Shown piece by piece: positions 1 to 64,000 of a DNA stretch of 64,000 nt (positions are counted from its first letter, which is position 1; the number at the start of each line of letters is the position of its first letter). The position numbers were made by a program, and so were the translations under genes. The stretch is from Liolophura sinensis (Eukaryota > Mollusca > Polyplacophora > Chitonida > Chitonidae): assembly GCF_032854445.1 (NCBI RefSeq), contig NC_088302.1, positions 1,614,001 to 1,678,000 of the forward strand. The letters run 5' to 3'. The notes beneath the pieces are model-generated. The model had not been told where the DNA came from, did not search any database, and worked only from the letters and a program-made list of their open reading frames with translations.

Positions 1-126
1 CTGGCCCATATATTGATTTGATGACTTTTTGGGGATGAAGTTTTTTCATGGTTGATGACACACTTGAAAGGAGATCAAATCTGGTGGAAAATTACTTGAA
101 TTATTATGGTGAAATATATTTTGATT

Positions 127-370
127 TTATTTATTTGATTGTTGGTTTAGGCAGTACCGGTACTCAAGAATGCTTCACTTATACCACAGAGGTCAGCATT
201 ATGGTGGGAGCAAACCTGGCAGAGCCTGAGCAAAAAAAACGACCATCCGCAGGTTATTTGCAGGCCTTCCCACGTATGGCCACAGAGGAAGCCAGCATGA
301 GCTGACTGTGAGATGCTCCTGGGTCATTTCGCGGCGTTGGCACACTAAACACCTCGGCCACGGGGACTCC
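127..370 (-). mobile_element. tRNA-headed SINE copy, nearly full length
   Basis: On the plus strand the copy begins with a T-rich TTTATTTGATT stretch, then a diverged GTACTCAAGAA tail, GGTCAGCATTATGGTGGGAG, ACCATCCGCAGG and GAAGCCAGCATGAGCTG. It ends in a segment that on the minus strand reads like the 5' half of a Ser/Leu tRNA (CGTGGCCGAGGTGTTTAG). The same ordered blocks recur at 3028-3470, 3910-4290, 18196-18280, 34285-34415, 36736-36872, 41302-41410 and 44768-44905. Resemblance to mollusc V-SINE-like families is from general knowledge. Confidence 0.6.
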
Positions 371-3027
371 TTGGTGAATTATAAAAAGTTTTTTATAATA
401 AAAAATCTGTGTAGTTAATAAAATATATTCATATATATTCCTACGATCTTTTATATTTTGCTAACTTTATCATTCAGTAAAGTTTTTAATTTTAACCATC
501 GCTGTGACACTTGGGGACGGCTAACAAATTCATCTGGTTATTACTGGTTATCTATGGAATTGGTGAAGTGCGTGGCAACCTTTCTGATCGGTAGAACCAC
601 TGCCTCGCCAATGTGGACAGGATTCATTAAGCGGTAACTAAACCGATATGAAAACCCAATAAACTCGTGATGATTCATAACTGGCGAATGAACTGTAATC
701 CCCCTTAAAACGTCCTGCTAATGCATGGCGAATGTGTCCGTATCTAGCCTGGAGGAGTTCACAGTACATCTAACCACTTCTATATCTGGTCTCTTAAATT
801 TAAAGTGAGCAAACAGGCTGTGGCAAATATGGACCTGCCAGGCGATATATGTGCATAGAAATATTGCAATTTACAGTCTCAGGTCATTTCGATCACGCAG
901 GCACTGTAGGACCGTGTAAAGGTTGACTCATAATGCGGGCTAGACACAGATGTAACTCCTACACCGGTACTTTGTACATAGATCAGTCAGCAGATTGTCT
1001 TGGTGAAGCAGTACAGTTCTAAAGCTGTGTAAATGTTATCAAGTGCCACTCAGATAGTGGTAGGCGTCCTTGTACTGAGCCAAAAAGCCCTTCACCCATG
1101 AGGTCGAGAGTTCGAATCTAGCTGCCGCTACCCCGACAGTGGCTTTAAATCTGAATTGAAATTATTAAAACGCTAACGCCCGTCTGAATAGTGAAATACT
1201 CTGACATGTATAGGACCTCAAAGCCCATTCCATCGAATAATGGGGTTTGGTGTGATTATTCAATGGATACCTGTAGGGTGATATGGGCGAATTTAAAACA
1301 CATCAACTGGAACAAATATCAACGTCGACATGCACGCATGTCCATACGAATTCTTTTCATTGCATGTTGCATTGACGGTTTTGTTTTACACTTATTCTAT
1401 TGTCCCTGAAAAGCGCCAATTGGGATCAGGGGCAAGTTCTTACAGCCTACGTGTCCTTCTCCATACATACAATATACTCGTTTTTAATAATCTATATATA
1501 TTGTACAGGCGAAAGACAAAATCTACAGTTGTTTTAAAGGCTCTCAATAAAAAAAAAAAAAATAATAACAATTTAACATTGTCAGTCATCTGCGGGTCGC
1601 CTAAAGTATAAATCTTTTCATTTTCTGTTGCCATCACCCTAGTCCTACTTACATTATACAACGTGCAGTGGAAGAAAAAATGGTCCCCTCCCTCACACAA
1701 ATGTCCACACTGACAATGATGCCTGCAGCAGTGAGCTCTAACTGTTCAAGATTTTCCGATTGTGCTGCAGTATTGCCATGCAATGAAAACTTGTTACATG
1801 TACTAGTATAGGTCTAATGAAAGATAAATACATCTGTTAGAGAGCTTTTTCTGTCAAGCTGGTATTTCAGCAAGGTGTCTATACGCGCTAAACGGCGACT
1901 CATCTTTTACCATTCGGGCGCCCCGTTTAGTTGTTTTGTGCGTTAAACTAATATGTCAAGAAAACTTTAGTCTTGATGTCACCAAACACGTATAATTCTG
2001 GCGGTTTCCTTGGACTGGTGAATAGTCAAGACTGTTTTTAGGCATCGACGTGAAGTAGTCATTCTTTTGAGCATTCTAACAATCAGTTTAAACCGTTATT
2101 AATAAATACTTGCACGTCTTAAGTAACGGTATAAATGAACACTGCAGGGGAGATCCATCGGCAGAGCCGAATTTGTGACTATAGCATTGATATATATCAA
2201 GAATAATAGGAGACCTAGTATTGACCCTTGTTACACACCAGTTGAGACAGATTTAGAAATCTGATGAAGAATTACCTATCTTGCTGGTTGCGGTTCTTTA
2301 AATAATTATCAAACCAGGTAGGAAGATAGCGCCACAATACCATACTGTTGCATGTTGATATCTTACATATGTAGGGTGGAAGAACACTTGTCTTATGCCA
2401 GTATATCGTGGTCTGAGAGTCGCATGTGAACAAGTTGCCTGTAAGTCGGTTACTTGCCCAAAGTCCGTTCGGCCCTTCAATCCTATCGCCATGTCAGCTT
2501 CCTGTACCCCAAGTCACAGACATGATATACGAACCTTGAGTCTGGTGTTAAACATCAATCAAATATATATCTTGAAAAAAGGATAAACGTCGTCAGCGTG
2601 CAAATTTAGTATCTTTTCGCTTGAACTAGGGCCTGGTCCTTAAAGCAAGGCCGCACAAAAACATGTACATGTACCAGGATTCGAACAGCTGTAGCGAATT
2701 TGCGTTTTTTTATTGGAGACTTGCAATCCAATACAAGCTAGTTTAGACTAAATCCATGTCAGATAGCACCATGCTTAACTTCATACCATGGGCGTTTTAG
2801 TACAGGATAGTACGCTCTTCCTGGATCGGAATTTCTAAACGCAAAGTTTCACACAAACTTTCTCCTCATTTGACCAGGCATGGAGTCATAAACCCGATAC
2901 AATACATTGCAATATTTATACAGGCTCTTGCCTCTGATATCTAACCTCTGATATGCTTCAAAGCATGTTCTGGTGTTCTGTTTCAGGTTGCCGGTTTTTC
3001 AGAGCGCTGCTGATGGGGTGGGGTATT
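371..3027. other. no gene seen
   Basis: AT-rich intergenic DNA. The open frames are short, overlap on both strands and lack motifs or convincing splice sites. Apart from a tRNA-like segment at 1044-1132 and a 14-base A run near 1549, I see no structure here. Confidence 0.5.
1044..1132 (+). repeat. tRNA-like segment, possible SINE head
   Basis: An A-box-like stretch (ATAGTGGTAGGCG) is followed about 45 nt later by a B-box-like GAGTTCGAATCT with the flanking complementary look of a T arm. The acceptor stem does not pair well, so this is more likely a decayed tRNA-derived SINE head than a functional tRNA. Confidence 0.35.
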
Positions 3028-3470
3028 TAGTGTTTATTTGTTTGAATTAGTGTTTCACCACGAACTTAAGAATATTTCACTTACTGTAAATTTTCAAACT
3101 TTTCGTGGAATTTATGCATACAATTATAACGAAAGTGACACCGAAAATGACACCAAAATGATGTGTTTGTGTCACTAAAGATGCAAGCTTCATAATATTT
3201 ATCTACCCCCAATAGTTCTCTCATAATGTTTCCAAATGTTTGTTGTAGTGGTCGTTGAAAAGGTCGAAGAATTAGAGTACGCTGGAAAGAAATGGGGCAG
3301 AGCCCGGAGTAAACTCGCAACCATCTCCAAGTCGCTGTCAAACCTTCCCATGCAAAACCACAGAGGAAGCCAGCATGAGCTGGATTTGAACTCATAGTGA
3401 CCGCATTAGTGCGATTTAGACTGTGAGAGACTCCTGGGTCATTGCGCTGGACTAGCACGCAGTTTAATGT
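3028..3470 (-). mobile_element. SINE copy with internal insertion
   Basis: Same family as 127-370. Plus-strand blocks are TTTATTTGTTTGAATTAGTG, TAAGAATATTTCACTTA, then about 200 bp of unrelated AT-rich DNA, then GGGGCAGAGCCCGGAGTAAAC, GAAGCCAGCATGAGCTGGA and GACTCCTGGGTCATTGCGCT. The tRNA-like head at the right end is cut short. Confidence 0.55.
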
Positions 3471-3704
3471 CACCTGTTCTTCACGACCTTGCTGTGGCGA
3501 TCGTGGTGAGGGGTAGTTACATCAGCTAACCTTGTCGTGACGACATCTCTGATTAGCGCACACTCTTATTACAACTCAAAGACTTAGTCTGTATTCTGCT
3601 CAAGGGATGGGATATATTTCTGTAAATCAGAAATGCTCAAGGATTTTAAAATGGGACTTTTTGAAAGTAAACATATTCATATAAAGGGTGGTGGCTCAGT
3701 TCAT

Positions 3705-3828
3705 AATAGTAAAACTAAACCCCAAGGAAACAGCTATAGGTCACTGAATCCCTGGTAGAGGTACAGTAGTAAAACTAAACCTCAAGGAAAAAGCTGTAGA
3801 TCACTAAATCCTGTGCTTGAGGTACAGA
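3705..3828. repeat. two-copy direct repeat, about 62 bp
   Basis: Two adjacent imperfect copies, each with AGTAAAACTAAACC, CAAGGAAA, an AGCTRTAG-like word, TCACTAAATCC-like and GAGGTACAG. A minimal tandem duplication without coding sense. Confidence 0.6.
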
Positions 3829-3909
3829 AGTTTTAGCAATATGAAGATATAAACATTAATAATCAACTTTAGCCAAATCTTCCACTTCTGCTTCACCGCA
3901 TTTAATATT

Positions 3910-4290
3910 AATTTACTTGATCCGATGCAGTTTTTAATGCCTTAGATAAGGATTTTTCACTTATTTGATGGTGGTCATTTGTGAGGGTAGGGGAAACCAG
4001 AGTGCCTGGTTTAACCCATCAACATTTGGTAAGTTACTGACAAACTTTCCCACACAGGGACATACAAATATGAACAGCATATTACTGGTGGAGGACAAGT
4101 GGTCTTCAATGAATGTTTGACTGCATGAACAGCCACCTGAGCTTTGTCAGCAAGTCGCCAAGGCTATATGGGCAGTGAAAACAGTGTAATCGGCAAATTC
4201 CCTATCAAAGGCTGGGATTGAACCCTCAACTCATGTGTTCTAGCAACCGAAAAGCAAGCATCTTGACCACTCAACCAAGGTTCTTAACAC
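3910..4290 (-). mobile_element. full-length tRNA-derived SINE
   Basis: Best preserved copy of the family. On the minus strand it starts at about 4288 with a Ser/Leu-like tRNA head: A box TGGTTGAGTGGTCAAGATG and B box GGGTTCAATCCC. The body follows, with CACTGCCCATATAGCC, TTGATGGGTTAAACCAGG and the TTTCCCCTACCCTCAC block. The tail reads AAATAAGTGAAAAATCC and ends near 3910. It shows that copies carrying only the tail block are 5'-truncated or internally deleted versions of one SINE. Confidence 0.65.
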
Positions 4291-4921
4291 CATGTGGCAA
4301 AACAATGATGCGCAAATTTACATAATACAAGACATCATCCTTGTAAAATTATATCTTTCTTGCCTTTTTTAATTTTAAGAATAATGAACTATATTGCATC
4401 AATTGAAGTCAACATGCATGAGAAGCTTAAGGCCAATATTCTGTCAGAGAAATACGTGGCCATATAGTGGTGACATCAAGGAAATAAAATCTGTTAGAAC
4501 AATTTACCGGTCATGACACACCCCATAAATATTAATACTTTGTAACATGAATTCCATGCAAGTATGGAACAGCGTGGATGACACAGGCATGTTTAAGGTT
4601 ATATGTTTGATCTTCTGTGGAACACAACAACAACTAATAAAAGTGGGGATGTAAATTACTTGACATTTCAATACACTGCTGACAGACCTGAAGCAATAAC
4701 CACATTTTCACATATTGGCAGGGCACACTGCCATCAATTTCCACTGATAATCAGTAGTTTGCTGCAAATTCATTCAAACAGATATGCGTATCATCGACTG
4801 CCACTGAAATCTTGCAATATATCTGTCAGTAGTCTACATCTTCTTCACATGTATTAAACTGTACTTTCTGTACATATAAAAGTTTCAAAAGGTTTTTCAT
4901 ATAAAACTTTCGGGGAATGTC

Positions 4922-5197
4922 TCACTGAGCAGTACGCTGTAGTAACTGCTGAAACCTCTGCGTCACCAGAAGGGACACGTCTATAAAACGATCCACACAG
5001 TTTGTCAAACAGGTCTCCGTCCTTCCGTCCAGTTTATCACGAGGCTTGTCAAAGCACTGGTCCCAGCAAACATCCGTTAGTTTGTGAATCTGTACCTGAA
5101 GCTGGGCTTTCTGCTGCTCTACCTGGATAAACTGTTGTAGCTCTTTATCCCCGCTGTTCTCACCGAGCCTGGAGGCGTCCATGTCAAACGACGACAT
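4922..5197 (-). CDS. TIMM8: Mitochondrial import inner membrane translocase subunit Tim8
   Basis: Small zinc-free chaperone of the mitochondrial intermembrane space. With Tim13 it escorts hydrophobic precursors to the TIM22 complex (family knowledge). The 91-residue frame has the diagnostic twin CX3C motif: C44-WDQ-C48 and C63-LTN-C67, 14 residues apart, followed by the conserved VDRFIDVS. Lengths of 88-100 residues are usual. The N-terminal part (LQQFIQVEQQKAQLQ, residues 20-34) is the amphipathic helix before the first cysteine pair. The whole coding region is one exon. A TTTGTAG acceptor-like site lies 3 nt before the ATG on the minus strand, so a 5' UTR intron is likely. The start is the only Met ahead of the conserved core with this context. 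No intact competitor exists on the other strand. Whether it is closer to vertebrate TIMM8A or TIMM8B cannot be told here. Confidence 0.95.
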   Translation of the reverse strand: MSSFDMDASRLGENSGDKELQQFIQVEQQKAQLQVQIHKLTDVCWDQCFDKPRDKLDGRTETCLTNCVDRFIDVSLLVTQRFQQLLQRTAQ

Positions 5198-5846
5198 TGT
5201 CTACAAAGGGTTGAATGTTTATGTTGGGTTTGATATCTACTCTGAGCTGAATGTCCACTCTAGCTAATTCCTTCTCACAAGAATGAATTCTACAGGCAAA
5301 GGTTAAGGGCTAGTTCTTGATGATCCTGAAGTAAATAATACAAGGAAGTAAGGGTTCATGTCTGTCTATTGTGAAAGAATTAATCAGGAAATTAATACGA
5401 AATGGCAAATTTGTAATATCAGCCTCAAAATTAACTTATCAGCTGGTTTAAAACAGCACTATTGATACAAACCTATCTAAATACACTCAACATAAAATGG
5501 CAACGTAAACCAGTAAGACAAACAGATTTCCACAAATATTTATGGGATGTAGTTTCAGTCGATAAGTATTAAAATTTAGTTGAGGAGTCAGGTAACTCTA
5601 AGATGGAGCAACACAAGAGTGTTGCGATAGTTACTCTGGGAAACAACCTCAAACGTGTCGCACTGACAGAACAGACCATTTAGAACATCTCTACACATGC
5701 ATTAGAATTCCCTAGCTTAAATCAATGTCAAATGAGCGGTCCCCATAAACAGCTAAGTTGTTCTGAGTCTCGCTGAGCCAAAGACGATCCATGAAAAATG
5801 CACAAATACACAAAATAAATGTTTTTAGAACACTACACCCACTGTG

Positions 5847-5858
5847 GCCGCCATCTTG
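5847..5858 (+). promoter_or_regulatory. YY1-like site, possible TIMM8 promoter
   Basis: GCCGCCATCTTG matches the YY1 core found near start sites of many animal housekeeping and mitochondrial genes. It lies 650 bp upstream of the TIMM8 ATG, a plausible distance if the 5' UTR contains an intron. Motif match only. Confidence 0.3.
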
Positions 5859-5899
5859 TTCTGATAGTCGTGCGTACAAGTCAGTTGATCCAAGTGACC

Positions 5900-8800
5900 A
5901 CAAAAAACATCACAGCATTCAAGGGAGATAAGGTGGGATGGGCATGGTGGCAAGGGCAATCAGTACAGTAACACGAGACAAGATTAGTGGCCTATCAGAC
6001 TGAGGCTGGCACAGGTCATGAACTGACAGAATTTAGTTCAATCTCATTCCCATGGTTTTCACCAATGGTGGAAATAGTGTCTGAAGAAATGTACTTGTTT
6101 TATCGGTCTTGTGAATTTGTGCGCTTGTCATACATCATTTTGGCTTCTGCGAGAAGAGGTTAGTGGACTATGTGGGCCACTGGGTTGACATGGATTTACG
6201 TTTTTTGGGAAGTTTTCATGCATGTGTTGAGATGTGGATTACCATGCTTGCCATCAATCTGGTACATCTGGGGTTGTTCCCCGCTGTAACACTCCCAACA
6301 CTCTTGTGACTCGAGAAACATGAGAGTATTGCTCGACCTGATAGTTACCCCATTCCACAACTAGTATTAAATTAAGGGAAAAGTATTGTTTGCTTCTTTC
6401 TTTTTCAGCATTTAAAAACCATAACTGTAAAATCATGATGAAAATACTTGACACTACACAACTAGTACAAACCGTAATGTAATGGTTAGCCCATGGAGGT
6501 ATACCTAGACGGAGGAACAACTTGGGCTCTTCAAAGTGTTAAATGTACAATACCGATACAGCAGGATTCTGGATATGTTTTAACAGGGGAATAGGCTGTC
6601 TGCCTTGTGGCCTGGGGTAAAAGGCACTCAGAAACCACCCAATCGTATGTCGCTTGCTCATAACAGAGCCCCCCCTGTTCAGGTGGCGAATAATGAATGC
6701 AGAACAAGAGAATGGATGTCAAACCATGGAGTAATGACCGCACAGGCATGGTTTGTATATTTTACAGACAACAATTTCTGATTTGCTGCAGAGAAAACTG
6801 AACAACGGGAGTTGGACTTGCCCATATTCCATTTCAATGCACTAAAGTTTATTCATCCCTGCCACTACAGTACACTATAGAATGCTAACCATGCAAATGT
6901 CTCCATAAGCAGTGGTTCAAGCGTTACACAGACAAACTAATAAACGTCAGCAGAGGCGTGTATTCACAGCAGGTAATCCTCTTCACTGAGTTATATATTT
7001 AAAATCAGTGGGGACTGTGCATGCGCACCTATGTCGACCAGCAGTGCTTTTTGAGAAATCTAGGAATGTACTGTTTACAAAAATCAAAAACTTGCTAAGA
7101 AATCGCTTATGGGGCCCTGAATTGCCAAATGTGCACATTCCACTAAGTATTTCCCCGATCTTATTTTTCTAAACTATAGGTCCTTAGTTGTGCAAAAATG
7201 TGAGTTTATGGAGCTCAAACATGACCAATTTTGGATATTTTGGAAAAAGGCCCATGTATTCCAAATGGGAAATTTTTTAAATTTTCAACCATCAGTAAAA
7301 AAATTGAGCGCCGGGACCCATAACCTTATAAATATTACAAAATAATGCTATCTGCACAACATAATTTTCTCGCACCGTTTACGCCAGAAAATAGAGACAA
7401 AACACAAAATTCTGCTGATAGCTCAATGAGTACCGCTGTTCTTTACATATTATATCTTCCGATACAATAGTCCTATAGATGTGATTAAAATGTCCACTTA
7501 GACGCACAAATACAACCCTCACTATATCTTTGTTGGGTGCAGAATTTGGAGTTGGGGCTTTTTACTCTAAGTAAGTGTGCATGATGAGACCATTTCGAGG
7601 CAGTTCACACTAAGTTCCTTAGAAGGATGTATTCAGAGCAGAAAGGCACCGCGGGTATGTCTGCACGGCTGTCTGGGAGAGTTGTTCCTCCTTCCATATA
7701 TAGCTCCGTGGTGAGATTAACAAAACAAAACAAAACAAAACAAATATTACATAACTGATATCCATCCCTTATAATGCAGACATCTGCTCAGGTTCATCAA
7801 TGCTGACCAAAACGTGACCGTTTACGTTCGGAATGGGCATCGTATCGCCAAATGGTACAAAAACTAGACTTTCAATAATACTTCGACATGGATCACCTTG
7901 GAGTTTAACAGTCAATAGTTAAGGTGGACAGCAATTTTAACATGCATGGTTGTTCGACAAACATTAGGTTTTCACGCGTCAGTCTATTCCATCAATGTAA
8001 ATGCTTCATCAGGTTTCAGGGAGGCAATAGAAACAATTTCGACTTACTGTATCTGACACTCACGTGCGTCCCGTTACTTTTTTTGTTCTGCTAAAGCGCA
8101 TGTGTACTACATTCAGTTCAATCACTGCCTGGACCCCTTTCGCTTATCGGACCGCGGTGAATGAAAGGCAACGGCAGTAAATTGTCAGTAAATTTTTAGC
8201 CGACAACTCCGCAATGAACACTTACTTGAAGGACATCATAATTTCTCATCATAGAACATTCTACCTGCGATAAAAAATTAGACAGGATTTATCTAATGCT
8301 TTAAACACTTAAACACATGAAATTCTTAGTTTTGTAGCTCTGAACCAATCATCAGCACACTCTTTGGTCACGTGAATAGAGTACTGGAGGTGATAAAGTA
8401 AGTTTAACCCAGTTGGGGTAGGCATTGGAGAAGATTTTAGCATCTCGTGACTTGTTCCATCCACAAGAATCTTGGACTAAAAATGATTTATGTACAGCAA
8501 CGGACAAATTGCAACAGGTTACGCTTGAGTAATCACGTTTGAAGCCCTGGACACCAATAAACCTGTGAAATTTAGATTTGAAGTGTGAAAATCTGTCAGC
8601 GGCTAAGAATCTCACAGCATATCGCGCACTGGGGACCGAGGTATATAGGGCTGCAGGCAAAGTGCGTTTGCCTTGGAAGCCGTTCGGGTGCTGAGACTGA
8701 CGGGTGCTGACGTTAAGGTGGTATAATTGTTGGGGTCGGGGAAGGTTAGAGTAGCTCTGTCAACTTTGTGATCATGTTGTTTTAAGACATCCTCGGAGAT

Positions 8801-9859
8801 ATTTTGTAAACGTTAATCATTTTTATCTGCCTTGTTCAGTGTAGTGTTCCGTGATTGTCAATTGTCAAGATGTTATGTAAATGATAAAACATTGTTGTAT
8901 ATGTACGTGTCTGTCTTTGAAGTTTGAACTTTGAAGCAGTGCTTAGTTACATAACCCCCGCAGCGGTTTTATTGATGGATCCCGCCCCGCTCCACTCATT
9001 CTCAAGTCTTTTGTTACTCTTTACAGGATATCAGTGTTTTGAGTGTTTTCAAGACTAGCTACATTCGAAATGTACTGCATATTACTCGCCGATGTGATCA
9101 TTTCGTCAGTTCGAATGAGCTTCAATTTTCGCAACATCCCCTGCCCTTTGCCTCTTCTCCCCGCTCTTCGCCTCCTCTCTCTCTCTCTCTCTCTCTCTCT
9201 CCCCCCACCCACCCTCCACCTGCTCTTCACCTCCTCTCCCCTGCTCTTCGCCTCCTCTCCCGCGCTCTTCGTCAGTTACATAAGCACATTCTGAAGATCT
9301 TGTAAACAGGCTACACAACTACAGCAAAGTTCGAGAAAAACTGTTCGAGAACTAAAATTAGTTGTTATGGACTGAGAAACCGGTTTTCACATTATTTGGA
9401 TATCCATTATGTTTCTTCTGTACTTTGTGTTGGGAAGCAGATAAAGCTCATTTCATTGGTACAGTCATGTCAGGGTATAAGAAAAGGTTCGCATAATAGC
9501 ATATATAGTCATTTAGGCCTATTTAGATCACTTTGTGTATTGCCGGTAACCTATAGCATATATAGATTGTTTTAACTTTCAGATATTCTTACGTTCACAA
9601 AGTAGGCCTATGTTTTCAGTTGAAGTTTGGTCATGCATGATTTGCATTTTATTTCTGATGAACTAATATCAGCAGTTGATATAACTTTGTTTAACTGAAA
9701 CCAGCAATCTGTTAGTTTAATACGAGTTGCAGATATTGGCTTTTTTTTTCTTTTATTATTACTTATGCTTATGTCAAGTCATAAGCTACATTTGAAAGAG
9801 TGACCACAATAATATATTTAACATGCATTTATTTCTCTTTCGTGGTGCGCTGACAACAG
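5900..9859. other. intergenic between TIMM8 and OLAH, no gene seen
   Basis: Divergent intergenic region. It contains an (AAAAC)n tract near 7721-7743 and a pyrimidine-rich patch at 9130-9275. Open frames here, including one of 102 codons on the minus strand at 8352-8660, show no recognisable motif or supporting splice sites. A non-coding first exon of OLAH may be somewhere in the right half, but I cannot place it. Confidence 0.4.
9130..9275. repeat. (CT)n microsatellite and CT-rich repeat
   Basis: A pure CT dinucleotide run at 9174-9201 is flanked by imperfect copies of a word built on GCTCTTCGCCTCCTCTCC. Strong purine/pyrimidine strand asymmetry. Open frames through it are low-complexity artefacts. 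Confidence 0.8.
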
Positions 9860-9873
9860 ACGGTAAAGAAGCG

Positions 9874-10012
9874 ATGTCCTCACAGAAGCTGTTAGTGCGC
9901 CCCAGCTCACAAGACAAGAAGGCAGACTGTAGACTGATCTGTTTCCCTTGGGCTGGAGCTGGGGCTTCCTATTACATTAGCTGGGCAAAGAAATTCTCAC
10001 CAAGCATTGAAG
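9874..10012 (+). CDS. OLAH: OLAH exon 1 (first coding)
   Basis: Residues 1-46 plus one base. Carries CFPWAGAGASYY, the conserved strand and turn at the start of type II thioesterases. Donor GAAG|GTATGA, phase 1. Confidence 0.88.
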
Positions 10013-13000
10013 GTATGATTTACAGAATTATTAAAAAATAAACAGATTGGTATATTACACTTATTTCGCAAACCAGAGATGTGATTTGTACTCATATTGT
10101 TTTGTTGGTTAATGATTTTGTTTTGAGAAGTTGTTGATAGTTATAGCTGGGTAATTATACGGTGCTCATCTGAAACAACTATTACACCACATGAGAATAT
10201 CATTAGTTAGGGGGAAATGTACATACTACTGAGCACATAATTAGATTTTTAATATTAAACTTATTATGAAATGAAAAGAATGAAAGATCTGTGGGCCATT
10301 TGTACCCTAGCTATTGTCAGTAGAGGACTGGCAACATGTGCCTGCCATACATTCTCAATAATTTCAGATGCATTTTTAGAAAATGTATACCATGATGCCA
10401 TGCAGAGGCTGTTGTTTTAAGTCCTACACTCTCTGTGGGCAGTGTGGGATTACCAGTATTCCATCGGTGATAGTAGTTCACATCCCCGTGACACCTCATT
10501 GAACCTCACTGAGTTGAATACTGAATAATGGAATGAGTGTTTGTCCAAATTCGAGGAAAATCTTAGCTTGGAATCTAATTAAGAATACCAATGTTAATAG
10601 CTCATGTCCATTCTTGGGACTCTTGATGTGGTCAGAGGCCAAGCTGTGAATTTCTGTAATATTTTAATCATGGTTTAATCATGGATGAGGTCTGCACATT
10701 TGTAATCCACATACACACTGCATATTTTGTCTTGCTATAAATGTTCAACTGAGAAGTTTTTCAAGATATTTCAGTTTAATTGAAGTCCGAATGAACTGAG
10801 TGAGGTTTGCGAGGGATGGGTGTCTGGTACTTGCATCAGTGGGCTTGGAAGGCATTTGTATGATAAAGTCTAAAGCCCGGTTTAGATAATTTAGTGACAT
10901 ATACACATGAATGTACATGTAATACTTTTTCTGGAAATACCTGTGGTAATATGTTACAAATCATCTTTTTAAAATGAATCTAAAAAGATTGTAATCAACT
11001 ACCTCACCCACCCCCTGTCATATATTGATGTCATGTTCCTGCCAAATTAGACAGGTGGTCTGTAATAAATGGAAAGTCTGTCTTCAAATCTGACACGCGT
11101 GCACTATCGTCATGGGTGTTTTATCCACATATGCAAGGCAGCATTATAAGTTCAATGATCCAATGCCAATCGTCCATGTTCCAGTCTTGTATGGACCACA
11201 TACACGAGTGGCCTAATGCGGTGGGGTGTGGAATGCTTCCCTGTAAATAATGCCACAAACCATCAAGTTTAAATATTGAATAACATAGTTTGTAGAACAC
11301 AAGCCAGAAAACGGCATGGTGAGTGTTGTGGGAAGGGAAATAGCAAAGTTTTCACTGGATTGATGTTCCGGTATGAATATTTTTATCTTTTTCTTCCTGT
11401 AAACAAGCATGTATACTGAAAAATGACATCGTGAGTTGTCTTGTACAAGCTCTCAGAAAAGGCTCGCTTTATAGGCCGGGGTAGGCCTATACTCCAGCTG
11501 GGCCAACTGGCACAGCGATGTCACCCATGCTGACAGCTTTGCAGGAGACTTCTCTGATCTACCCGCTTACTGTCAATATGCCTCAATGTACGGTAAATGC
11601 TACAATCTGCAGTGTTTCACTAATACATGCACATGATTGGTGGTCATGAAACAGAACATGCAGCTTAACATAAGTTACCATCTCCCCAACCACTCCACCC
11701 CCACCAGCCCTCCTGTCCATAGATACACAACGGATACCCTGTTTTCCTTAAAACCTCTTTTTTTGGCCAAATGACTGATGCATTCACATCTAGCATTAAA
11801 CAAGGTCTTATTAATAATAGTTCAGCTCCTATGTTTTCAGTGGTAGCACTGCGCCCACCTGGAAGAGAAATTCGTTTCAAAGAGCCAAATTTCAGGACAT
11901 TAGAAGAGGCGGTGACGCAGACCACAGAAGCAATAGTACAGAATCTTCTGGACAAACCGTTTGCTTTCTTCGGACACAGGTATAAAGTACATATGTAATA
12001 CATGTACATATATACATCTTGGTTAGAGCTCCTCAAACAAATATATGATACATTTACTTAAAAACATCTTGGTTAGATCTCCTCAAACCCATATATGACA
12101 CATGCATAAATACATCATGGTTAGAGCTCCTCAAACAAATATATGATACGTGTACATATATACATCATGGTTAGAGCTCCTCAAACAAATATATGATACA
12201 TGTACATATATACATCATGGTCGGAGCTCCTCAAACAAATATATGATACATGTACATATATACATCATGGTCGGAGCTCCTCAAACAAATATGTAATACA
12301 TGTACATATATACATCTTGGTTAGAGCTCCTCAAACAAATATATGATACATGTACATAAATACATCTTGGTTAGAGCTCCTCTAGTCCACCCAGAGCACA
12401 CTTGTATTCCACTTAGAGCACACTTGTATTCCACACAGGCAATACCTCTAGTTCACCTAGAGCATGCTTATAATCCACCCAAAACAAACTTGTATTTCAC
12501 ACCGAGTACACTTGTAGTCCATCCCAAGAACTTGTAGTCCACTCAGAGAACTCTTTTGCCTGACTTGCTTTTTCCTGTTGTAGCTGGGGGTCTTTGCTCA
12601 GCTTTTCTGTGGCTGTGAGATTGAAGGAGAAACATGGGGTGGAGCCCATCCACATGTTTGTGTCAAGCATGTCCGCACCTCATGTAAGTCCAGTCTACCT
12701 CTACAAAGTCTTACCTAGAACAGTAATATCCATCATGTATACCTCTTACAAAGTCTTACCTAGAACAGTGATAACAGTCATGTAAACCTCTTACAACAGC
12801 TTACATAGAACAGTAATATCCATCATGTAAACCGCTTACAAAGTCTTACATAGAACAGTAATATCCATCATGTAAACCTCTTACAAAGTCTTACATAGAA
12901 CAGTAATATCCATCATGTAAACCTCTTACAATGGCTTACATAGAACAGTAATATCCATCATGTAAACCTCTTACAAAGTCTTACATAGAACAGTAATATC

Positions 13001-16000
13001 AGTCATGTAAACCTCTTACAATGGCTTACATAGAACAGTAATATCCACCATGTAAACCTCTTACAGTGGCTTACATAGAACAGTAATATCCATCATGTAA
13101 ACCTCTTACAGTGGCTTACATAGAACAGTAATATCCATCATGTAAACCTCTTACAATGGCTTACATAGAACAGTAATATCCATCATGTAAACCTCTTACA
13201 AAGTCTTACCTAGAACAGTAATATCCATCATGTATACCTCTTACAAAGTCTTACCTAGAACAGTGATAACAGTCATGTAAACCTCTTACAACGGCTTACA
13301 TAGAACAGTAATATCCATCATGTAAACCTCTTACAAAGTCTTACATAGAACAGTAATATCCATCATGTAAACCTCTTACAAAGTCTTACATAGAACAGTA
13401 ATATCCATCATGTAAACCTCTTACAATGGCTTACATAGAACAGTAATATCCATCATGTAAACCTCTTACAAAGTCTTACATAGAACAGTAATATCAGTCA
13501 TGTAAACCTCTTACAATGGCTTACATAGAACAGTAATATCCACCATGTAAACCTCTTACAGTGGCTTACATAGAACAGTAATATCCATCATGTAAACCTC
13601 TTACAGTGGCTTACATAGAACAGTAATATCCATCATGTAAACCTCTTACAGTGGCTTACATAGAACAGTAATATCCATCATGTAAACCTCTTACTAAGTC
13701 TTACATAGAACAGTAATATCCATCATGTAAAGCTCTTACATAGTCTTACATAGAACAGTAATATCAGTCATGTAAACCTCTTACAATGGCTTACATAGAA
13801 CAGTAATATCCATCCTGTAAACCTCTTACAAAGTCTTACATAAAACAGTAATATCCATCATGTAAACCTCTACAACGGCTTGCATAGAACAGTAATACCA
13901 AACTTTTCTTCCAGTCCGCCCAGGTTCAAGAAAAAGACAAAGTGACGAAGAAGAGTAACAAGGAGTTTTTGGACTTCATGAAATCATTAGGTAAAAGTCT
14001 TACTCCACTTCAAGAATAGTCCATCTCTACCAATCACTGTGTTGTGTCTGATGATAAAACCAGCAGTAATTGACATCCATTTATTGGTTGGCTAGTTGTG
14101 AGTTATCCATAAACCAAGTAAGAGCTGATTCAATCATTCTTTCGGAATCAAGATTTGTGGTGAGGGAAAAATGGGATGCAATTTAAAGAATTTGAAGATT
14201 TTGTGGCTTTGGTAGGTGTACATGATTGGACTGTTTAAGCTCCCTGTTGTATGTGCTGGTGTGAGTGGAATCTTGTCTGTAGAATCATAGCCACATGTTT
14301 TCAAACCGAACGTATTTATCATCAAATTGATTAACATTTGTGTTATTGGTGTATAATTCTATGCTTAAAGCAATACTTTAGTCCTAAGTGAGACCATTTG
14401 GAAATATTAAACTGATATGAAGGATACCCTATGGAATATAGCTAGCACTAGGGTTTAAAAATTGACACTGAATAACGGAATTTAACCTCTATTAGTGAAA
14501 AGTCATCAAAAACAAAATTTTCAACAGTTCCCGTAAAATTTGAAAGTACAACGTCATCTGGCACTGAACGTCAGGGATGGGTAACGCCAAGTGTTCTTGC
14601 ATGACTTCACACCAAGCAGAATTGGAAATGGCAGAAAACTTTTGTTTCCGTGTTATCCTCTGGAACTAACAACAACGGTTTTAATACAGTGCATGTTTTC
14701 TACAATTTAAGAAAGCAATTCCAACTATCTTGATCCTTATCATTTAACCCTGCCTTTAGCACATACATGTCTTAACACTAAAGTAGCTCTTTAAGAATTT
14801 TTCATCAACCCTGTGGTGGTCAGTTTAATGAGTGGAAGAATCCGGATAGTTTAGGGTTCAACACCGGCCATTGGCAAGAAGATTTAACTGATGGACTTGA
14901 CCCATGTGTATCTTGTGGATTAACTGACACTGAGTTAGCTTAAGGTGTGCATTTTTCAGCTGTAGTGAAAGGACTAGCCTAATTCTTCAACCTTTTCAAC
15001 CAACTCTGCAACCAGTATTTTGAAGCATTCTGAAGGAACTGTGTGGTGTAGAGAAATAATTGGCACAGTTTTATCAAGCTTGCATCTTAAGCAACACAAA
15101 CAAATCATTTTTAGCGTCATTTTCGTAAGAATTGTAAGATTTACAGTAACTGGCCTGTTAACAAGTACTGTTCACTTTGTGTTGTCATTGATGCCCTGAC
15201 AATATAATTATTGGAGGTGGTTTTGTGATACCATTGCCAGTCTGTCAATCAAATTCAAGAGGGCATAACTCTTACGACGTGTACAAAGATCTTGTTTGTG
15301 CATTACAGGGGGGACTCCTAAAGAAGTGCTGGAGAATGAGGAATTAATGGAGATGTGCCTGCCATCAATGAGAGCTGATTATGGCCTCTATGAAGAGTTC
15401 AAGTAAGTAGTGGACCCACCCGTATTACATGGCCACCATGTACATGTGGACAGTGTGCCTAATCCCTAATCCCTAATCCCTAACTGTGGCCTCTATGAAG
15501 AGTTCAAGTAAGTGGTAGACACACCCGTATTACATGGCCACCATGTACATGTGGACAGTGTGCCTAATCCCTAATCCCTAACTGTGGCCTCTATGAAGAG
15601 TTCAAGTAAGTGGTAGACACACCCGTATTACATGGCCACCATGTACATGTGGACAGTGTGCCTAATCCCTAATCCCTAACTATGGCCTCTATGAAGAGTT
15701 CAAGTAAGTAGTAGACACACCCGTATTACATGGGCACCATGTACATGTGGACAGTGTGCCTAATCCCTAATCCCTAACTATGGCCTCTATGAAGAGTTCA
15801 AGTAAGTAGTAGACACACCCGTATTACATGGCCACCATGTACATGTGGACAGTGTGCCTAATCCCTAATCCCTAACTGTGGCCTCTATGAAGAGTTCAAG
15901 TAAGTGGTAGACACACCCGTATTACATGGCCACCATGTACATGTGGACAGTGTGCCTAATCCCTAATCCCTAACTATGGCCTCTATGAAGAGTTCAAGTA

Positions 16001-17598
16001 AGTGGTAGACACACCCGTATTACATGGCCACCATGTACATGTGGACAGTGTGTCAAATCCGTAATCCCTAATCCCTAACGGTCAGTGGAGGAGTTGACGT
16101 TGTTTTGACCACTACCAGTCACACTGACTAAAATCACATAAAGTCACATGTAGTCACATAAAGATACCACGACCAACTCTCGTGCTCTATTGTAGTCACA
16201 TAAAGATACCACGACCAACTCTCGTGCTCTACTGTAGTCACATAAAGATACCACGACCAACTCTCGTGCTCTACTGTAGTCACATAAAGATACCACGACC
16301 AACTCTCGTGCTCTACTGTAGCCACATAAAGATACCACGACCAACTCTCGTACTCTACTGTAGTCACATAAAGATACCACGACCAACTCTCGTGCTCTAC
16401 TGTAGTCACATAAAGATACCACGACCAACTCTCGTGCTCTACTGTAGTCACATAAAGATACCACGACCAACTCTCATGCTCTACTGTAGTCACATAAAGA
16501 TACCACGACCAACTCTCGTGCTCTACTGTAGTCACATAAAGATACCACGACCAACTCTCGTGCTCCACGAAAAGGTTTATGGTTAGTTTTGCAATTAACC
16601 TTCTCTAAAAATGCTTGACTTTACTTGTAATAACCACTTGTTAATCTTAAGTCAACTTGCTGAAAACTGAATTTTGATGCATTTTTCTTTAAGTTTGAGT
16701 TTGTACTTTCACTGTCGAGTTCACATTCTTTGGCTACATAATACTTAGAGTCTTAATCCGGTACTCAATGTTCAGGTACACAGGTACTCAATGTTCAGGT
16801 ACACAGGTACTCAGTGTTCAGGTACACAGGTACTCGATGTTCAGGTACACAGGTACTCGATGTTCAGGTACACAGGTACTCAGTGTTCAGGTACACAGGT
16901 GCTGTGGTACTCTGTGTTCTCACCAGTCACCAGGCTAGTAAAGCAGGTGTTTGTTTCCACCTGTAGGTACAAGTTACCTCCCACTCCACCACTCTCCTGC
17001 CCTTTACACGTTTTTGATGGCAAAAATGACAAGAAGCATGATCTGGATGGTAAGTACTTATTCCACAGAAATACCAGGACTTATAACAAAACTGTGTCAG
17101 TTCATCTTCTCTTATTTGTTGTCAGAAATGGTGGAGTGAAAAGACTGATATTACAAAGGAATTCATTTCCCAAGTTTTGTTAACACATGGTTGAACGTTT
17201 GGTAGACCTAAAGATATATTCTCTGTAATAATGTCTCAGTAAGTAAAATTTACATTACATTAAATATTTGGTCATTGATTGCTGAATACTGTTTTACAGT
17301 TGTGTTATAGTTGTAATATTGTCACCTGAGTTATCCATTGTAATCATCTGCTTTATTCACACAAACCATCAGTGTTAGTACCATCAGCAAGTAGCTTTCA
17401 TCTCATATCAGAATATACAATAGGACTTCTGCATTTTGATTGGCAGGCTGGCGTCAGGTGACCACAGGAGATACAGTCTGTGACATGTATCCAGGAGGCC
17501 ATTTCTACTTCAAAGATAAAGCAAATGAATCCAAGATTATTGGCCAAATCAATACTCGTCTTCAAGATTTGATTAGACTAACAGATCAGCCTCTCTAA
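9874..17598 (+). CDS. OLAH: S-acyl fatty acid synthase thioesterase (oleoyl-ACP hydrolase), type II, 7 exons
   Basis: Stand-alone alpha/beta-hydrolase that releases fatty or polyketide acyl chains from acyl carrier protein; cytosolic in its family. Exons: 9874-10012, 11841-11979, 12584-12683, 13915-13990, 15309-15402, 16967-17049 and 17447-17598. All junctions are GT-AG and phases match throughout, giving 783 nt or 260 residues plus TAA (vertebrate OLAH is about 265). Motifs: CFPWAGAGASYY (residues 23-34, oxyanion-loop region), ALRPPGREIRF, GHSWG with nucleophile Ser93, LGGTPKEVLENEELM, LPSMRADYGLYEEF, VFDGKNDKKHD with probable catalytic Asp204, and PGGHFYF with His229. The Ser93 codon is split AG|C by intron 2. 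The start is the Met before SSQKLLVRP; an ACAACAG acceptor 14 nt upstream (9859) implies a non-coding exon further 5'. Introns 2, 3 and 5 are filled by minisatellites, and the one in intron 5 copies the exon 5 donor. The partner could be a fatty acid synthase or a polyketide synthase; neither is in the window. Confidence 0.9.
10013..11840 (+). other. OLAH intron 1
   Basis: 1.8-kb intron without tandem arrays or recognisable mobile elements. It is unusual here in being plain AT-rich sequence. Confidence 0.75.
11841..11979 (+). CDS. OLAH: OLAH exon 2
   Basis: Acceptor ATGTTTTCAG. Encodes VVALRPPGREIRF through PFAFFGH and the first two bases (AG) of catalytic Ser93. Donor GGACACAG|GTATAA, phase 2. 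Confidence 0.9.
12000..12385. repeat. 50-bp minisatellite, about 7 copies (OLAH intron 2)
   Basis: Unit contains GGTTAGAGCTCCTCAAACAA followed by ATATATGATACATGTACATA. It starts about 20 nt inside the intron, just past the exon 2 donor. Copies differ by single bases (TTAGAG/TCGGAG). Confidence 0.9.
12386..12550. repeat. degenerate 20-22-bp repeat
   Basis: Imperfect copies of a word based on GAGCACACTTGTATTCCAC, about 7 units, directly following the 50-bp array and ending about 35 nt before the exon 3 acceptor. Confidence 0.65.
12584..12683 (+). CDS. OLAH: OLAH exon 3
   Basis: Acceptor TTCCTGTTGTAG. The first base C completes Ser93 and continues WGSLLSFSVAVRLKE to MSAPH. 100 nt; donor CAT|GTAAGT, phase 0. 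Confidence 0.9.
12690..13900. repeat. 45-bp minisatellite, about 27 copies (all of OLAH intron 3)
   Basis: Unit includes TTACATAGAACAGTAATATC, CATCATGTAAACCTC and TTACAAAGTC (variants TTACAATGGC, TTACAGTGGC). It begins about 7 nt after the exon 3 donor and ends about 14 nt before the exon 4 AG. A distinctive variant pair at 12711-12780 (TACCTAG, GTATACC, GTGATAACAGTC) recurs 495 bp (11 units) later at about 13206-13275. Confidence 0.95.
13915..13990 (+). CDS. OLAH: OLAH exon 4
   Basis: Acceptor AACTTTTCTTCCAG. Encodes SAQVQEKDKVTKKSNKEFLD to MKSLG, the charged lid-region segment. 76 nt; donor TTAG|GTAAAA, phase 1. Confidence 0.88.
13991..15308 (+). other. OLAH intron 4
   Basis: 1.3-kb AT-rich intron without arrays. 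No element recognised. Confidence 0.7.
15309..15402 (+). CDS. OLAH: OLAH exon 5
   Basis: Acceptor GTGCATTACAG. Encodes GGTPKEVLENEELMEMC, then LPSMRADYGLYEEF, a family signature. Donor TTCAA|GTAAGT, phase 2. The last ~22 nt plus the donor are the founding copy of the array that follows. Confidence 0.92.
15379..16075 (+). repeat. 98-bp minisatellite that copies the exon 5 end and splice donor
   Basis: Seven units including the real exon edge (first period 105 bp, then 98). Each holds GGCCTCTATGAAGAGTTCAA with GTAAGT, then ACACCCGTATTACATGG, CCACCATGTACATGTGGACA and two or three CCTAATC heptamers. Duplicate donors lie at 15508, 15606, 15704, 15802, 15900 and 15998, all intact GTAAGT. Reading on from exon 5 without splicing meets TAA at once (AAG TAA). 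Confidence 0.95.
16147..16568. repeat. 42-bp minisatellite, 10 copies (OLAH intron 5)
   Basis: Unit includes GTAGTCACATAAAGATACCA and CGACCAACTCTCGTGCTCTA. The period is a multiple of three, so frames stay open on both strands (14-residue repeats). I read these as artefacts of the period. Confidence 0.95.
16762..16906. repeat. 23-bp minisatellite, about 6 copies
   Basis: Unit based on TTCAGGTACACAGGTACTCA with A/G variants. Ends about 60 nt before the exon 6 acceptor. Confidence 0.9.
16967..17049 (+). CDS. OLAH: OLAH exon 6
   Basis: Acceptor TTTCCACCTGTAG. Encodes YKLPPTPPLSCPLHVFDGKN and DKKHDLDG; Asp204 is the probable acid of the triad. 83 nt; donor GATG|GTAAGT, phase 1. Confidence 0.9.
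17447..17598 (+). CDS. OLAH: OLAH exon 7 (last)
   Basis: Acceptor TTTTGATTGGCAG. Encodes WRQVTTGDTVCDM, then YPGGHFYF with catalytic His229, then a C-terminal helix ending RLTDQPL and TAA. Confidence 0.92.
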
Positions 17599-18195
17599 TT
17601 GGCTCTCTGCCATCTGACGTGTGCTTGGAGCATTCTGATTGGTCAGCAGTGTGATGGGATAAGGTATTCCTGAACAAGCTGATTGGAGGAACGTTATGAG
17701 AAAATGGCAGATGTATTTTATTTGGTTGAATGGTGAATGCTTGCAGCCAGCTTTAGAGCACACTTCTGATTGGTTCACTGGTGACTGGAGCATCAGTGAA
17801 CAGGCACTGATAAACCAGCCACAGGAAAGTCTCAGTCCTTTCCCATTTTTTTTCATTCATTTTAAAGCCTGACAGGAGTAACATATGAATGGTTAATATA
17901 TTTTGTTGCTTTTCTTTAACAGTTTAACATTGCCAGCAGTCATCAGTAAGACAAGTATTTTTTAGAAACCAGCTTTGTAAGATCACAGCGCACACTCTCC
18001 AAGGAACATTTGTTTGATCATTGTACACTGTATATATGATAGTGAAAAATGCCTTGAACAGTACACTTTCTTAGCCTGGTGAATTATTGAGTTGATGTTG
18101 ACATTATATGACAACCAGCATATGTCTCCTATATAAAGTCTTTAGTTGAGTGTTGTGGTATATATTTACATGTATTTCAGGTGGTGCACTGTGGT
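17599..18195 (+). other. OLAH 3' flank / probable 3' UTR
   Basis: AT-rich, no gene. I found no AATAAA within the first 600 nt after the stop; an AATAAA at 22926 is far downstream and separated by the foldback element. Confidence 0.4.
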
Positions 18196-18280
18196 TTTGA
18201 TTTATATATTTGCTTGGAGTTTTACGCCATACTCAAGAATATGTCATGTACATGTATGAAATGGAGGCCAGCTTTATGGT
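18196..18280 (-). mobile_element. SINE tail fragment
   Basis: Plus-strand blocks TTGATTTATATATTTG, TTTTACGCCATACTCAAGAA and GGCCAGCTTTATGG match the family at 127-370. It stops exactly where the inverted repeat at 18281 begins, and GGTGGGAAGAAA just right of 20572 could be its continuation, so the foldback element may have landed in this SINE. Confidence 0.5.
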
Positions 18281-18439
18281 TAGTACGAATTTTCTGATTA
18301 GAACTTGCAGCAGATATTGTGATAGGCCTGGCGGCATGCTGCAGTTATAGTCAGAAGTCGCTCCATTTGAAAAAATTAAGAGTTTCCAACCAATGTTGCC
18401 GATGCTAAATTATCCACCTTATTCCCTTGTTTTAGCTAC

Positions 18440-19605
18440 ATTAGAGCACGAAGAGTCCTTCTCACCTCGTCTACAGTCTTACATCTCCCTTGTTTGTCCA
18501 TTGTCAATGATACTTTGATGAACACATCTCCCACACCTCTTCAGTCCTTCTCACCTCGTCTACAGTCTTACTTATCCCTTGTTTGTCCATTGTCAATGAT
18601 ACTTTGATGAAGACATCTCCCACAACTCTTCAGTCCTTCTCACCTCGTCTACAGTCTTACTTATCCCTTGTTTGTCCATTGTCAATGATACTTTGATGAA
18701 GACATCTCCCACACCTCTTCAGTCCTTCTCACCTCGTCTACAGTCTTACTTATCCCTTGTTTGTCCATTGTCAATAATAGTTTGATGAACACATCTCCCA
18801 CACCTCTTCAGTCCTTCTCTCCTTGTCTACAGTCTTACATCTCCCTTGTTTGTCCATTGTCAATGATACTTTGATGAACACATCTCCCACACCTCTTCAG
18901 TCCTTCTCACCTCGTCTACAGTCTTACTTATCCCTTGTTTGTCCATTGTCAATGATACTTTGATGAACACATCTCCCACACCTCTTCAGTCCTTCTCACC
19001 TCATCTACAGTCTTACTTATCCCTTGTTTGTCCATTGTCAATGATACTTTGATGAAGACATCTCCCACACCTCTTCAGTCCTTCTCACCTCGTCTACAGT
19101 CTTACTTATCCCTTGTTTGTCCATTGTCAATGATACTTTGATGAACACATCTCCCACACCTCTTCAGTCCTTCTCTCCTCGTCTACAGTCTTACATCTCC
19201 CTTGTTTGTCCATTGTCAATGATAGTTTGACAAACAAAGTCTCCCATACTTCTTCAGTCCTTCTCACCTCGTCTACAGTCTTACATCTCCCTTGTTTGTC
19301 CATTGTCAATGATACTTTGATGAACACATCTCCCACACCTCTTCAGTCCTTCTCTCCTTGTCTACAGTCTTACATCTCCCTTGTTTGTCCATTGTCAATG
19401 ATAGTTTGACAAACAAAGTCTCCCATACTTCTTCAGTCCTTCTCTCCTCATCTACAGCCTTACTTATCCCTTGTTTGTCCATTGTCAATGATAGTTTGAC
19501 GAACAAAGTCTCCCATACTTCTTCAGTCCTTCTCTCCTCATCTACAGCCTTACTTATCCCTTGTTTGTCCATTGTCAGGGATATTTTGATGAACGTCTCC
19601 CACAC
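18440..19605. repeat. 89-bp minisatellite, about 13 copies
   Basis: Unit includes CAGTCCTTCTCACCTCGTCT, ACAGTCTTACTTATCCCTTG, TTTGTCCATTGTCAATGATA and CATCTCCCACACCTCTT. Lies inside the left arm of the inverted-repeat element. Later units carry the variant TTTGACAAACAAAGTC. Confidence 0.95.
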
Positions 19606-19746
19606 CTCTTCTCAAATTCACGCTTTCACACTTGCCGGGATGGCTGGCAATGTGCATGCACGAACTGCTTACGTCACACCCGTTGTAGAGAAGATTCGGA
19701 CAAACGCAAGTCTTCCTCGCTTTATCTTTCTTGGAGTTGTTGGTGA

Positions 19747-20355
19747 TGATTTGTTGTGCTTCAGTAGTCTGCCTGTGTCCATCAGTGGTGATTTGTTATG
19801 CTTCAGTAGTCTGCCTGTGTCCATCAGTGGTGATTTGTTATGCTTCAGTAGTCTGCCTGTGTCCATCAGTTGTGATTAGTTATGCTTCAGTAGTCTGCCT
19901 GTGTCCATCAGTGGTGGTTTGTTATGCTTCAGTAGTCTGCCTGTGTCCATCAGTGGTGGTTTGTTATGCTTCAGTAGTCTGCCTGTGTCCATCAGTGGTG
20001 GTTTGTTATGCTTCAGTAGTCTGCCTGTGTCCATCAGTGGTGGTTTGTTATGCTTCAGTAGTCTGCCTGTGTCCATCAGTGGTGTTTTGTTATGCTTCAG
20101 TAGTCTGCCTGTGTCCATCAGTGGTGGTTTGTTATGCTTCAGTAGTCTGCCTGTGTCCATCAGTGGTGATTTGTTATGCTTCAGTAGTCTGCCTGTGTCC
20201 ATCAGTGGTGGTTTGTTATGCTTCAGTAGTCTGCCTGTGTCCATCAGTTGTGATTTGTTATGCTTCAGTAGTCTGCCTGTGTCCATCAGTGGTGATTTGT
20301 TATGCTTCAGTAGTCTGCCTGTGTCCATCAGTGGTGGTTTGTTATGCTTCAGTAT
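19747..20355. repeat. 39-bp minisatellite, about 15 copies
   Basis: Unit includes TTTGTTATGCTTCAGTAGTC and TGCCTGTGTCCATCAGTGGT. Forms the centre of the inverted-repeat element. The 39-bp period keeps frames open on both strands (13-residue repeats, up to 208 codons) without natural composition. Confidence 0.95.
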
Positions 20356-22104
20356 AACAGTGGTCGTGTTGGTCTGGGTGTTCTTGGGGCAAAGTCTATA
20401 ACGCGTGTCAGGCGTAAACATTGACGGCCATCCCGGTAAGAGTGAAAGCTCGAGCAGAGAAGAGGTATGGGAGACGTTGTTTGGAAACTCTTAATTTTTT
20501 CAAATGGAGCCACTTCTGCCGTCAGTCCTGTTATAATATCTGTTGAAAGCTGTATTCAGAAAATTTGGACTACGGTAAGGTGGGAAGAAAGATAGCATTG
20601 TGGGTTTGTCTCTCTTTCACTATTTGTTGTGATCTGACAGAAGGATTATGATTGTGGTTTTGGTGACAAACACTTCATGGTGCTATTGACATATACAATT
20701 CCTTGTCCATGAATATGTTCGTCTTTTTGGTTTCTAATTTTTTCTTGTATTTATGTTTTTTTTTTTGAATTTCAGAAATAATTTCTTTCGATTTACCAGT
20801 ATCAAAGTTTTGCATTGGTCAGTTTTATAGCAGCAGTCATGTCCTGTCAGGAAACTTTTGTTTTTATCAGTTCTTGGACACATTGACAAAAGTATTTTGT
20901 GTGGAAACAGGACTATTTTATGTTCATGTACTGATTTAATGATATTTGTAGTCTGCTGGTCGGAAACTGTAAAATGTACATGTGTCTATACTGTAAATAA
21001 GCTGTTAAAGTACTGTCTGACAAAGTAAGATTTGTTTTAAAGTTCTGTCTTTAATTTCAAGTGCTGAATGTGACATAGCAAGCTTTAATTCTAACTACTG
21101 TTTGTGACAAAGCAAGCCTGAATTCTAAATTCTGTCTGGGACACACAGCATGCTTTAATCCTTTTGGAAACTGTTCCATATCAAATTTGGTTTTGTCTGC
21201 CTCTAATAGACCTGGGATATATCTAGGGTATTTAAAACTGAAAGCATGGTATAACAGTCTTTCTACAGGGTTTGGCGTCATTTCTTGTACAGTTGTTTGG
21301 TAGGTGGGTGGGGGGTGGGGGGTAATAAAGGTAGACGCATAGCTGTTGAATTGGGATATCTTCTAAGAAGTCTACAGAAACAGCACTCTTGGTCTAACAT
21401 TGTCTTAATTCAGGATTTGTTTAGAAAAGTTTTAAATGTCTTAACCTCATTATTTGTTAACATGTTAGGGTCCATTTTGGTTTCAGGTCTTCAGTCTGTG
21501 ATATAACTTCATATTTTATTACCAAAGAAACCTCATGATAAAAGTTACTTCATTTACCTGAAGTTTAGTTTTAGTTTCTAAGTGATACAATTTGCTGGAT
21601 TTAGATTGCTTCGTGCACCTTACAAAACCATTCCAGAGTGTTGACTTCAAAAGTGTCAATGAAGTCTTTTCTGAATGTCTGAAAGTACATTCTCATCATG
21701 TTCACAGACCAAACTTCAGGGGAAATACAGTGTGTGTGAAAAACTTTTTGAAGACAATATCTAAAGGCTTTGTATGCAGAATTTTGTCATTCATTCCAGT
21801 ACTAAAACATCAGACATCAAACATCAATGGTGAAATTCTTCAGGATAATACCTCTTTATTTGTTACCTTGTTCAGATCATTGGATAACTGGGATGGTCAC
21901 ATCTGATGGATGGTTTTAGCTCACATGGTAAAACCAGGATATGCATGTAAAACATTTGTTAACTATGTCAAGGATCTGAAATATGTTCAAAGCACCTGTG
22001 TCTACCACATGTATATGGGTTTTGTATTCATGTAGTCAGTTATATTTTGTAGTCTGTATTTACTACCCCTTAGGTATGTGTGATCTAAGTCTTGTATCCA
22101 GGAG

Positions 22105-22325
22105 TGTAATGCCTGGTTCTGAAATCTAAACCCTGTTGTGTGAAATCATCACCCCTGGGTGTGAAATCAAAACACCCGGTTCTGTAATCAACACCCATAG
22201 ATGTGAAATCAAAACACCTGGTTCTGTAATCAACACCCTGGGTGTGAAATCTTTACACCTCTTTCTGTAATCAATACCCCTGGGTGTGAAATCAAAACAC
22301 CTAAAATCTTTACACCTCTTTCTCT
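22105..22325. repeat. degenerate 40-45-bp repeat, about 5 copies
   Basis: Imperfect alternation of GGGTGTGAAATCAAAACACC with GGTTCTGTAATCAACACCC. Confidence 0.7.
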
Positions 22326-23083
22326 TGTGAAATCAGTCCATCATAAAAAAATCAAAAATGTTTTGGTAACTTTTCTGAAAAATTGTCTTATGGCGCATAA
22401 ATCTTAATGTCATTCACAAAAGAATAAGTATGAAAGTTTGGACATATGCTGCTGGTTTGAACCTATTGCATAAGTCTATTGGCACTGCAAAGCTAGTGAA
22501 GGGCTTTTGGTTGTCAGAATGTCCCCTTACGGTCCTTCGTATACTCCTGGTTCATAAACTTAGGGAAGAGCCATTAATGAGTGATTCTTGTAACCCGTCC
22601 TGAATGTCCATCTGGCCACTAGGTGCCGCCAGTACAAGTGTACTCAGTGGCATGTTGAATCTAGCACAGCTGCGGCCCAGTCTAGTTCGAGGGACAAACT
22701 GGTCAAGTCATTATTATTATGAAGGCTCTATTTATGTGCTATATAACCAAGACATAGGTTAATCAGAACAACAATTCAATAGGTGAACTTTTTCAGTTTT
22801 TTATTGTATTTCTTTAAATACATTGTTTATGGTAAATTACAGTATATCAGTTTTCTCTTTATCGTATATGTGGCTTGACTTGTACTCATGCATATTTATA
22901 TTTGATAGAACATTTGTGTAATAATAATAAAGCCATGTATGTTTCATAAAAGGCTTGTCAGAGTCTGAATATTATCAAATGTAAACCTGAAATATGTATA
23001 CAGGTAAATACAATCATATTGAAAGGCACAGGAATTGTAAACAAATACATACAATACATGTTGCATGAATAGAGGAAGATGGT

Positions 23084-23099
23084 GGGGGGGGGGGGGGGG
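23084..23099 (+). repeat. poly-G run of 16
   Basis: Uninterrupted G16 preceded by GGT. Potential G-quadruplex and a likely length-variable site. Confidence 0.9.
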
Positions 23100-24014
23100 A
23101 TCACAGCAGCAGTTTGAAAACCTGACCATGGGTTTGTAAAAATGTGGACCTTTTTCTGTAGCATTGTATATGACAATGTGTCAAGGATTTGAGGAGCTTT
23201 TAGATGTTGAGCCCCAAACAACAATGAAAAATGCTGCACACTTCAAAAAGTTCAAAAGCATATAACCATAAATATGTTATGAAATGAACACTGTATAGAA
23301 GACAGGATTATTTAGACAGATAATGAAAGGAAGGACAACAAACAAACATGTAGTATTGAGTTACCTTAGCTTCTAACCCAAACTACATAGATACAGGTAG
23401 AGCAGCACGTTAGAAGTACTGGAATTAAACTGGCAGCAATAGCACCAGGACGAATTCCTTTGGTTGATTTTCAGGTCAAATTTTTGGAGGACCTTAACAG
23501 TTGCCACGACAGAGTTCAAACTTACCAGCTCTCTAGCCGCAACCACACTGCGACTAAATTTATGCACTTTGATAATGAGAAAATTGGTTTGTATTAAGAG
23601 ACAGTTGATGTCTAAAAGTGAAAAAAGAAAAAGGATCAAATTGCTCAAATTATACGATAATAATCTTTAATACGACTTCACCTTTCCGAGAGAGAGGAAG
23701 GCCCGACTCACGGACTGGGACAGCTTGTTCTCAGCAAATTGACATTAGTACCCATCAGCCAATCATTAAGTTTCTAAACTCATTTCTAACACCAAATACT
23801 TTGAAAAATGTGTAACGGCTGATTCAAGGCCATATTTTATTCAAAATTAAGTAAATCTGAGCATTACTTAAAGAGTGTTGGCCTTTAGATTGTAGACTAA
23901 TGAGTGCATGGCTGACTGAAGAGTGCATGGCTGACTGAACATCACCAGGCCCCTTAATGAAGAGCAGACCACACAGACTGGATACAGACAAAAGTAGCTA
24001 TTCTCTTATTTGGA

Positions 24015-24455
24015 GGGAAGGTCTACATTTGTACATCAACAACAAAACTGTAGGTGTCGAGACACAAGCTTGAAGGCCTACATTTGCACATCAACAACAA
24101 AACTGTAGGTGTCTAAACGCAAGCTTGAAGGCCTACTTTTGTACATCAACAACAAAACTGTAGGTGTCTAGACACAAGCTTGAAGGCCTACATTTGTACA
24201 TCAACAACAAAACTGTAGGTGTCAAAACACAAGCTTGAAGGCCTACATTTGTACATCAACAACAAAACTGTAGGTGTCTAGACGCAAGCTTGAAGGCCTA
24301 CATTTGTACATCAACAACAAAACTGTAGGTGTCTTAAACACAAGCTTGAAGGCCTACATTTGTACAACAACAAAACTGTATGTGTCTAAACGCAAGCTTG
24401 AAGGCCTACATTTGTACATCAACAACAAAACTGTAGGTGTCTAAACGCAAGCTTT
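24015..24455. repeat. 55-bp minisatellite, 8 copies
   Basis: Unit includes GAAGGCCTACATTTGTACAT, CAACAACAAAACTGTAGGTG and a HindIII-like AAGCTT at its end. One copy lacks a few bases. Confidence 0.93.
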
Positions 24456-24854
24456 GATCAAAGTTACATGGACTCCTCCAAAACACTGATTAAACATCAT
24501 TTTAAGAGTATGGCATCAGCAGAACCTAAACTAAACCTCAACATGGCTCTGTGCACTTGAAGCAAGTTAGTGGTACACTCTGGGGACAAGTTATGCGGCT
24601 GCATGATCTCAAATTTCACCTTAAAATGTCCATGTTGCACATTTTACCTGCTTCTGGAAGTTTTATTAATCTCAAAAGAGTATTTTGAGGTTTGCTTGAC
24701 AGGCAGGATGATTTTCTTGCTGGACAAATGTAAGTTTCAGCTCCATTTTACGAAATTTATTTGCCTCTTCAGCTAAGAAGGATACACCACAGCGGTGTAC
24801 AAATAGAGGCTATGCAATGTATGATCCCAGTCAAATTGGTACACAAAGTTTACA

Positions 24855-24985
24855 TGTGACTGTACACACATACAGTAGAAGGCAACATGACTATACACAC
24901 ACATACAGTAGAAGGCAACATGACTGTACACACATACAGTAGAAGGCAACATGACTATACACACATACAGTAGAAGGCAACAAAA
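24855..24985. repeat. about 32-bp minisatellite, 4 copies
   Basis: Unit based on ACACACATACAGTAGAAGGC and AACATGACT. Confidence 0.85.
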
Positions 24986-25082
24986 GAAAAGAACCAGGAT
25001 CCCTTCATACTTAGTATTGAGCACGTGTATGCAATTAAGCACATCAAACAAATAATTTATCAAAAACTAAAGCCTCTAATCA

Positions 25083-25915
25083 GTGACCTGATTAACACGG
25101 GATGAGCACATCATTACATGTACCTATCAGTGACCTAAGATGAACAAGGGATAAACACATCATTACATGTACCTATCAGTGACCTAAGATGAACAAGGGA
25201 TGAGCACATCATTACATGTACCTATCAGTGACCTAAGATGAACAAGGGATAAACACATCATTACATGTACCTATCAGTGACCTAAGATGAACAAGGGATA
25301 AACACATCATTACATGTACCTATCAGTGACCTAAGATGAACAAGGGATAAACACATCATTACATGTACCTATCAGTGACCTAAGATGAACAAGGGATAAA
25401 CACATCATTACATGTACCTATCAGTGACCTAAGATGAACAAGGGATTAGCACATCATTACATGTACCTATCAGTGACCTAAGATGAACAAGGGATAAACA
25501 CATCATTACATGTACCTATCAGTGACCTAAGATGAACAAGGGATAAACACATCATTACATGTACCTATCAGTGACCTAAGATGAACAAGGGATTAACACA
25601 TCATTACATGTACCTATCAGTGACCTAAGATGAACAAGGGATTAGCACATCATTACATGTACCTATCAGTGACCTAAGATGAACAAGGGATAAACACATC
25701 ATTACATGTACCTATCAGTGACCTAAGATGAACAAGGGATAAACACATCATTACATGTACCTATCAGTGACCTAAGATGAACAAGGGATTAGCACATCAT
25801 TACATGTACCTATCAGTGACCTAAGATGAACAAGGGATAAACACATCATTACATGTACCTATCAGTGACCTAAGATGAACAAGTGATAAACACAACATTA
25901 CATGTACCTGTCAGG
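25083..25915. repeat. 49-bp minisatellite, 17 copies
   Basis: Unit includes TATCAGTGACCTAAGATGAA, CAAGGGATAAACACATCATT and ACATGTACC. Very homogeneous; variants are GATTAGC and GATGAGC for GATAAAC. Confidence 0.95.
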
Positions 25916-25919
25916 ATTT

Positions 25920-27779
25920 CTGACGTTAGACTAAGTACTGGAGACGAGAAACTTCAGAGAACATGATACAGACAGCTGCATACAAACAAGTGAAACAACT
26001 AAGGCACATTTTATGACAAACACAAAAACTAACATAACTACTGCAGTACTGGACAATAGCTTTATGACAGTCAATTCTTGACTTGTGAAAGATAAAAAAC
26101 AAAATAAAATAAAAAACTGAGCAAAAACAAGGAAATGTACAAATTCACATATTACTGGTGTTCCCTGGTCATCTTTAATAGATGACATAATAATGTACAC
26201 TAGGGTGTTACACCTGCATTAACTTACAAGTTTAGTGATATTGTATAAATAAGGACTAAACAGGATACCCCAGATGAATTTGTAAAACATTTATTACTAT
26301 GAATTACATGTGCTATAGACATACAGCAGGCCAAGTTGTTCAAAAAGCACTGTTGTGTATTTGTTACCTGTTGGTAAAGCTTGGTTTACAGCCAGTGTAG
26401 TGATCCGTCACACTGTACTAGACCTGACCAGTTGGACTGAAGGACAAAGACTGCCAGGGTGCACTGAACTGCAGAAAAATACTACATACTGACCAGGGTT
26501 TTACTGACTACAAGTACCGATGAAATAAAAACTTTTCCTTGCTAATTGGATAGGATATGTTGCACGACACCTGCCAAAACAGAGGCAAATGGTAGAAAAC
26601 TGTAGAGGGGACAAACTGTTCCCAAATCACAAAATATCAACTTCCAAGTTTTTCAGCAGGAGGTCCATTATTCGGCTTAGTTTGGTTCCTAGGACTACAT
26701 CTTCAAACAATGCTTCATCAACAACATGGCTTGCCTTTGATTGAGCTAACAAAGTATACACATGTATATTGCACTAAAAGCAGGCATATGCAATGATTGT
26801 TTTGTTTAACACGTTCATAAATAACAATCTATTAATTAATGAACAAACATAGTAAAACCCAAAAAAGAAAAAGGAGGCAATAGAATGAGGCCTTGTTGCA
26901 GTCCTGTTTCAGACAGAACATATTTATGCAGAGTTCTGGGAGCTTGCCTGGCTAAAGATGCACTGAAGGGACACAACAACAAGAATATAAATACATGTAC
27001 AGGAATTCCAAGCTGCCAGAATCAAAGGAAAACAGAAGGCAGCATGCTCAACCCATGGTGAAAACACAGGCATAGGGAGCACGCAGAAGGGAGGTTTTGG
27101 GCAGGAGTTAAATTCTGGATTTACTTCTTCCTATGAAAGTCAGTTCTGGTCTAAGCTGTACATTGTATTTTCTCTTGTGACACTTGCCATTTTTATGCCT
27201 ATTTACTGGCTCCTCAACTGGTTGTACTCTGGAAGAGGACAAAGCAGATTTTAGCTTAACATCTGGCCATTTACATTTAATTATCTTTATGTGTAATCCT
27301 CCAAATCCTCAAACAACACATAACTTCATAGAAATGTACATATTTGACTTCCAACAGGGAAGAGACCTATGTATAAATGATAAACAATCTAAACTTGTTC
27401 ACTGAGGAAAGTCCTTTTCCACTCTTTCACATGTAACTGATGCAGGTACATATACTACTTTTTATACAAATGAAGGTAGGCTAATAAACCATTTTTACAA
27501 TCCTCAGGAGGCTAATCAGTAACAAGTGGAGTGATAATTAACTGAACAGAATGTCACGACAGAAATGGAGGGTACTTTGGGCGACCATCAACCAAATGTA
27601 GAAACAAGAGATACAAGATTACACAAGACTTGGCCTCAGAAGAGATATTCATGCAAGAAGTTGGCAATGATCGGTAGTGATCACATTAAATATTGGCTGT
27701 GAACAATGATTATAAATGGAACCTGGACTCTGCAAAAAATCATGATGGAACATGAAACAATTGCTTATTGGCTGATCAC
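25920..27779. other. intergenic, one weak candidate exon only
   Basis: AT-rich. The only protein-like stretch is on the minus strand at 26627-26745, discussed as a finding. No recognised mobile element. Confidence 0.4.
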
Positions 27780-28135
27780 CATTATCCTAGTCTATGAGCA
27801 GCTGATCAATATCTCAGAGAATCAAGTTTATGAACAGTTGATCAGCATCCCAAAGGATCATGTTTATGAGCCAGTATCCCAGAGAACCATCCTTACAAAC
27901 AACCAGTTTATCGCCATCTTACAGGCAATGTTTATGAACAGTTGATCAGCATCCTAGAGAATCGTGTTTATGAACAGTTGATCAGCATCCCAGGGGATCG
28001 TGGTTATGAACAGTTGATCAGCATCCTAGAGGATCGTGGTTATGAACCGTTGATCAGCATCCCAGAGGATCATGTTTATGAACAGTTGATCAGCATCTCG
28101 GGGGATCGTTTTTACGAACACTTGATCCTCAGTCA
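27780..28135. repeat. 36-bp minisatellite, about 10 copies
   Basis: Unit includes TATGAACAGTTGATCAGCAT, CCCAGAGGATC and GTT. The period of 12 codons gives an open frame reading YEQLISIPEDHV on the plus strand, interrupted once between 27945 and 27942. Flanks do not support a gene. Confidence 0.9.
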
Positions 28136-29570
28136 GGTGCCCCCTCATCTTTATGGATTGTTGACAGATATCTAGCACTGGTGAGCATTATCAAGGAATT
28201 AATCATCCTAGGGAGAAGAAAACAAAACATACAGATATATTCAAACAACTAATATATCCAAATATTTACACATTAATATCAGAATTAGGCATTGAATTAG
28301 TCCAAAGCGGTACAAAAGCCATGTGACACAAACCAAATGTTTTATTGTTCACCATATATTTACTCCAGATGATAAGACATTGTATATCCAACGAGACAAG
28401 AGAGGTGTACTGTAACTCAACCATGTCACATGTTTACAAGGTGTTTATTTCAGCATATTCTGAGGGCATTATATAGTGTAGGCTGATAATATTATACTTT
28501 TTTGTGAAGACCTGAGACTGACCAATCCAACTAATGTAGGTCTGTCTCCAAAATCAGATTAAAAATAAAAATTTGTAAAAAAGTTGAGGAATTAGGGTAC
28601 TATGACCTCAGAATTCAGACAGGCTAATGGCTTACAACAGGACACAATATGTCATCGGTAAATAATGAGCAGCTCTGACAAGGGTTGTGCAAGACTGGCA
28701 GGGTAGCTCATTGTGTACCCTAGTGGGAGAAAAATCCTAAAGCTTATTTGACGAGATACAAAATAGTCTATGATGGGTTGCTGTATGACTTCGGACAGAC
28801 CAGGTGATTTGTTGTGTGCGTACTGGAGCTTGACCCAGGTTAGACGCTTTAACCCAGGATCTCCTATCTCCACCATCAGCCAATCAATGTCTCCCTAATA
28901 TGACATCTGAGTTCGCACTATGGATGCGCAATGAAATTTAGGGAAATGAGATATCCATATGCCTTTGCACCATTCTTGTTTGAACCTTGTTATTCTTGTT
29001 ATTGGTCTTGTGGGTGTGGCTGAGAAGAAGTTCCTATACAATATAGGGGTAGTCTACAAATGTGATAGAGAACCACTGTTAATAAGTACAACTCACACCA
29101 CTCTTCTACCAATTAACTGTGCGCCATTTTCAGTAAATGCCAAGTTTTCAAGCAAAGCAGTATGAAGGTTTATTTTGCAGAAAAATACAGCAAGCACATC
29201 CCTCATGCCTGAACTGAAAAATAGCTAAATACATGAATAGTTTATATGTCTGACATACATGTTTGATGACAGAAAGTATTTAATTTAATTTCCATTTAAT
29301 TATTTCATTTTAATTCATTTTAATTATTTAACTTTTATGATGAATAAATGGCATATTATCTCTCTCAAGCATCACAACAAAGCACTACAACTCTGATTAT
29401 GAAACAAATGAGGGGAATCCCTGTTTTCAGAGCCAGACAGACTGGCTTGCCACGATACAGAGATGCACCTCTCATTTGCTAAAATGTTGGTTGTAAAGCC
29501 TTTTAACTGCAGATACTTTCACACCTACAGATTGGTAAATAAGCAAGTACACAAACAACCAGGCATAAGG
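28136..29570. other. intergenic, no gene seen
   Basis: AT-rich DNA. The segment at about 28640-28900 has an ordered, higher-GC look suggestive of an old interspersed repeat, but I cannot assign it. Confidence 0.4.
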
Positions 29571-29573
29571 GCA

Positions 29574-29690
29574 GACATACAGACAGGCATCAGACAGACA
29601 GGCATACAGACAGACAGGCATCAGACAGATAGACATGCAACAGACAGACAGGCATCAGACAGACAGACAAACATACAGACAGTCAGATTC
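29574..29690. repeat. (CAGA)-based microsatellite
   Basis: Mixed runs of CAGACAGA, CAGGCATCAGACAGACAGGC and ACATACAGAC. Confidence 0.9.
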
Positions 29691-29764
29691 AGTACAGCTG
29701 GATCCTGAGTTTACATGTACATCCTTTGGGATCTACTTCTCCTTGCTTACTGATAAGAACTAAA

Positions 29765-30835
29765 CTCCATCCTATACCCATCTTGATATCTTGATTGTAT
29801 CCTACACTGATTTTAATCACTCATCTTGATTTTATCCTACACTGATTTTAATCACTCATCTTGATTGTATCCTACACTGATTTTAATCACTCATCTTGAT
29901 TGTGACCTACACTGATTTTAATCACTCATCTTGATTGTAACTTACACTGATTTTAATCACTCATCTTGATTGTATCCTACACTGATTTCAATCACTCATC
30001 ATGATTGTGACTTACACTGATTTTAATCACTCATCTTGATTGTATCCTACACTGATTTCAATCACTCATCTTGACTGTATCCTACACTGATTTCAATCAC
30101 TCATCTTGATTGTATCCTACACTGATTTCAATCACTCATCCTGGTTGTGACTTACACTGATTTTAATCACTCATCTTGATTGTATCCTACACTGATTTTA
30201 ATCACTCATCTTGGTTGTATCCTACACTGATTTCAATCACTCATCTTGATTGTAACTTACACTGATTTTAATCACTCATCTTGATTGTATCCTACACTGA
30301 TTTTAATCACTCATTTTGGTTGTATCCTACACTGATTTCAATCACTCATCTTGATTGTGACTTACACTGATTTTAATCACTCATCTTGATTGTATCCTAC
30401 ACTGATTTTAATCACTCATCTTGGTTGTATCCTACACTGATTTCAATCACTCATCTTGATTGTAACTTACACTGATTTCAATCACTCATCTTCATTGTTT
30501 CCTACACTGATTTCAATCACCCATCTTGATTGTATCCTACACTGATTTCAGTCACCCATCTTGATTGTATCCTACACATATCTTGATTGTATTCTACACC
30601 CATCTTGATTGTATCCTACACTGATTTCAATCACCCATCTTGATTGTATCCTACACATATCTTGATTGTATTCTACACCCATCTTGATTGTATCCTACAC
30701 TGATTTCAATCACCCATCTTGATTGTATCCTACACTGATTTCAATCACCCATCTTGATTGTATCCTACACATATCTTGATTGTATTCTGCACCCATCTGG
30801 ATCGTATCTTACACCCACCTTGAATGTGTTTGATC
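29765..30835. repeat. 35-bp minisatellite, about 30 copies
   Basis: Unit includes CATCTTGATTGTATCCTACA and CTGATTTTAATCACT (variants CTTACA, TTTCAATC). Toward the right end shorter units missing the TGATTTNAATCAC part alternate with full ones. The palindrome-like GATTNNAATC recurs in each full unit. Confidence 0.95.
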
Positions 30836-30959
30836 CTATCCCCTACACATTTTGATTGTATTCACCCATCTTGATCATGTCCTACATACTTTGCTTGTAT
30901 TGAACATCCACCTAAATCTCCCTTAAATCATTTAGCAGCTGCTTCCTGCGGTTGTTGGT

Positions 30960-31580
30960 GACTAAATCTGAAGTAATACTGCATGATGCCAAATCTCAGT
31001 CAATTCAGATCTGGTGGCCACACCTTATACTGGCTTGACGTTTACTAGATCTGAAGTAATACTGCAAGATGCCAAATCTCAGTCAATTCAGATCTGGTGG
31101 CCACACCTTATACTGGCTTGATGCATACTAGATCTGAAGTAATACTGCAAGATGCCAAATCTCAGTCAATTCAGATCTTGTGGCCACACCTTATACTGGC
31201 TTGATGCATACTAGATCTGAAGTAATACTGCATGACGCCATATCTCAGTGAATTCCGATCTGGTGGCCTCACCTTATACTGGCTTGACGTTTACTAAATC
31301 TGAAGTAATACTGCATGATGCCAAATCTCAGTCAATTCAGATCTGGTGGCCACACCTTATACCGGCTTGAAGCATACTAGATCTGAAGTAATACTGCAAG
31401 ATGCCAAATCTCAGTTAATTCCGATCTGGTGGCCTCACCTTATACTGGCTTGACGTTTACTAAATCTGAAGTAATACTGCATGACGCCAAATCTCAGTCA
31501 ATTCAGATCTGGTGGCCACACCTTATACCGGCTTGACGTTATAAGATCTGAAGTAATACTGCATGACGCAATACTGCAAG
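30960..31580. repeat. 83-bp minisatellite, about 7 copies, downstream of CORO7
   Basis: Unit includes AGATCTGAAGTAATACTGCA, GATGCCAAATCTCAGTCAAT, TCAGATCTGGTGGCCACACC and TTATACTGGCTTGA. Lies about 300 bp past the CORO7 stop on the gene's 3' side, so it may fall in the 3' UTR or just beyond. Confidence 0.93.
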
Positions 31581-31709
31581 TCTTCAAGTCAAGAATTCTG
31601 TTTGGTTGGCGCCCTCCATTCCAAGATGGGTCAATAGAAGAGCTGGAAGCCAGTGTTACTTTAAGTCTAGTCAACAACAAGTCAGTTAACAGGAAGATTA
31701 CTAAATATG

Positions 31710-31800
31710 ATACATATGACTGACTGACTGAATGAATGAATATGGCTTCACGCCACATCAGCAATTTTTCAGCCATTTGTGAGACTGTAAGGCCATGGAT
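31710..31800. mobile_element. possible second SINE-like fragment
   Basis: TGACTGACTGAATGAATGAA followed by TGGCTTCACGCCACATCAGC and AATTTTTCAGCCAT resembles the end of a mollusc SINE known to me in general terms. It falls in the CORO7 3' UTR region. Confidence 0.4.
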
Positions 31801-31873
31801 AATGATGACAACATTTATCGTTCTGATCACTATTTTCCTAACGTTATGGTTCCCAGAGGACGTAGAGTTAGGA

Positions 31874-32008
31874 CTAAGCTGTACTGAGGACATGCAGACT
31901 GGAGACAGAAACAAGACTGACCCACTCATCGGGGTCTACCCCCTCAAACTGGTCCTGTGGGAGGGGCGAATCCTGGTGGGACAGCTTATCATTCATGGCC
32001 GACACTAG
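31874..32008 (-). CDS. CORO7: CORO7 exon 24 (last coding, with stop)
   Basis: Acceptor TTGTTTTAACAG, phase 0. Encodes [20 protein letters not shown] and FEGVDPDEW, then [15 protein letters not shown] and TAG. PLPQD and FEGVD identify the coronin-7 tail. Confidence 0.9.
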   Translation of the reverse strand, partial: LVSAMNDKLSHQDSPLPQDQFEGVDPDEWVSLVSVSSLHVLSTA

Positions 32009-35000
32009 CTGTTAAAACAACAACAACAACAACATCCAGTCTAGTCAGGCATGGTTAGCTCTATGAGGTTTGTGCAGCAATAGTCAGACAAGAGCAAGTG
32101 TAGCAAACTGTATAAAAAGCCTTCTTTTCAGAAGTAACTCAGCACAGGGCTTAACAAAAGTACTTTTAAATATCAGTACTGTCAACTATTACAGGAGACA
32201 ATCTAATAAAACATTTTAACAAATTTGCATTTGAAGATCATGTGCCTTCATACTAAAGGTGTCCATTAACCAAAGAGCTACAGTAATAATACACTGCAAC
32301 CAACTAGGTGTATGTGTGTGTATGTGTCTGTCTATGTGTATGTCTGTGTATGTGTGTGTCTGTCTATGTGTATGTGTCTGTCTATGTGTGTGTGTCTGCC
32401 TGTGTATGTGTGTGTGTCTGTCTATGTGTATGTGTATGTGTGTGTCTGTCTATGTGTATGTGTCTGTCTGTGTATGTGTGTGTGTATGTGTCTGTCTATG
32501 TGTATGTCTGTGTATGTGTACGTGTGTGTGTGTGTGTATGTGTGTTTGTATGTCTATGTGCATGTGTATATGTGTGTGTATGTGTATGTCTATGTGTATG
32601 TCTATGTGTCTGTCCATGAGTATGTGTATATGTGTGTGTATGTGTATGTCCATGTGTATGTCCATGTGTATGTGTATATGTGTGTGTATGTGTATGTGTC
32701 TATCCATGTGTATGTGTATGTCTATGTGTATGTGTGCGTGTGTGTGTATGTGTGTGTGTCTATGTGTATGTGTCTGTCCATGCGTATGTGTATGTGTCTG
32801 TCCATGCATATGTGTATGTGTCTGTCCATGCGTATGTGTGTGTGTATGTGTCTGTCCATGTCTATGTATATGTGTGTGTCCATGTGTATGTGTCTGTTAC
32901 AGCAGTAGTAGGGAGTAAGTCATGGAGCAGTAGTGTGGAGTTAGTACTGGAGCAGTTGTGTGGAGTCAGTGATGGAGCAGTTGTGTGGAGTTAGTACTGG
33001 AGCAGTAGTGTGGAGTCAGTACTGGAGCAGTTCTGTGGAGTCAGTGATGGAGCAGTAGTGTGGAGTCAGTACTGGAGCAGTTCTGTGGAGTCAGTGATGG
33101 AGCAGTAGTGTGGAGTCAGTGATGGAGCAGTTGTGTGGAGTCAGTACTGGAGCAGTTGTGTGGAGTCAGTGATGGAGCAGTAGTGTGGAGTTAGTACTGG
33201 AGCAGTTGTGTGGAGTCAGTACTGGAGCAATAGTGTGGAGTAAGTACTGGAACAGTAGTGTGGAGTCAGTATTGGTAGTAGTGTGGAGTCAGTCATGCAG
33301 CGGCGGTGTGGAGTCAGTAATGGAGCAGTAGTGCACAGTCCATAATGGTAAAATGGTGGAGTCAGTAATGGTGTCCTGTGGAGTCAGTAATGGTGTCCTG
33401 TAGTGTCAGTGGTGTAATGTCAAAAATGAGTAATGGTGTAATGAGTCAGTAGTGGTGTAATGTGGGACCAGTAGTGTAATGTGGAGTCAGTAGTGTTGTA
33501 ATGTTTAGTCAGTAATGTTGTAATGTGGAGTCAGTAGTGTTGTAATGTTTAGTCAGTAATGTTGTAATGTGGAGTCAGTAGTGCTGTAATGTAGAGTCAG
33601 AAATGGTGTAATGTAGTCATTAATGGTGTAGTGTGGATTCATTAATGGTGCAGTGTGGAGTCAGTAGTGATGTAAAGTGGAGTCAGTGATATCAAGTAGA
33701 TGATGTGATACAAGAGTAATGTGACTATTTATAAACTAAATCAATTCTAAGAAAGAAAAAATACTGAAATTGGAGATATCAAAACTACCCATTCCAATCA
33801 ACCTTAGTTTTTACGTGATGTATAGTCATACATGAATGTTTCTGTGCTGAAATCTGTAGCAGAAAACATTTTAAAACTGTTTCATTGCTGCCTGCTATAA
33901 ACATAAATAATTTTTTGATGTGAAGATAACCACAACAGAACTCAAACAACAGTACGGGCACATACTTCTAGTTTTCATCAAGCCCAGTTTAAGCTGATAT
34001 TACCATACCTCCTCTTTCTTCTCGGTGTCAGTTTTGTACAGTTTAGCATTGTAACTTGGGAACTTTTTAGTGGGGGTACCCTCCGGAGCCTCACTCACTG
34101 TAAACAAAAGACAATACCTGTATTCCACATAGTGCTTCATCTAGATCATAAATCTCACTTTGTATTATACTATGTGAACTGCTAACCGTCATATTATCAC
34201 AACTGCTTTAAAACTCCCCTCCCTCAAAGTCTATCATTTGTTCAAGAGAATTTGTCTTTCACCAAAATTTGTTTGCACATGAAAGCTCATCAGTAACTTG
34301 CCAAAGGTCAGCTGTTTCTGGCACTCCGGTTTCCTCCACCCATAAAAATGACTGCGATTTTTTAACTTAAAAATTTTTGTAGTTGGCGTCAACAATCAAA
34401 TAAGTAAACAAATGGCTGCACTTATAAGAGAAGCTAGTACTCACACAGCTGCATGTCCGCTGGTCGCAGGCTGACCTTGGCTGGAGCTCGATTCATCCCT
34501 GAGAACCACTCTGCAGATGACATGGCCGGCTTCCAAGTCACTTTTGTATCAGGGAATATATCATCTTGGAAATAATCTTTCTGAAAATGGAAACACATGG
34601 TTCACAACTACACAGTAAAGTAACCTACATGTATATGTAATCAAGTTCATTGCTCAACAGTAGGAATGTGAACAGGTTATTGGCCTTTACATTTTTATAG
34701 GTTTAAGAAGGCAACAAGTAACACAGAGGAAAATGATGATTTTGGAGAACATTTCCTCAGGTGTAGAGCAAGTCATGGCACAAACGTAACAAAATATCTC
34801 CAATTAAACCCAATGCTTCATAATGTACCCTGGTGTGCATTGACTATTCATTGATTTCATCTATATCTTATAGGGTACACATGACTGACCTGTACACGTA
34901 AGACATCGCCCAGCATTATGGTGGCAGGATAACATATACTGATACATCTGAGTGAAAAGATATGCACACTACATAACATGTGGTTTTTTTGTTTTGTTTT

Positions 35001-38000
35001 AATCCAAAGGTATCCAACAAAGTGAGAGTAGTTGTCAACTAATCTTTTTAGCACAGATTTGCTCTTACTTTGACTCTAGGCACAGAGAAGGCGATTGGTT
35101 CCACTGTTGTCGCCCTCAGAACAGAGCCCCGGGCAAACTCCACCTTGCGTACGTCACACTCACACTTGGGGAGAAAGGACAGAGCCTGGTGCAGCGTACC
35201 TTTGTAATCTGACAGTCGGAAAAAGTGAGGGTACTCTTCTGATACTTCAAATGCTACCACAGTGCTGTCTCCCTGTGTAAACATACAGCAAACATAAGAG
35301 ACCATGCTCAGCTGATACTTCAAACCCTACCACAGTTCTGTCTCCCTGTGTAAACATACAGCAAACATAAGAGACCATGCTCAGCTGATACTTCAAATGC
35401 TACCACAGTGCTGTCTCTCTGTGTAAACATACAGCAAACATAAGAGACCATGCTCAGCTGATACTTCAAACACTACCACAGTGCTGTCTACCTGTGTAAA
35501 CATACAGCAAACATAAGAGACCATGCTCAGCTGATACTTCAAACACTACCACAGTGCTGTCTCCCTGTGTAAACATACAGCAAACATAAGAGACCATGCT
35601 CAGCTGATACTTCAAACACTACCAGTGCTGTCTACCTGTGTAAACATACAGCAAACATAAGAGACCATGCTCAGCTGATACTTCAAACACTACCACAGTG
35701 CTGTCTCCCTGTGTAAACATACAGCAAACATAAGAGACCATGCTCAGCTGATACTTCAAACACTACCACAGTGCTGTCTCCCTGTGAAAACATACCGCAA
35801 ACATAAGAGACCATGTTCATCTGATACTTCAAACACTACCCCAGTGCTGTCTCCCTGTGTAAACATACAGCAAACATAAGAGACCATGCTCCGCTGATAC
35901 TTCAAACACTACCACAGTGCTGTCTCCCTGTGTAAACATACAGCAAACATAAGAGACCATGCTCAGCTGATACTTCAAACACTACCACAGTGCTGTCTCC
36001 CTGTGTAAACATACAGTAAACATAAGAAACAATGCTCAGCTGATACTTCAAACACTACCACAGTGCTGTCTCTCTGTGTAAACATACAGCAAACATAAGA
36101 GACCATGCTCAGCTGATACTTCAAACACTACCACAGTGCTGTCTCCCTGTGTAAACATACAGCAAACATAAGAGACCATGCTCAGCTGATACTTCAAACA
36201 CTACCACAGTTCTGTCTCCCTGTGTAAACATACAGCAAACATATGAGACCATGCTCAGCTGATACTTCAAACACTACCACAGTGCTGTCTCCCTGTGTAA
36301 ACATACCGCAAACATAAGAGACCATGTTCATCTGATACTTCAAACACTACCCCAGTGCTGTCTCCCTGTGTAAACATACAGCAAACATAAGAGACCATGC
36401 TCAGCTGATACTTCAAACACTACCACAGTGCTGTCTCCCTGTGTAAACATACAGCAAACATAAGAGACAATGCTCAGCTGATACTTCAAACACTACCACA
36501 GTGCTGTCTCCCTGTGTAAACATACAGCAAACATAAGAGACCATGCTCAGCTGATACTTCAAACACTACCACAGTGCTGTCTCCCTGTGTAAACATACAG
36601 CAAACATAAGAGACCATGCTCAGCTGTTAACACACAGCAAACATAAGAAACCTGATCATTTGGGTTATAATACAGTGTAATCAGTGTGTGAAAAGACAGA
36701 AAAACCTCACTGGTCAAGGACCATAGTAGCTGCATTTATTCATTCATCTGATTCGTGTCTTACGCCATACTTAAGAATGTTTCACTTATACAACGGCGAC
36801 CAGCATTAGTGAGAGGCTCCTGAGTCATTGCACTGTTCTAGCAAGCTAACCACCTCGGGCACAGAGGCCCCCAGCTGCATTTATACATCAGTGCAGCAAG
36901 ACTCCACTCAGTAGTGTTTTGGATTTTAGCTAGTTTTTGTTCCCTTACTCTAACGCCACCTCGACAAATTCAAGAACTCACCCGTCCTGTGAGTAGGAGT
37001 GTTGAGCTATCCTCATCATAGTATGGAATCAAAATGGCGGGTGTGGAGTCCAGGCCCTCCCGTGACAGTGGTGCCTCCAGATTCTCTACATTGTAAATAC
37101 TCAGTTCTCTCTGCCTGGTTCTGGTGGGTAGAGCAAAGCAAACAACTACTGTGAACACAACGCATACATATCATGGGTGGGCAGGTGAGTGGGAGGAGGA
37201 TAAGGGAATACGAGTAGGCTGAAACTGTAGACATACAGACCAGCCCCCGTCACAGCACATCTGATATCACTTCAGAGGATATTGCTCAGTGAAGATTGAA
37301 TACCGTAAGTGTTTGGGGGAAATGATAATCCATCAGATACAAAGTGTGAAGTAGGTTATCATGTCCAACTTTCACGAGAAAAATATTCATGGTATTCAAA
37401 CTTCACTAGTATTATGTAATATTCTATTTATTACTTATATTTCGACAATATCATGATTTTGTGTATCTGAACAAGTTTATGCAAGTCCATTAATCAGTCC
37501 AGTCCATTTATCTTTGAGGGTAACTTGTAAAACTCAGACGCAGCACTCATAAATGTCACTCATAAAACTCAGGAGGTGCACTCACAAATGTCACTCATAA
37601 AACTCAGGGGCTGCACTCACAAATGTCACTCATAAAACTCAGGGGCTGCACTCACAAATGTCACTTGTAAAACTCAGAGGCAGCACTCACAAATGTCAAT
37701 GGTAAAACTCAGGGGGTGCACTCACAAATGTCAGTCGTAAAACACAGGGGCTGCACTCACAAATGTCAATGGTAAAACACAACGGCTGCACTCACAAATG
37801 TCACTTATAAAACACAGGGACTGCACTCACAAATGTCACTTGTAAAATTCAGAGGCAGCACTCACAAATGTCACCCGTAAAACACAGGGGCTACACTCAC
37901 AAATGTCACCTGTAAAACACAGGGGCTGCACTCACAAACGTCACTCATAAAACAAAGGGGCTGCACTCACAAATGTCACTCATAAAACACAGGGGTTGCA

Positions 38001-41000
38001 CTCACAAATGTCACTCATAAAACTCAGGGGCTACACTCACAAATGTCACTTCTAAAACACAGGGGCAGCACTCACAAATGTCACTTGTAAAACTCAGAGG
38101 CAGCACTCACAAATGTCACTCATAAAACTCAGAGGCAGCACTCATAATTGTCACTCGTAAAACACGGGTTGCCCTCACAAATGTCACTCATAAAACTCAG
38201 GGGCTACACTCACAAATGTCACTTGTAAAACACAGGGGCTGCACTCACAAATGTCACTTGTAAAACACAAGGGCTACACTCACAAATGTCACTCATAAAA
38301 CACAGGGGCTGCACTCACAAAGCCGTGTTAACATTACAAACACATAAGTGCCTTACAGTGTTGGTTGGCAAGGTTGTTACAGGCTACAAGTGCTGAAATA
38401 AACTTGCTTAATTTCAAGTCCACAGTTCTTCCTAGGGCTTAGGTGTGTGTCTCACATTAGTCATGACAACAACCAGCTGTAGATAGCTTACTTTGTAAAT
38501 CCTGAGACAACCAGGTATCGTCCCCCTAACGCCCACACGATTCTCGCTCCTCTGTTACCCTCAGGACCATTGCCTTCCTGTCATCAAAACAGTCAAACAT
38601 TAGAACATTATTCTTAAACTAACATACCTCACTGAATTACAAATCAATTTACTGATATGCCACAAGTTTCACAATCAAGTACTGTAACACAAAATGTAAA
38701 CTTTTGTAACAATCTATTTGCAATTAAGTCAGGACAAGTAGAAAATTACCCTAACAAAGTTTGGACTCGAGCTTTTTCAGAAAAGTAAATAAAGAGCAAT
38801 GACTTTATCAGACACAGGCTACCCATCATTATCAGATGCTTGGTGAGCTGAATAATGTCCCTATTTCTCTGTCATCATTCACCTTTACTGATACCATGTT
38901 TACCAGATCGAAACTGTACCCCTTTAGAAGACTGTATGTACCTCCTGAAACAGCTGGGTCTATAAGCTGAGCTATCAGTAAGTAGGACTTACTTTGATTG
39001 GCTGGTCTGATGAGCGAGGGTCAAAGATACGCAGTTTTCTATCACGACAAGCTGTTGCTAAAAGTCTTCCGTCTGGACTCCAGCTGGCACAAAATATCTG
39101 ACACAAGGAAGTGAGGAATTAAAATTACTTACTACTCCTGGTCCTGAAGCTGCGATGCGCACAAACATGTCCACCCAAAATGATAATAATCAGTAATAGG
39201 TAGTTTACAAGCATGACAGCAGGGTGATTTGTATAGGCCGAGGAATCTTCCTCATAATTTTACAGCAGAAAAACTTTTAAGAACCAGACTTTATATTTCA
39301 TGACCCAACTTCAGCCCTACATCTGATTACCTCAACTGCACTTCCCTTGTTTACACACAACTTAAAAGTGAGCAAGTGAGTGCTTGGGGGTTAACGTCAT
39401 ACTTTTTTTACAATTTTTCAGCCACAGAACAATGAAGGAATCCTTAGAATGCATGTAATGTGCCTCCTTTTTGCAGGATGGATTTCCACCACTCTTTTAT
39501 CCAGTGCTGCTTCACTGAGACACGTTACCGAAGGCAAGTAAGTCGCCCTTCCTGGGCCATTATACTGATATGGGTTCACCACTCCCTGCACTATCCCCTT
39601 CATGCTGAATGTCAAGCGAGGAAGTTACAACTTCCTCTTTTAAGGTCTTAGGTGTGACTCGCCTCAGGATTGACCCTGGATCTACCGCTCCCCTAGCGGA
39701 CGCTCTACGAACTGTGCTATCGGGGCCGGTCACAACTTAGAAGTAGGAGTATTTAAATACAACCCTTAAAAAAGACAAGCTTTTCCTTCTTATCACATTA
39801 TGAGCTTTACATAAAGGATAAAGGCTTTTCAATCTGCATTTGATTCCATTATGTGATCAAGTTGATCACAGAATTGGTATACAACCTCATCATAATGGCT
39901 ACATGTATGTGACAGATTAAAGAAAACCTCATCATAATGGCTACATGTATGTGACAGATTAAAGAAAACCTCATCATAATGGCTACATGCATGTGACAGA
40001 TTAAAGAAAACCTCATCATAATGGCTACATGCATGTGACAGATTAAAGAAAACCTCATCATAATGGCTACATGCATGTGACAGATTAAAGAAAACCTCAT
40101 CATAATGGCTACATGCATGTGACAGATTAAAGAAAACCTCATCATAGTGGCTACATGCATGTGACAGATTAAAGAAAACCTCATCATAATGGCTACATGC
40201 ATGTGACAGATTAAAGAAAACCTCATCATAATGGCTACATGTATGTGACAGATTAAAGAAAACCTCATCATAGTGGCTACATGCATGTGACAGATTAAAG
40301 AAAACCTCATCATAGTGGCTACATGCATGTGACAGATTAAAGAAAACCTCATCATAGTGGCTACATGCATGTGACAGATTAAAGAAAACCTCATCATAGT
40401 GGCTACATGCATGTGACAGATTAAAGAAAACCTCATCATAGTGGCTACATGCATGTGACAGATTAAAGAAAACCTCATCATAATGGCTACATGCATGTGA
40501 CAGATTAAAGAAAACCTCATCATAATGGCTACATGCATGTGACAGATTAAAGAAAACCTCATCATAATGGCTACATGCATGTGACAGATTAAAGAAAACC
40601 TCATCATAATGGCTACATGCATGTGACAGATTAAAGAAAACCTCATCATAATGGCTACATGCATGTGACAGATTAAAGAAAACCGCATCATGAAGTTTTC
40701 TTGTCAACAGGCTGTAACTAAATGAACTGGCTTGTACTAAAAATGTTTACATAATAAAATTTCTAAATTGTAGATTTGTGCCAATACAATCACACTGTCC
40801 TCTCATAAGGCAAATGTTGACTTTTTAGGGCAAACTTTTGCTTTAAGGAAACCTAAACCAATCTTATAAACAGGCCTCTTATGAAACTAGATAGCTTAAA
40901 ACTTAAAAATATGACTACAAAACTTAAAAATATCACTACAAAACACCATATATGGGTATAAATGTTTTAATCCAGTAACTGGTACTTACATGATCAGTGT

Positions 41001-44000
41001 GGCCGTGTAACTGGTACCTTTCAGAGTTATCTGTCAGGTCCCAGACTCTCAGGGTCAGGTCATACGAGGCAGAGACCAAAACATCCTGAGCAAGCGGGTG
41101 AAAACGGATGAAGAATACCTTTTCTGTGTGACCTATACAACAACAACATTACAGGTTACAAATCATGTAGTTTCTCTATAAGTCATGAATTCTTAACATC
41201 GCTGAACTGAAACTTGCTCCATGTCTCACCATAAACTTGTCTTCCTCCAAACCTTACAATTTGATTTTTATAGTAATATTATCAAAATCCGAATCAAAAT
41301 TATTTTATTTATATTTAACTTATATTTGTGCAATGCCATATTCAAGAAGTGTTCTCTTATACAATGACGATCAAATTTATGGATGAAAACCATACAGGTG
41401 GGAGAAAAGTTCATGGTATTAAACGCCACAAGAACATCATCAACCACTTATGGTCACCAAGACCCCACACAGATTATTTTAAGATGGCTATCAGTTGTTT
41501 GTTACCTATAAGATAATCTTGTGGTTCAGTCAGGGTACCCTCCAAGTCATCTGGGACCTCCCAAATCCTGATGCGACCATCATCACAGGCTGGAACAGCA
41601 ACAACCAAGACAATTACTATCCATGTACTATGTGCTACATGTACAAATCACAGGCGCCACGAGTTTAACTCTGGTGTATCCCTGCAAGCAAATTCAGGCT
41701 GCTCCAGCACCTTCATACAAATGTACCATACATAAAACTGTCACTGAAAACAATGAAGTAAAATAAAACACATGTTCACTTACCAACAAGAAGTTTATGA
41801 TTGTCAAAAGGATCCCAAGCAAAGTCTGTGACTTTGCCCACATTCTGAACAGCTGGCACTCCAACATCAAACAGTTTACCTGGCTTGTTCAGCTGTTAAA
41901 GAAACAAAACACTTCAGAACACACTGATAAAATCTGCTAGAGATTATCAAACAAATGTCAAGTTTGTAAATAAAAGGGATGTGTCAAAGGCTGAAGTTTT
42001 ACCTTAATAGAGTCAGAGCAGAAAAAAGATATCCACACAAACATTGAACTGTGGGAGAATGATGAAATGCCTCATGTTTTGTACTTTTTGTACCAACATT
42101 CTGATTAGAAGATTGTGGAGTACCCTGGTTCATTTGGAGGCAACCAGCATTCTGATTAGAAGATTGTGGAGTCCCTTGGTTTATTTTGAGGCAACCAGCA
42201 TTCTGATTAAAAGATTGTGGAGTCCCTTGGTTCATTTGGAGGCAACCAGCATTCTGATTAAAAGATTGTGGAGTACCCTGGTTCATTTGGAGGCAACCAG
42301 CATTCTGATTAAAAGATTGTGGAGTACCCTGGTTCATTTGGAGGCAACCTGCATTCTGATTAAAAGATTGTGGAGTCCCTTGGTTTATTTTGAGGCAACC
42401 AGCATTCTGATTAAAAGATTGTGGAGTCCCTTGGTTCCTTTGGAGGCAACCAGCATTCTGATTAAAAGATTGTGGAGTACCCTGGTTCATTTGGAGGCAA
42501 CCAGCATTCTGATCAGAAGATTGTGGAGTACCTTGGTTCATCTGGAGGCAACCAGCATTCTGATTAGAGGATTACGGAGTACCCTACACAAAAGGGAGCC
42601 CTAAGACCTACAGTCAGCAACAATGGGATTGCAGTGTGCAATTTAATTGGTAGATGGCTGTTGACATACCAGCCTCTGAGTGTTAAGGCCATCACCATGG
42701 CCACTCATATAATAAACTTCATACATCGGCAGCTTTACAACTAGGATCCCTGATATGTAGCCTTCCCCATGTACCTCTAAGACATCAGTTCCCATAGACA
42801 CCTTTGCCTGAGTATAATCAGTCTCTACCTTTTGCAGCACATCCAGGTTATGCGCCCAAATCCCACCCCGCCCCCCTCCCCTTCACCACACACATGATCA
42901 CCACCAAGAATGAAATGCCCGTACCTCTAAGATAGCGACAAGGCCCCCAGGCCCCTCCAGGGGTACAGCACATCGCTCTGTGTTTGTGTGGAACATATCG
43001 CTCTCCCCAGGTATTGTCTTACATAACTTTCTCAGGTTTGTGATGTGTGTGTCCTTATGAGCAACTGTTGCCTTCAGGTGACGGAATTTTGACTGACGTA
43101 TGCCTGTAATTACACAAAGTTAATGCAGATCATAACTAACGTATACCTGACAAACCACACACCTGTAATTACACAAGGCAGACTATGCCTCATATATAAT
43201 TGACAAATCACACACCTGTAATTACACAAGGCAGACTATGTCTCATATATAACTGACAAATTACACACCTGTTATTACACAAGGTAGATTATGGCTTGTA
43301 TACCTGACAAATTACACATCTGTAATTACACAAGACAGACTTATAGACTCATGTCTATAGCTGACAAATTACACACCTGTAATTCCACAGGAAGGCTTTA
43401 ACTCATATATATATAACTGACAAATCACACACCTGTACTTACACAAGGCAGACTATGACTCATGTATAACTGACAAATTACACACCTGTAATTACACAAG
43501 GTAGATTATTACTCATATATAACTGACACACCTGTAATTATACCAGGTCAATTATGCTTATACCGGGTCAGTATAATATTGTGATGACAAACTAATGCAT
43601 AATACCTCTTCTCTGAGCTTTGAAAACCACATCTGAGGTGATTCACTGATTACATACACGTACAATAATCATTCCACTCAAATATCAAATTAAGGTGACC
43701 TGATACAAAGTCAAACAACTTTGGTGTTGACTGTTCTCCTCCACATTTTTTAATCTCTCAAGCACTACTAGCAGTAATAATTAAATACATACATTTTCTT
43801 TCACACCTTACCTGCAAAGACTTTCTGTGGAGCCTTTAATCTCATAGGTACATCTGCCACAGCACCATCGACCTCCACACTGCGGATATTGGCACCTGTG
43901 TTCCTCTCAAAGCGCTCTCTGGGTGGGGTTCGTGGCCGTTCCTGACTGACAGGAGGCGTGCTGTTGTTAAGGACGTCCCCCTGGCTGTTCAAATCCGTTA

Positions 44001-47000
44001 TGATGGGGGTGGGTTGAGGGGCAGGTTCGATCTTCTCCTGAGAACACACAATGTTACACAGGTGAGTGGTGTTGTAATGAGGTGCAGGTGCTCCATCAGG
44101 AAGCCCCCTTTACATTTAAGTCATGATATCTGATGTTCCAAACTTTAATACTGTCCTTAAATTAAAGTTTCCACAGGGAACCTTTAACATCAAAAGTACA
44201 AATACAGCTCTCTTCTCCATCATAAAGCATTTGATCACACCCATTAGCTGACTTAGACAATGTCAACTGTTCTCCAACACTACACACTAAATCATCCAAT
44301 GTTGTACATTTGGGCGTCTCCAAATCTTGTTCCGACAACCATCCACGAACACCTTAATGTTAAGCTTACCACGAGCACCGGAGGTGGATCCCGTCTGTTT
44401 ACTGGTGGGGACCGCTCTGGTTTCTTCACCTCTCCGTTCTTCTTCGGTTCTGCATGTCCGTTCCCGTGAGGTCCTGGTTCAGTTTTGTGAGTCTGTATCA
44501 GAGTTGCCTGCCCCTTATTCTGTCCCCGTTTGGTCATAAGAGGCGGAGCTTTGGCAGGATTCAGACTAACTTTCCTTACCTACAAACATAATTCTCAAAA
44601 TACAACACTGGTCTTACTTTATTAAACAGAATCTACAGGTAATATCAGCCCTTGTTTGAAACTATTTTGGTGTCATAATATAATGGTATAAAGTACAATT
44701 AAAAATGGCTTTTACTGAGTGTAGAACTGTTTAATTTTCTAGATAGGAGCTGGAACCTGATGACAAGTTTTGATTTATTATTTATTTATTTGACTGGTCT
44801 TTTACACCGTACTCAAGGTTATTTCATTTATGCGCCAGCGGCCAGCATTATTGGGGAGGAAACCGAACAGAGCCCAGGGGAAACTCACGACCATCCGCAG
44901 AATACACTTTGTAGTCAGAATACACATATACTCCAAGAAGAGTCAAAACAAAACAAGCAAATTATAAAGAGAATTAAATCTAAATATGCAAGAATTAAGC
45001 ATATACATGTACCACAGAGGTTTGTGTGTTAGTGTGGGATATATAGACCATCGCATCTTGTGAATGTCAAATACTGAAACCCTTCCCTAAAAACACATCA
45101 ACTTTATTTTGTCAACATTAATCCCCTGTATAAACACTAGTGGCACTATGTCATTAGTTAGTCGAGGCCTTAGTAGTAACTCCAGCGATGCTCACAGGTG
45201 TGTTAGCTCCGGCCAGCCATTCATCTGCTGTCATGGAGGGCTCCAGGGAGTTTGTGTCGGGGAATATGTCTGCGTGGAAATCTCTGTAGGACTGAAAGAA
45301 TAAAACTGAAACGCTACAGAAACTGCATGTCCATGTTAACCACGTCAAAATACTTTGAGTTAAACAATTCATCATATCAAACTTCCAATTATTTCACTTG
45401 TATCAGTTAACCATGTAACCACTAAGTATGCATTATTGTACAACAGTCAGAAAACAACATTAATTTATCAAGGACAAATGATCTGATTTTAAACATCATG
45501 CCCCAGGTTTATGAAGAATATGTGGTCTGGTTTTATGGCTCTACACTTTTGCCCATGACTAACTTGTATTATTAGCCTGATTCTGAGATCTATTGATATT
45601 AAAAGGGTATTTTGAGGTTTCAACTATCCCCAACCCTCTCCCCACACACACTTTCAACCCTCAACCCACACTAACCTTTCTGGGTACTATGTACAGGATA
45701 CCAGCCCTCAACTATCCCCCATCCTCTCCCCCCACACACTTTCAACCCCCAACCCACACTAACCTTTCTAGGTACAATGTACGAAGCCTGCTGGATCGAT
45801 GCCTTGTTCAGTAAAAGTAACCGGTTAGCCTCGCCAGACATCACATCGAGTGCCCTTTTGGGGACCATTGTGCAGCCCTTAATTTGCTCTGTGCGATCAG
45901 TGCCAGCTGAATGACAAAAGTGATCCCTTTTATTACAGGTAATGCTCAGCCAATGAGCATGTTTTCATTTCTCTGAGAAACAGTTCAAATCCCCGAATGT
46001 AATAACTGCATCACTCCTTCCTTCACGACACTGGTGACATAATTTAACAGGAGTGTGAAGCTCTAAACACGTCACAGCACAGGAATCTGCTCACTTCTTA
46101 CTATTACTTGTGCTTTTGTTCAAAGTTCTGCTCGAGTCTAGTTTCAGGTGTCACAAATATTATCATCAAATATGAAATTTCCAAATTATAAGCTATTGCT
46201 GAAGATTACAATGTTTTCTATGTTAGGCATGTAGGTTTGTTTGTCTGTCTGCCAAAAATCCTGGTCATGACCACTCGACACAGACAGCAGGCTTACCGAC
46301 ACAGATATCTGGCTTGTCAACTGGGGGAGTAACAAGAGCTGCCATAAAGTGCTTACCATGAAGGGTAGCAACACGTAATTTACCCAATTGGGAAATGGCA
46401 AAGAATTGGCAAATGTGCAGGGACAGTTTCCACTAAGCCATTTCTGACTTACGTCAGATACACTGTAACCCATGCATAGGAGAATTCAACAATTATACAA
46501 TTATCTATCTTACAATAGCTTTTTTTATTAATTCTTCTGTTTGTAGCCAAATAAAGTGACACACATTTTCAATTTATTAAGAAAGCCCCTCACAAGTTTT
46601 GATACAGGACACCAATAACAGAAAGTCCGTTACCCTTACATGTACATGATCTATACACAACATCTACAGCTGAAGTCAGTCACATGAAATATAACTTACA
46701 TTCTGACAAAAAAGGATCTTTATCTGACAGCTCCCAGAATTTTAAAATAGAGTCAGCCTGGAAAAAAAAATTAAAAACAGAAGAATTTAAATATGAAGTT
46801 ATTTCAAGGTTTACAGACATTTACAATAGCAACTCAGCTCATCTCAGTTCTCACTGGTTAAGGATGAGCATTTTCGCAGCTTCACAAGAGTAAACTTCAG
46901 ACAAATCTATCTTTGTACATATAACAGTGAAGATTAAAATCCTCTGACTGAGGAATAATCTGTAGTCTTATACTACTCTCCTAAATGCATCCCAACAGTT

Positions 47001-50000
47001 TTAGTTTGTGACAGGCTATGGACAACTTCCTGATAATTAGGCCCTGAGGTACAATGGATTTTGGACATTGAACAAGAGGCAATGTGTGATTTCCACAGCA
47101 CTCTTACCTTGCTAATCAGGAACACCATATTTGTATCTGGATCATAAAATGGCATTATTGTCCTGCAGAATGAGAAAATGTTGCTACATATAATCTCAAA
47201 CCTCTAGATAAACAGTAGTCATCTGCCGGTTGAGAAAGGTACATGGGCATTTTAACCCTGGGGGTGAAATTTTAAAATCTCACACCCAGGTTTTAAATGT
47301 CCATGTGCCCTTCGCAGATAATGATCTTGCCCATACAATGTTTATCAAATAGAAAGCCAGTTGGTTTAAATTCCATATCCCCGGTGAGGGCATGGCCTGT
47401 AGCTCTGACAAGTGTGTGTCAACAGTTTAACCCGCCTGATCAACCAATGGCAATAGAGAATCACAGATCATGTAAGGGACAAAGTAAGTTATTTAATATT
47501 CTACAGTTTACTCCTCAGAACCCATATACACGTCAACTAGACCAAATGAAAGTGACTTTATCATAGATATATCTATATATGTACATTGTTAAGACTTGCC
47601 CATCCATAATTCTTCAGGAACACTTACCCTGTTGATGAATCTAGTGTAAATGTCTTAGTGGGTGATGTCAGATGTCTACAGTCCCATAAAAATACTTCTC
47701 TGCTTCTCATCTAAAACAAAAATTCATTTACATGTATGCTTTCATAATGTACGATTGTATGAAGTATTTTCATACAATACTTCACTGACACTAGTGACAC
47801 TGTCTTTTCTTAGCAGTCCAGGTTCAATGTGGACACATTTATAATGCTGCCTCAGTAGAACACCATTCTAAAGACATCAGACCTAACACCCAAATCACTT
47901 GACTGACCCCGAGCATGACCAGGTATGTGGTATACATGTACATCGTCTACACCATGGCTCAGTTGTTCAAAGTGTGTTAAGACTTAAGCCCGGTATTAAC
48001 TACAGTCCAGACTGAAGTGTCATTTACACTGTATTAGGATGAGACTGGTGTTAAGATTTAAGCATTAACTATAGTCCAGACTAAAGTGTCATTTACTCTG
48101 TATCAGGATGAGACTGGTGTTAAGATTTAAGCCTGGCTTAACTTTAATGCATTTTTGAACAACTGGCCTCTGGTCACCAGAACACAGGAAGTGCCTACAT
48201 GTAGACTTCCAATCCTATGCTGTAAATCACATTGTACACACAACTATCTGTACTTCCATAGCAAATAACACTTCTCTGTTCAGTACCTCTGTAAGATACA
48301 GAAATTTTAACTAAGAAGGTGTCAGCATTGTAGTTGGATTTCGGCAATGTTTTGCTTTAGCTATTACTACCATGTATGTTATCACCTTGTAACGGATCAT
48401 CCATATTCATTTCCAGCTTAATTTGGATCAATTCAATTGATTTAGAGGAAATGATAAAGTCCAAAGAACCTACACTCTGTAAAGTGTTCAAATAAAACTA
48501 CCATAACAGGAAACTGTTGATCCCATCAGATTTCCTTCCTTACAAATACCCATATATCTGTCAAGTTTTACATATTACACACATGGATATGACTTCTTTG
48601 TTTGCCACATAAAGAATCAACATATATTACAAAAAGAAAATCATTCCTGAGATTGTGGCCATAGAACTTGTAGAATTTGTGATCTAAGGGAGATAACTCT
48701 ACAGGTTTACATGATGTACTGGTACATCTGGGAAATGCCAATCGCACATTCTCTAACCACTGCTCAGACTGGTTAACTATCTAAGAGTGGCTGCCTTCTA
48801 TCTTCCGTACATGTAAGTCTACCTCCAGCTGAATTACATGTGTTCTAATTCTAAAATTTACTAATGTCTCCAAAAATGAACAGGGTACTTGCAATGCCCA
48901 AAGTGTGAGTGTGGTATAAGTTCAGTAAAACTGGCACCAAGCATTCACCAGATAGTGTGTTTACAAAGATGTGGGCAAGCCGACAGGCCAACTAATGTTG
49001 GCCACTGCGACAATACATCTAGGCAAAGTTTGACTGTAAGGTAACAGCCGTACACAAACGACTGTGGGGTATCAGGTACACAAATGACCCTCAGGTATCA
49101 ACACCAGACAATCCTAGGGTATCAGGTACATAAATGACCCTGGGGTATCAACTATACAGATGACCCTGGGGTATCAGGTACACAGATGACCCTGGGGTAT
49201 CAAGTACACAAATGACCCTCAGGTATCAACAACAGACGATCCTAGGGTATCAGGTACATAAATGACCTTGGGGTATTAACTATACAGATGAACCTGGGGT
49301 ATCAGGTACACAGATGTAGATGTAACTCACATTATCAAACCCTGTGGACAAGAGTTGATCACGGTCACCCAGCCATATCACACGACAGTCCTTTATTCCT
49401 TCATGACCTTCACATTGCTGGAAACAACACAAAAGCAACAATTACAGTACAACCTGATACAGTGCAATCAGGAAACCACAAATGTCATGTATATTATGCT
49501 TACTGCTAGAATGACAAAGCCACATTCTCAAATGAATGCCAATCAGGTCAACACACTCAAAGAAAGGTTTAAAAATACAGATCCTTACACTTACTGTAGA
49601 TTCATTTGCGTCACTAAACATGCCATCTTTGTAAAACTGTGCGAATTATTCTATACACCACATAGTTCTCAGAATGTTTCAAAATATCGGTTGCAGAGGC
49701 AGCTGAAAACACTGAAGAATTAGGGTAACTCTAACAAACACTGGTGCTGTATGTACCCTGTACTGTCCAGCCACATCGTGACATGTAAACATATCCTAGC
49801 CATTTACCTGGACAATGGAGTTTGCTCTGGGGTCTATGATGCGGACCTGCCTGTCCTTACAAGAGCTGGCTAACAGTGCACCTGACCCACGCCAGCTGAT
49901 ACTCTGTATCTGATCCCCAAACTCTGACATATCTACAAGAGAAAGATCAGAGTTTTCTCGGTTTTGTTTACAGTTTGATGTGCCTCAAAAATCTGCTAAC

Positions 50001-52428
50001 TGCAGTTTATGTAGATTTTTCTTTTTTCTTTTCTTTTTGCCTGGTGTCAATTTTTTGAGTAGAACGCTATTCTGAAGTATAAGCTTGTATGCATGGCAGT
50101 AAACACTGAGCACGTGCCACAGGTATCACTGGCCACTAGAAACATTACACTTTGGACTGACAAGACAGTCATAGAGGAAGACACATCATAATAGCCTTTG
50201 ACCTTCACACACACATAATAACAGCATTTGACCTTAATGCACATAATAATAACCTTTGACCTTCACACAGACAATAATAGTCTTTGACCTTCACACACAT
50301 AATAATAGCCTTTGACCTTCACACACATAACCTTTGACCTTCACACACACATAATAATAGCCTTTGACCTTTAAACATAATAACCTTTGACCTTTACACA
50401 CACATAACACCTTTTGACCTTCACACATACATAATACCTTTTGACCTTCACACACATAATAACCTTTGACCTTCAAACACACATAACCTTTGACCTTCAC
50501 ACACATAATGACCTTTGACCTGTACACACATAATAATAACATTTGGCCATTCAGACAGAAACACAGTAATAACATTTGACCTTCACACACACATAATTAT
50601 ACCCTTAGACCTTCACACACACATACATAATAATAACCTTTGACCATTCAGACAGAAACATAATAATAACACTTAACCCTTCAGACAGACACATAATAAT
50701 AGCCTTTGACCTTCACACACTCATAATAATAACCTTTGACAATTCAGACAGAAACATAACAATAACATTTGACCCTTCAGACAGACTCATTATAATAACC
50801 TGGGCCCTCAGACAGACAAGGACAGTGTGAGCCTGATCTCTCTCACCTGCCACTTCCTCGCCTCTGTTCACGTCGTACACCTTAAGGCTGTGCCCCGCGC
50901 TGAGGGCTAAGATCCCCTCCGCACATGGGTGCCACAACAGATTCTCTATACGGCGTGACTGTGGGGGCAGCTGGCCTGTTGACCTGGATAGGTCTGCCTC
51001 CTTGAGCTCTGAGGGGTCATCAGGTAATGTCCACAGCTTCACCTGGGAGGCAAAGATAACAGCAACAAAATTCGTTTTATTGCTGAAGATTCACGAGAAA
51101 CTTCTCTTAAAAAAAAAACAAAAATTTATTTTCAATGTTACATGTATGTGAGTCTTTAATTTCATTGTACACATTTAGACATTTGATTTTTTGATTTATT
51201 TATTTGATTGCTGTTCAGAAATGTATAGTATTATTATAAAATTCACTTTATTCGTTACAGAGTAACAAATACATAGAATAAAATTTAAATATTGTCATTT
51301 CTAATGAGGCACGCTCTTATTGATATGCAAATGATCACTTTGAAGACAGGCAAATTAAAACATACACATCTCTGGTAAGAAAATCCAGTGATGAGGACTC
51401 TAGCTAGCAAAATGGTTTTATTGTCATGTCAACAGGTTGAAGATGAGAGATGAGAAGATGAGAAGTTTACATATAACTTACAGTGAGATCACTGGAACCA
51501 GTCACCAGGACACTGTCATCAAATGGAGAAAAGTCAAAGTCTGTCACAGATTCTGGGGAAAAGACGAGCAAGACAGGATGCATACAAAATTTGACCCGCT
51601 TAGGCCGCAAAGTTAATTGGCATAATTCTAACTTCATGTATATAAGTGATGCACACTCCAGCTCTGTACATGAAGCAGGCCTGACCAGTTTAGCCAGGGA
51701 AAATTCCTTGTTCAGAGCACTTGTGTTATCATACACCAACCTATGTGTACATGCTTCCAAGATCACATGGCAAATCATTTCCTTCACCATAAAAAGATGA
51801 AACATAACTGGATTAATAAATATACTTGGAAAATAAATTCCAATTGTTTGACAACATTTTCTGATGAACAGTATAACTACAGCTTGTGTGTGTACGAGCT
51901 ATCAGGACAAATGCATACAGTACATCAGTGCTGTCATTACCAATAATCACTACACAGTTTCAACACTATTTTATGTTACAAAGAGTAACTTGCCAAACCA
52001 CATAAGAATGTAAGCAGGTTGGGGAATATTTCATATACAGTGGTCATTGGGAAGTAGTGGAGTGTTGTTGTGAGCATACCGGAATGGGCCTCTAGCCGAG
52101 GAATGTCGTACTGTCTGCCCGAGCTGTTCAGAGGAAGGACTCCGAGGCTGCCTCCAGCTGTCAAAACAAAACATCTTCTACATTACCAACCATTATACAG
52201 TCAACAAAGGTGAAACCTGAGTCAGCCTACAGAATCATCCAAAGAATGACATTTAACTGGTCTGTGTCTGTGTGCTAGAACAAGCTGTTAGTGGAATTTG
52301 ATTCAGAAATTTAATACATGTTGACAAAAAAACTGGCCATTCTCACTGCGGCTGTGACAATTCCTCGCAATGTTGAAAAGGTCCACATGAAAAGGTTAAG
52401 AAATTTGGTGATACCATTATCTGTATCT

Positions 52429-52464
<36 letters not shown>

Positions 52465-55400
52465 CGAAAAAAACATGGGCAAATAAAACCGTGTGTAAAT
52501 GGTGCAAATTATTTATTTCTGTCCAAACTACCAAAAAGTGTTCTCTTATTAATCACCCACCCAAGTCCACCCAATTATGTGGGTAGAGTTAGTACAATTA
52601 CAACCCTACAACAGAGCCTACTACAGGGCACATGCGTAGTGTTCTGATGGCTGTAAACATGTGGGTATAACCAGGGTACATGAGACCATTGTGCCATATA
52701 TTATATGTGAGTAGAGTTAGTACAATTACAACCCTACAACAGAGCCTACTACAGGGCACATGTGTAGTGTTCTGATGACTATAAACATGTGGGTATAACC
52801 AGGTTACATGTGAACATTGTGCAATATGTTATGTGGGTAGAGTTAGTACAATTACAACCCTACAACAGAGTCTACTACAGGGCACATACGTACTGATCTG
52901 ATGACTGTAAACATATGGGTACAACCAGGGTACATGTGACCACTGTGCAATATGTTATGTGGGTAGAGTTAGTACAATTACAACCCTAGAACAGAGCCTA
53001 CTACAGGGCACATGCGTAGTGTTCTGATGACTGTAAACATGTGGGTATAACCAGGGTACATGTGACCATTGTGCAATATGTTATGTGGGTAGAGTTAGTA
53101 CAATTACAACCCTACAACAGAGCCTAATACAGGGCACATGTGTAGTGTTCTGATGGCTGTAAACATGTGGGTATAACCAGGGCACATGTGACCATTGCGC
53201 AATATGTTATGTGGGTAGAGTTAGTACAATTACAACCCTAAAACAGAGCCTAATACAGGGCACATGCGTACCGTTATGATGACTATAAACATGTGGGTAT
53301 AACCAGGGTATATGTGACCATGGTGCAATATGTTATGTGGGTAGAGTTAGTACAATTACAACCCTAAAACAGAGCCTACTACAGGGCACATGTGTACTGA
53401 TCTGATGACTGTAAACATGTGGGTATAACCAGGGCACATGTGACCATTGTGCAATATGTTATGTGGGTAGAGTTAGTACAATTACAACCCTACAACAGAG
53501 CCTAATACAGGGCACATGCGTAGTGTTCTGATGGCTGTAAACATGTGGGTATAACCAGGGTACATGTGACCATTGTGCAATATGTTATGTGGGTAGAGTT
53601 AGTACAATTACAACCCTACAACAGAGCCTAATACAGGGCACGTGCGTACTGTTCTGATGACTGTAAACATGTGGGTATAACCAGGGTACATGTGACCATT
53701 GTGCAATATGTTATGTGGGTAGAGTTAGTACAATTACCACCCTACAACAGAGTCTACTACAGGGCACATGCATAGTGTTCTGATGATTGTAAACATGTGG
53801 GTATAACCAGGACATGCACCTCCAGATTACTGTCTTCCTCTCCCATACCCATAAAACCCACTTCACACCACTTAGTGAGTCACAGTGTCAGCTAATAGTT
53901 ACCATCAGGCCCCCCAGGGGACACTACCTGCACCCACATCAGCGCTGTATACAGGGTCACCATGTTTATATGTGTGCTGTATTGTTTAACACCAGCAATG
54001 TTATCATCACAACACAGTCTTGTAGCCATACCTACACAGCAGGGAGAACATGTGTACACCATCACTGTTTTCACGAACAAACCTTATCCTTGTACAATAC
54101 CAGCGGCATTACATCTGCAAAGTTTTCCTAAATTAATATCTCAAAAAATTAAAAATGTGCATGAAGAGGCTGAAAACTGTCCATATTTTGCAGAAATTAT
54201 CATTTAAAATGTCTCCACAAGAAAACATTACCGGTAAAGTCAAGTAAATTCACAAGGGCAGTTTACAACGACAGACACAAACAATGAGTTAGTCCGTCAA
54301 TCTAAATTGTCAGTACTTTTGAGTTCATGTGCAGTACTACCTAACATTTCTCTGGGGATGTGGGTCCCTGTGGAACACTACATAACACTTCTCTGGAGAT
54401 GTGGGTATCAGACAATACATGTAAGCAGGCTGCACAACGTCCTCTATCATGATTATAGGTCATAACAGTAATTGTGGAGCAACGCTGGCTACTTCCTGTA
54501 CAGGATATGCTTATTCCGCGAGAACATCCCTGGTACATACATGTAGCTCTCTTCATAACCACCTAACAAATCACAGCTACTGTAGCGCCACAACATTTCT
54601 GTGCATGTCTGTTACACACAGCTTTTTAAATGGCCAACACTGATAATGTTTGAAATTTAATTATCTGGGTGTAAAACTTGCACTGGACTTCCTTTTCCAG
54701 ACCACAGCATGACAGCAGAGAGCAGTTCATTCGTGTTCATTGTACGTACATAAAAAGAGCATTATAACAGAATAGCACTCTGCATATGCGTAATTCGTCC
54801 AGGCGCTGATATTACAGCACAACCCATGATTAGAGGTATACATAACCAATTTAATCACTCAGATGAACCAATCAGGGCCATACAGTATCAACATCTGAAG
54901 GTTTTCATCCCACACTTGACCTCTGACACTCTGACCATGCATACAGAAACGCAAATCAAACTGATGTTTTCTGGGAGCTTACAAGTTTGTCAATTAAAAA
55001 CATTTCTATGAAAACACAACTTTTCACTGGTAAACCATCATCTTTGTGTTCAATTTAACAGCTTGATTAGTTTGGGAGCCCAAACTTTTTCGCAACTAAA
55101 ACGACTCTAGACATGACCCAGGACTATGCTGACTAGGCTTGTACCTACTAGGATTGTGCAGACTAGTCTTGTGCAGACTAGGCTTGTGCAGACTAGTCTT
55201 GTGCTGATTAGGCTTGTACCTACATGTTCTAGGATTGTGCAGACTAGTCTTGTGCAGACTAGGCTTGTGCAGACTAGTCTTGTGCTGATTAGGCTTGTAC
55301 CTACATGTTCTAGGGTTGTGCAGACTAGTCTTGTGCAGACTAGGCTTGTGCTGACTAGGCTTGTGCTGACTAGGCTTGTGCAGACTAGTCTTGTGCTGAT

Positions 55401-58400
55401 TAGGCTTGTACCTACATGTACTAGGATTGTGCAGACTACGCTTGTGCTGACTAGGCTTGTGTTGACTAGGCTTGTGCAGACTAGGCATGTGCAGACAAGG
55501 ATTGTGCAGACGAGGATTGTGCAGGCTAGGATTGTGCAGACCAGGCTTGTGCAGGCTAGGATTGTGCTGACTAGGCTTGTGCTGACTAGACTTGTGCAGA
55601 CTAGGCTTGTGCAGACTAGGCTTGTGCTGACCAAGCTTGTGCTGACTAGGCTTGAGCTGACTAGACTTGTGCAGACAAGGCTTGTGCAGACATCTTGTGC
55701 TGACTAGTCTTGAGCTGACTAGGCCTGTGCTGACGTCTTGTGCTGACTAGGATTGTGCAGACTAGGCATGTGGTGACTAGTCTTGTGGTGACTAGTCTTG
55801 TGCTGAATGGGATTGTGCGGAGTAGGATTGTGCTGACTAGGCTTGTGCTGACTAGGCTTGTGCTGACTAGGCTTGTGCAGACTAGGCTTGTGCTGACTAG
55901 GCTTGTGCTGACTAGTCTTGTGCTGACTGGGACTGTGATGACTTGGATTGTGCTGACTAGGCTTGTGCTGACTAGGATTATGCAGACTAGTCTTGTGCTG
56001 ATTAGGCTTGTGCCTACATGTACTAGGATTGTGCTGACTAGGCTTGTGCAGACTAGTCTTGTGCAGACTAGGATTGTGCTGACTATGATTGTGCTGACTA
56101 GTCTTGTGCAGACTAGTCTTGTGCAGATTAGGATTGTGAAGACTAGTCTTCTGCAGACTAGGATCGTGCTGTCTAGGATTGTGCTGACTAGGATTGTGCA
56201 GACTAGGATTGTGCAGACGAGGATTGTGCTGACTAGGATTGTGCAGGCTAGGATTGTGCAGACTTATAGGATTGTAAAGGCTGGCTCCATGTGGGACTAA
56301 CATGCTATCAAAAAAGTTATTAAAGCACATTTTGCTTGATTCTGACAGTTGGTATGAGAAAGCTGTTTTCAGGGGTTTTTTTACCATGGAATATATCCAA
56401 CTGGAGAAATGTAAGTTGCAGAAATTCCCAAACTCTGAAATTTCTAGGCCGCATGCAGACTTCACTGACATTTTACATTTAGTGCATCATCTGTGAACTC
56501 TTACATATATTGACGTCCTCATAGAGCGGCAAACATGGAGATAATTCCAAGCAAACAAAACAATGTTGACAAGAATCAAGAGATGATGGAATTCATCTCT
56601 ATGACTTCCTCAAATATACATATTTACCTGGAATAATAAAAGAGTTTACTGGTCCAAGTCTTACACAATGGATGAAGCAGTTGTATATAATGCCTTTGAT
56701 GTTTGATTTTATGAGAACAAAAGGACATGTTTTGATTAAGGTATACATGAGGATATATATAAATTTAGCTGTATTAGTGTGATTCTCCTCGGATATCCTT
56801 ATCAACACTGCCACCATACGACCATTGTAGTACCACATACACCTCTTACCTGATACATTGCACCCCCTACCCCCCTCCACCCCCAATCCCCTGAACATGT
56901 GATTTATCAGATCATTTGCTAAGCGTTCAAAACAACCATTCCACACGACAGATGACAGGTCATTACCACCATTCTCCTAATCTGTGTGATAATATGTGAC
57001 ACTATGTTACATGCGGGCTGACAGAGAACAAACATTCCACATGACAGATGACGGGTCATTACCACCATTCTCCTAATCTCTGTGATAACGTTTGACACTA
57101 TGTTAGATGTGGGCTGACAAAAAACAAATTTGAATAATGATGTCTAAAGGTGAAATTTGCCCACTATTACATGAACTTTATTTTACCTAAAAATTTGTCT
57201 AAAAATGAGCATTTCAGACAAAAACAAACGTCATAAAATACTAGTATACATGTATTGTTCTAATTTATCATACACAATAATCCTGGTTTTCCAACAATCT
57301 CGAAAAACAGCTACGACCAATACATCAAAATGAGTTATAATAACTTTTTCAGAGCATACAAGTCCGATCTTACATGTACATGTAGTCCCACATGGAGCCA
57401 GCCATTACATAACACAGGTCCCAAACCCATCCTCTCCTGTCACACATGTACATGTAGTCCCACGTGAAGCCAGCCATTACATAACCCAGGTCCTAAACCC
57501 ATCCTCTCCTGTCACACATGTACATGTAGTCCCATATGGAGCCAGCCATTACATAACCCAGGTCCTAAACCCATCCTCTCCTGTCACACATGTACATGTA
57601 GTCCCACATGGAGCCAGCCATTACATAACCCAGGTCGTAAATCCATCCTCTCCTGTCACACGTGTACATGTAGTCCCATATGGAGCCAGCCATTATATAA
57701 CTCAGGTCCTAAACCCACCCTCTCCTGTCACACATGTACATGTAGTCCCACATGGAGCCAGCCATTACACAACCCAGGTCCTAAATCCATCCTCTCCTGT
57801 CACACATGTACATGTAGTCCCACATGGAGCCAGCCATTACATAACCCAGGTCCTAAACCCATCCTCTCCTGTCACACATGTACATGTAGTCCCACATGGA
57901 GCCAGCCATTACATAACCCAGGTCCTAAATCCATCCTCTCCTGTCACACATGTACATGTAGTCCCACATGGAGCCAGCCATTACATAACCCAGGTCGTAA
58001 ATCCATCCTCTCCTGTCACACATGTACATGTAGTCCCACATGGAGCCAGCCATTACATAACCCAGGCCCTAAATCCATCCTCTCCTGTCACACATGTACA
58101 TGTAGTCCCACATGGAGCCAGCCATTACATAACCCAGGTCCTAAACCCATCCTCTCCTGTCACACAAATACATGTAGTCCCACATGAAGCCAGCCATTAC
58201 ATAACCCAGGTCCTAAACCCATCCTCTCCTGTCACACATGTACATGTAGTCCCATATGGAGCCAGCCATTACATAACCCAGGTCCTAAACCCATCCTCTC
58301 CTGTCACACATGTACATGTAGTCCCACATGGAGCCAGCCATTACATAACCCAGGTCCTAAACCCATCCTCTCCTGTCACACACATACATGTAGTCCCACA

Positions 58401-61400
58401 TGGAGCCAGCCATTATATAACCCAGGTCCCAAACCCATCTTCTCCTGTCACACAAATACATGTAGTCCCACATGGAGCCAGCCATTATATAACCCAGGTC
58501 CCAAACCCATCCTCTCCTGTCACACATGTACATGTAGTCCCACATGGAGCCAGCCATTACATAACCCAGGTCCTAAACCCATCCTCTCCTGTCACACACG
58601 TACATGTAGTCCCATATGGAGCCAGCCATTACATAACCCAGGTCCTAAACCCATCCTCTCCTGTCACACATGTACATGTAGTCCCACGTGGAGCCAGCCA
58701 TTACATAACCCAGGTCCTAAACCCATCCTCTCCTGTCACACAGGTACATGTAGTCCCACATGGAGCCAGCCATTACACAACCCAGGTCCTAAACCCATCC
58801 TCTCCTGTCACACAGGTACATGTAGTCCCACATGGAGCCAGCCATTACATAACCCAGGTCCTAAACCCATCCTCTCCTGTCACACATGTACATGTAGTCC
58901 CATATGGAGCCAGCCATTACATAACCCAGGTCCCAAACCCATCCTCTCCTGTCACACATGTACATGTAGTCCCACATGGAGCCAGCCATTACATAACCCA
59001 GGTCCCAAACCCATCCTCTCCTGTCACACATGTACATGTAGTCCCATATGGAGCCAGCCATTACATAACCCAGGTCCTAAACCCATCCTCTCCTGTCACA
59101 CATGTACATGTAGTCCCACATGGAGCCAGCCATTACATAACCCAGGTCCTAAACCCATCCTCTCCTGTCACTCATGTACATGTAGTCCCACATGGAGCCA
59201 GCCATTACATAACCCAGGTCGTAAATCCATCCTCTCCTGTCACACGTGTACATGTAGTCCCATATGGAGCCAGCCATTATATAACTCAGGTCCTAAACCC
59301 ACCCTCTCCTGTCACACATGTACATGTAGTCCCACATGGAGCCAGCCATTACACAACCCAGGTCCTAAATCCATCCTCTCCTGTCACACATGTACATGTA
59401 GTCCCACATGGAGCCAGCCATTACATAACCCAGGTCCTAAACCCATCCTCTCCTGTCACACATGTACATGTAGTCCCACATGGAGCCAGCCATTACATAA
59501 CCCAGGTCCTAAATCCATCCTCTCCTGTCACACATGTACATGTAGTCCCACATGGAGCCAGCCATTACATAACCCAGGTCGTAAATCCATCCTCTCCTGT
59601 CACACATGTACATGTAGTCCCACATGGAGCCAGCCATTACATAACCCAGGCCCTAAATCCATCCTCTCCTGTCACACATGTACATGTAGTCCCACATGGA
59701 GCCAGCCATTACATAACCCAGGTCCTAAACCCATCCTCTCCTGTCACACAAATACATGTAGTCCCACATGAAGCCAGCCATTACATAACCCAGGTCCTAA
59801 ACCCATCCTCTCCTGTCACACATGTACATGTAGTCCCATATGGAGCCAGCCATTACATAACCCAGGTCCTAAACCCATCCTCTCCTGTCACACATGTACA
59901 TGTAGTCCCACATGGAGCCAGCCATTACATAACCCAGGTCCTAAACCCATCCTCTCCTGTCACACACATACATGTAGTCCCACATGGAGCCAGCCATTAT
60001 ATAACCCAGGTCCCAAACCCATCTTCTCCTGTCACACAAATACATGTAGTCCCACATGGAGCCAGCCATTATATAACCCAGGTCCCAAACCCATCCTCTC
60101 CTGTCACACATGTACATGTAGTCCCACATGGAGCCAGCCATTACATAACCCAGGTCCTAAACCCATCCTCTCCTGTCACACACGTACATGTAGTCCCATA
60201 TGGAGCCAGCCATTACATAACCCAGGTCCTAAACCCATCCTCTCCTGTCACACATGTACATGTAGTCCCACGTGGAGCCAGCCATTACATAACCCAGGTC
60301 CTAAACCCATCCTCTCCTGTCACACAGGTACATGTAGTCCCACATGGAGCCAGCCATTACACAACCCAGGTCCTAAACCCATCCTCTCCTGTCACACAGG
60401 TACATGTAGTCCCACATGGAGCCAGCCATTACATAACCCAGGTCCTAAACCCATCCTCTCCTGTCACACATGTACATGTAGTCCCATATGGAGCCAGCCA
60501 TTACATAACCCAGGTCCCAAACCCATCCTCTCCTGTCACACATGTACATGTAGTCCCACATGGAGCCAGCCATTACATAACCCAGGTCCCAAACCCATCC
60601 TCTCCTGTCACACATGTACATGTAGTCCCATATGGAGCCAGCCATTACATAACCCAGGTCCTAAACCCATCCTCTCCTGTCACACATGTACATGTAGTCC
60701 CACATGGAGCCAGCCATTACATAACCCAGGTCCTAAACCCATCCTCTCCTGTCACTCATGTACATGTAGTCCCACATGGAGCCAGCCATTACATAACCCA
60801 GGTCCTAAACCCATCCTCTCCTGTCACACATGTACATGTAGTCCCACATGGAGCCAGCCATTACATAACCCAGGTCCTAAACCCATCCTCTCCTGTCACA
60901 CATGTACATGTAGTCCCATATGGAGCCAGCCATTACATAACCCAGGTCCCAAACCCATCCTCTCCTGTCACACATGTACATGTAGTCCCACGTGGAGCCA
61001 GCCATTACACAACCCAGGTCCTAAACCCATCCTCTCCTGTCACACATGTACATGTAGTCCCACGTGGAGCCAGCCATTACACAACCCAGGTCCTAAACCC
61101 ATCCTCTCCTGTCACACATGTACATGTAGTCCCACGTGGAGCCAGCCATTACACAACCCAGGTCCTAAACCCATCCTCTCCTGTCACACATGTACATGTA
61201 GTCCCACGTGAAGCCAGCCATTACATAACCCAGGTCCCAAATCCATCCTCTCCTGTCACACACGTACATGTAGTCCCACATGGAGCCAGCCATTACATAA
61301 CCCAGGTCCTAAACCCATCCTCTCCTGTCACACATGTACATGTAGTCCCATATGGAGCCAGCCATTACATAACCCAGGTCCCAAACCCATCCTCTCCTGT

Positions 61401-63995
61401 CACACATGTACATGTAGTCCCACATGGAGCCAGCCATTACATAACCCAGGTCCCAAACCCATCCTCTCCTGTCACACATGTACATGTAGTCCCATATGGA
61501 GCCAGCCATTACATAACCCAGGTCCTAAACCCATCCTCTCCTGTCACACATGTACATGTAGTCCCACATGGAGCCAGCCATTACATAACCCAGGTCCTAA
61601 ACCCATCCTCTCCTGTCACTCATGTACATGTAGTCCCACATGGAGCCAGCCATTACATAACCCAGGTCCTAAACCCATCCTCTCCTGTCACACATGTACA
61701 TGTAGTCCCATATGGAGCCAGCCATTACATAACCCAGGTCCTAAACCCATCCTCTCCTGTCACACATGTACATGTAGTCCCACGTGGAGCCAGCCATTAC
61801 ACAACCCAGGTCCTAAACCCATCCTCTCCTGTCACACATGTACATGTAGTCCCACGTGGAGCCAGCCATTACACAACCCAGGTCCTAAACCCATCCTCTC
61901 CTGTCACACATGTACATGTAGTCCCACGTGGAGCCAGCCATTACACAACCCAGGTCCTAAACCCATCCTCTCCTGTCACACATGTACATGTAGTCCCACG
62001 TGAAGCCAGCCATTACATAACCCAGGTCCCAAATCCATCCTCTCCTGTCACACACGTACATGTAGTCCCACGTGGAGCCAGCCATTACATAACCCAGGTC
62101 CTAAACCCATCCTCTCCTGTCACACACGTACATGTAGTCCCATATGGAGCCAGCCATTACATAACCCAGGTCCTAAATCCATCCTCTCCTGTCACACATG
62201 TACATGTAGTCCCACATGGAGCCAGCCATTACATAACCCAGGTCCTAAACCCATCCTCTCCTGTCACACAGGTACATGTAGTCCCACATGGAGCCAGCCA
62301 TTACACAACCCAGGTCCTAAACCCATCCTCTCCTGTCACACAGGTACATGTAGTCCCACATGGAGCCAGCCATTACATAACCCAGGTCCTAAACCCATCC
62401 TCTCCTGTCACACATGTACATGTAGTCCCATATGGAGCCAGCCATTACATAACCCAGGTCCCAAACCCATCCTCTCCTGTCACACATGTACATGTAGTCC
62501 CACATGGAGCCAGCCATTACATAACCCAGGTCCCAAAACCCATCCTCTCCTGTCACACATGTACATGTAGTCCCATATGGAGCCAGCCATTACATAACCC
62601 AGGTCCTAAACCCATCCTCTCCTGTCACACATGTACATGTAGTCCCACATGGAGCCAGCCATTACATAACCCAGGTCCTAAACCCATCCTCTCCTGTCAC
62701 TCATGTACATGTAGTCCCACATGGAGCCAGCCATTACATAACCCAGGTCCTAAACCCATCCTCTCCTGTCACACATGTACATGTAGTCCCACATGGAGCC
62801 AGCCATTACATAACCCAGGTCCTAAACCCATCCTCTCCTGTCACACATGTACATGTAGTCCCACATGGAGCCAGCCATTACATAACCCAGGTCCTAAATC
62901 CATCCTCTCCTGTCGCACATGTACATGTAGTCCCACATGGAGCCAGCCATTACATAACCCAGGTCCCAAACCCATCCTCTCCTGTCACACACATACATGT
63001 AGTCCCACATGGAGCCAGCCATTACATAACCCAGGTCCTAAACCCATCCTCTCCTGTCACACATGTACATGTAGTCCCACATGGAGCCAGCCATTACATA
63101 ACCCAGGTCCCAAACCCATCCTCTCCTGTCACACACATACATGTAGTCCCACATGGAGCCAGCCATTACATAACCCAGGTCCCAAACCCATCCTCTCCTG
63201 TCACACATGTACATGTAGTCCCACATGGAGCCAGCCATTACATAACCCAGGTCCCAAACCCATCCTCTCCTGTCACACATGTACATGTAGTCCCACGTGG
63301 AGCCAGCCATTACATAACCCAGGTCCTAAACCCATCCTCTCCTGTCACACATGTACATGTAGTCCCACATGGAGCCAGCCATTACATAACCCAGGTCCTA
63401 AACCCATCCTCTCCTGTCACACAAATACATGTAGTCCCACATGGAGCCAGCCTTTACATAACCCAGGTCCCAAACCCATCCTCTCGCACATGTCACACAC
63501 ATACATGTAGTCAGAGCACCAGTCCCCACAGATCAAAAAGACATACCTAACACATACAGTCACATACAGACATCAGACTTCAGTGCAAATACATGTACTC
63601 GTACACATATGTGTGTATGCCTGGCGTTTAATGTCGGATTTAACAATTTTTTAGTCCCATTACAACAAGGAGTCATTGTCATTAGCTGTGTTAACATATT
63701 CTGTGTCTTCTTGAGTAAATAAATGTACATGCAGCGACTGACTTCAGGGTAAATACAAGTAAAAGCATACAGCTACTTTCCAGGTTTATCAAATATTTTA
63801 CATAAAATGTAAGGCCCCCTTTGTTTTGAGCAGTTGCCTTTTGAGTAGTGGGGCTGTACGACATGGGTACAGTACAAATGGATACAGAGACTTACTTCCA
63901 GAGTCTTGATTAAAAACCATATACAGACAGCTGGCTTTGATGTGGTTACCGCTGGACTGGAGAATACGCTGGGCAGATATACCCGTGATAATGTC
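31874..63995 (-). CDS. CORO7: Coronin-7 (POD-1 type tandem coronin), 24 exons, 5' end beyond window
   Basis: Long coronin with two seven-bladed WD40 propellers, family-linked to Golgi-to-plasma-membrane trafficking and actin/Arp2/3 regulation in the cytosol. I joined 24 exons, all GT-AG with matching phases: 2937 nt, 978 residues plus stop. Coordinates are given in the exon entries. Residues 1-364 form the first unit ([43 protein letters not shown]). Residues 365-509 are a linker rich in Lys, Pro and Thr. Residues 510-904 are the second unit, repeating the same landmarks ([60 protein letters not shown]). The tail carries [15 protein letters not shown], the family's acidic-Trp end, then 15 extra residues. 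Vertebrate CORO7 is about 925 residues; roughly 20-25 N-terminal residues are missing here. Several introns are packed with minisatellites; exon 21's acceptor is itself amplified. Confidence 0.96.
32020..32034. repeat. (AAC)n tract
   Basis: Short AAC microsatellite immediately upstream (minus sense) of the exon 24 acceptor; on the RNA it is a GTT-rich polypyrimidine-like run. Confidence 0.8.
32308..32898. repeat. TG/TATG-rich low-complexity tract (CORO7 intron 23)
   Basis: About 590 bp of TGTGTATGTGTCTGTCTATG-type mixtures. Alternating purine-pyrimidine, so Z-DNA-prone. Open frames in all phases (Cys/Val, or His/Thr on the minus strand) are compositional. Confidence 0.95.
32899..33695. repeat. 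25-bp minisatellite, about 18 good copies then decayed
   Basis: Unit AGCAGTAGTGTGGAGTCAGT plus ACTGG or GATGG. From about 33340 the units degrade into TAATGTGGAGTCAGTAGTG-like variants. It follows the TG tract within CORO7 intron 23. Confidence 0.92.
34009..34097 (-). CDS. CORO7: CORO7 exon 23
   Basis: Acceptor CTTTTGTTTACAG. Encodes [20 protein letters not shown] and [10 protein letters not shown]. Donor GAGGAG|GTATGG, phase 0. Confidence 0.92.
34285..34415 (+). mobile_element. SINE 3' part, plus orientation (CORO7 intron 22)
   Basis: CAGTAACTTGCCAAAGGTCA, CACTCCGGTTTCCTCCACCC and AATCAAATAAGTAAACAAAT match the sense strand of the family at 3910-4290. The tRNA head is missing. Confidence 0.55.
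34445..34580 (-). CDS. CORO7: CORO7 exon 22
   Basis: Acceptor CCATTTTCAG. Encodes [18 protein letters not shown] and [17 protein letters not shown], the second copy of the coronin DIFPDT signature. Donor CTGT|GTGAGT, phase 1. Confidence 0.93.
35069..35272 (-). CDS. CORO7: CORO7 exon 21
   Basis: Acceptor GTTTACACAG. Encodes [10 protein letters not shown] through [16 protein letters not shown] and [12 protein letters not shown]. Donor GTCAAA|GTAAGA, phase 0. Its first 34 nt and its acceptor are the founding copy of the 73-bp array. Confidence 0.94.
35239..36626 (-). repeat. 73-bp minisatellite that copies the exon 21 acceptor, 19 copies
   Basis: Plus-strand unit: CTGATACTTCAAACACTACC, ACAGTGCTGTCTCCCTGTGT, AAACATACAGCAAACATAAG and AGACCATGCTCAG. 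The first unit is the real exon edge at 35239-35272. The other 18 lie upstream in the intron (CORO7 sense), each keeping GTTTACACAG (or TTTTCACAG in one) followed by GGAGACAGC or a one-base variant. One unit lacks 3 bp. Two marked units (CATACCGC with TTCATCTG) are 511 bp apart, exactly 7 units. Confidence 0.96.
36736..36872 (-). mobile_element. SINE copy with large internal deletion (CORO7 intron 20)
   Basis: TTATTCATTCATCTGATTCG, CTTACGCCATACTTAAGAAT, CGGCGACCAGCATTA is joined directly to GTGAGAGGCTCCTGAGTCAT and the tRNA-like end CACCTCGGGCACAGAGGCCC. Confidence 0.6.
36982..37120 (-). CDS. CORO7: CORO7 exon 20
   Basis: Acceptor CTCTACCCACCAG. Encodes [19 protein letters not shown] and [18 protein letters not shown]. 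Donor CGG|GTGAGT, phase 0. Confidence 0.93.
37535..38321. repeat. 35-bp minisatellite, about 22 copies (CORO7 intron 19)
   Basis: Unit includes ACAAATGTCACTCATAAAAC and TCAGGGGCTGCACTC, with many single-base variants. Unrelated in sequence to the other 35-bp array at 29765. Confidence 0.94.
38492..38577 (-). CDS. CORO7: CORO7 exon 19
   Basis: Acceptor GTTTTGATGACAG. Encodes [19 protein letters not shown] and RYLVVSGFT. Donor ACAAA|GTAAGC, phase 2. Confidence 0.93.
38993..39097 (-). CDS. CORO7: CORO7 exon 18
   Basis: Acceptor CCTTGTGTCAG. Encodes a typical WD blade, [19 protein letters not shown] and RKLRIFDPR. 105 nt; donor AAA|GTAAGT, phase 0. Confidence 0.94.
39368..39730 (-). mobile_element. 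tRNA-derived SINE, second family (CORO7 intron 17)
   Basis: Read on the minus strand, it begins at 39730 with a tRNA-like head: GGCCCCGATAGCACAGTTCG with A box, GTAGAGCGTCCGCTA, and B box region GGGTCAATCC. A body of about 300 bp follows, containing CTAAGACCTTAAAAGAGG, GGGGATAGTGCAGGGAGTGG and GCAGCACTGGATAAAAGAG. It ends near AACCCCCAAGCACTCAC. No polymerase frame. Unrelated to the first family. Confidence 0.65.
39885..40690. repeat. 42-bp minisatellite, 19 copies (CORO7 intron 17)
   Basis: Unit includes AAAACCTCATCATAATGGCT and ACATGCATGTGACAGATTAA. The 14-codon period leaves a 292-codon frame open on the minus strand (repeat [14 protein letters not shown]) plus an overlapping one. Both lie inside the intron between exons 17 and 18. 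Confidence 0.95.
40990..41132 (-). CDS. CORO7: CORO7 exon 17
   Basis: Acceptor GTTGTATAG. Encodes [32 protein letters not shown] and YQLHGHTDH, a complete WD blade. Donor CAT|GTAAGT, phase 0. Confidence 0.95.
41302..41410 (-). mobile_element. SINE tail fragment (CORO7 intron 16)
   Basis: TTTATTTATATTTAACTTAT, GCCATATTCAAGAAGTGTTC, TTATACAATGACGATC and a diverged GGTGGGAGAAAA follow the block order of the first SINE family. Confidence 0.45.
41506..41589 (-). CDS. CORO7: CORO7 exon 16
   Basis: Acceptor TTGCTGTTCCAG. Encodes [20 protein letters not shown] and EPQDYLI. Donor ATAG|GTAACA, phase 1. Confidence 0.94.
41784..41892 (-). CDS. CORO7: CORO7 exon 15
   Basis: Acceptor TTTCTTTAACAG. Encodes [18 protein letters not shown] and [17 protein letters not shown], parallel to [11 protein letters not shown] in the first propeller. 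Donor GTTG|GTAAGT, phase 1. Confidence 0.95.
42095..42590. repeat. 51-bp minisatellite, about 9-10 copies (CORO7 intron 14)
   Basis: Unit includes GCATTCTGATTAAAAGATTG, TGGAGTACCCTGGTTCATTT and GGAGGCAACCA. The 17-codon period keeps frames open on both strands (up to 186 codons). Confidence 0.94.
42925..43103 (-). CDS. CORO7: CORO7 exon 14
   Basis: Acceptor TGTAATTACAG. Encodes [27 protein letters not shown] and [15 protein letters not shown], the start of the second coronin unit. Donor GAG|GTACGG, phase 0. Confidence 0.95.
43120..43565. repeat. about 53-bp minisatellite, 8 copies (CORO7 intron 13)
   Basis: Unit includes TGACAAATTACACACCTGTA, ATTACACAAGGCAGACTATG and ACTCATATATAAC. Diverged. 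The first unit starts within 20 bp of the exon 14 acceptor, and the acceptor's own TGTAATTACA is the same word as in the unit. Confidence 0.85.
43812..44037 (-). CDS. CORO7: CORO7 exon 13 (linker)
   Basis: Acceptor CATTGTGTTCTCAG. Encodes [37 protein letters not shown] and [11 protein letters not shown]: a Pro/Arg-rich inter-propeller linker. Donor GCAG|GTAAGG, phase 1. Confidence 0.92.
44370..44579 (-). CDS. CORO7: CORO7 exon 12 (linker)
   Basis: Acceptor TTATGTTTGTAG. Encodes [19 protein letters not shown], then a Lys/Pro-rich stretch to RRDPPPVLV. 210 nt; donor GTG|GTAAGC, phase 0. Confidence 0.9.
44768..44905 (-). mobile_element. SINE tail half (CORO7 intron 11)
   Basis: TGATTTATTATTTATTTATT, CTTTTACACCGTACTCAAGG, CCAGCGGCCAGCATTATTGG, CAGAGCCCAGGGGAAACTC and CGACCATCCGCAG. 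The tRNA half is absent. Cleanest copy of the 3' blocks. Confidence 0.65.
45196..45291 (-). CDS. CORO7: CORO7 exon 11
   Basis: Acceptor TTATTCTTTCAG. Encodes [19 protein letters not shown] and [13 protein letters not shown], the first copy of the coronin signature repeated in exon 22. Donor CCT|GTGAGC, phase 0; the open frame running past it is intronic. Confidence 0.9.
45764..45906 (-). CDS. CORO7: CORO7 exon 10
   Basis: Acceptor TTTTGTCATTCAG. Encodes [20 protein letters not shown], then [15 protein letters not shown]. Donor AAAG|GTTAGT, phase 0. Confidence 0.94.
46700..46757 (-). CDS. CORO7: CORO7 exon 9
   Basis: Acceptor TTTTTTTTTCCAG. Encodes [19 protein letters not shown]. 58 nt; donor GAAT|GTAAGT, phase 1. 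Confidence 0.9.
47108..47162 (-). CDS. CORO7: CORO7 exon 8
   Basis: Acceptor TTCTCATTCTGCAG. Encodes [18 protein letters not shown], the blade equivalent to [15 protein letters not shown] in unit 2. Donor AAG|GTAAGA, phase 0. Confidence 0.93.
47628..47710 (-). CDS. CORO7: CORO7 exon 7
   Basis: Acceptor AATTTTTGTTTTAG. Encodes [20 protein letters not shown] and FTLDSST. Donor ACAGG|GTAAGT, phase 2. Confidence 0.93.
47975..48140. repeat. two-copy direct repeat, about 70 bp
   Basis: Two copies with TTAACTATAGTCCAGACT, GTGTCATTTAC, CTGTATCAGGATGAGACTGG and TGTTAAG, in CORO7 intron 6. Confidence 0.65.
49060..49320. repeat. 26-bp minisatellite, about 10 copies
   Basis: Unit GGGGTATCAGGTACACAGAT plus GACCCT, with AAC/AGG variants. 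Ends about 10 nt from the exon 6 donor on the intron side (CORO7 intron 6). Confidence 0.9.
49331..49417 (-). CDS. CORO7: CORO7 exon 6
   Basis: Acceptor TTGTTTCCAG. Encodes [20 protein letters not shown] and QLLSTGFDN. 87 nt; donor AAT|GTGAGT, phase 0. Confidence 0.94.
49808..49932 (-). CDS. CORO7: CORO7 exon 5
   Basis: Acceptor CTTTCTCTTGTAG. Encodes [20 protein letters not shown] and VRIIDPR, a full WD blade. Donor CAG|GTAAAT, phase 0. Confidence 0.95.
50185..50810. repeat. degenerate 20-36-bp repeat (CORO7 intron 4)
   Basis: Irregular copies of CACACACATAATAATAACCT and TTTGACCTTCA, with inserts of ATTCAGACAGAAACA. Ends about 35 nt from the exon 4 donor. Confidence 0.85.
50847..51042 (-). 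CDS. CORO7: CORO7 exon 4
   Basis: Acceptor TTTGCCTCCCAG. Encodes [36 protein letters not shown] and [14 protein letters not shown]. Donor GCAG|GTGAGA, phase 1. Confidence 0.95.
51482..51552 (-). CDS. CORO7: CORO7 exon 3
   Basis: Acceptor TCTTTTCCCCAG. Encodes [20 protein letters not shown] and DLT. 71 nt; donor ACT|GTAAGT, phase 0. Confidence 0.95.
52080..52157 (-). CDS. CORO7: CORO7 exon 2
   Basis: Acceptor TGTTTTGACAG. Encodes [19 protein letters not shown] and RLEAHS. 78 nt; donor TCCG|GTATGC, phase 1. Confidence 0.92.
52430..52464 (+). repeat. poly-G run of 35 (CORO7 intron 1)
   Basis: Uninterrupted G35 on the plus strand. This is the template strand for CORO7, so the pre-mRNA would carry C35. 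Strong G-quadruplex potential; the exact length may be unreliable. Confidence 0.9.
52575..53812. repeat. 126-bp minisatellite, about 10 copies (CORO7 intron 1)
   Basis: Unit includes GTGGGTAGAGTTAGTACAAT, TACAACCCTACAACAGAGCC, GGGCACATGCGTAGTGTTCT, GTAAACATGTGGGTATAACC and GGGTACATGTGACCATTGTG. Starts about 110 bp from the G35 run. Confidence 0.95.
53813..55120. other. CORO7 intron 1, unique stretch
   Basis: AT-rich intron DNA between two arrays; a two-copy repeat of AACAYTTCTCTGGRGATGTG with flanks is at 54340-54415. No exon-like sequence recognised. Confidence 0.5.
55125..56280. repeat. 15-bp minisatellite, about 75 copies (CORO7 intron 1)
   Basis: Unit is TTGTGCTGACTAGGC or TTGTGCAGACTAGTC. 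Pairs of GACTAGTC make palindromes. An occasional longer unit, GATTAGGCTTGTACCTACAT plus GTTCTAGG, recurs at about 55206, 55287, 55399 and 56001. The 5-codon period keeps frames open on both strands (up to 250 codons, pentapeptides such as LVQTR and HKPSL). Confidence 0.95.
56281..57375. other. CORO7 intron 1, unique stretch
   Basis: AT-rich. Contains a two-copy direct repeat of about 98 bp at 56935-57125 (CATTCCACAYGACAGATGAC, GGTCATTACCACCATTCTCC). No exon recognised. Confidence 0.5.
57378..63515. repeat. 72-bp satellite, about 85 copies, with higher-order structure (CORO7 intron 1)
   Basis: Unit includes ACATAACCCAGGTCCTAAAC, CCATCCTCTCCTGTCACACA, TGTACATGTAGTCCCACATG and GAGCCAGCCATT. 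The core ACATGTACATGT is a perfect 12-bp palindrome. Distinct variant strings (GTCGTAAATCC, CACGTGTACATG, ATATAACTCAGG) recur with a 1584-bp shift (22 units): about 57625-59210 matches about 59209-60794. Further blocks recur at 864 (12 units) and 792 bp (11 units) in the right half. The 24-codon period leaves short open frames ([20 protein letters not shown] on the minus strand) without coding meaning. Confidence 0.97.
63896..63995 (-). CDS. CORO7: CORO7 exon 1 of those visible
   Basis: An acceptor TACAG lies at the extreme right edge (63996-64000), so at least one earlier exon is outside. Encodes [20 protein letters not shown] and [13 protein letters not shown], matching the coronin N-terminal region. 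Donor GGAA|GTAAGT, phase 1. Confidence 0.9.
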
Positions 63996-64000
63996 CTGTA

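Follow-up and report, generated by a model that had tools for sequence, protein, structure and literature searches.

A minisatellite that repeats the splice donor of OLAH exon 5 in the chiton Liolophura sinensis, and the frequency of arrays at exon edges

Intron 5 of an OLAH-like gene of the chiton Liolophura sinensis opens with a minisatellite whose unit begins inside exon 5 and carries the splice donor of this exon in each of seven copies. The explanation that we favour, with a probability of roughly 0.78, is that of a neutral, homogenised minisatellite which by chance takes in an exon edge, leaves splicing at the most upstream donor, and belongs to a class of arrays arising at about the rate predicted by random birth.

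The OLAH gene and its donor array

The window, i.e., the whole stretch of 64,000 nucleotides that was analysed, contains on its forward strand a gene for an OLAH-like medium-chain thioesterase with seven coding exons (9874-17595), onto which the NCBI L. sinensis OLAH protein P0001 (260 aa) maps exactly with GT-AG introns. A search of the species' own genome with this protein returned seven matches, all of which are exons of this one gene; two single exons also match the Pfam family Thioesterase, with scores below the curated cut-off. Exon 5 (15309-15402, 94 nt, GGTPKEVLENEELMEMCLPSMRADYGLYEEFK) shares its first and last codons with the neighbouring exons, and its donor GT lies at 15403 in phase 2. 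The NCBI model leaves the exon at this first donor, a choice that may lack RNA support at the junction. Tandem arrays make up 80% of the following intron 5 (15403-16966, 1564 nt). Apart from the donor array, these include a 42-bp minisatellite of 9.9 copies (16149-16565) and a 23-bp minisatellite of 6.1 copies (16760-16900) located upstream of the acceptor of exon 6 (16967-17049). The latter array is weakly similar to this acceptor, of which it may be a decayed copy, 0.036 of random segments being as good in what was one of four such tests.

The donor array itself was identified by TRF at 15380-16071 on the forward strand as a minisatellite with a period of 98 and 7.0 copies (95% matches, score 1244), and a repeat search likewise found copies recurring at 98-nt spacing. 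An earlier, sequence-only reading had placed it at 15379-16075 and described a 98-bp unit with about 22 nt of exon 5 and an intact GTAAGT donor; unit length and donor stand, while the borders move slightly and the exon part measures 23 nt (15380-15402). Within the unit this part is followed by GTAAGT and more of the intron, with some 20 nt rich in CCTAAT as its tail. GAAGAGTTCAAGTAAGT is present as seven identical strings, and the splice signal CAA/GTAAGT is kept in 7/7 units. Seven identical donors were counted in this way, as that reading had proposed: the real one (15403-15408), used in the NCBI model, and six extra ones starting at 15508, 15606, 15704, 15802, 15900 and 15998 (together 15508-16003). 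The first unit extends to 105 nt owing to one additional CCTAATC heptamer. Units 2, 3 and 6 are identical, and identity among the inner units is 97-100%. With these, unit 1 shares 96-98% and unit 7 98-99%; unit 7 is no more divergent than the inner units themselves, and edge-unit divergence is accordingly found at the upstream edge only. Most units end in CCTAATCCCTAATCCCTAAC, which resembles, possibly by chance, the CCCTAA telomere repeat listed for L. japonica (PMC11068029).

The exact protein mapping also confirms what use of a spare donor would mean for the product. Past the true end of exon 5 the frame reads TTC AAG TAA, with K183 as the last exon-5 codon, and the stop thus precedes Asp204 and His229, as had been claimed. 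Both residues, presumably catalytic in OLAH as in its family, would be missing from the resulting 183-residue protein; H229 lies within GGHFYF, which aligns to the human enzyme, and D204 was placed by eye against amphioxus and abalone proteins. As the TAA would precede the next junction by about 100 nt and a further junction follows, such a message would be expected to undergo nonsense-mediated decay.

We propose that a segment of about 98 nt across the 3' end of exon 5 was duplicated in tandem, presumably by slippage or unequal exchange, and gave rise to the seven homogenised units. The original exon edge would have remained at the upstream end, with the spare donors inside intron 5, and the coding exon would therefore have stayed whole. 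OLAH would then be spliced at the first donor, as in the NCBI model, probably because exon definition joins the acceptor of exon 5 to the first donor met downstream, yielding the 94-nt exon. The array would be a tolerated passenger, a chiton case of the 'mirages' of amphioxus discussed below, and such arrays would arise at about the rate of chance exon-edge hits. Against this reading, model pre-mRNAs with two equal donors often prefer the intron-proximal one, which would favour a spare donor. On the choice between equal donors our literature search found no paper.

Arrays at exon edges in the window and beyond

Arrays with a period of at least 10 (TRF) account for 36.8% of the window and, within the introns of its two genes, for 49% of the bases. 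The second gene is coronin-7, whose protein P0121 (isoform X2) was mapped exactly with GT-AG introns over residues 22-955 of 957, the gene start falling outside the window; together the two models comprise 28 introns and 56 junctions. Three of these junctions lie inside arrays. Besides the OLAH exon 5 donor, these are a coronin-7 acceptor, located in a 73-bp array of 19.0 copies which extends 34 nt into the exon (35239-36626, reverse strand), and a coronin-7 donor, doubled by an 88-bp array of 1.9 copies which extends 19 nt into the exon (45620-45782, reverse strand). At the acceptor array, the NCBI model uses the last acceptor. The sequence-only reading had noted one gene with copied donors and one with copied acceptors; the latter is coronin-7, and the doubled coronin-7 donor adds a third case. 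The arrays of OLAH introns 2 and 3 and the one near the coronin-7 donor at 49330 were also considered as decayed mirages and rejected, as their units resembled the junction no more closely than random segments did (0.65, 0.19 and 0.40, respectively).

Some introns in the window are filled almost completely. Arrays occupy 94% of OLAH intron 2 (11991-12555), and a 45-bp array of 26.7 copies accounts for 98% of intron 3 (12697-13897), starting 13 nt past the donor and stopping 17 nt short of the acceptor. In introns 2 (11980-12583) and 3 (12684-13914), only about 11-13 nt next to the donor and 17-28 nt next to the acceptor are left, and both give the impression of short introns that expanded from the inside. 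In coronin-7, the first mapped intron houses a 6.1-kb array of 85 copies of a 72-bp unit (57372-63512), which, as 72 is a multiple of 3, gives a 2058-codon open frame on the forward strand that looks spurious. An open frame at 4922-5200 on the reverse strand matches the Tim10/DDP family zinc finger over the full profile.

The sample outside the window consisted of 80 Pfam exon matches to myosin (30 of 81), kinesin (30 of 132) and p450 (20 of 99). The p450 loci were matches free of stops whose open frames were shorter than a whole gene, taken with 350-nt flanks; among the myosin and kinesin matches, 17 of 60 contain stops, and some therefore extend over an intron. An array was located at most 60 nt from the match in 11 of the 80 loci. 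On inspection, three exon-edge arrays were identified, at a myosin donor (L019, 66 bp x 8.1), a kinesin acceptor (L052, 64 bp x 11.8) and a kinesin donor (L065, 73 bp x 21.6), a count that is a lower bound, with match ends and not full exon models used there. At a fourth locus, L027, 32-bp units containing GGCAACAT/GTGAGTAT are scattered around a myosin donor; the exon end and the first clear copy downstream are 64 nt apart, and the locus probably represents an old, partly broken-up exon-edge array. The suggestion that such arrays recur in this genome and are not a single accident is thus borne out by three of 56 window junctions and three (four with L027) of 80 outside matches. Two loci, L076 and L082, showed overlap with a Pfam match but were dropped as, by reading, this match had apparently continued beyond the donor and into intron sequence; L025, where an 18-mer had one copy, as well as L011, L048, L063 and L088, all inspected, were left uncounted. 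At L025 a myosin exon has minisatellites on both sides, about 15-25 nt from splice sites placed by eye. Copies of 18-mers from the match ends occurred at L019, L025 (one), L027, L052, L065, L076 and L082 (one), and mid-match 18-mers were copied at none of the 80 loci, with one position tried versus four per end.

Array density was 6.2% in 13 stretches of 4 kb each taken on a grid (L034-L046), 12.5% at the myosin, 17.2% at the kinesin and 3.8% at the p450 loci, and the array content of the window exceeds that of each outside sample. For L. japonica, a near chromosome-level PacBio HiFi genome of about 609 Mb, of which 27.89% is repeats, has been described together with RNA from five tissues (PMC11068029). 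Its repeat table assigns 0.08% to simple repeat, microsatellite and RNA, compared to the 6.2% minisatellite found by TRF in the grid stretches; the minisatellites may have been counted there as unclassified. The main text of that paper contains no word starting with 'tandem' or 'satellite' (PMC11068029).

Random birth and competing explanations

The sequence-only reading had regarded array birth at exon edges as a recurring process, to be examined as an excess over random placement. Run on the window and the 80 outside matches, this comparison did not uphold a preference for exon edges at this sample size. When one unit per array was placed randomly in the two window genes, 1.03-1.59 junction-crossing arrays were expected versus three seen (21 arrays, P 0.08-0.20). 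A formula version with 20 arrays gave 1.00-1.55, and 1.71-2.66 with introns first collapsed to one unit per array. Random placement of whole arrays resulted in about 8 expected, a value that takes no account of the fact that arrays cannot extend over coding sequence. Among the outside matches, 1.62-3.34 were expected and three seen, and the pooled data at the 5- and 10-nt settings gave six cases versus 2.88-6.00 expected (P 0.07-0.55). Depending on the variant, the one-sided upper limit on enrichment was 2.0 to 4.6-fold.

We consider it unlikely that array birth is targeted to exon edges, e.g., by breakage linked to splicing or transcription at junctions. Donor and acceptor cases both occur, in several unrelated genes, and with L027 as a seventh case one variant, in which 10 nt were required on each side, reached P=0.028 at 2.88 expected; however, P was 0.08-0.39 for seven cases in the other three variants, and the six-case values are those given above. 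In addition, the window had been selected for having the feature, and 18-mers were copied at 3/56 junctions and 0/24 mid-exon positions versus 78/280 intron-interior positions, i.e., junctions are copied less than intron interiors. Support for preferential array birth at exon edges is lacking at the present sample size, and random birth together with tolerance provides a simple account of exon-edge arrays.

It appears quite improbable that the array acts as a rheostat, in which some messages use spare donors, hit the TAA and decay, so that the amount of OLAH made would depend on copy number. The seven donors are all intact, without differences between them, and each spare one leads to the same immediate stop, but homogenisation alone predicts this identity. 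Furthermore, no second L. sinensis name occurs among the named matches in the 120 listed of 367, and in local folding the GUA of the real donor was more exposed (0.51-0.63) than that of the copies (0.04-0.42) in 5/5 settings, the 9-base measure being mixed. As to RNA structure hiding the spare donors, the folding results taken together are mixed. A broader version, which we regard as very doubtful, holds that exon-edge arrays exist at a few percent of chiton junctions, perhaps thousands, and that some of them adjust gene output by copy number, through leaky use of spare donors that lead to a stop; if true, exon-edge arrays would be a heritable, length-variable brake on gene expression.

That intron or exon gain is under way, with the copied exon piece becoming a new exon, has been put forward for the mirages of amphioxus globins (PMC3087553) but is highly improbable here, as the unit, by reading and unscored, has no acceptor with pyrimidine tract and the NCBI model has one plain intron. 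Although misassembly is common for tandem arrays generally, an assembly artefact inflating one donor region is hardly credible for a 692-nt array with differences between its units. The genome, with 609,464,459 bases, is also of the same size as the 609-Mb PacBio HiFi assembly of the L. japonica paper (PMC11068029) and, to judge by size, is probably that assembly.

Relation to mirages and other intronic duplications

The reading as a neutral minisatellite spliced at its first donor extends mirages from amphioxus to a mollusc and is accompanied by counts compared with those expected from random birth. The two genes, with seven identical donors in a row in one and about nineteen near-identical acceptors in the other, also offer a direct natural test of the choice among equal splice sites. 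In the literature searched, with subscription journals mostly outside its coverage, no report of exon-edge arrays in molluscs was found.

In amphioxus, mirages are tandem repeats that span exon-intron boundaries and of which many units contain AG/GT signals; RT-PCR has shown that regular splicing is undisturbed (PMC3087553, PMC3902484). They have been described in Adh3 (PMC3087553), the globins BflGb6 and BflGb9, PGBD5 and troponin C. The chiton units similarly span the exon-intron boundary, including 23 nt of exon 5, and keep their donors (7/7). Mirages also have homogenised inner units next to divergent edge units, a pattern for which the chiton array gives a mixed picture, unit 1 but not unit 7 standing somewhat apart from the inner units. 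Unlike in amphioxus, the host is a mollusc, and in the window genes several other introns consist almost entirely of minisatellites that lack coding sequence. Intron gain by tandem genomic duplication in potato RdRp (PMC4974935) likewise involved a duplication carrying splice signals; the chiton copies, in contrast, remain within one intron in the NCBI model, and according to the NCBI models, which use the original donor and acceptor, no copied splice signal serves as a new intron edge. Ordinary intronic minisatellites cover an equal size range and are found in the same introns, but contain no coding sequence, unlike the OLAH array.

Follow-up and report, generated by a model that had tools for sequence, protein, structure and literature searches.

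The coronin-7 locus

The window (C8:1614001-1678000), i.e., the whole 64,000-nucleotide stretch of the Liolophura sinensis genome analyzed here, carried on its minus strand a gene encoding two coronin units, each of which matched coronins of known structure. The species was first named Liolophura japonica, later corrected to L. sinensis (PMC11068029, available in part; PMC12441733), and the assembly was made from HiFi reads with a mean length of 8,347 bp at 14x coverage (PMC11068029, in part). Twenty exons were mapped by homology and splice signals; the linker was left unmapped, so the number 21 that an earlier note had given to the exon central to this study cannot be confirmed, and the exon is called e17 here. 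The first coronin unit matched coronin-6 (E 9.1e-58, for a query assembled manually, with gaps, from the peptides of nine exons). Eleven of the mapped exons joined into a single frame of 453 aa without a stop, residues 1–389 of which matched coronin-6 (7kyx, E 8.9e-68). Pfam analysis of the second coronin unit placed DUF1899 and WD40_4 above their cut-offs, with the top row, a THOC3 propeller, below its own cut-off. Two coronin units in one gene are the mark of coronin-7. With two units, a DUF1899 N-terminal motif and a WD40_4 C-terminal motif, the gene has the make-up of a coronin-7 (CORO7).

Exon e17 was 204 bp long (35069..35272, minus strand, as are all features of this gene given below), with the acceptor AG at 35273-35274 and the donor after 35069, as indicated by the ORF, the splice sites, the open frame and homology across the junction. 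The preceding coronin exon e16 (36982..37120, donor GGACGG|GTGAGT) and the following exon e18 (34445..34580) were placed by splice sites and open frame. The protein junction at the true e17 edge aligned with LCGKGDSSIRYFEI of coronin-6 (7kyx). Both coronin units seem to share an intron position, at FLISK|ADS (46757-47108) in one and LLTGR|GDS (35272-36982) in the other; of these two apparently shared positions, only that in the second coronin unit had an acceptor array.

A minisatellite at the acceptor of e17

Directly at this acceptor lay a tandem array (35239..36626) with a period of 73 bp, 19.0 copies, 96% matches and a TRF score of 2580; chance is excluded as its origin. The list of units on the minus strand revealed that each consisted of 39 intron bases ending in CACAG followed by 34 exon bases, and thus carried a complete-looking 3' splice site, with one unit of 71 bp, 2 bases shorter than the others. 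CACAG was present in 19/19 units and the AG in all 18 upstream copies (hereafter decoys). TRF and the unit list therefore bear out the earlier note, which had described a 73-bp unit with about 39 intron and 34 exon bases and 18 extra upstream copies keeping CACAG. The unit adjoining the exon, its exon part running from 35272, was the authentic edge, because the protein alignment crosses that junction. Its intron part (35273..35311) read, as did every unit, as a candidate branch point ctctTAt with the A at -23, a T-rich stretch and CACAG, with no AG before CACAG; the branch point is a candidate from direct reading of the units. The decoys extended over 35312..36626, with exon starts at 35345, 35418, 35491, 35564, 35635, 35708, 35781, 35854, 35927, 36000, 36073, 36146, 36219, 36292, 36365, 36438, 36511, and 36584. 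Beyond them a degenerate partial copy at ~36627..36660, read from the sequence rather than computed, comprised the intron part only and ended in TTAACAG. The exon side of the unit ended in TATCAG, sharing CAG with this far-end copy, which may be the ancestral upstream breakpoint.

Selection on CACAG was considered and rejected: among 18 units (the 71-bp unit excluded) 15 of 73 columns were variable, and at that rate a given set of five columns is expected to show no variation with P 0.31. That the units kept CACAG therefore does not indicate selection. A 292-bp query of four units, searched against the genome (609.46 Mb, 632 contigs) by a method that may miss repeats, gave six matches, all within the e17 array, which is consistent with birth in place. 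No second haplotype of the array was found by this search, subject to the same loss of repeats.

Separately, contig C99 (108,685 bp) contained seven COX1 matches spaced ~15.5 kb apart on one strand, as if it were made of head-to-tail mitochondrial genomes, which could reflect concatenation during assembly or a large insertion into the nuclear genome. The separate mitochondrial contig, C632, was 15,209 bp long. In the mitochondrial contig TGA was a sense codon, and the gene order, with genes identified by eye, resembled the ancestral order of molluscs, which points to the chiton and not to amphioxus, the host considered at first.

Two further arrays of this kind were detected in CORO7. The first (45620..45782; TRF, recurrence and sequence), with an 88-bp unit in 1.9 copies, duplicated the e8 donor AGAAAG|GTTAGTG, for which the last exon base was 45764. 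The other (43142..43528; TRF and sequence) was an older, decayed acceptor array of 53-bp, TTGTGTAATTACAG|GTGTG-like units upstream of e10 (acceptor 43103). It offered eight acceptor-like positions upstream, 7/8 then followed by GT, and the true e10 edge had diverged from its array units. The e10 case was counted by eye and was missed by the 30-mer tests.

Reading frame and splice-site strength

The coronin frame was open only from the exon-proximal acceptor of e17. All 18 upstream choices met a stop, after 32 codons for 16 copies, 29 codons for one and 7 codons for one. The earlier note had claimed frame loss from upstream choice; the outcome was stronger than that, since decoys offset by a multiple of 3 were not rescued and reached a stop too. 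Decoys ending in stops are unremarkable alone, as this is expected of intron-derived sequence.

Splice-site strength was scored with our own matrix, built from consensus frequencies and not a trained model, for e17 and the similar arrays described in the next section. Decoys scored as high as or higher than the true site in 50 of 83 cases, drawn from the 13 arrays with scored decoys (e10 gave none and L132 was unscored), and in the e17 array this held for 14 of 18 decoys. Among aligned decoys 83/86 kept the AG or GT, and use of a decoy was followed by a stop in 82/83 of those scored. The exception was the single e8 decoy, which shifted the frame and met no stop in the stretch read. A difference in strength between true and decoy sites was rejected as a general rule on the basis of these 50/83 decoys. 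Strength may help in L019, L022, and L109, where the true site was above all or nearly all decoys; in the myosin case L019, the true donor was GTGAGT and 16/17 decoys (GTCAGT and similar) scored lower. In the kinase case L126, all three decoys (GTAAGC) were above the true GTATGC. Since each copy carries an apparently whole 3' splice site, local strength cannot pick the right one. What was constant was position: the coding copy touched the exon body everywhere, being the last-transcribed unit for acceptors and the first-transcribed unit for donors.

Survey of exon edges

Minisatellites that duplicate a splice edge have been described in amphioxus as "mirages", in Adh3, the globins BflGb6 and BflGb9, PGBD5 and troponin C (PMC3087553, PMC3902484, both available in part). 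The same structure was found here at 15 of 144 exons (10.4%, 95% interval 6.0–16.6), equivalent to 15 of 286 edges (5.2%, 3.0–8.5), or 14/286 edges without e10. By gene, mirages occurred at 3/20 exons of CORO7 (one of them decayed), 7/81 of myosin, 4/23 of kinase and 1/20 of kinesin. They comprised 7 acceptors and 8 donors. The seven myosin head cases were L019, L022, L026, L028, L069, L080, and L085, the kinase cases L109, L111, L120, and L126, and the kinesin case L132. One example was L028, with 21.9 units of TTTCTTGTCTGCTGTGTTTGTAG|GTTTGAGCG upstream of the myosin exon ERNQSIIVSGESGAGKT and the AG kept in 19/21 aligned decoys.

The survey exons were genome-wide Pfam profile matches, selected without sight of their flanks. 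The myosin set took in every one of the 81 matches (44 tested with at most 6 mismatches in 30, 37 with at most 8). The kinase exons were 23 short matches of 138, taken roughly in table order with some passed over, and the kinesin exons were the first 20 of 132 matches without stops and under 260 bp, taken after the other sets had been counted. Exon edges were approximate, as some matches contained stops and may overrun the exon. All 15 counted mirages were inspected at the sequence level, L109 resting on an inferred acceptor; L074, in which the array ended 11 bp before the acceptor, and L032 were flagged yet uncounted. The rates exclude the 30 top-ranking kinase loci, most of which were large or whole-domain matches whose edges are not known; these loci had no array across the match ends and one short internal repeat that was flagged (L058), and adding their 60 edges would give 15/346. 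In controls, the recurrence test flagged 1/800 edges on Markov-resampled loci and 1/80 exon interiors.

With the same structure at 15/144 sampled exons, the e17 array is not special to CORO7. Splice-edge minisatellites are a genome-wide class in this chiton rather than a singleton.

Density and unit length of the arrays

When all TRF rows were counted, arrays covered 24,197 bases of the window, or ~38% (23,994 bases with a trimmed list). Within CORO7 introns their coverage was 33.5%. Coverage was 12.5% of the myosin loci, where overlapping loci were counted twice, and 1.9% around large kinase exons. Set against each other, the values for the large kinase exons (L039-L068) and for myosin (L009-L038) make minisatellites seem concentrated in introns. 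According to the available part of the genome paper, simple repeats, microsatellites and RNA together make up 0.08% of the genome, and unclassified repeats 14% (PMC11068029); compared with ~38% in the window, this suggests that minisatellites may be largely unclassified there. A minisatellite close to the right-hand end of the window (57372-63512) had a 72-bp unit in 85 copies and occupied 6.1 kb.

Across the first 246 edges, coverage was 12% at 80–240 bp into the intron and 6.1% at 5–20 bp, and within the match 4.3% at 5–20 bp and 2.6% at 20–40 bp. Enrichment of arrays at splice edges was rejected, as coverage dropped towards the edges. By a strict 30-mer test, 2/38 CORO7 edges recurred vs. 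188/600 random gene-region positions. The smooth fall towards exon edges looks like that of tolerated passengers, not of selected controls. We read mirages as the tail end of a dense population of minisatellites in introns, approximately halved at the edge and not targeted to splice sites; the arrays are not wholly cost-free, their density at exon edges being about half of that found 80–240 bp away.

The unit length was a multiple of 3 in 1/15 mirages vs. 17/48 other arrays of 25–150 bp (Fisher one-sided P 0.027, two-sided 0.047), in a test that was post hoc and borderline. When the irregular arrays e10, L022, and L109 were left out, multiples of 3 were found in 1/12 (P 0.063). The 48 background arrays omit all arrays in mirage-bearing loci and in the kinesin loci. 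Three of the rows omitted from mirage-bearing loci were not mirages: a 25-bp array, recorded at L019 and again at L026, and one of 63 bp in L028, the latter a multiple of 3. If real, the avoidance would mean that decoys are used often enough to matter, which argues against pure neutrality. Counter to a filter on frame, the only mirage with a unit that was a multiple of 3 (L026) had stops in 7/7 decoys, and the e8 decoy, as noted, showed none in the stretch read.

How the exon-proximal copy may be chosen

The joint reading that we consider probable is that the e17 array is a mirage carried as a passenger, in which exon definition picks the exon-proximal copy and mis-choices decay. A tandem duplication would by chance have spanned the intron–exon boundary of this coronin-7 exon, and ordinary unequal exchange or slippage would have raised the number of units to 19; all units separating the preceding exon from the exon-proximal one would thereby have turned into intron. 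The spliceosome would then couple the acceptor to the genuine donor on the far side of the exon and to enhancers within the exon itself, so that the winner would be the copy that abuts the exon body and yields the shortest exon (204 nt vs. 277, 350 and on). Mis-choices would lead to an early stop and presumably to nonsense-mediated decay, leaving the array as a tolerated member of the genome-wide chiton class. Exon definition is favored because a first-come rule fits donors only, and pairing across the exon fits both donors and acceptors. The acceptor used at e17 is, judging from protein homology, probably the exon-proximal one. The second alternative of the earlier note, that this copy wins by some rule, is accordingly the one we favor, with exon definition as the likeliest candidate for the rule.

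A wider proposal, which we put forward tentatively and regard as rather doubtful, is that minisatellites copying splice sites are pervasive (~5% of edges, 1 in 10 exons), that tens of thousands of decoys, by extrapolation, are ignored through a shortest-exon rule, and that only frame-shifting arrays, whose errors are destroyed, survive. If this were true, the frame filter would explain why 14/15 unit lengths are not multiples of three.

The first alternative in the earlier note was a noisy control of coronin-7 level dependent on allele length: use of decoys would rise with the length of the array and lower coronin-7 through nonsense-mediated decay. The early stop from every e17 decoy, the 14/18 decoys equalling or exceeding the true site in score and the weak avoidance of multiples of 3 all speak for such control. 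However, 12 of the 15 mirages were in myosin, kinase, and kinesin, nothing points specifically to CORO7, stops would be expected in intron-derived sequence regardless, and amphioxus mirages have been reported to splice normally in the available parts of PMC3087553 and PMC3902484. We consider this explanation unlikely. What stands of the interpretation in the earlier note is an amplified splice acceptor whose exon-proximal copy is coding and whose 18 other choices truncate the message; control particular to CORO7 is not supported, given the same structure in four kinds of gene, donors affected as often as acceptors, the normal splicing reported for the amphioxus cases and a smooth fall of coverage.

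Somewhat less probable still is that the arrays supply material from which introns could be gained or exons altered, through decoy edges that later turn into real ones. This has been proposed for the amphioxus globins (PMC3087553, in part), and the decay of the e10 array, with a true edge diverged from its units, would fit; however, the present data give no example of an intron gained or an edge moved in this way. Stepwise removal, in which AG sites with a GT behind them would serve as dual or recursive splice sites for excision of the array unit by unit, appears very improbable at e17. Two of the 19 units did read CAG|GTAGAC, with a donor score of 1.1 that is low yet higher than the scores of three among the best donors of the gene itself (0.5, 0.7, and 0.8), GT followed 7/8 acceptor-like sites in the decayed e10 array, and human UBC uses dual-specific AG|GT sites in tandem repeats (PMC10809524, in part). 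In the remaining 17/19 units, however, no GT followed the AG, and there was no further donor-like site scoring at least 0 in the stretch scored. That the array is an assembly artefact is hardly credible: coverage was only 14x, but the mean HiFi read of 8,347 bp (PMC11068029, in part) far exceeds an array of 1.39 kb, the units differed at 15/73 columns and the structure recurred at other loci.

Choice among equal splice sites is usually studied with a few artificial copies. This genome provides natural counterparts, with as many as ~20 near-identical acceptors or donors in a row within ordinary genes, and protein homology shows which of them is the right one. RNA sequencing for the species is mentioned in the available part of the assembly paper (PMC11068029), and existing RNA reads could measure which copy is chosen, how the choice varies with distance and with copy number, and what burden such errors place on RNA quality control.

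Comparison with known systems

Among the papers listed in literature searches, which cover few subscription papers, there was no mirage outside amphioxus and none in a mollusc; the nearest cases among those listed were human exon-border repeats (PMC2812944, in part). None of four splice terms occurred in a Daphnia repeat paper, and a C. elegans paper, in its available part, concerns intronic motifs.

Internal tandem repeats within human segmental duplications are similar to the chiton arrays in that a minisatellite lies at an exon–intron border and can alter gene structure (PMC2812944, in part). The human repeats change exons or make new introns, whereas in the chiton the coding exon and its frame were unchanged. 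In human UBC, too, one site has to be selected among equal splice sites arranged in tandem; its sites delimit coding ubiquitin monomers, and the choice of isoform is stochastic (PMC10809524, in part). Unlike in UBC, about half of the chiton unit is intron, decoys truncate the message, and only 2/19 unit borders read AG|GT, so the e17 array is not a dual-specific array of the UBC type.

The closest counterpart is the amphioxus mirage. As described in the available part of PMC3087553, mirages have a unit spanning the boundary, the authentic edge at one end and in frame, and splice signals within the units, and the e17 array showed all three; the same source describes mirages at both types of edge, as in the 8 donor and 7 acceptor cases of the chiton genome. 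In both animals a tandem repeat duplicates a donor or acceptor edge, the authentic copy lies at the exon and unit lengths are similar, those in amphioxus being 10–72 bp in Adh3, 150–160 bp in the globins, and 60 and 108 bp in PGBD5 (PMC3087553, PMC3902484, in part). RT-PCR suggested that regular splicing is undisturbed in amphioxus, with cryptic use noted as possible (PMC3087553, in part). Polymorphism in copy number, either somatic or between haplotypes, is also part of the amphioxus description. The chiton differs in being a mollusc, in array size (19 units in e17 and 22 in L028, vs. 6 and 3 in two BflGb6 haplotypes, in the available part of the amphioxus work), in carrying arrays at ~1 in 10 sampled exons, and in being known from sequence where amphioxus has RT-PCR. 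The phenomenon, already known in amphioxus, extends to a new phylum and is unexpectedly common here. Its occurrence in so distant a phylum suggests that mirages are a general consequence of a high birth rate of minisatellites in introns.
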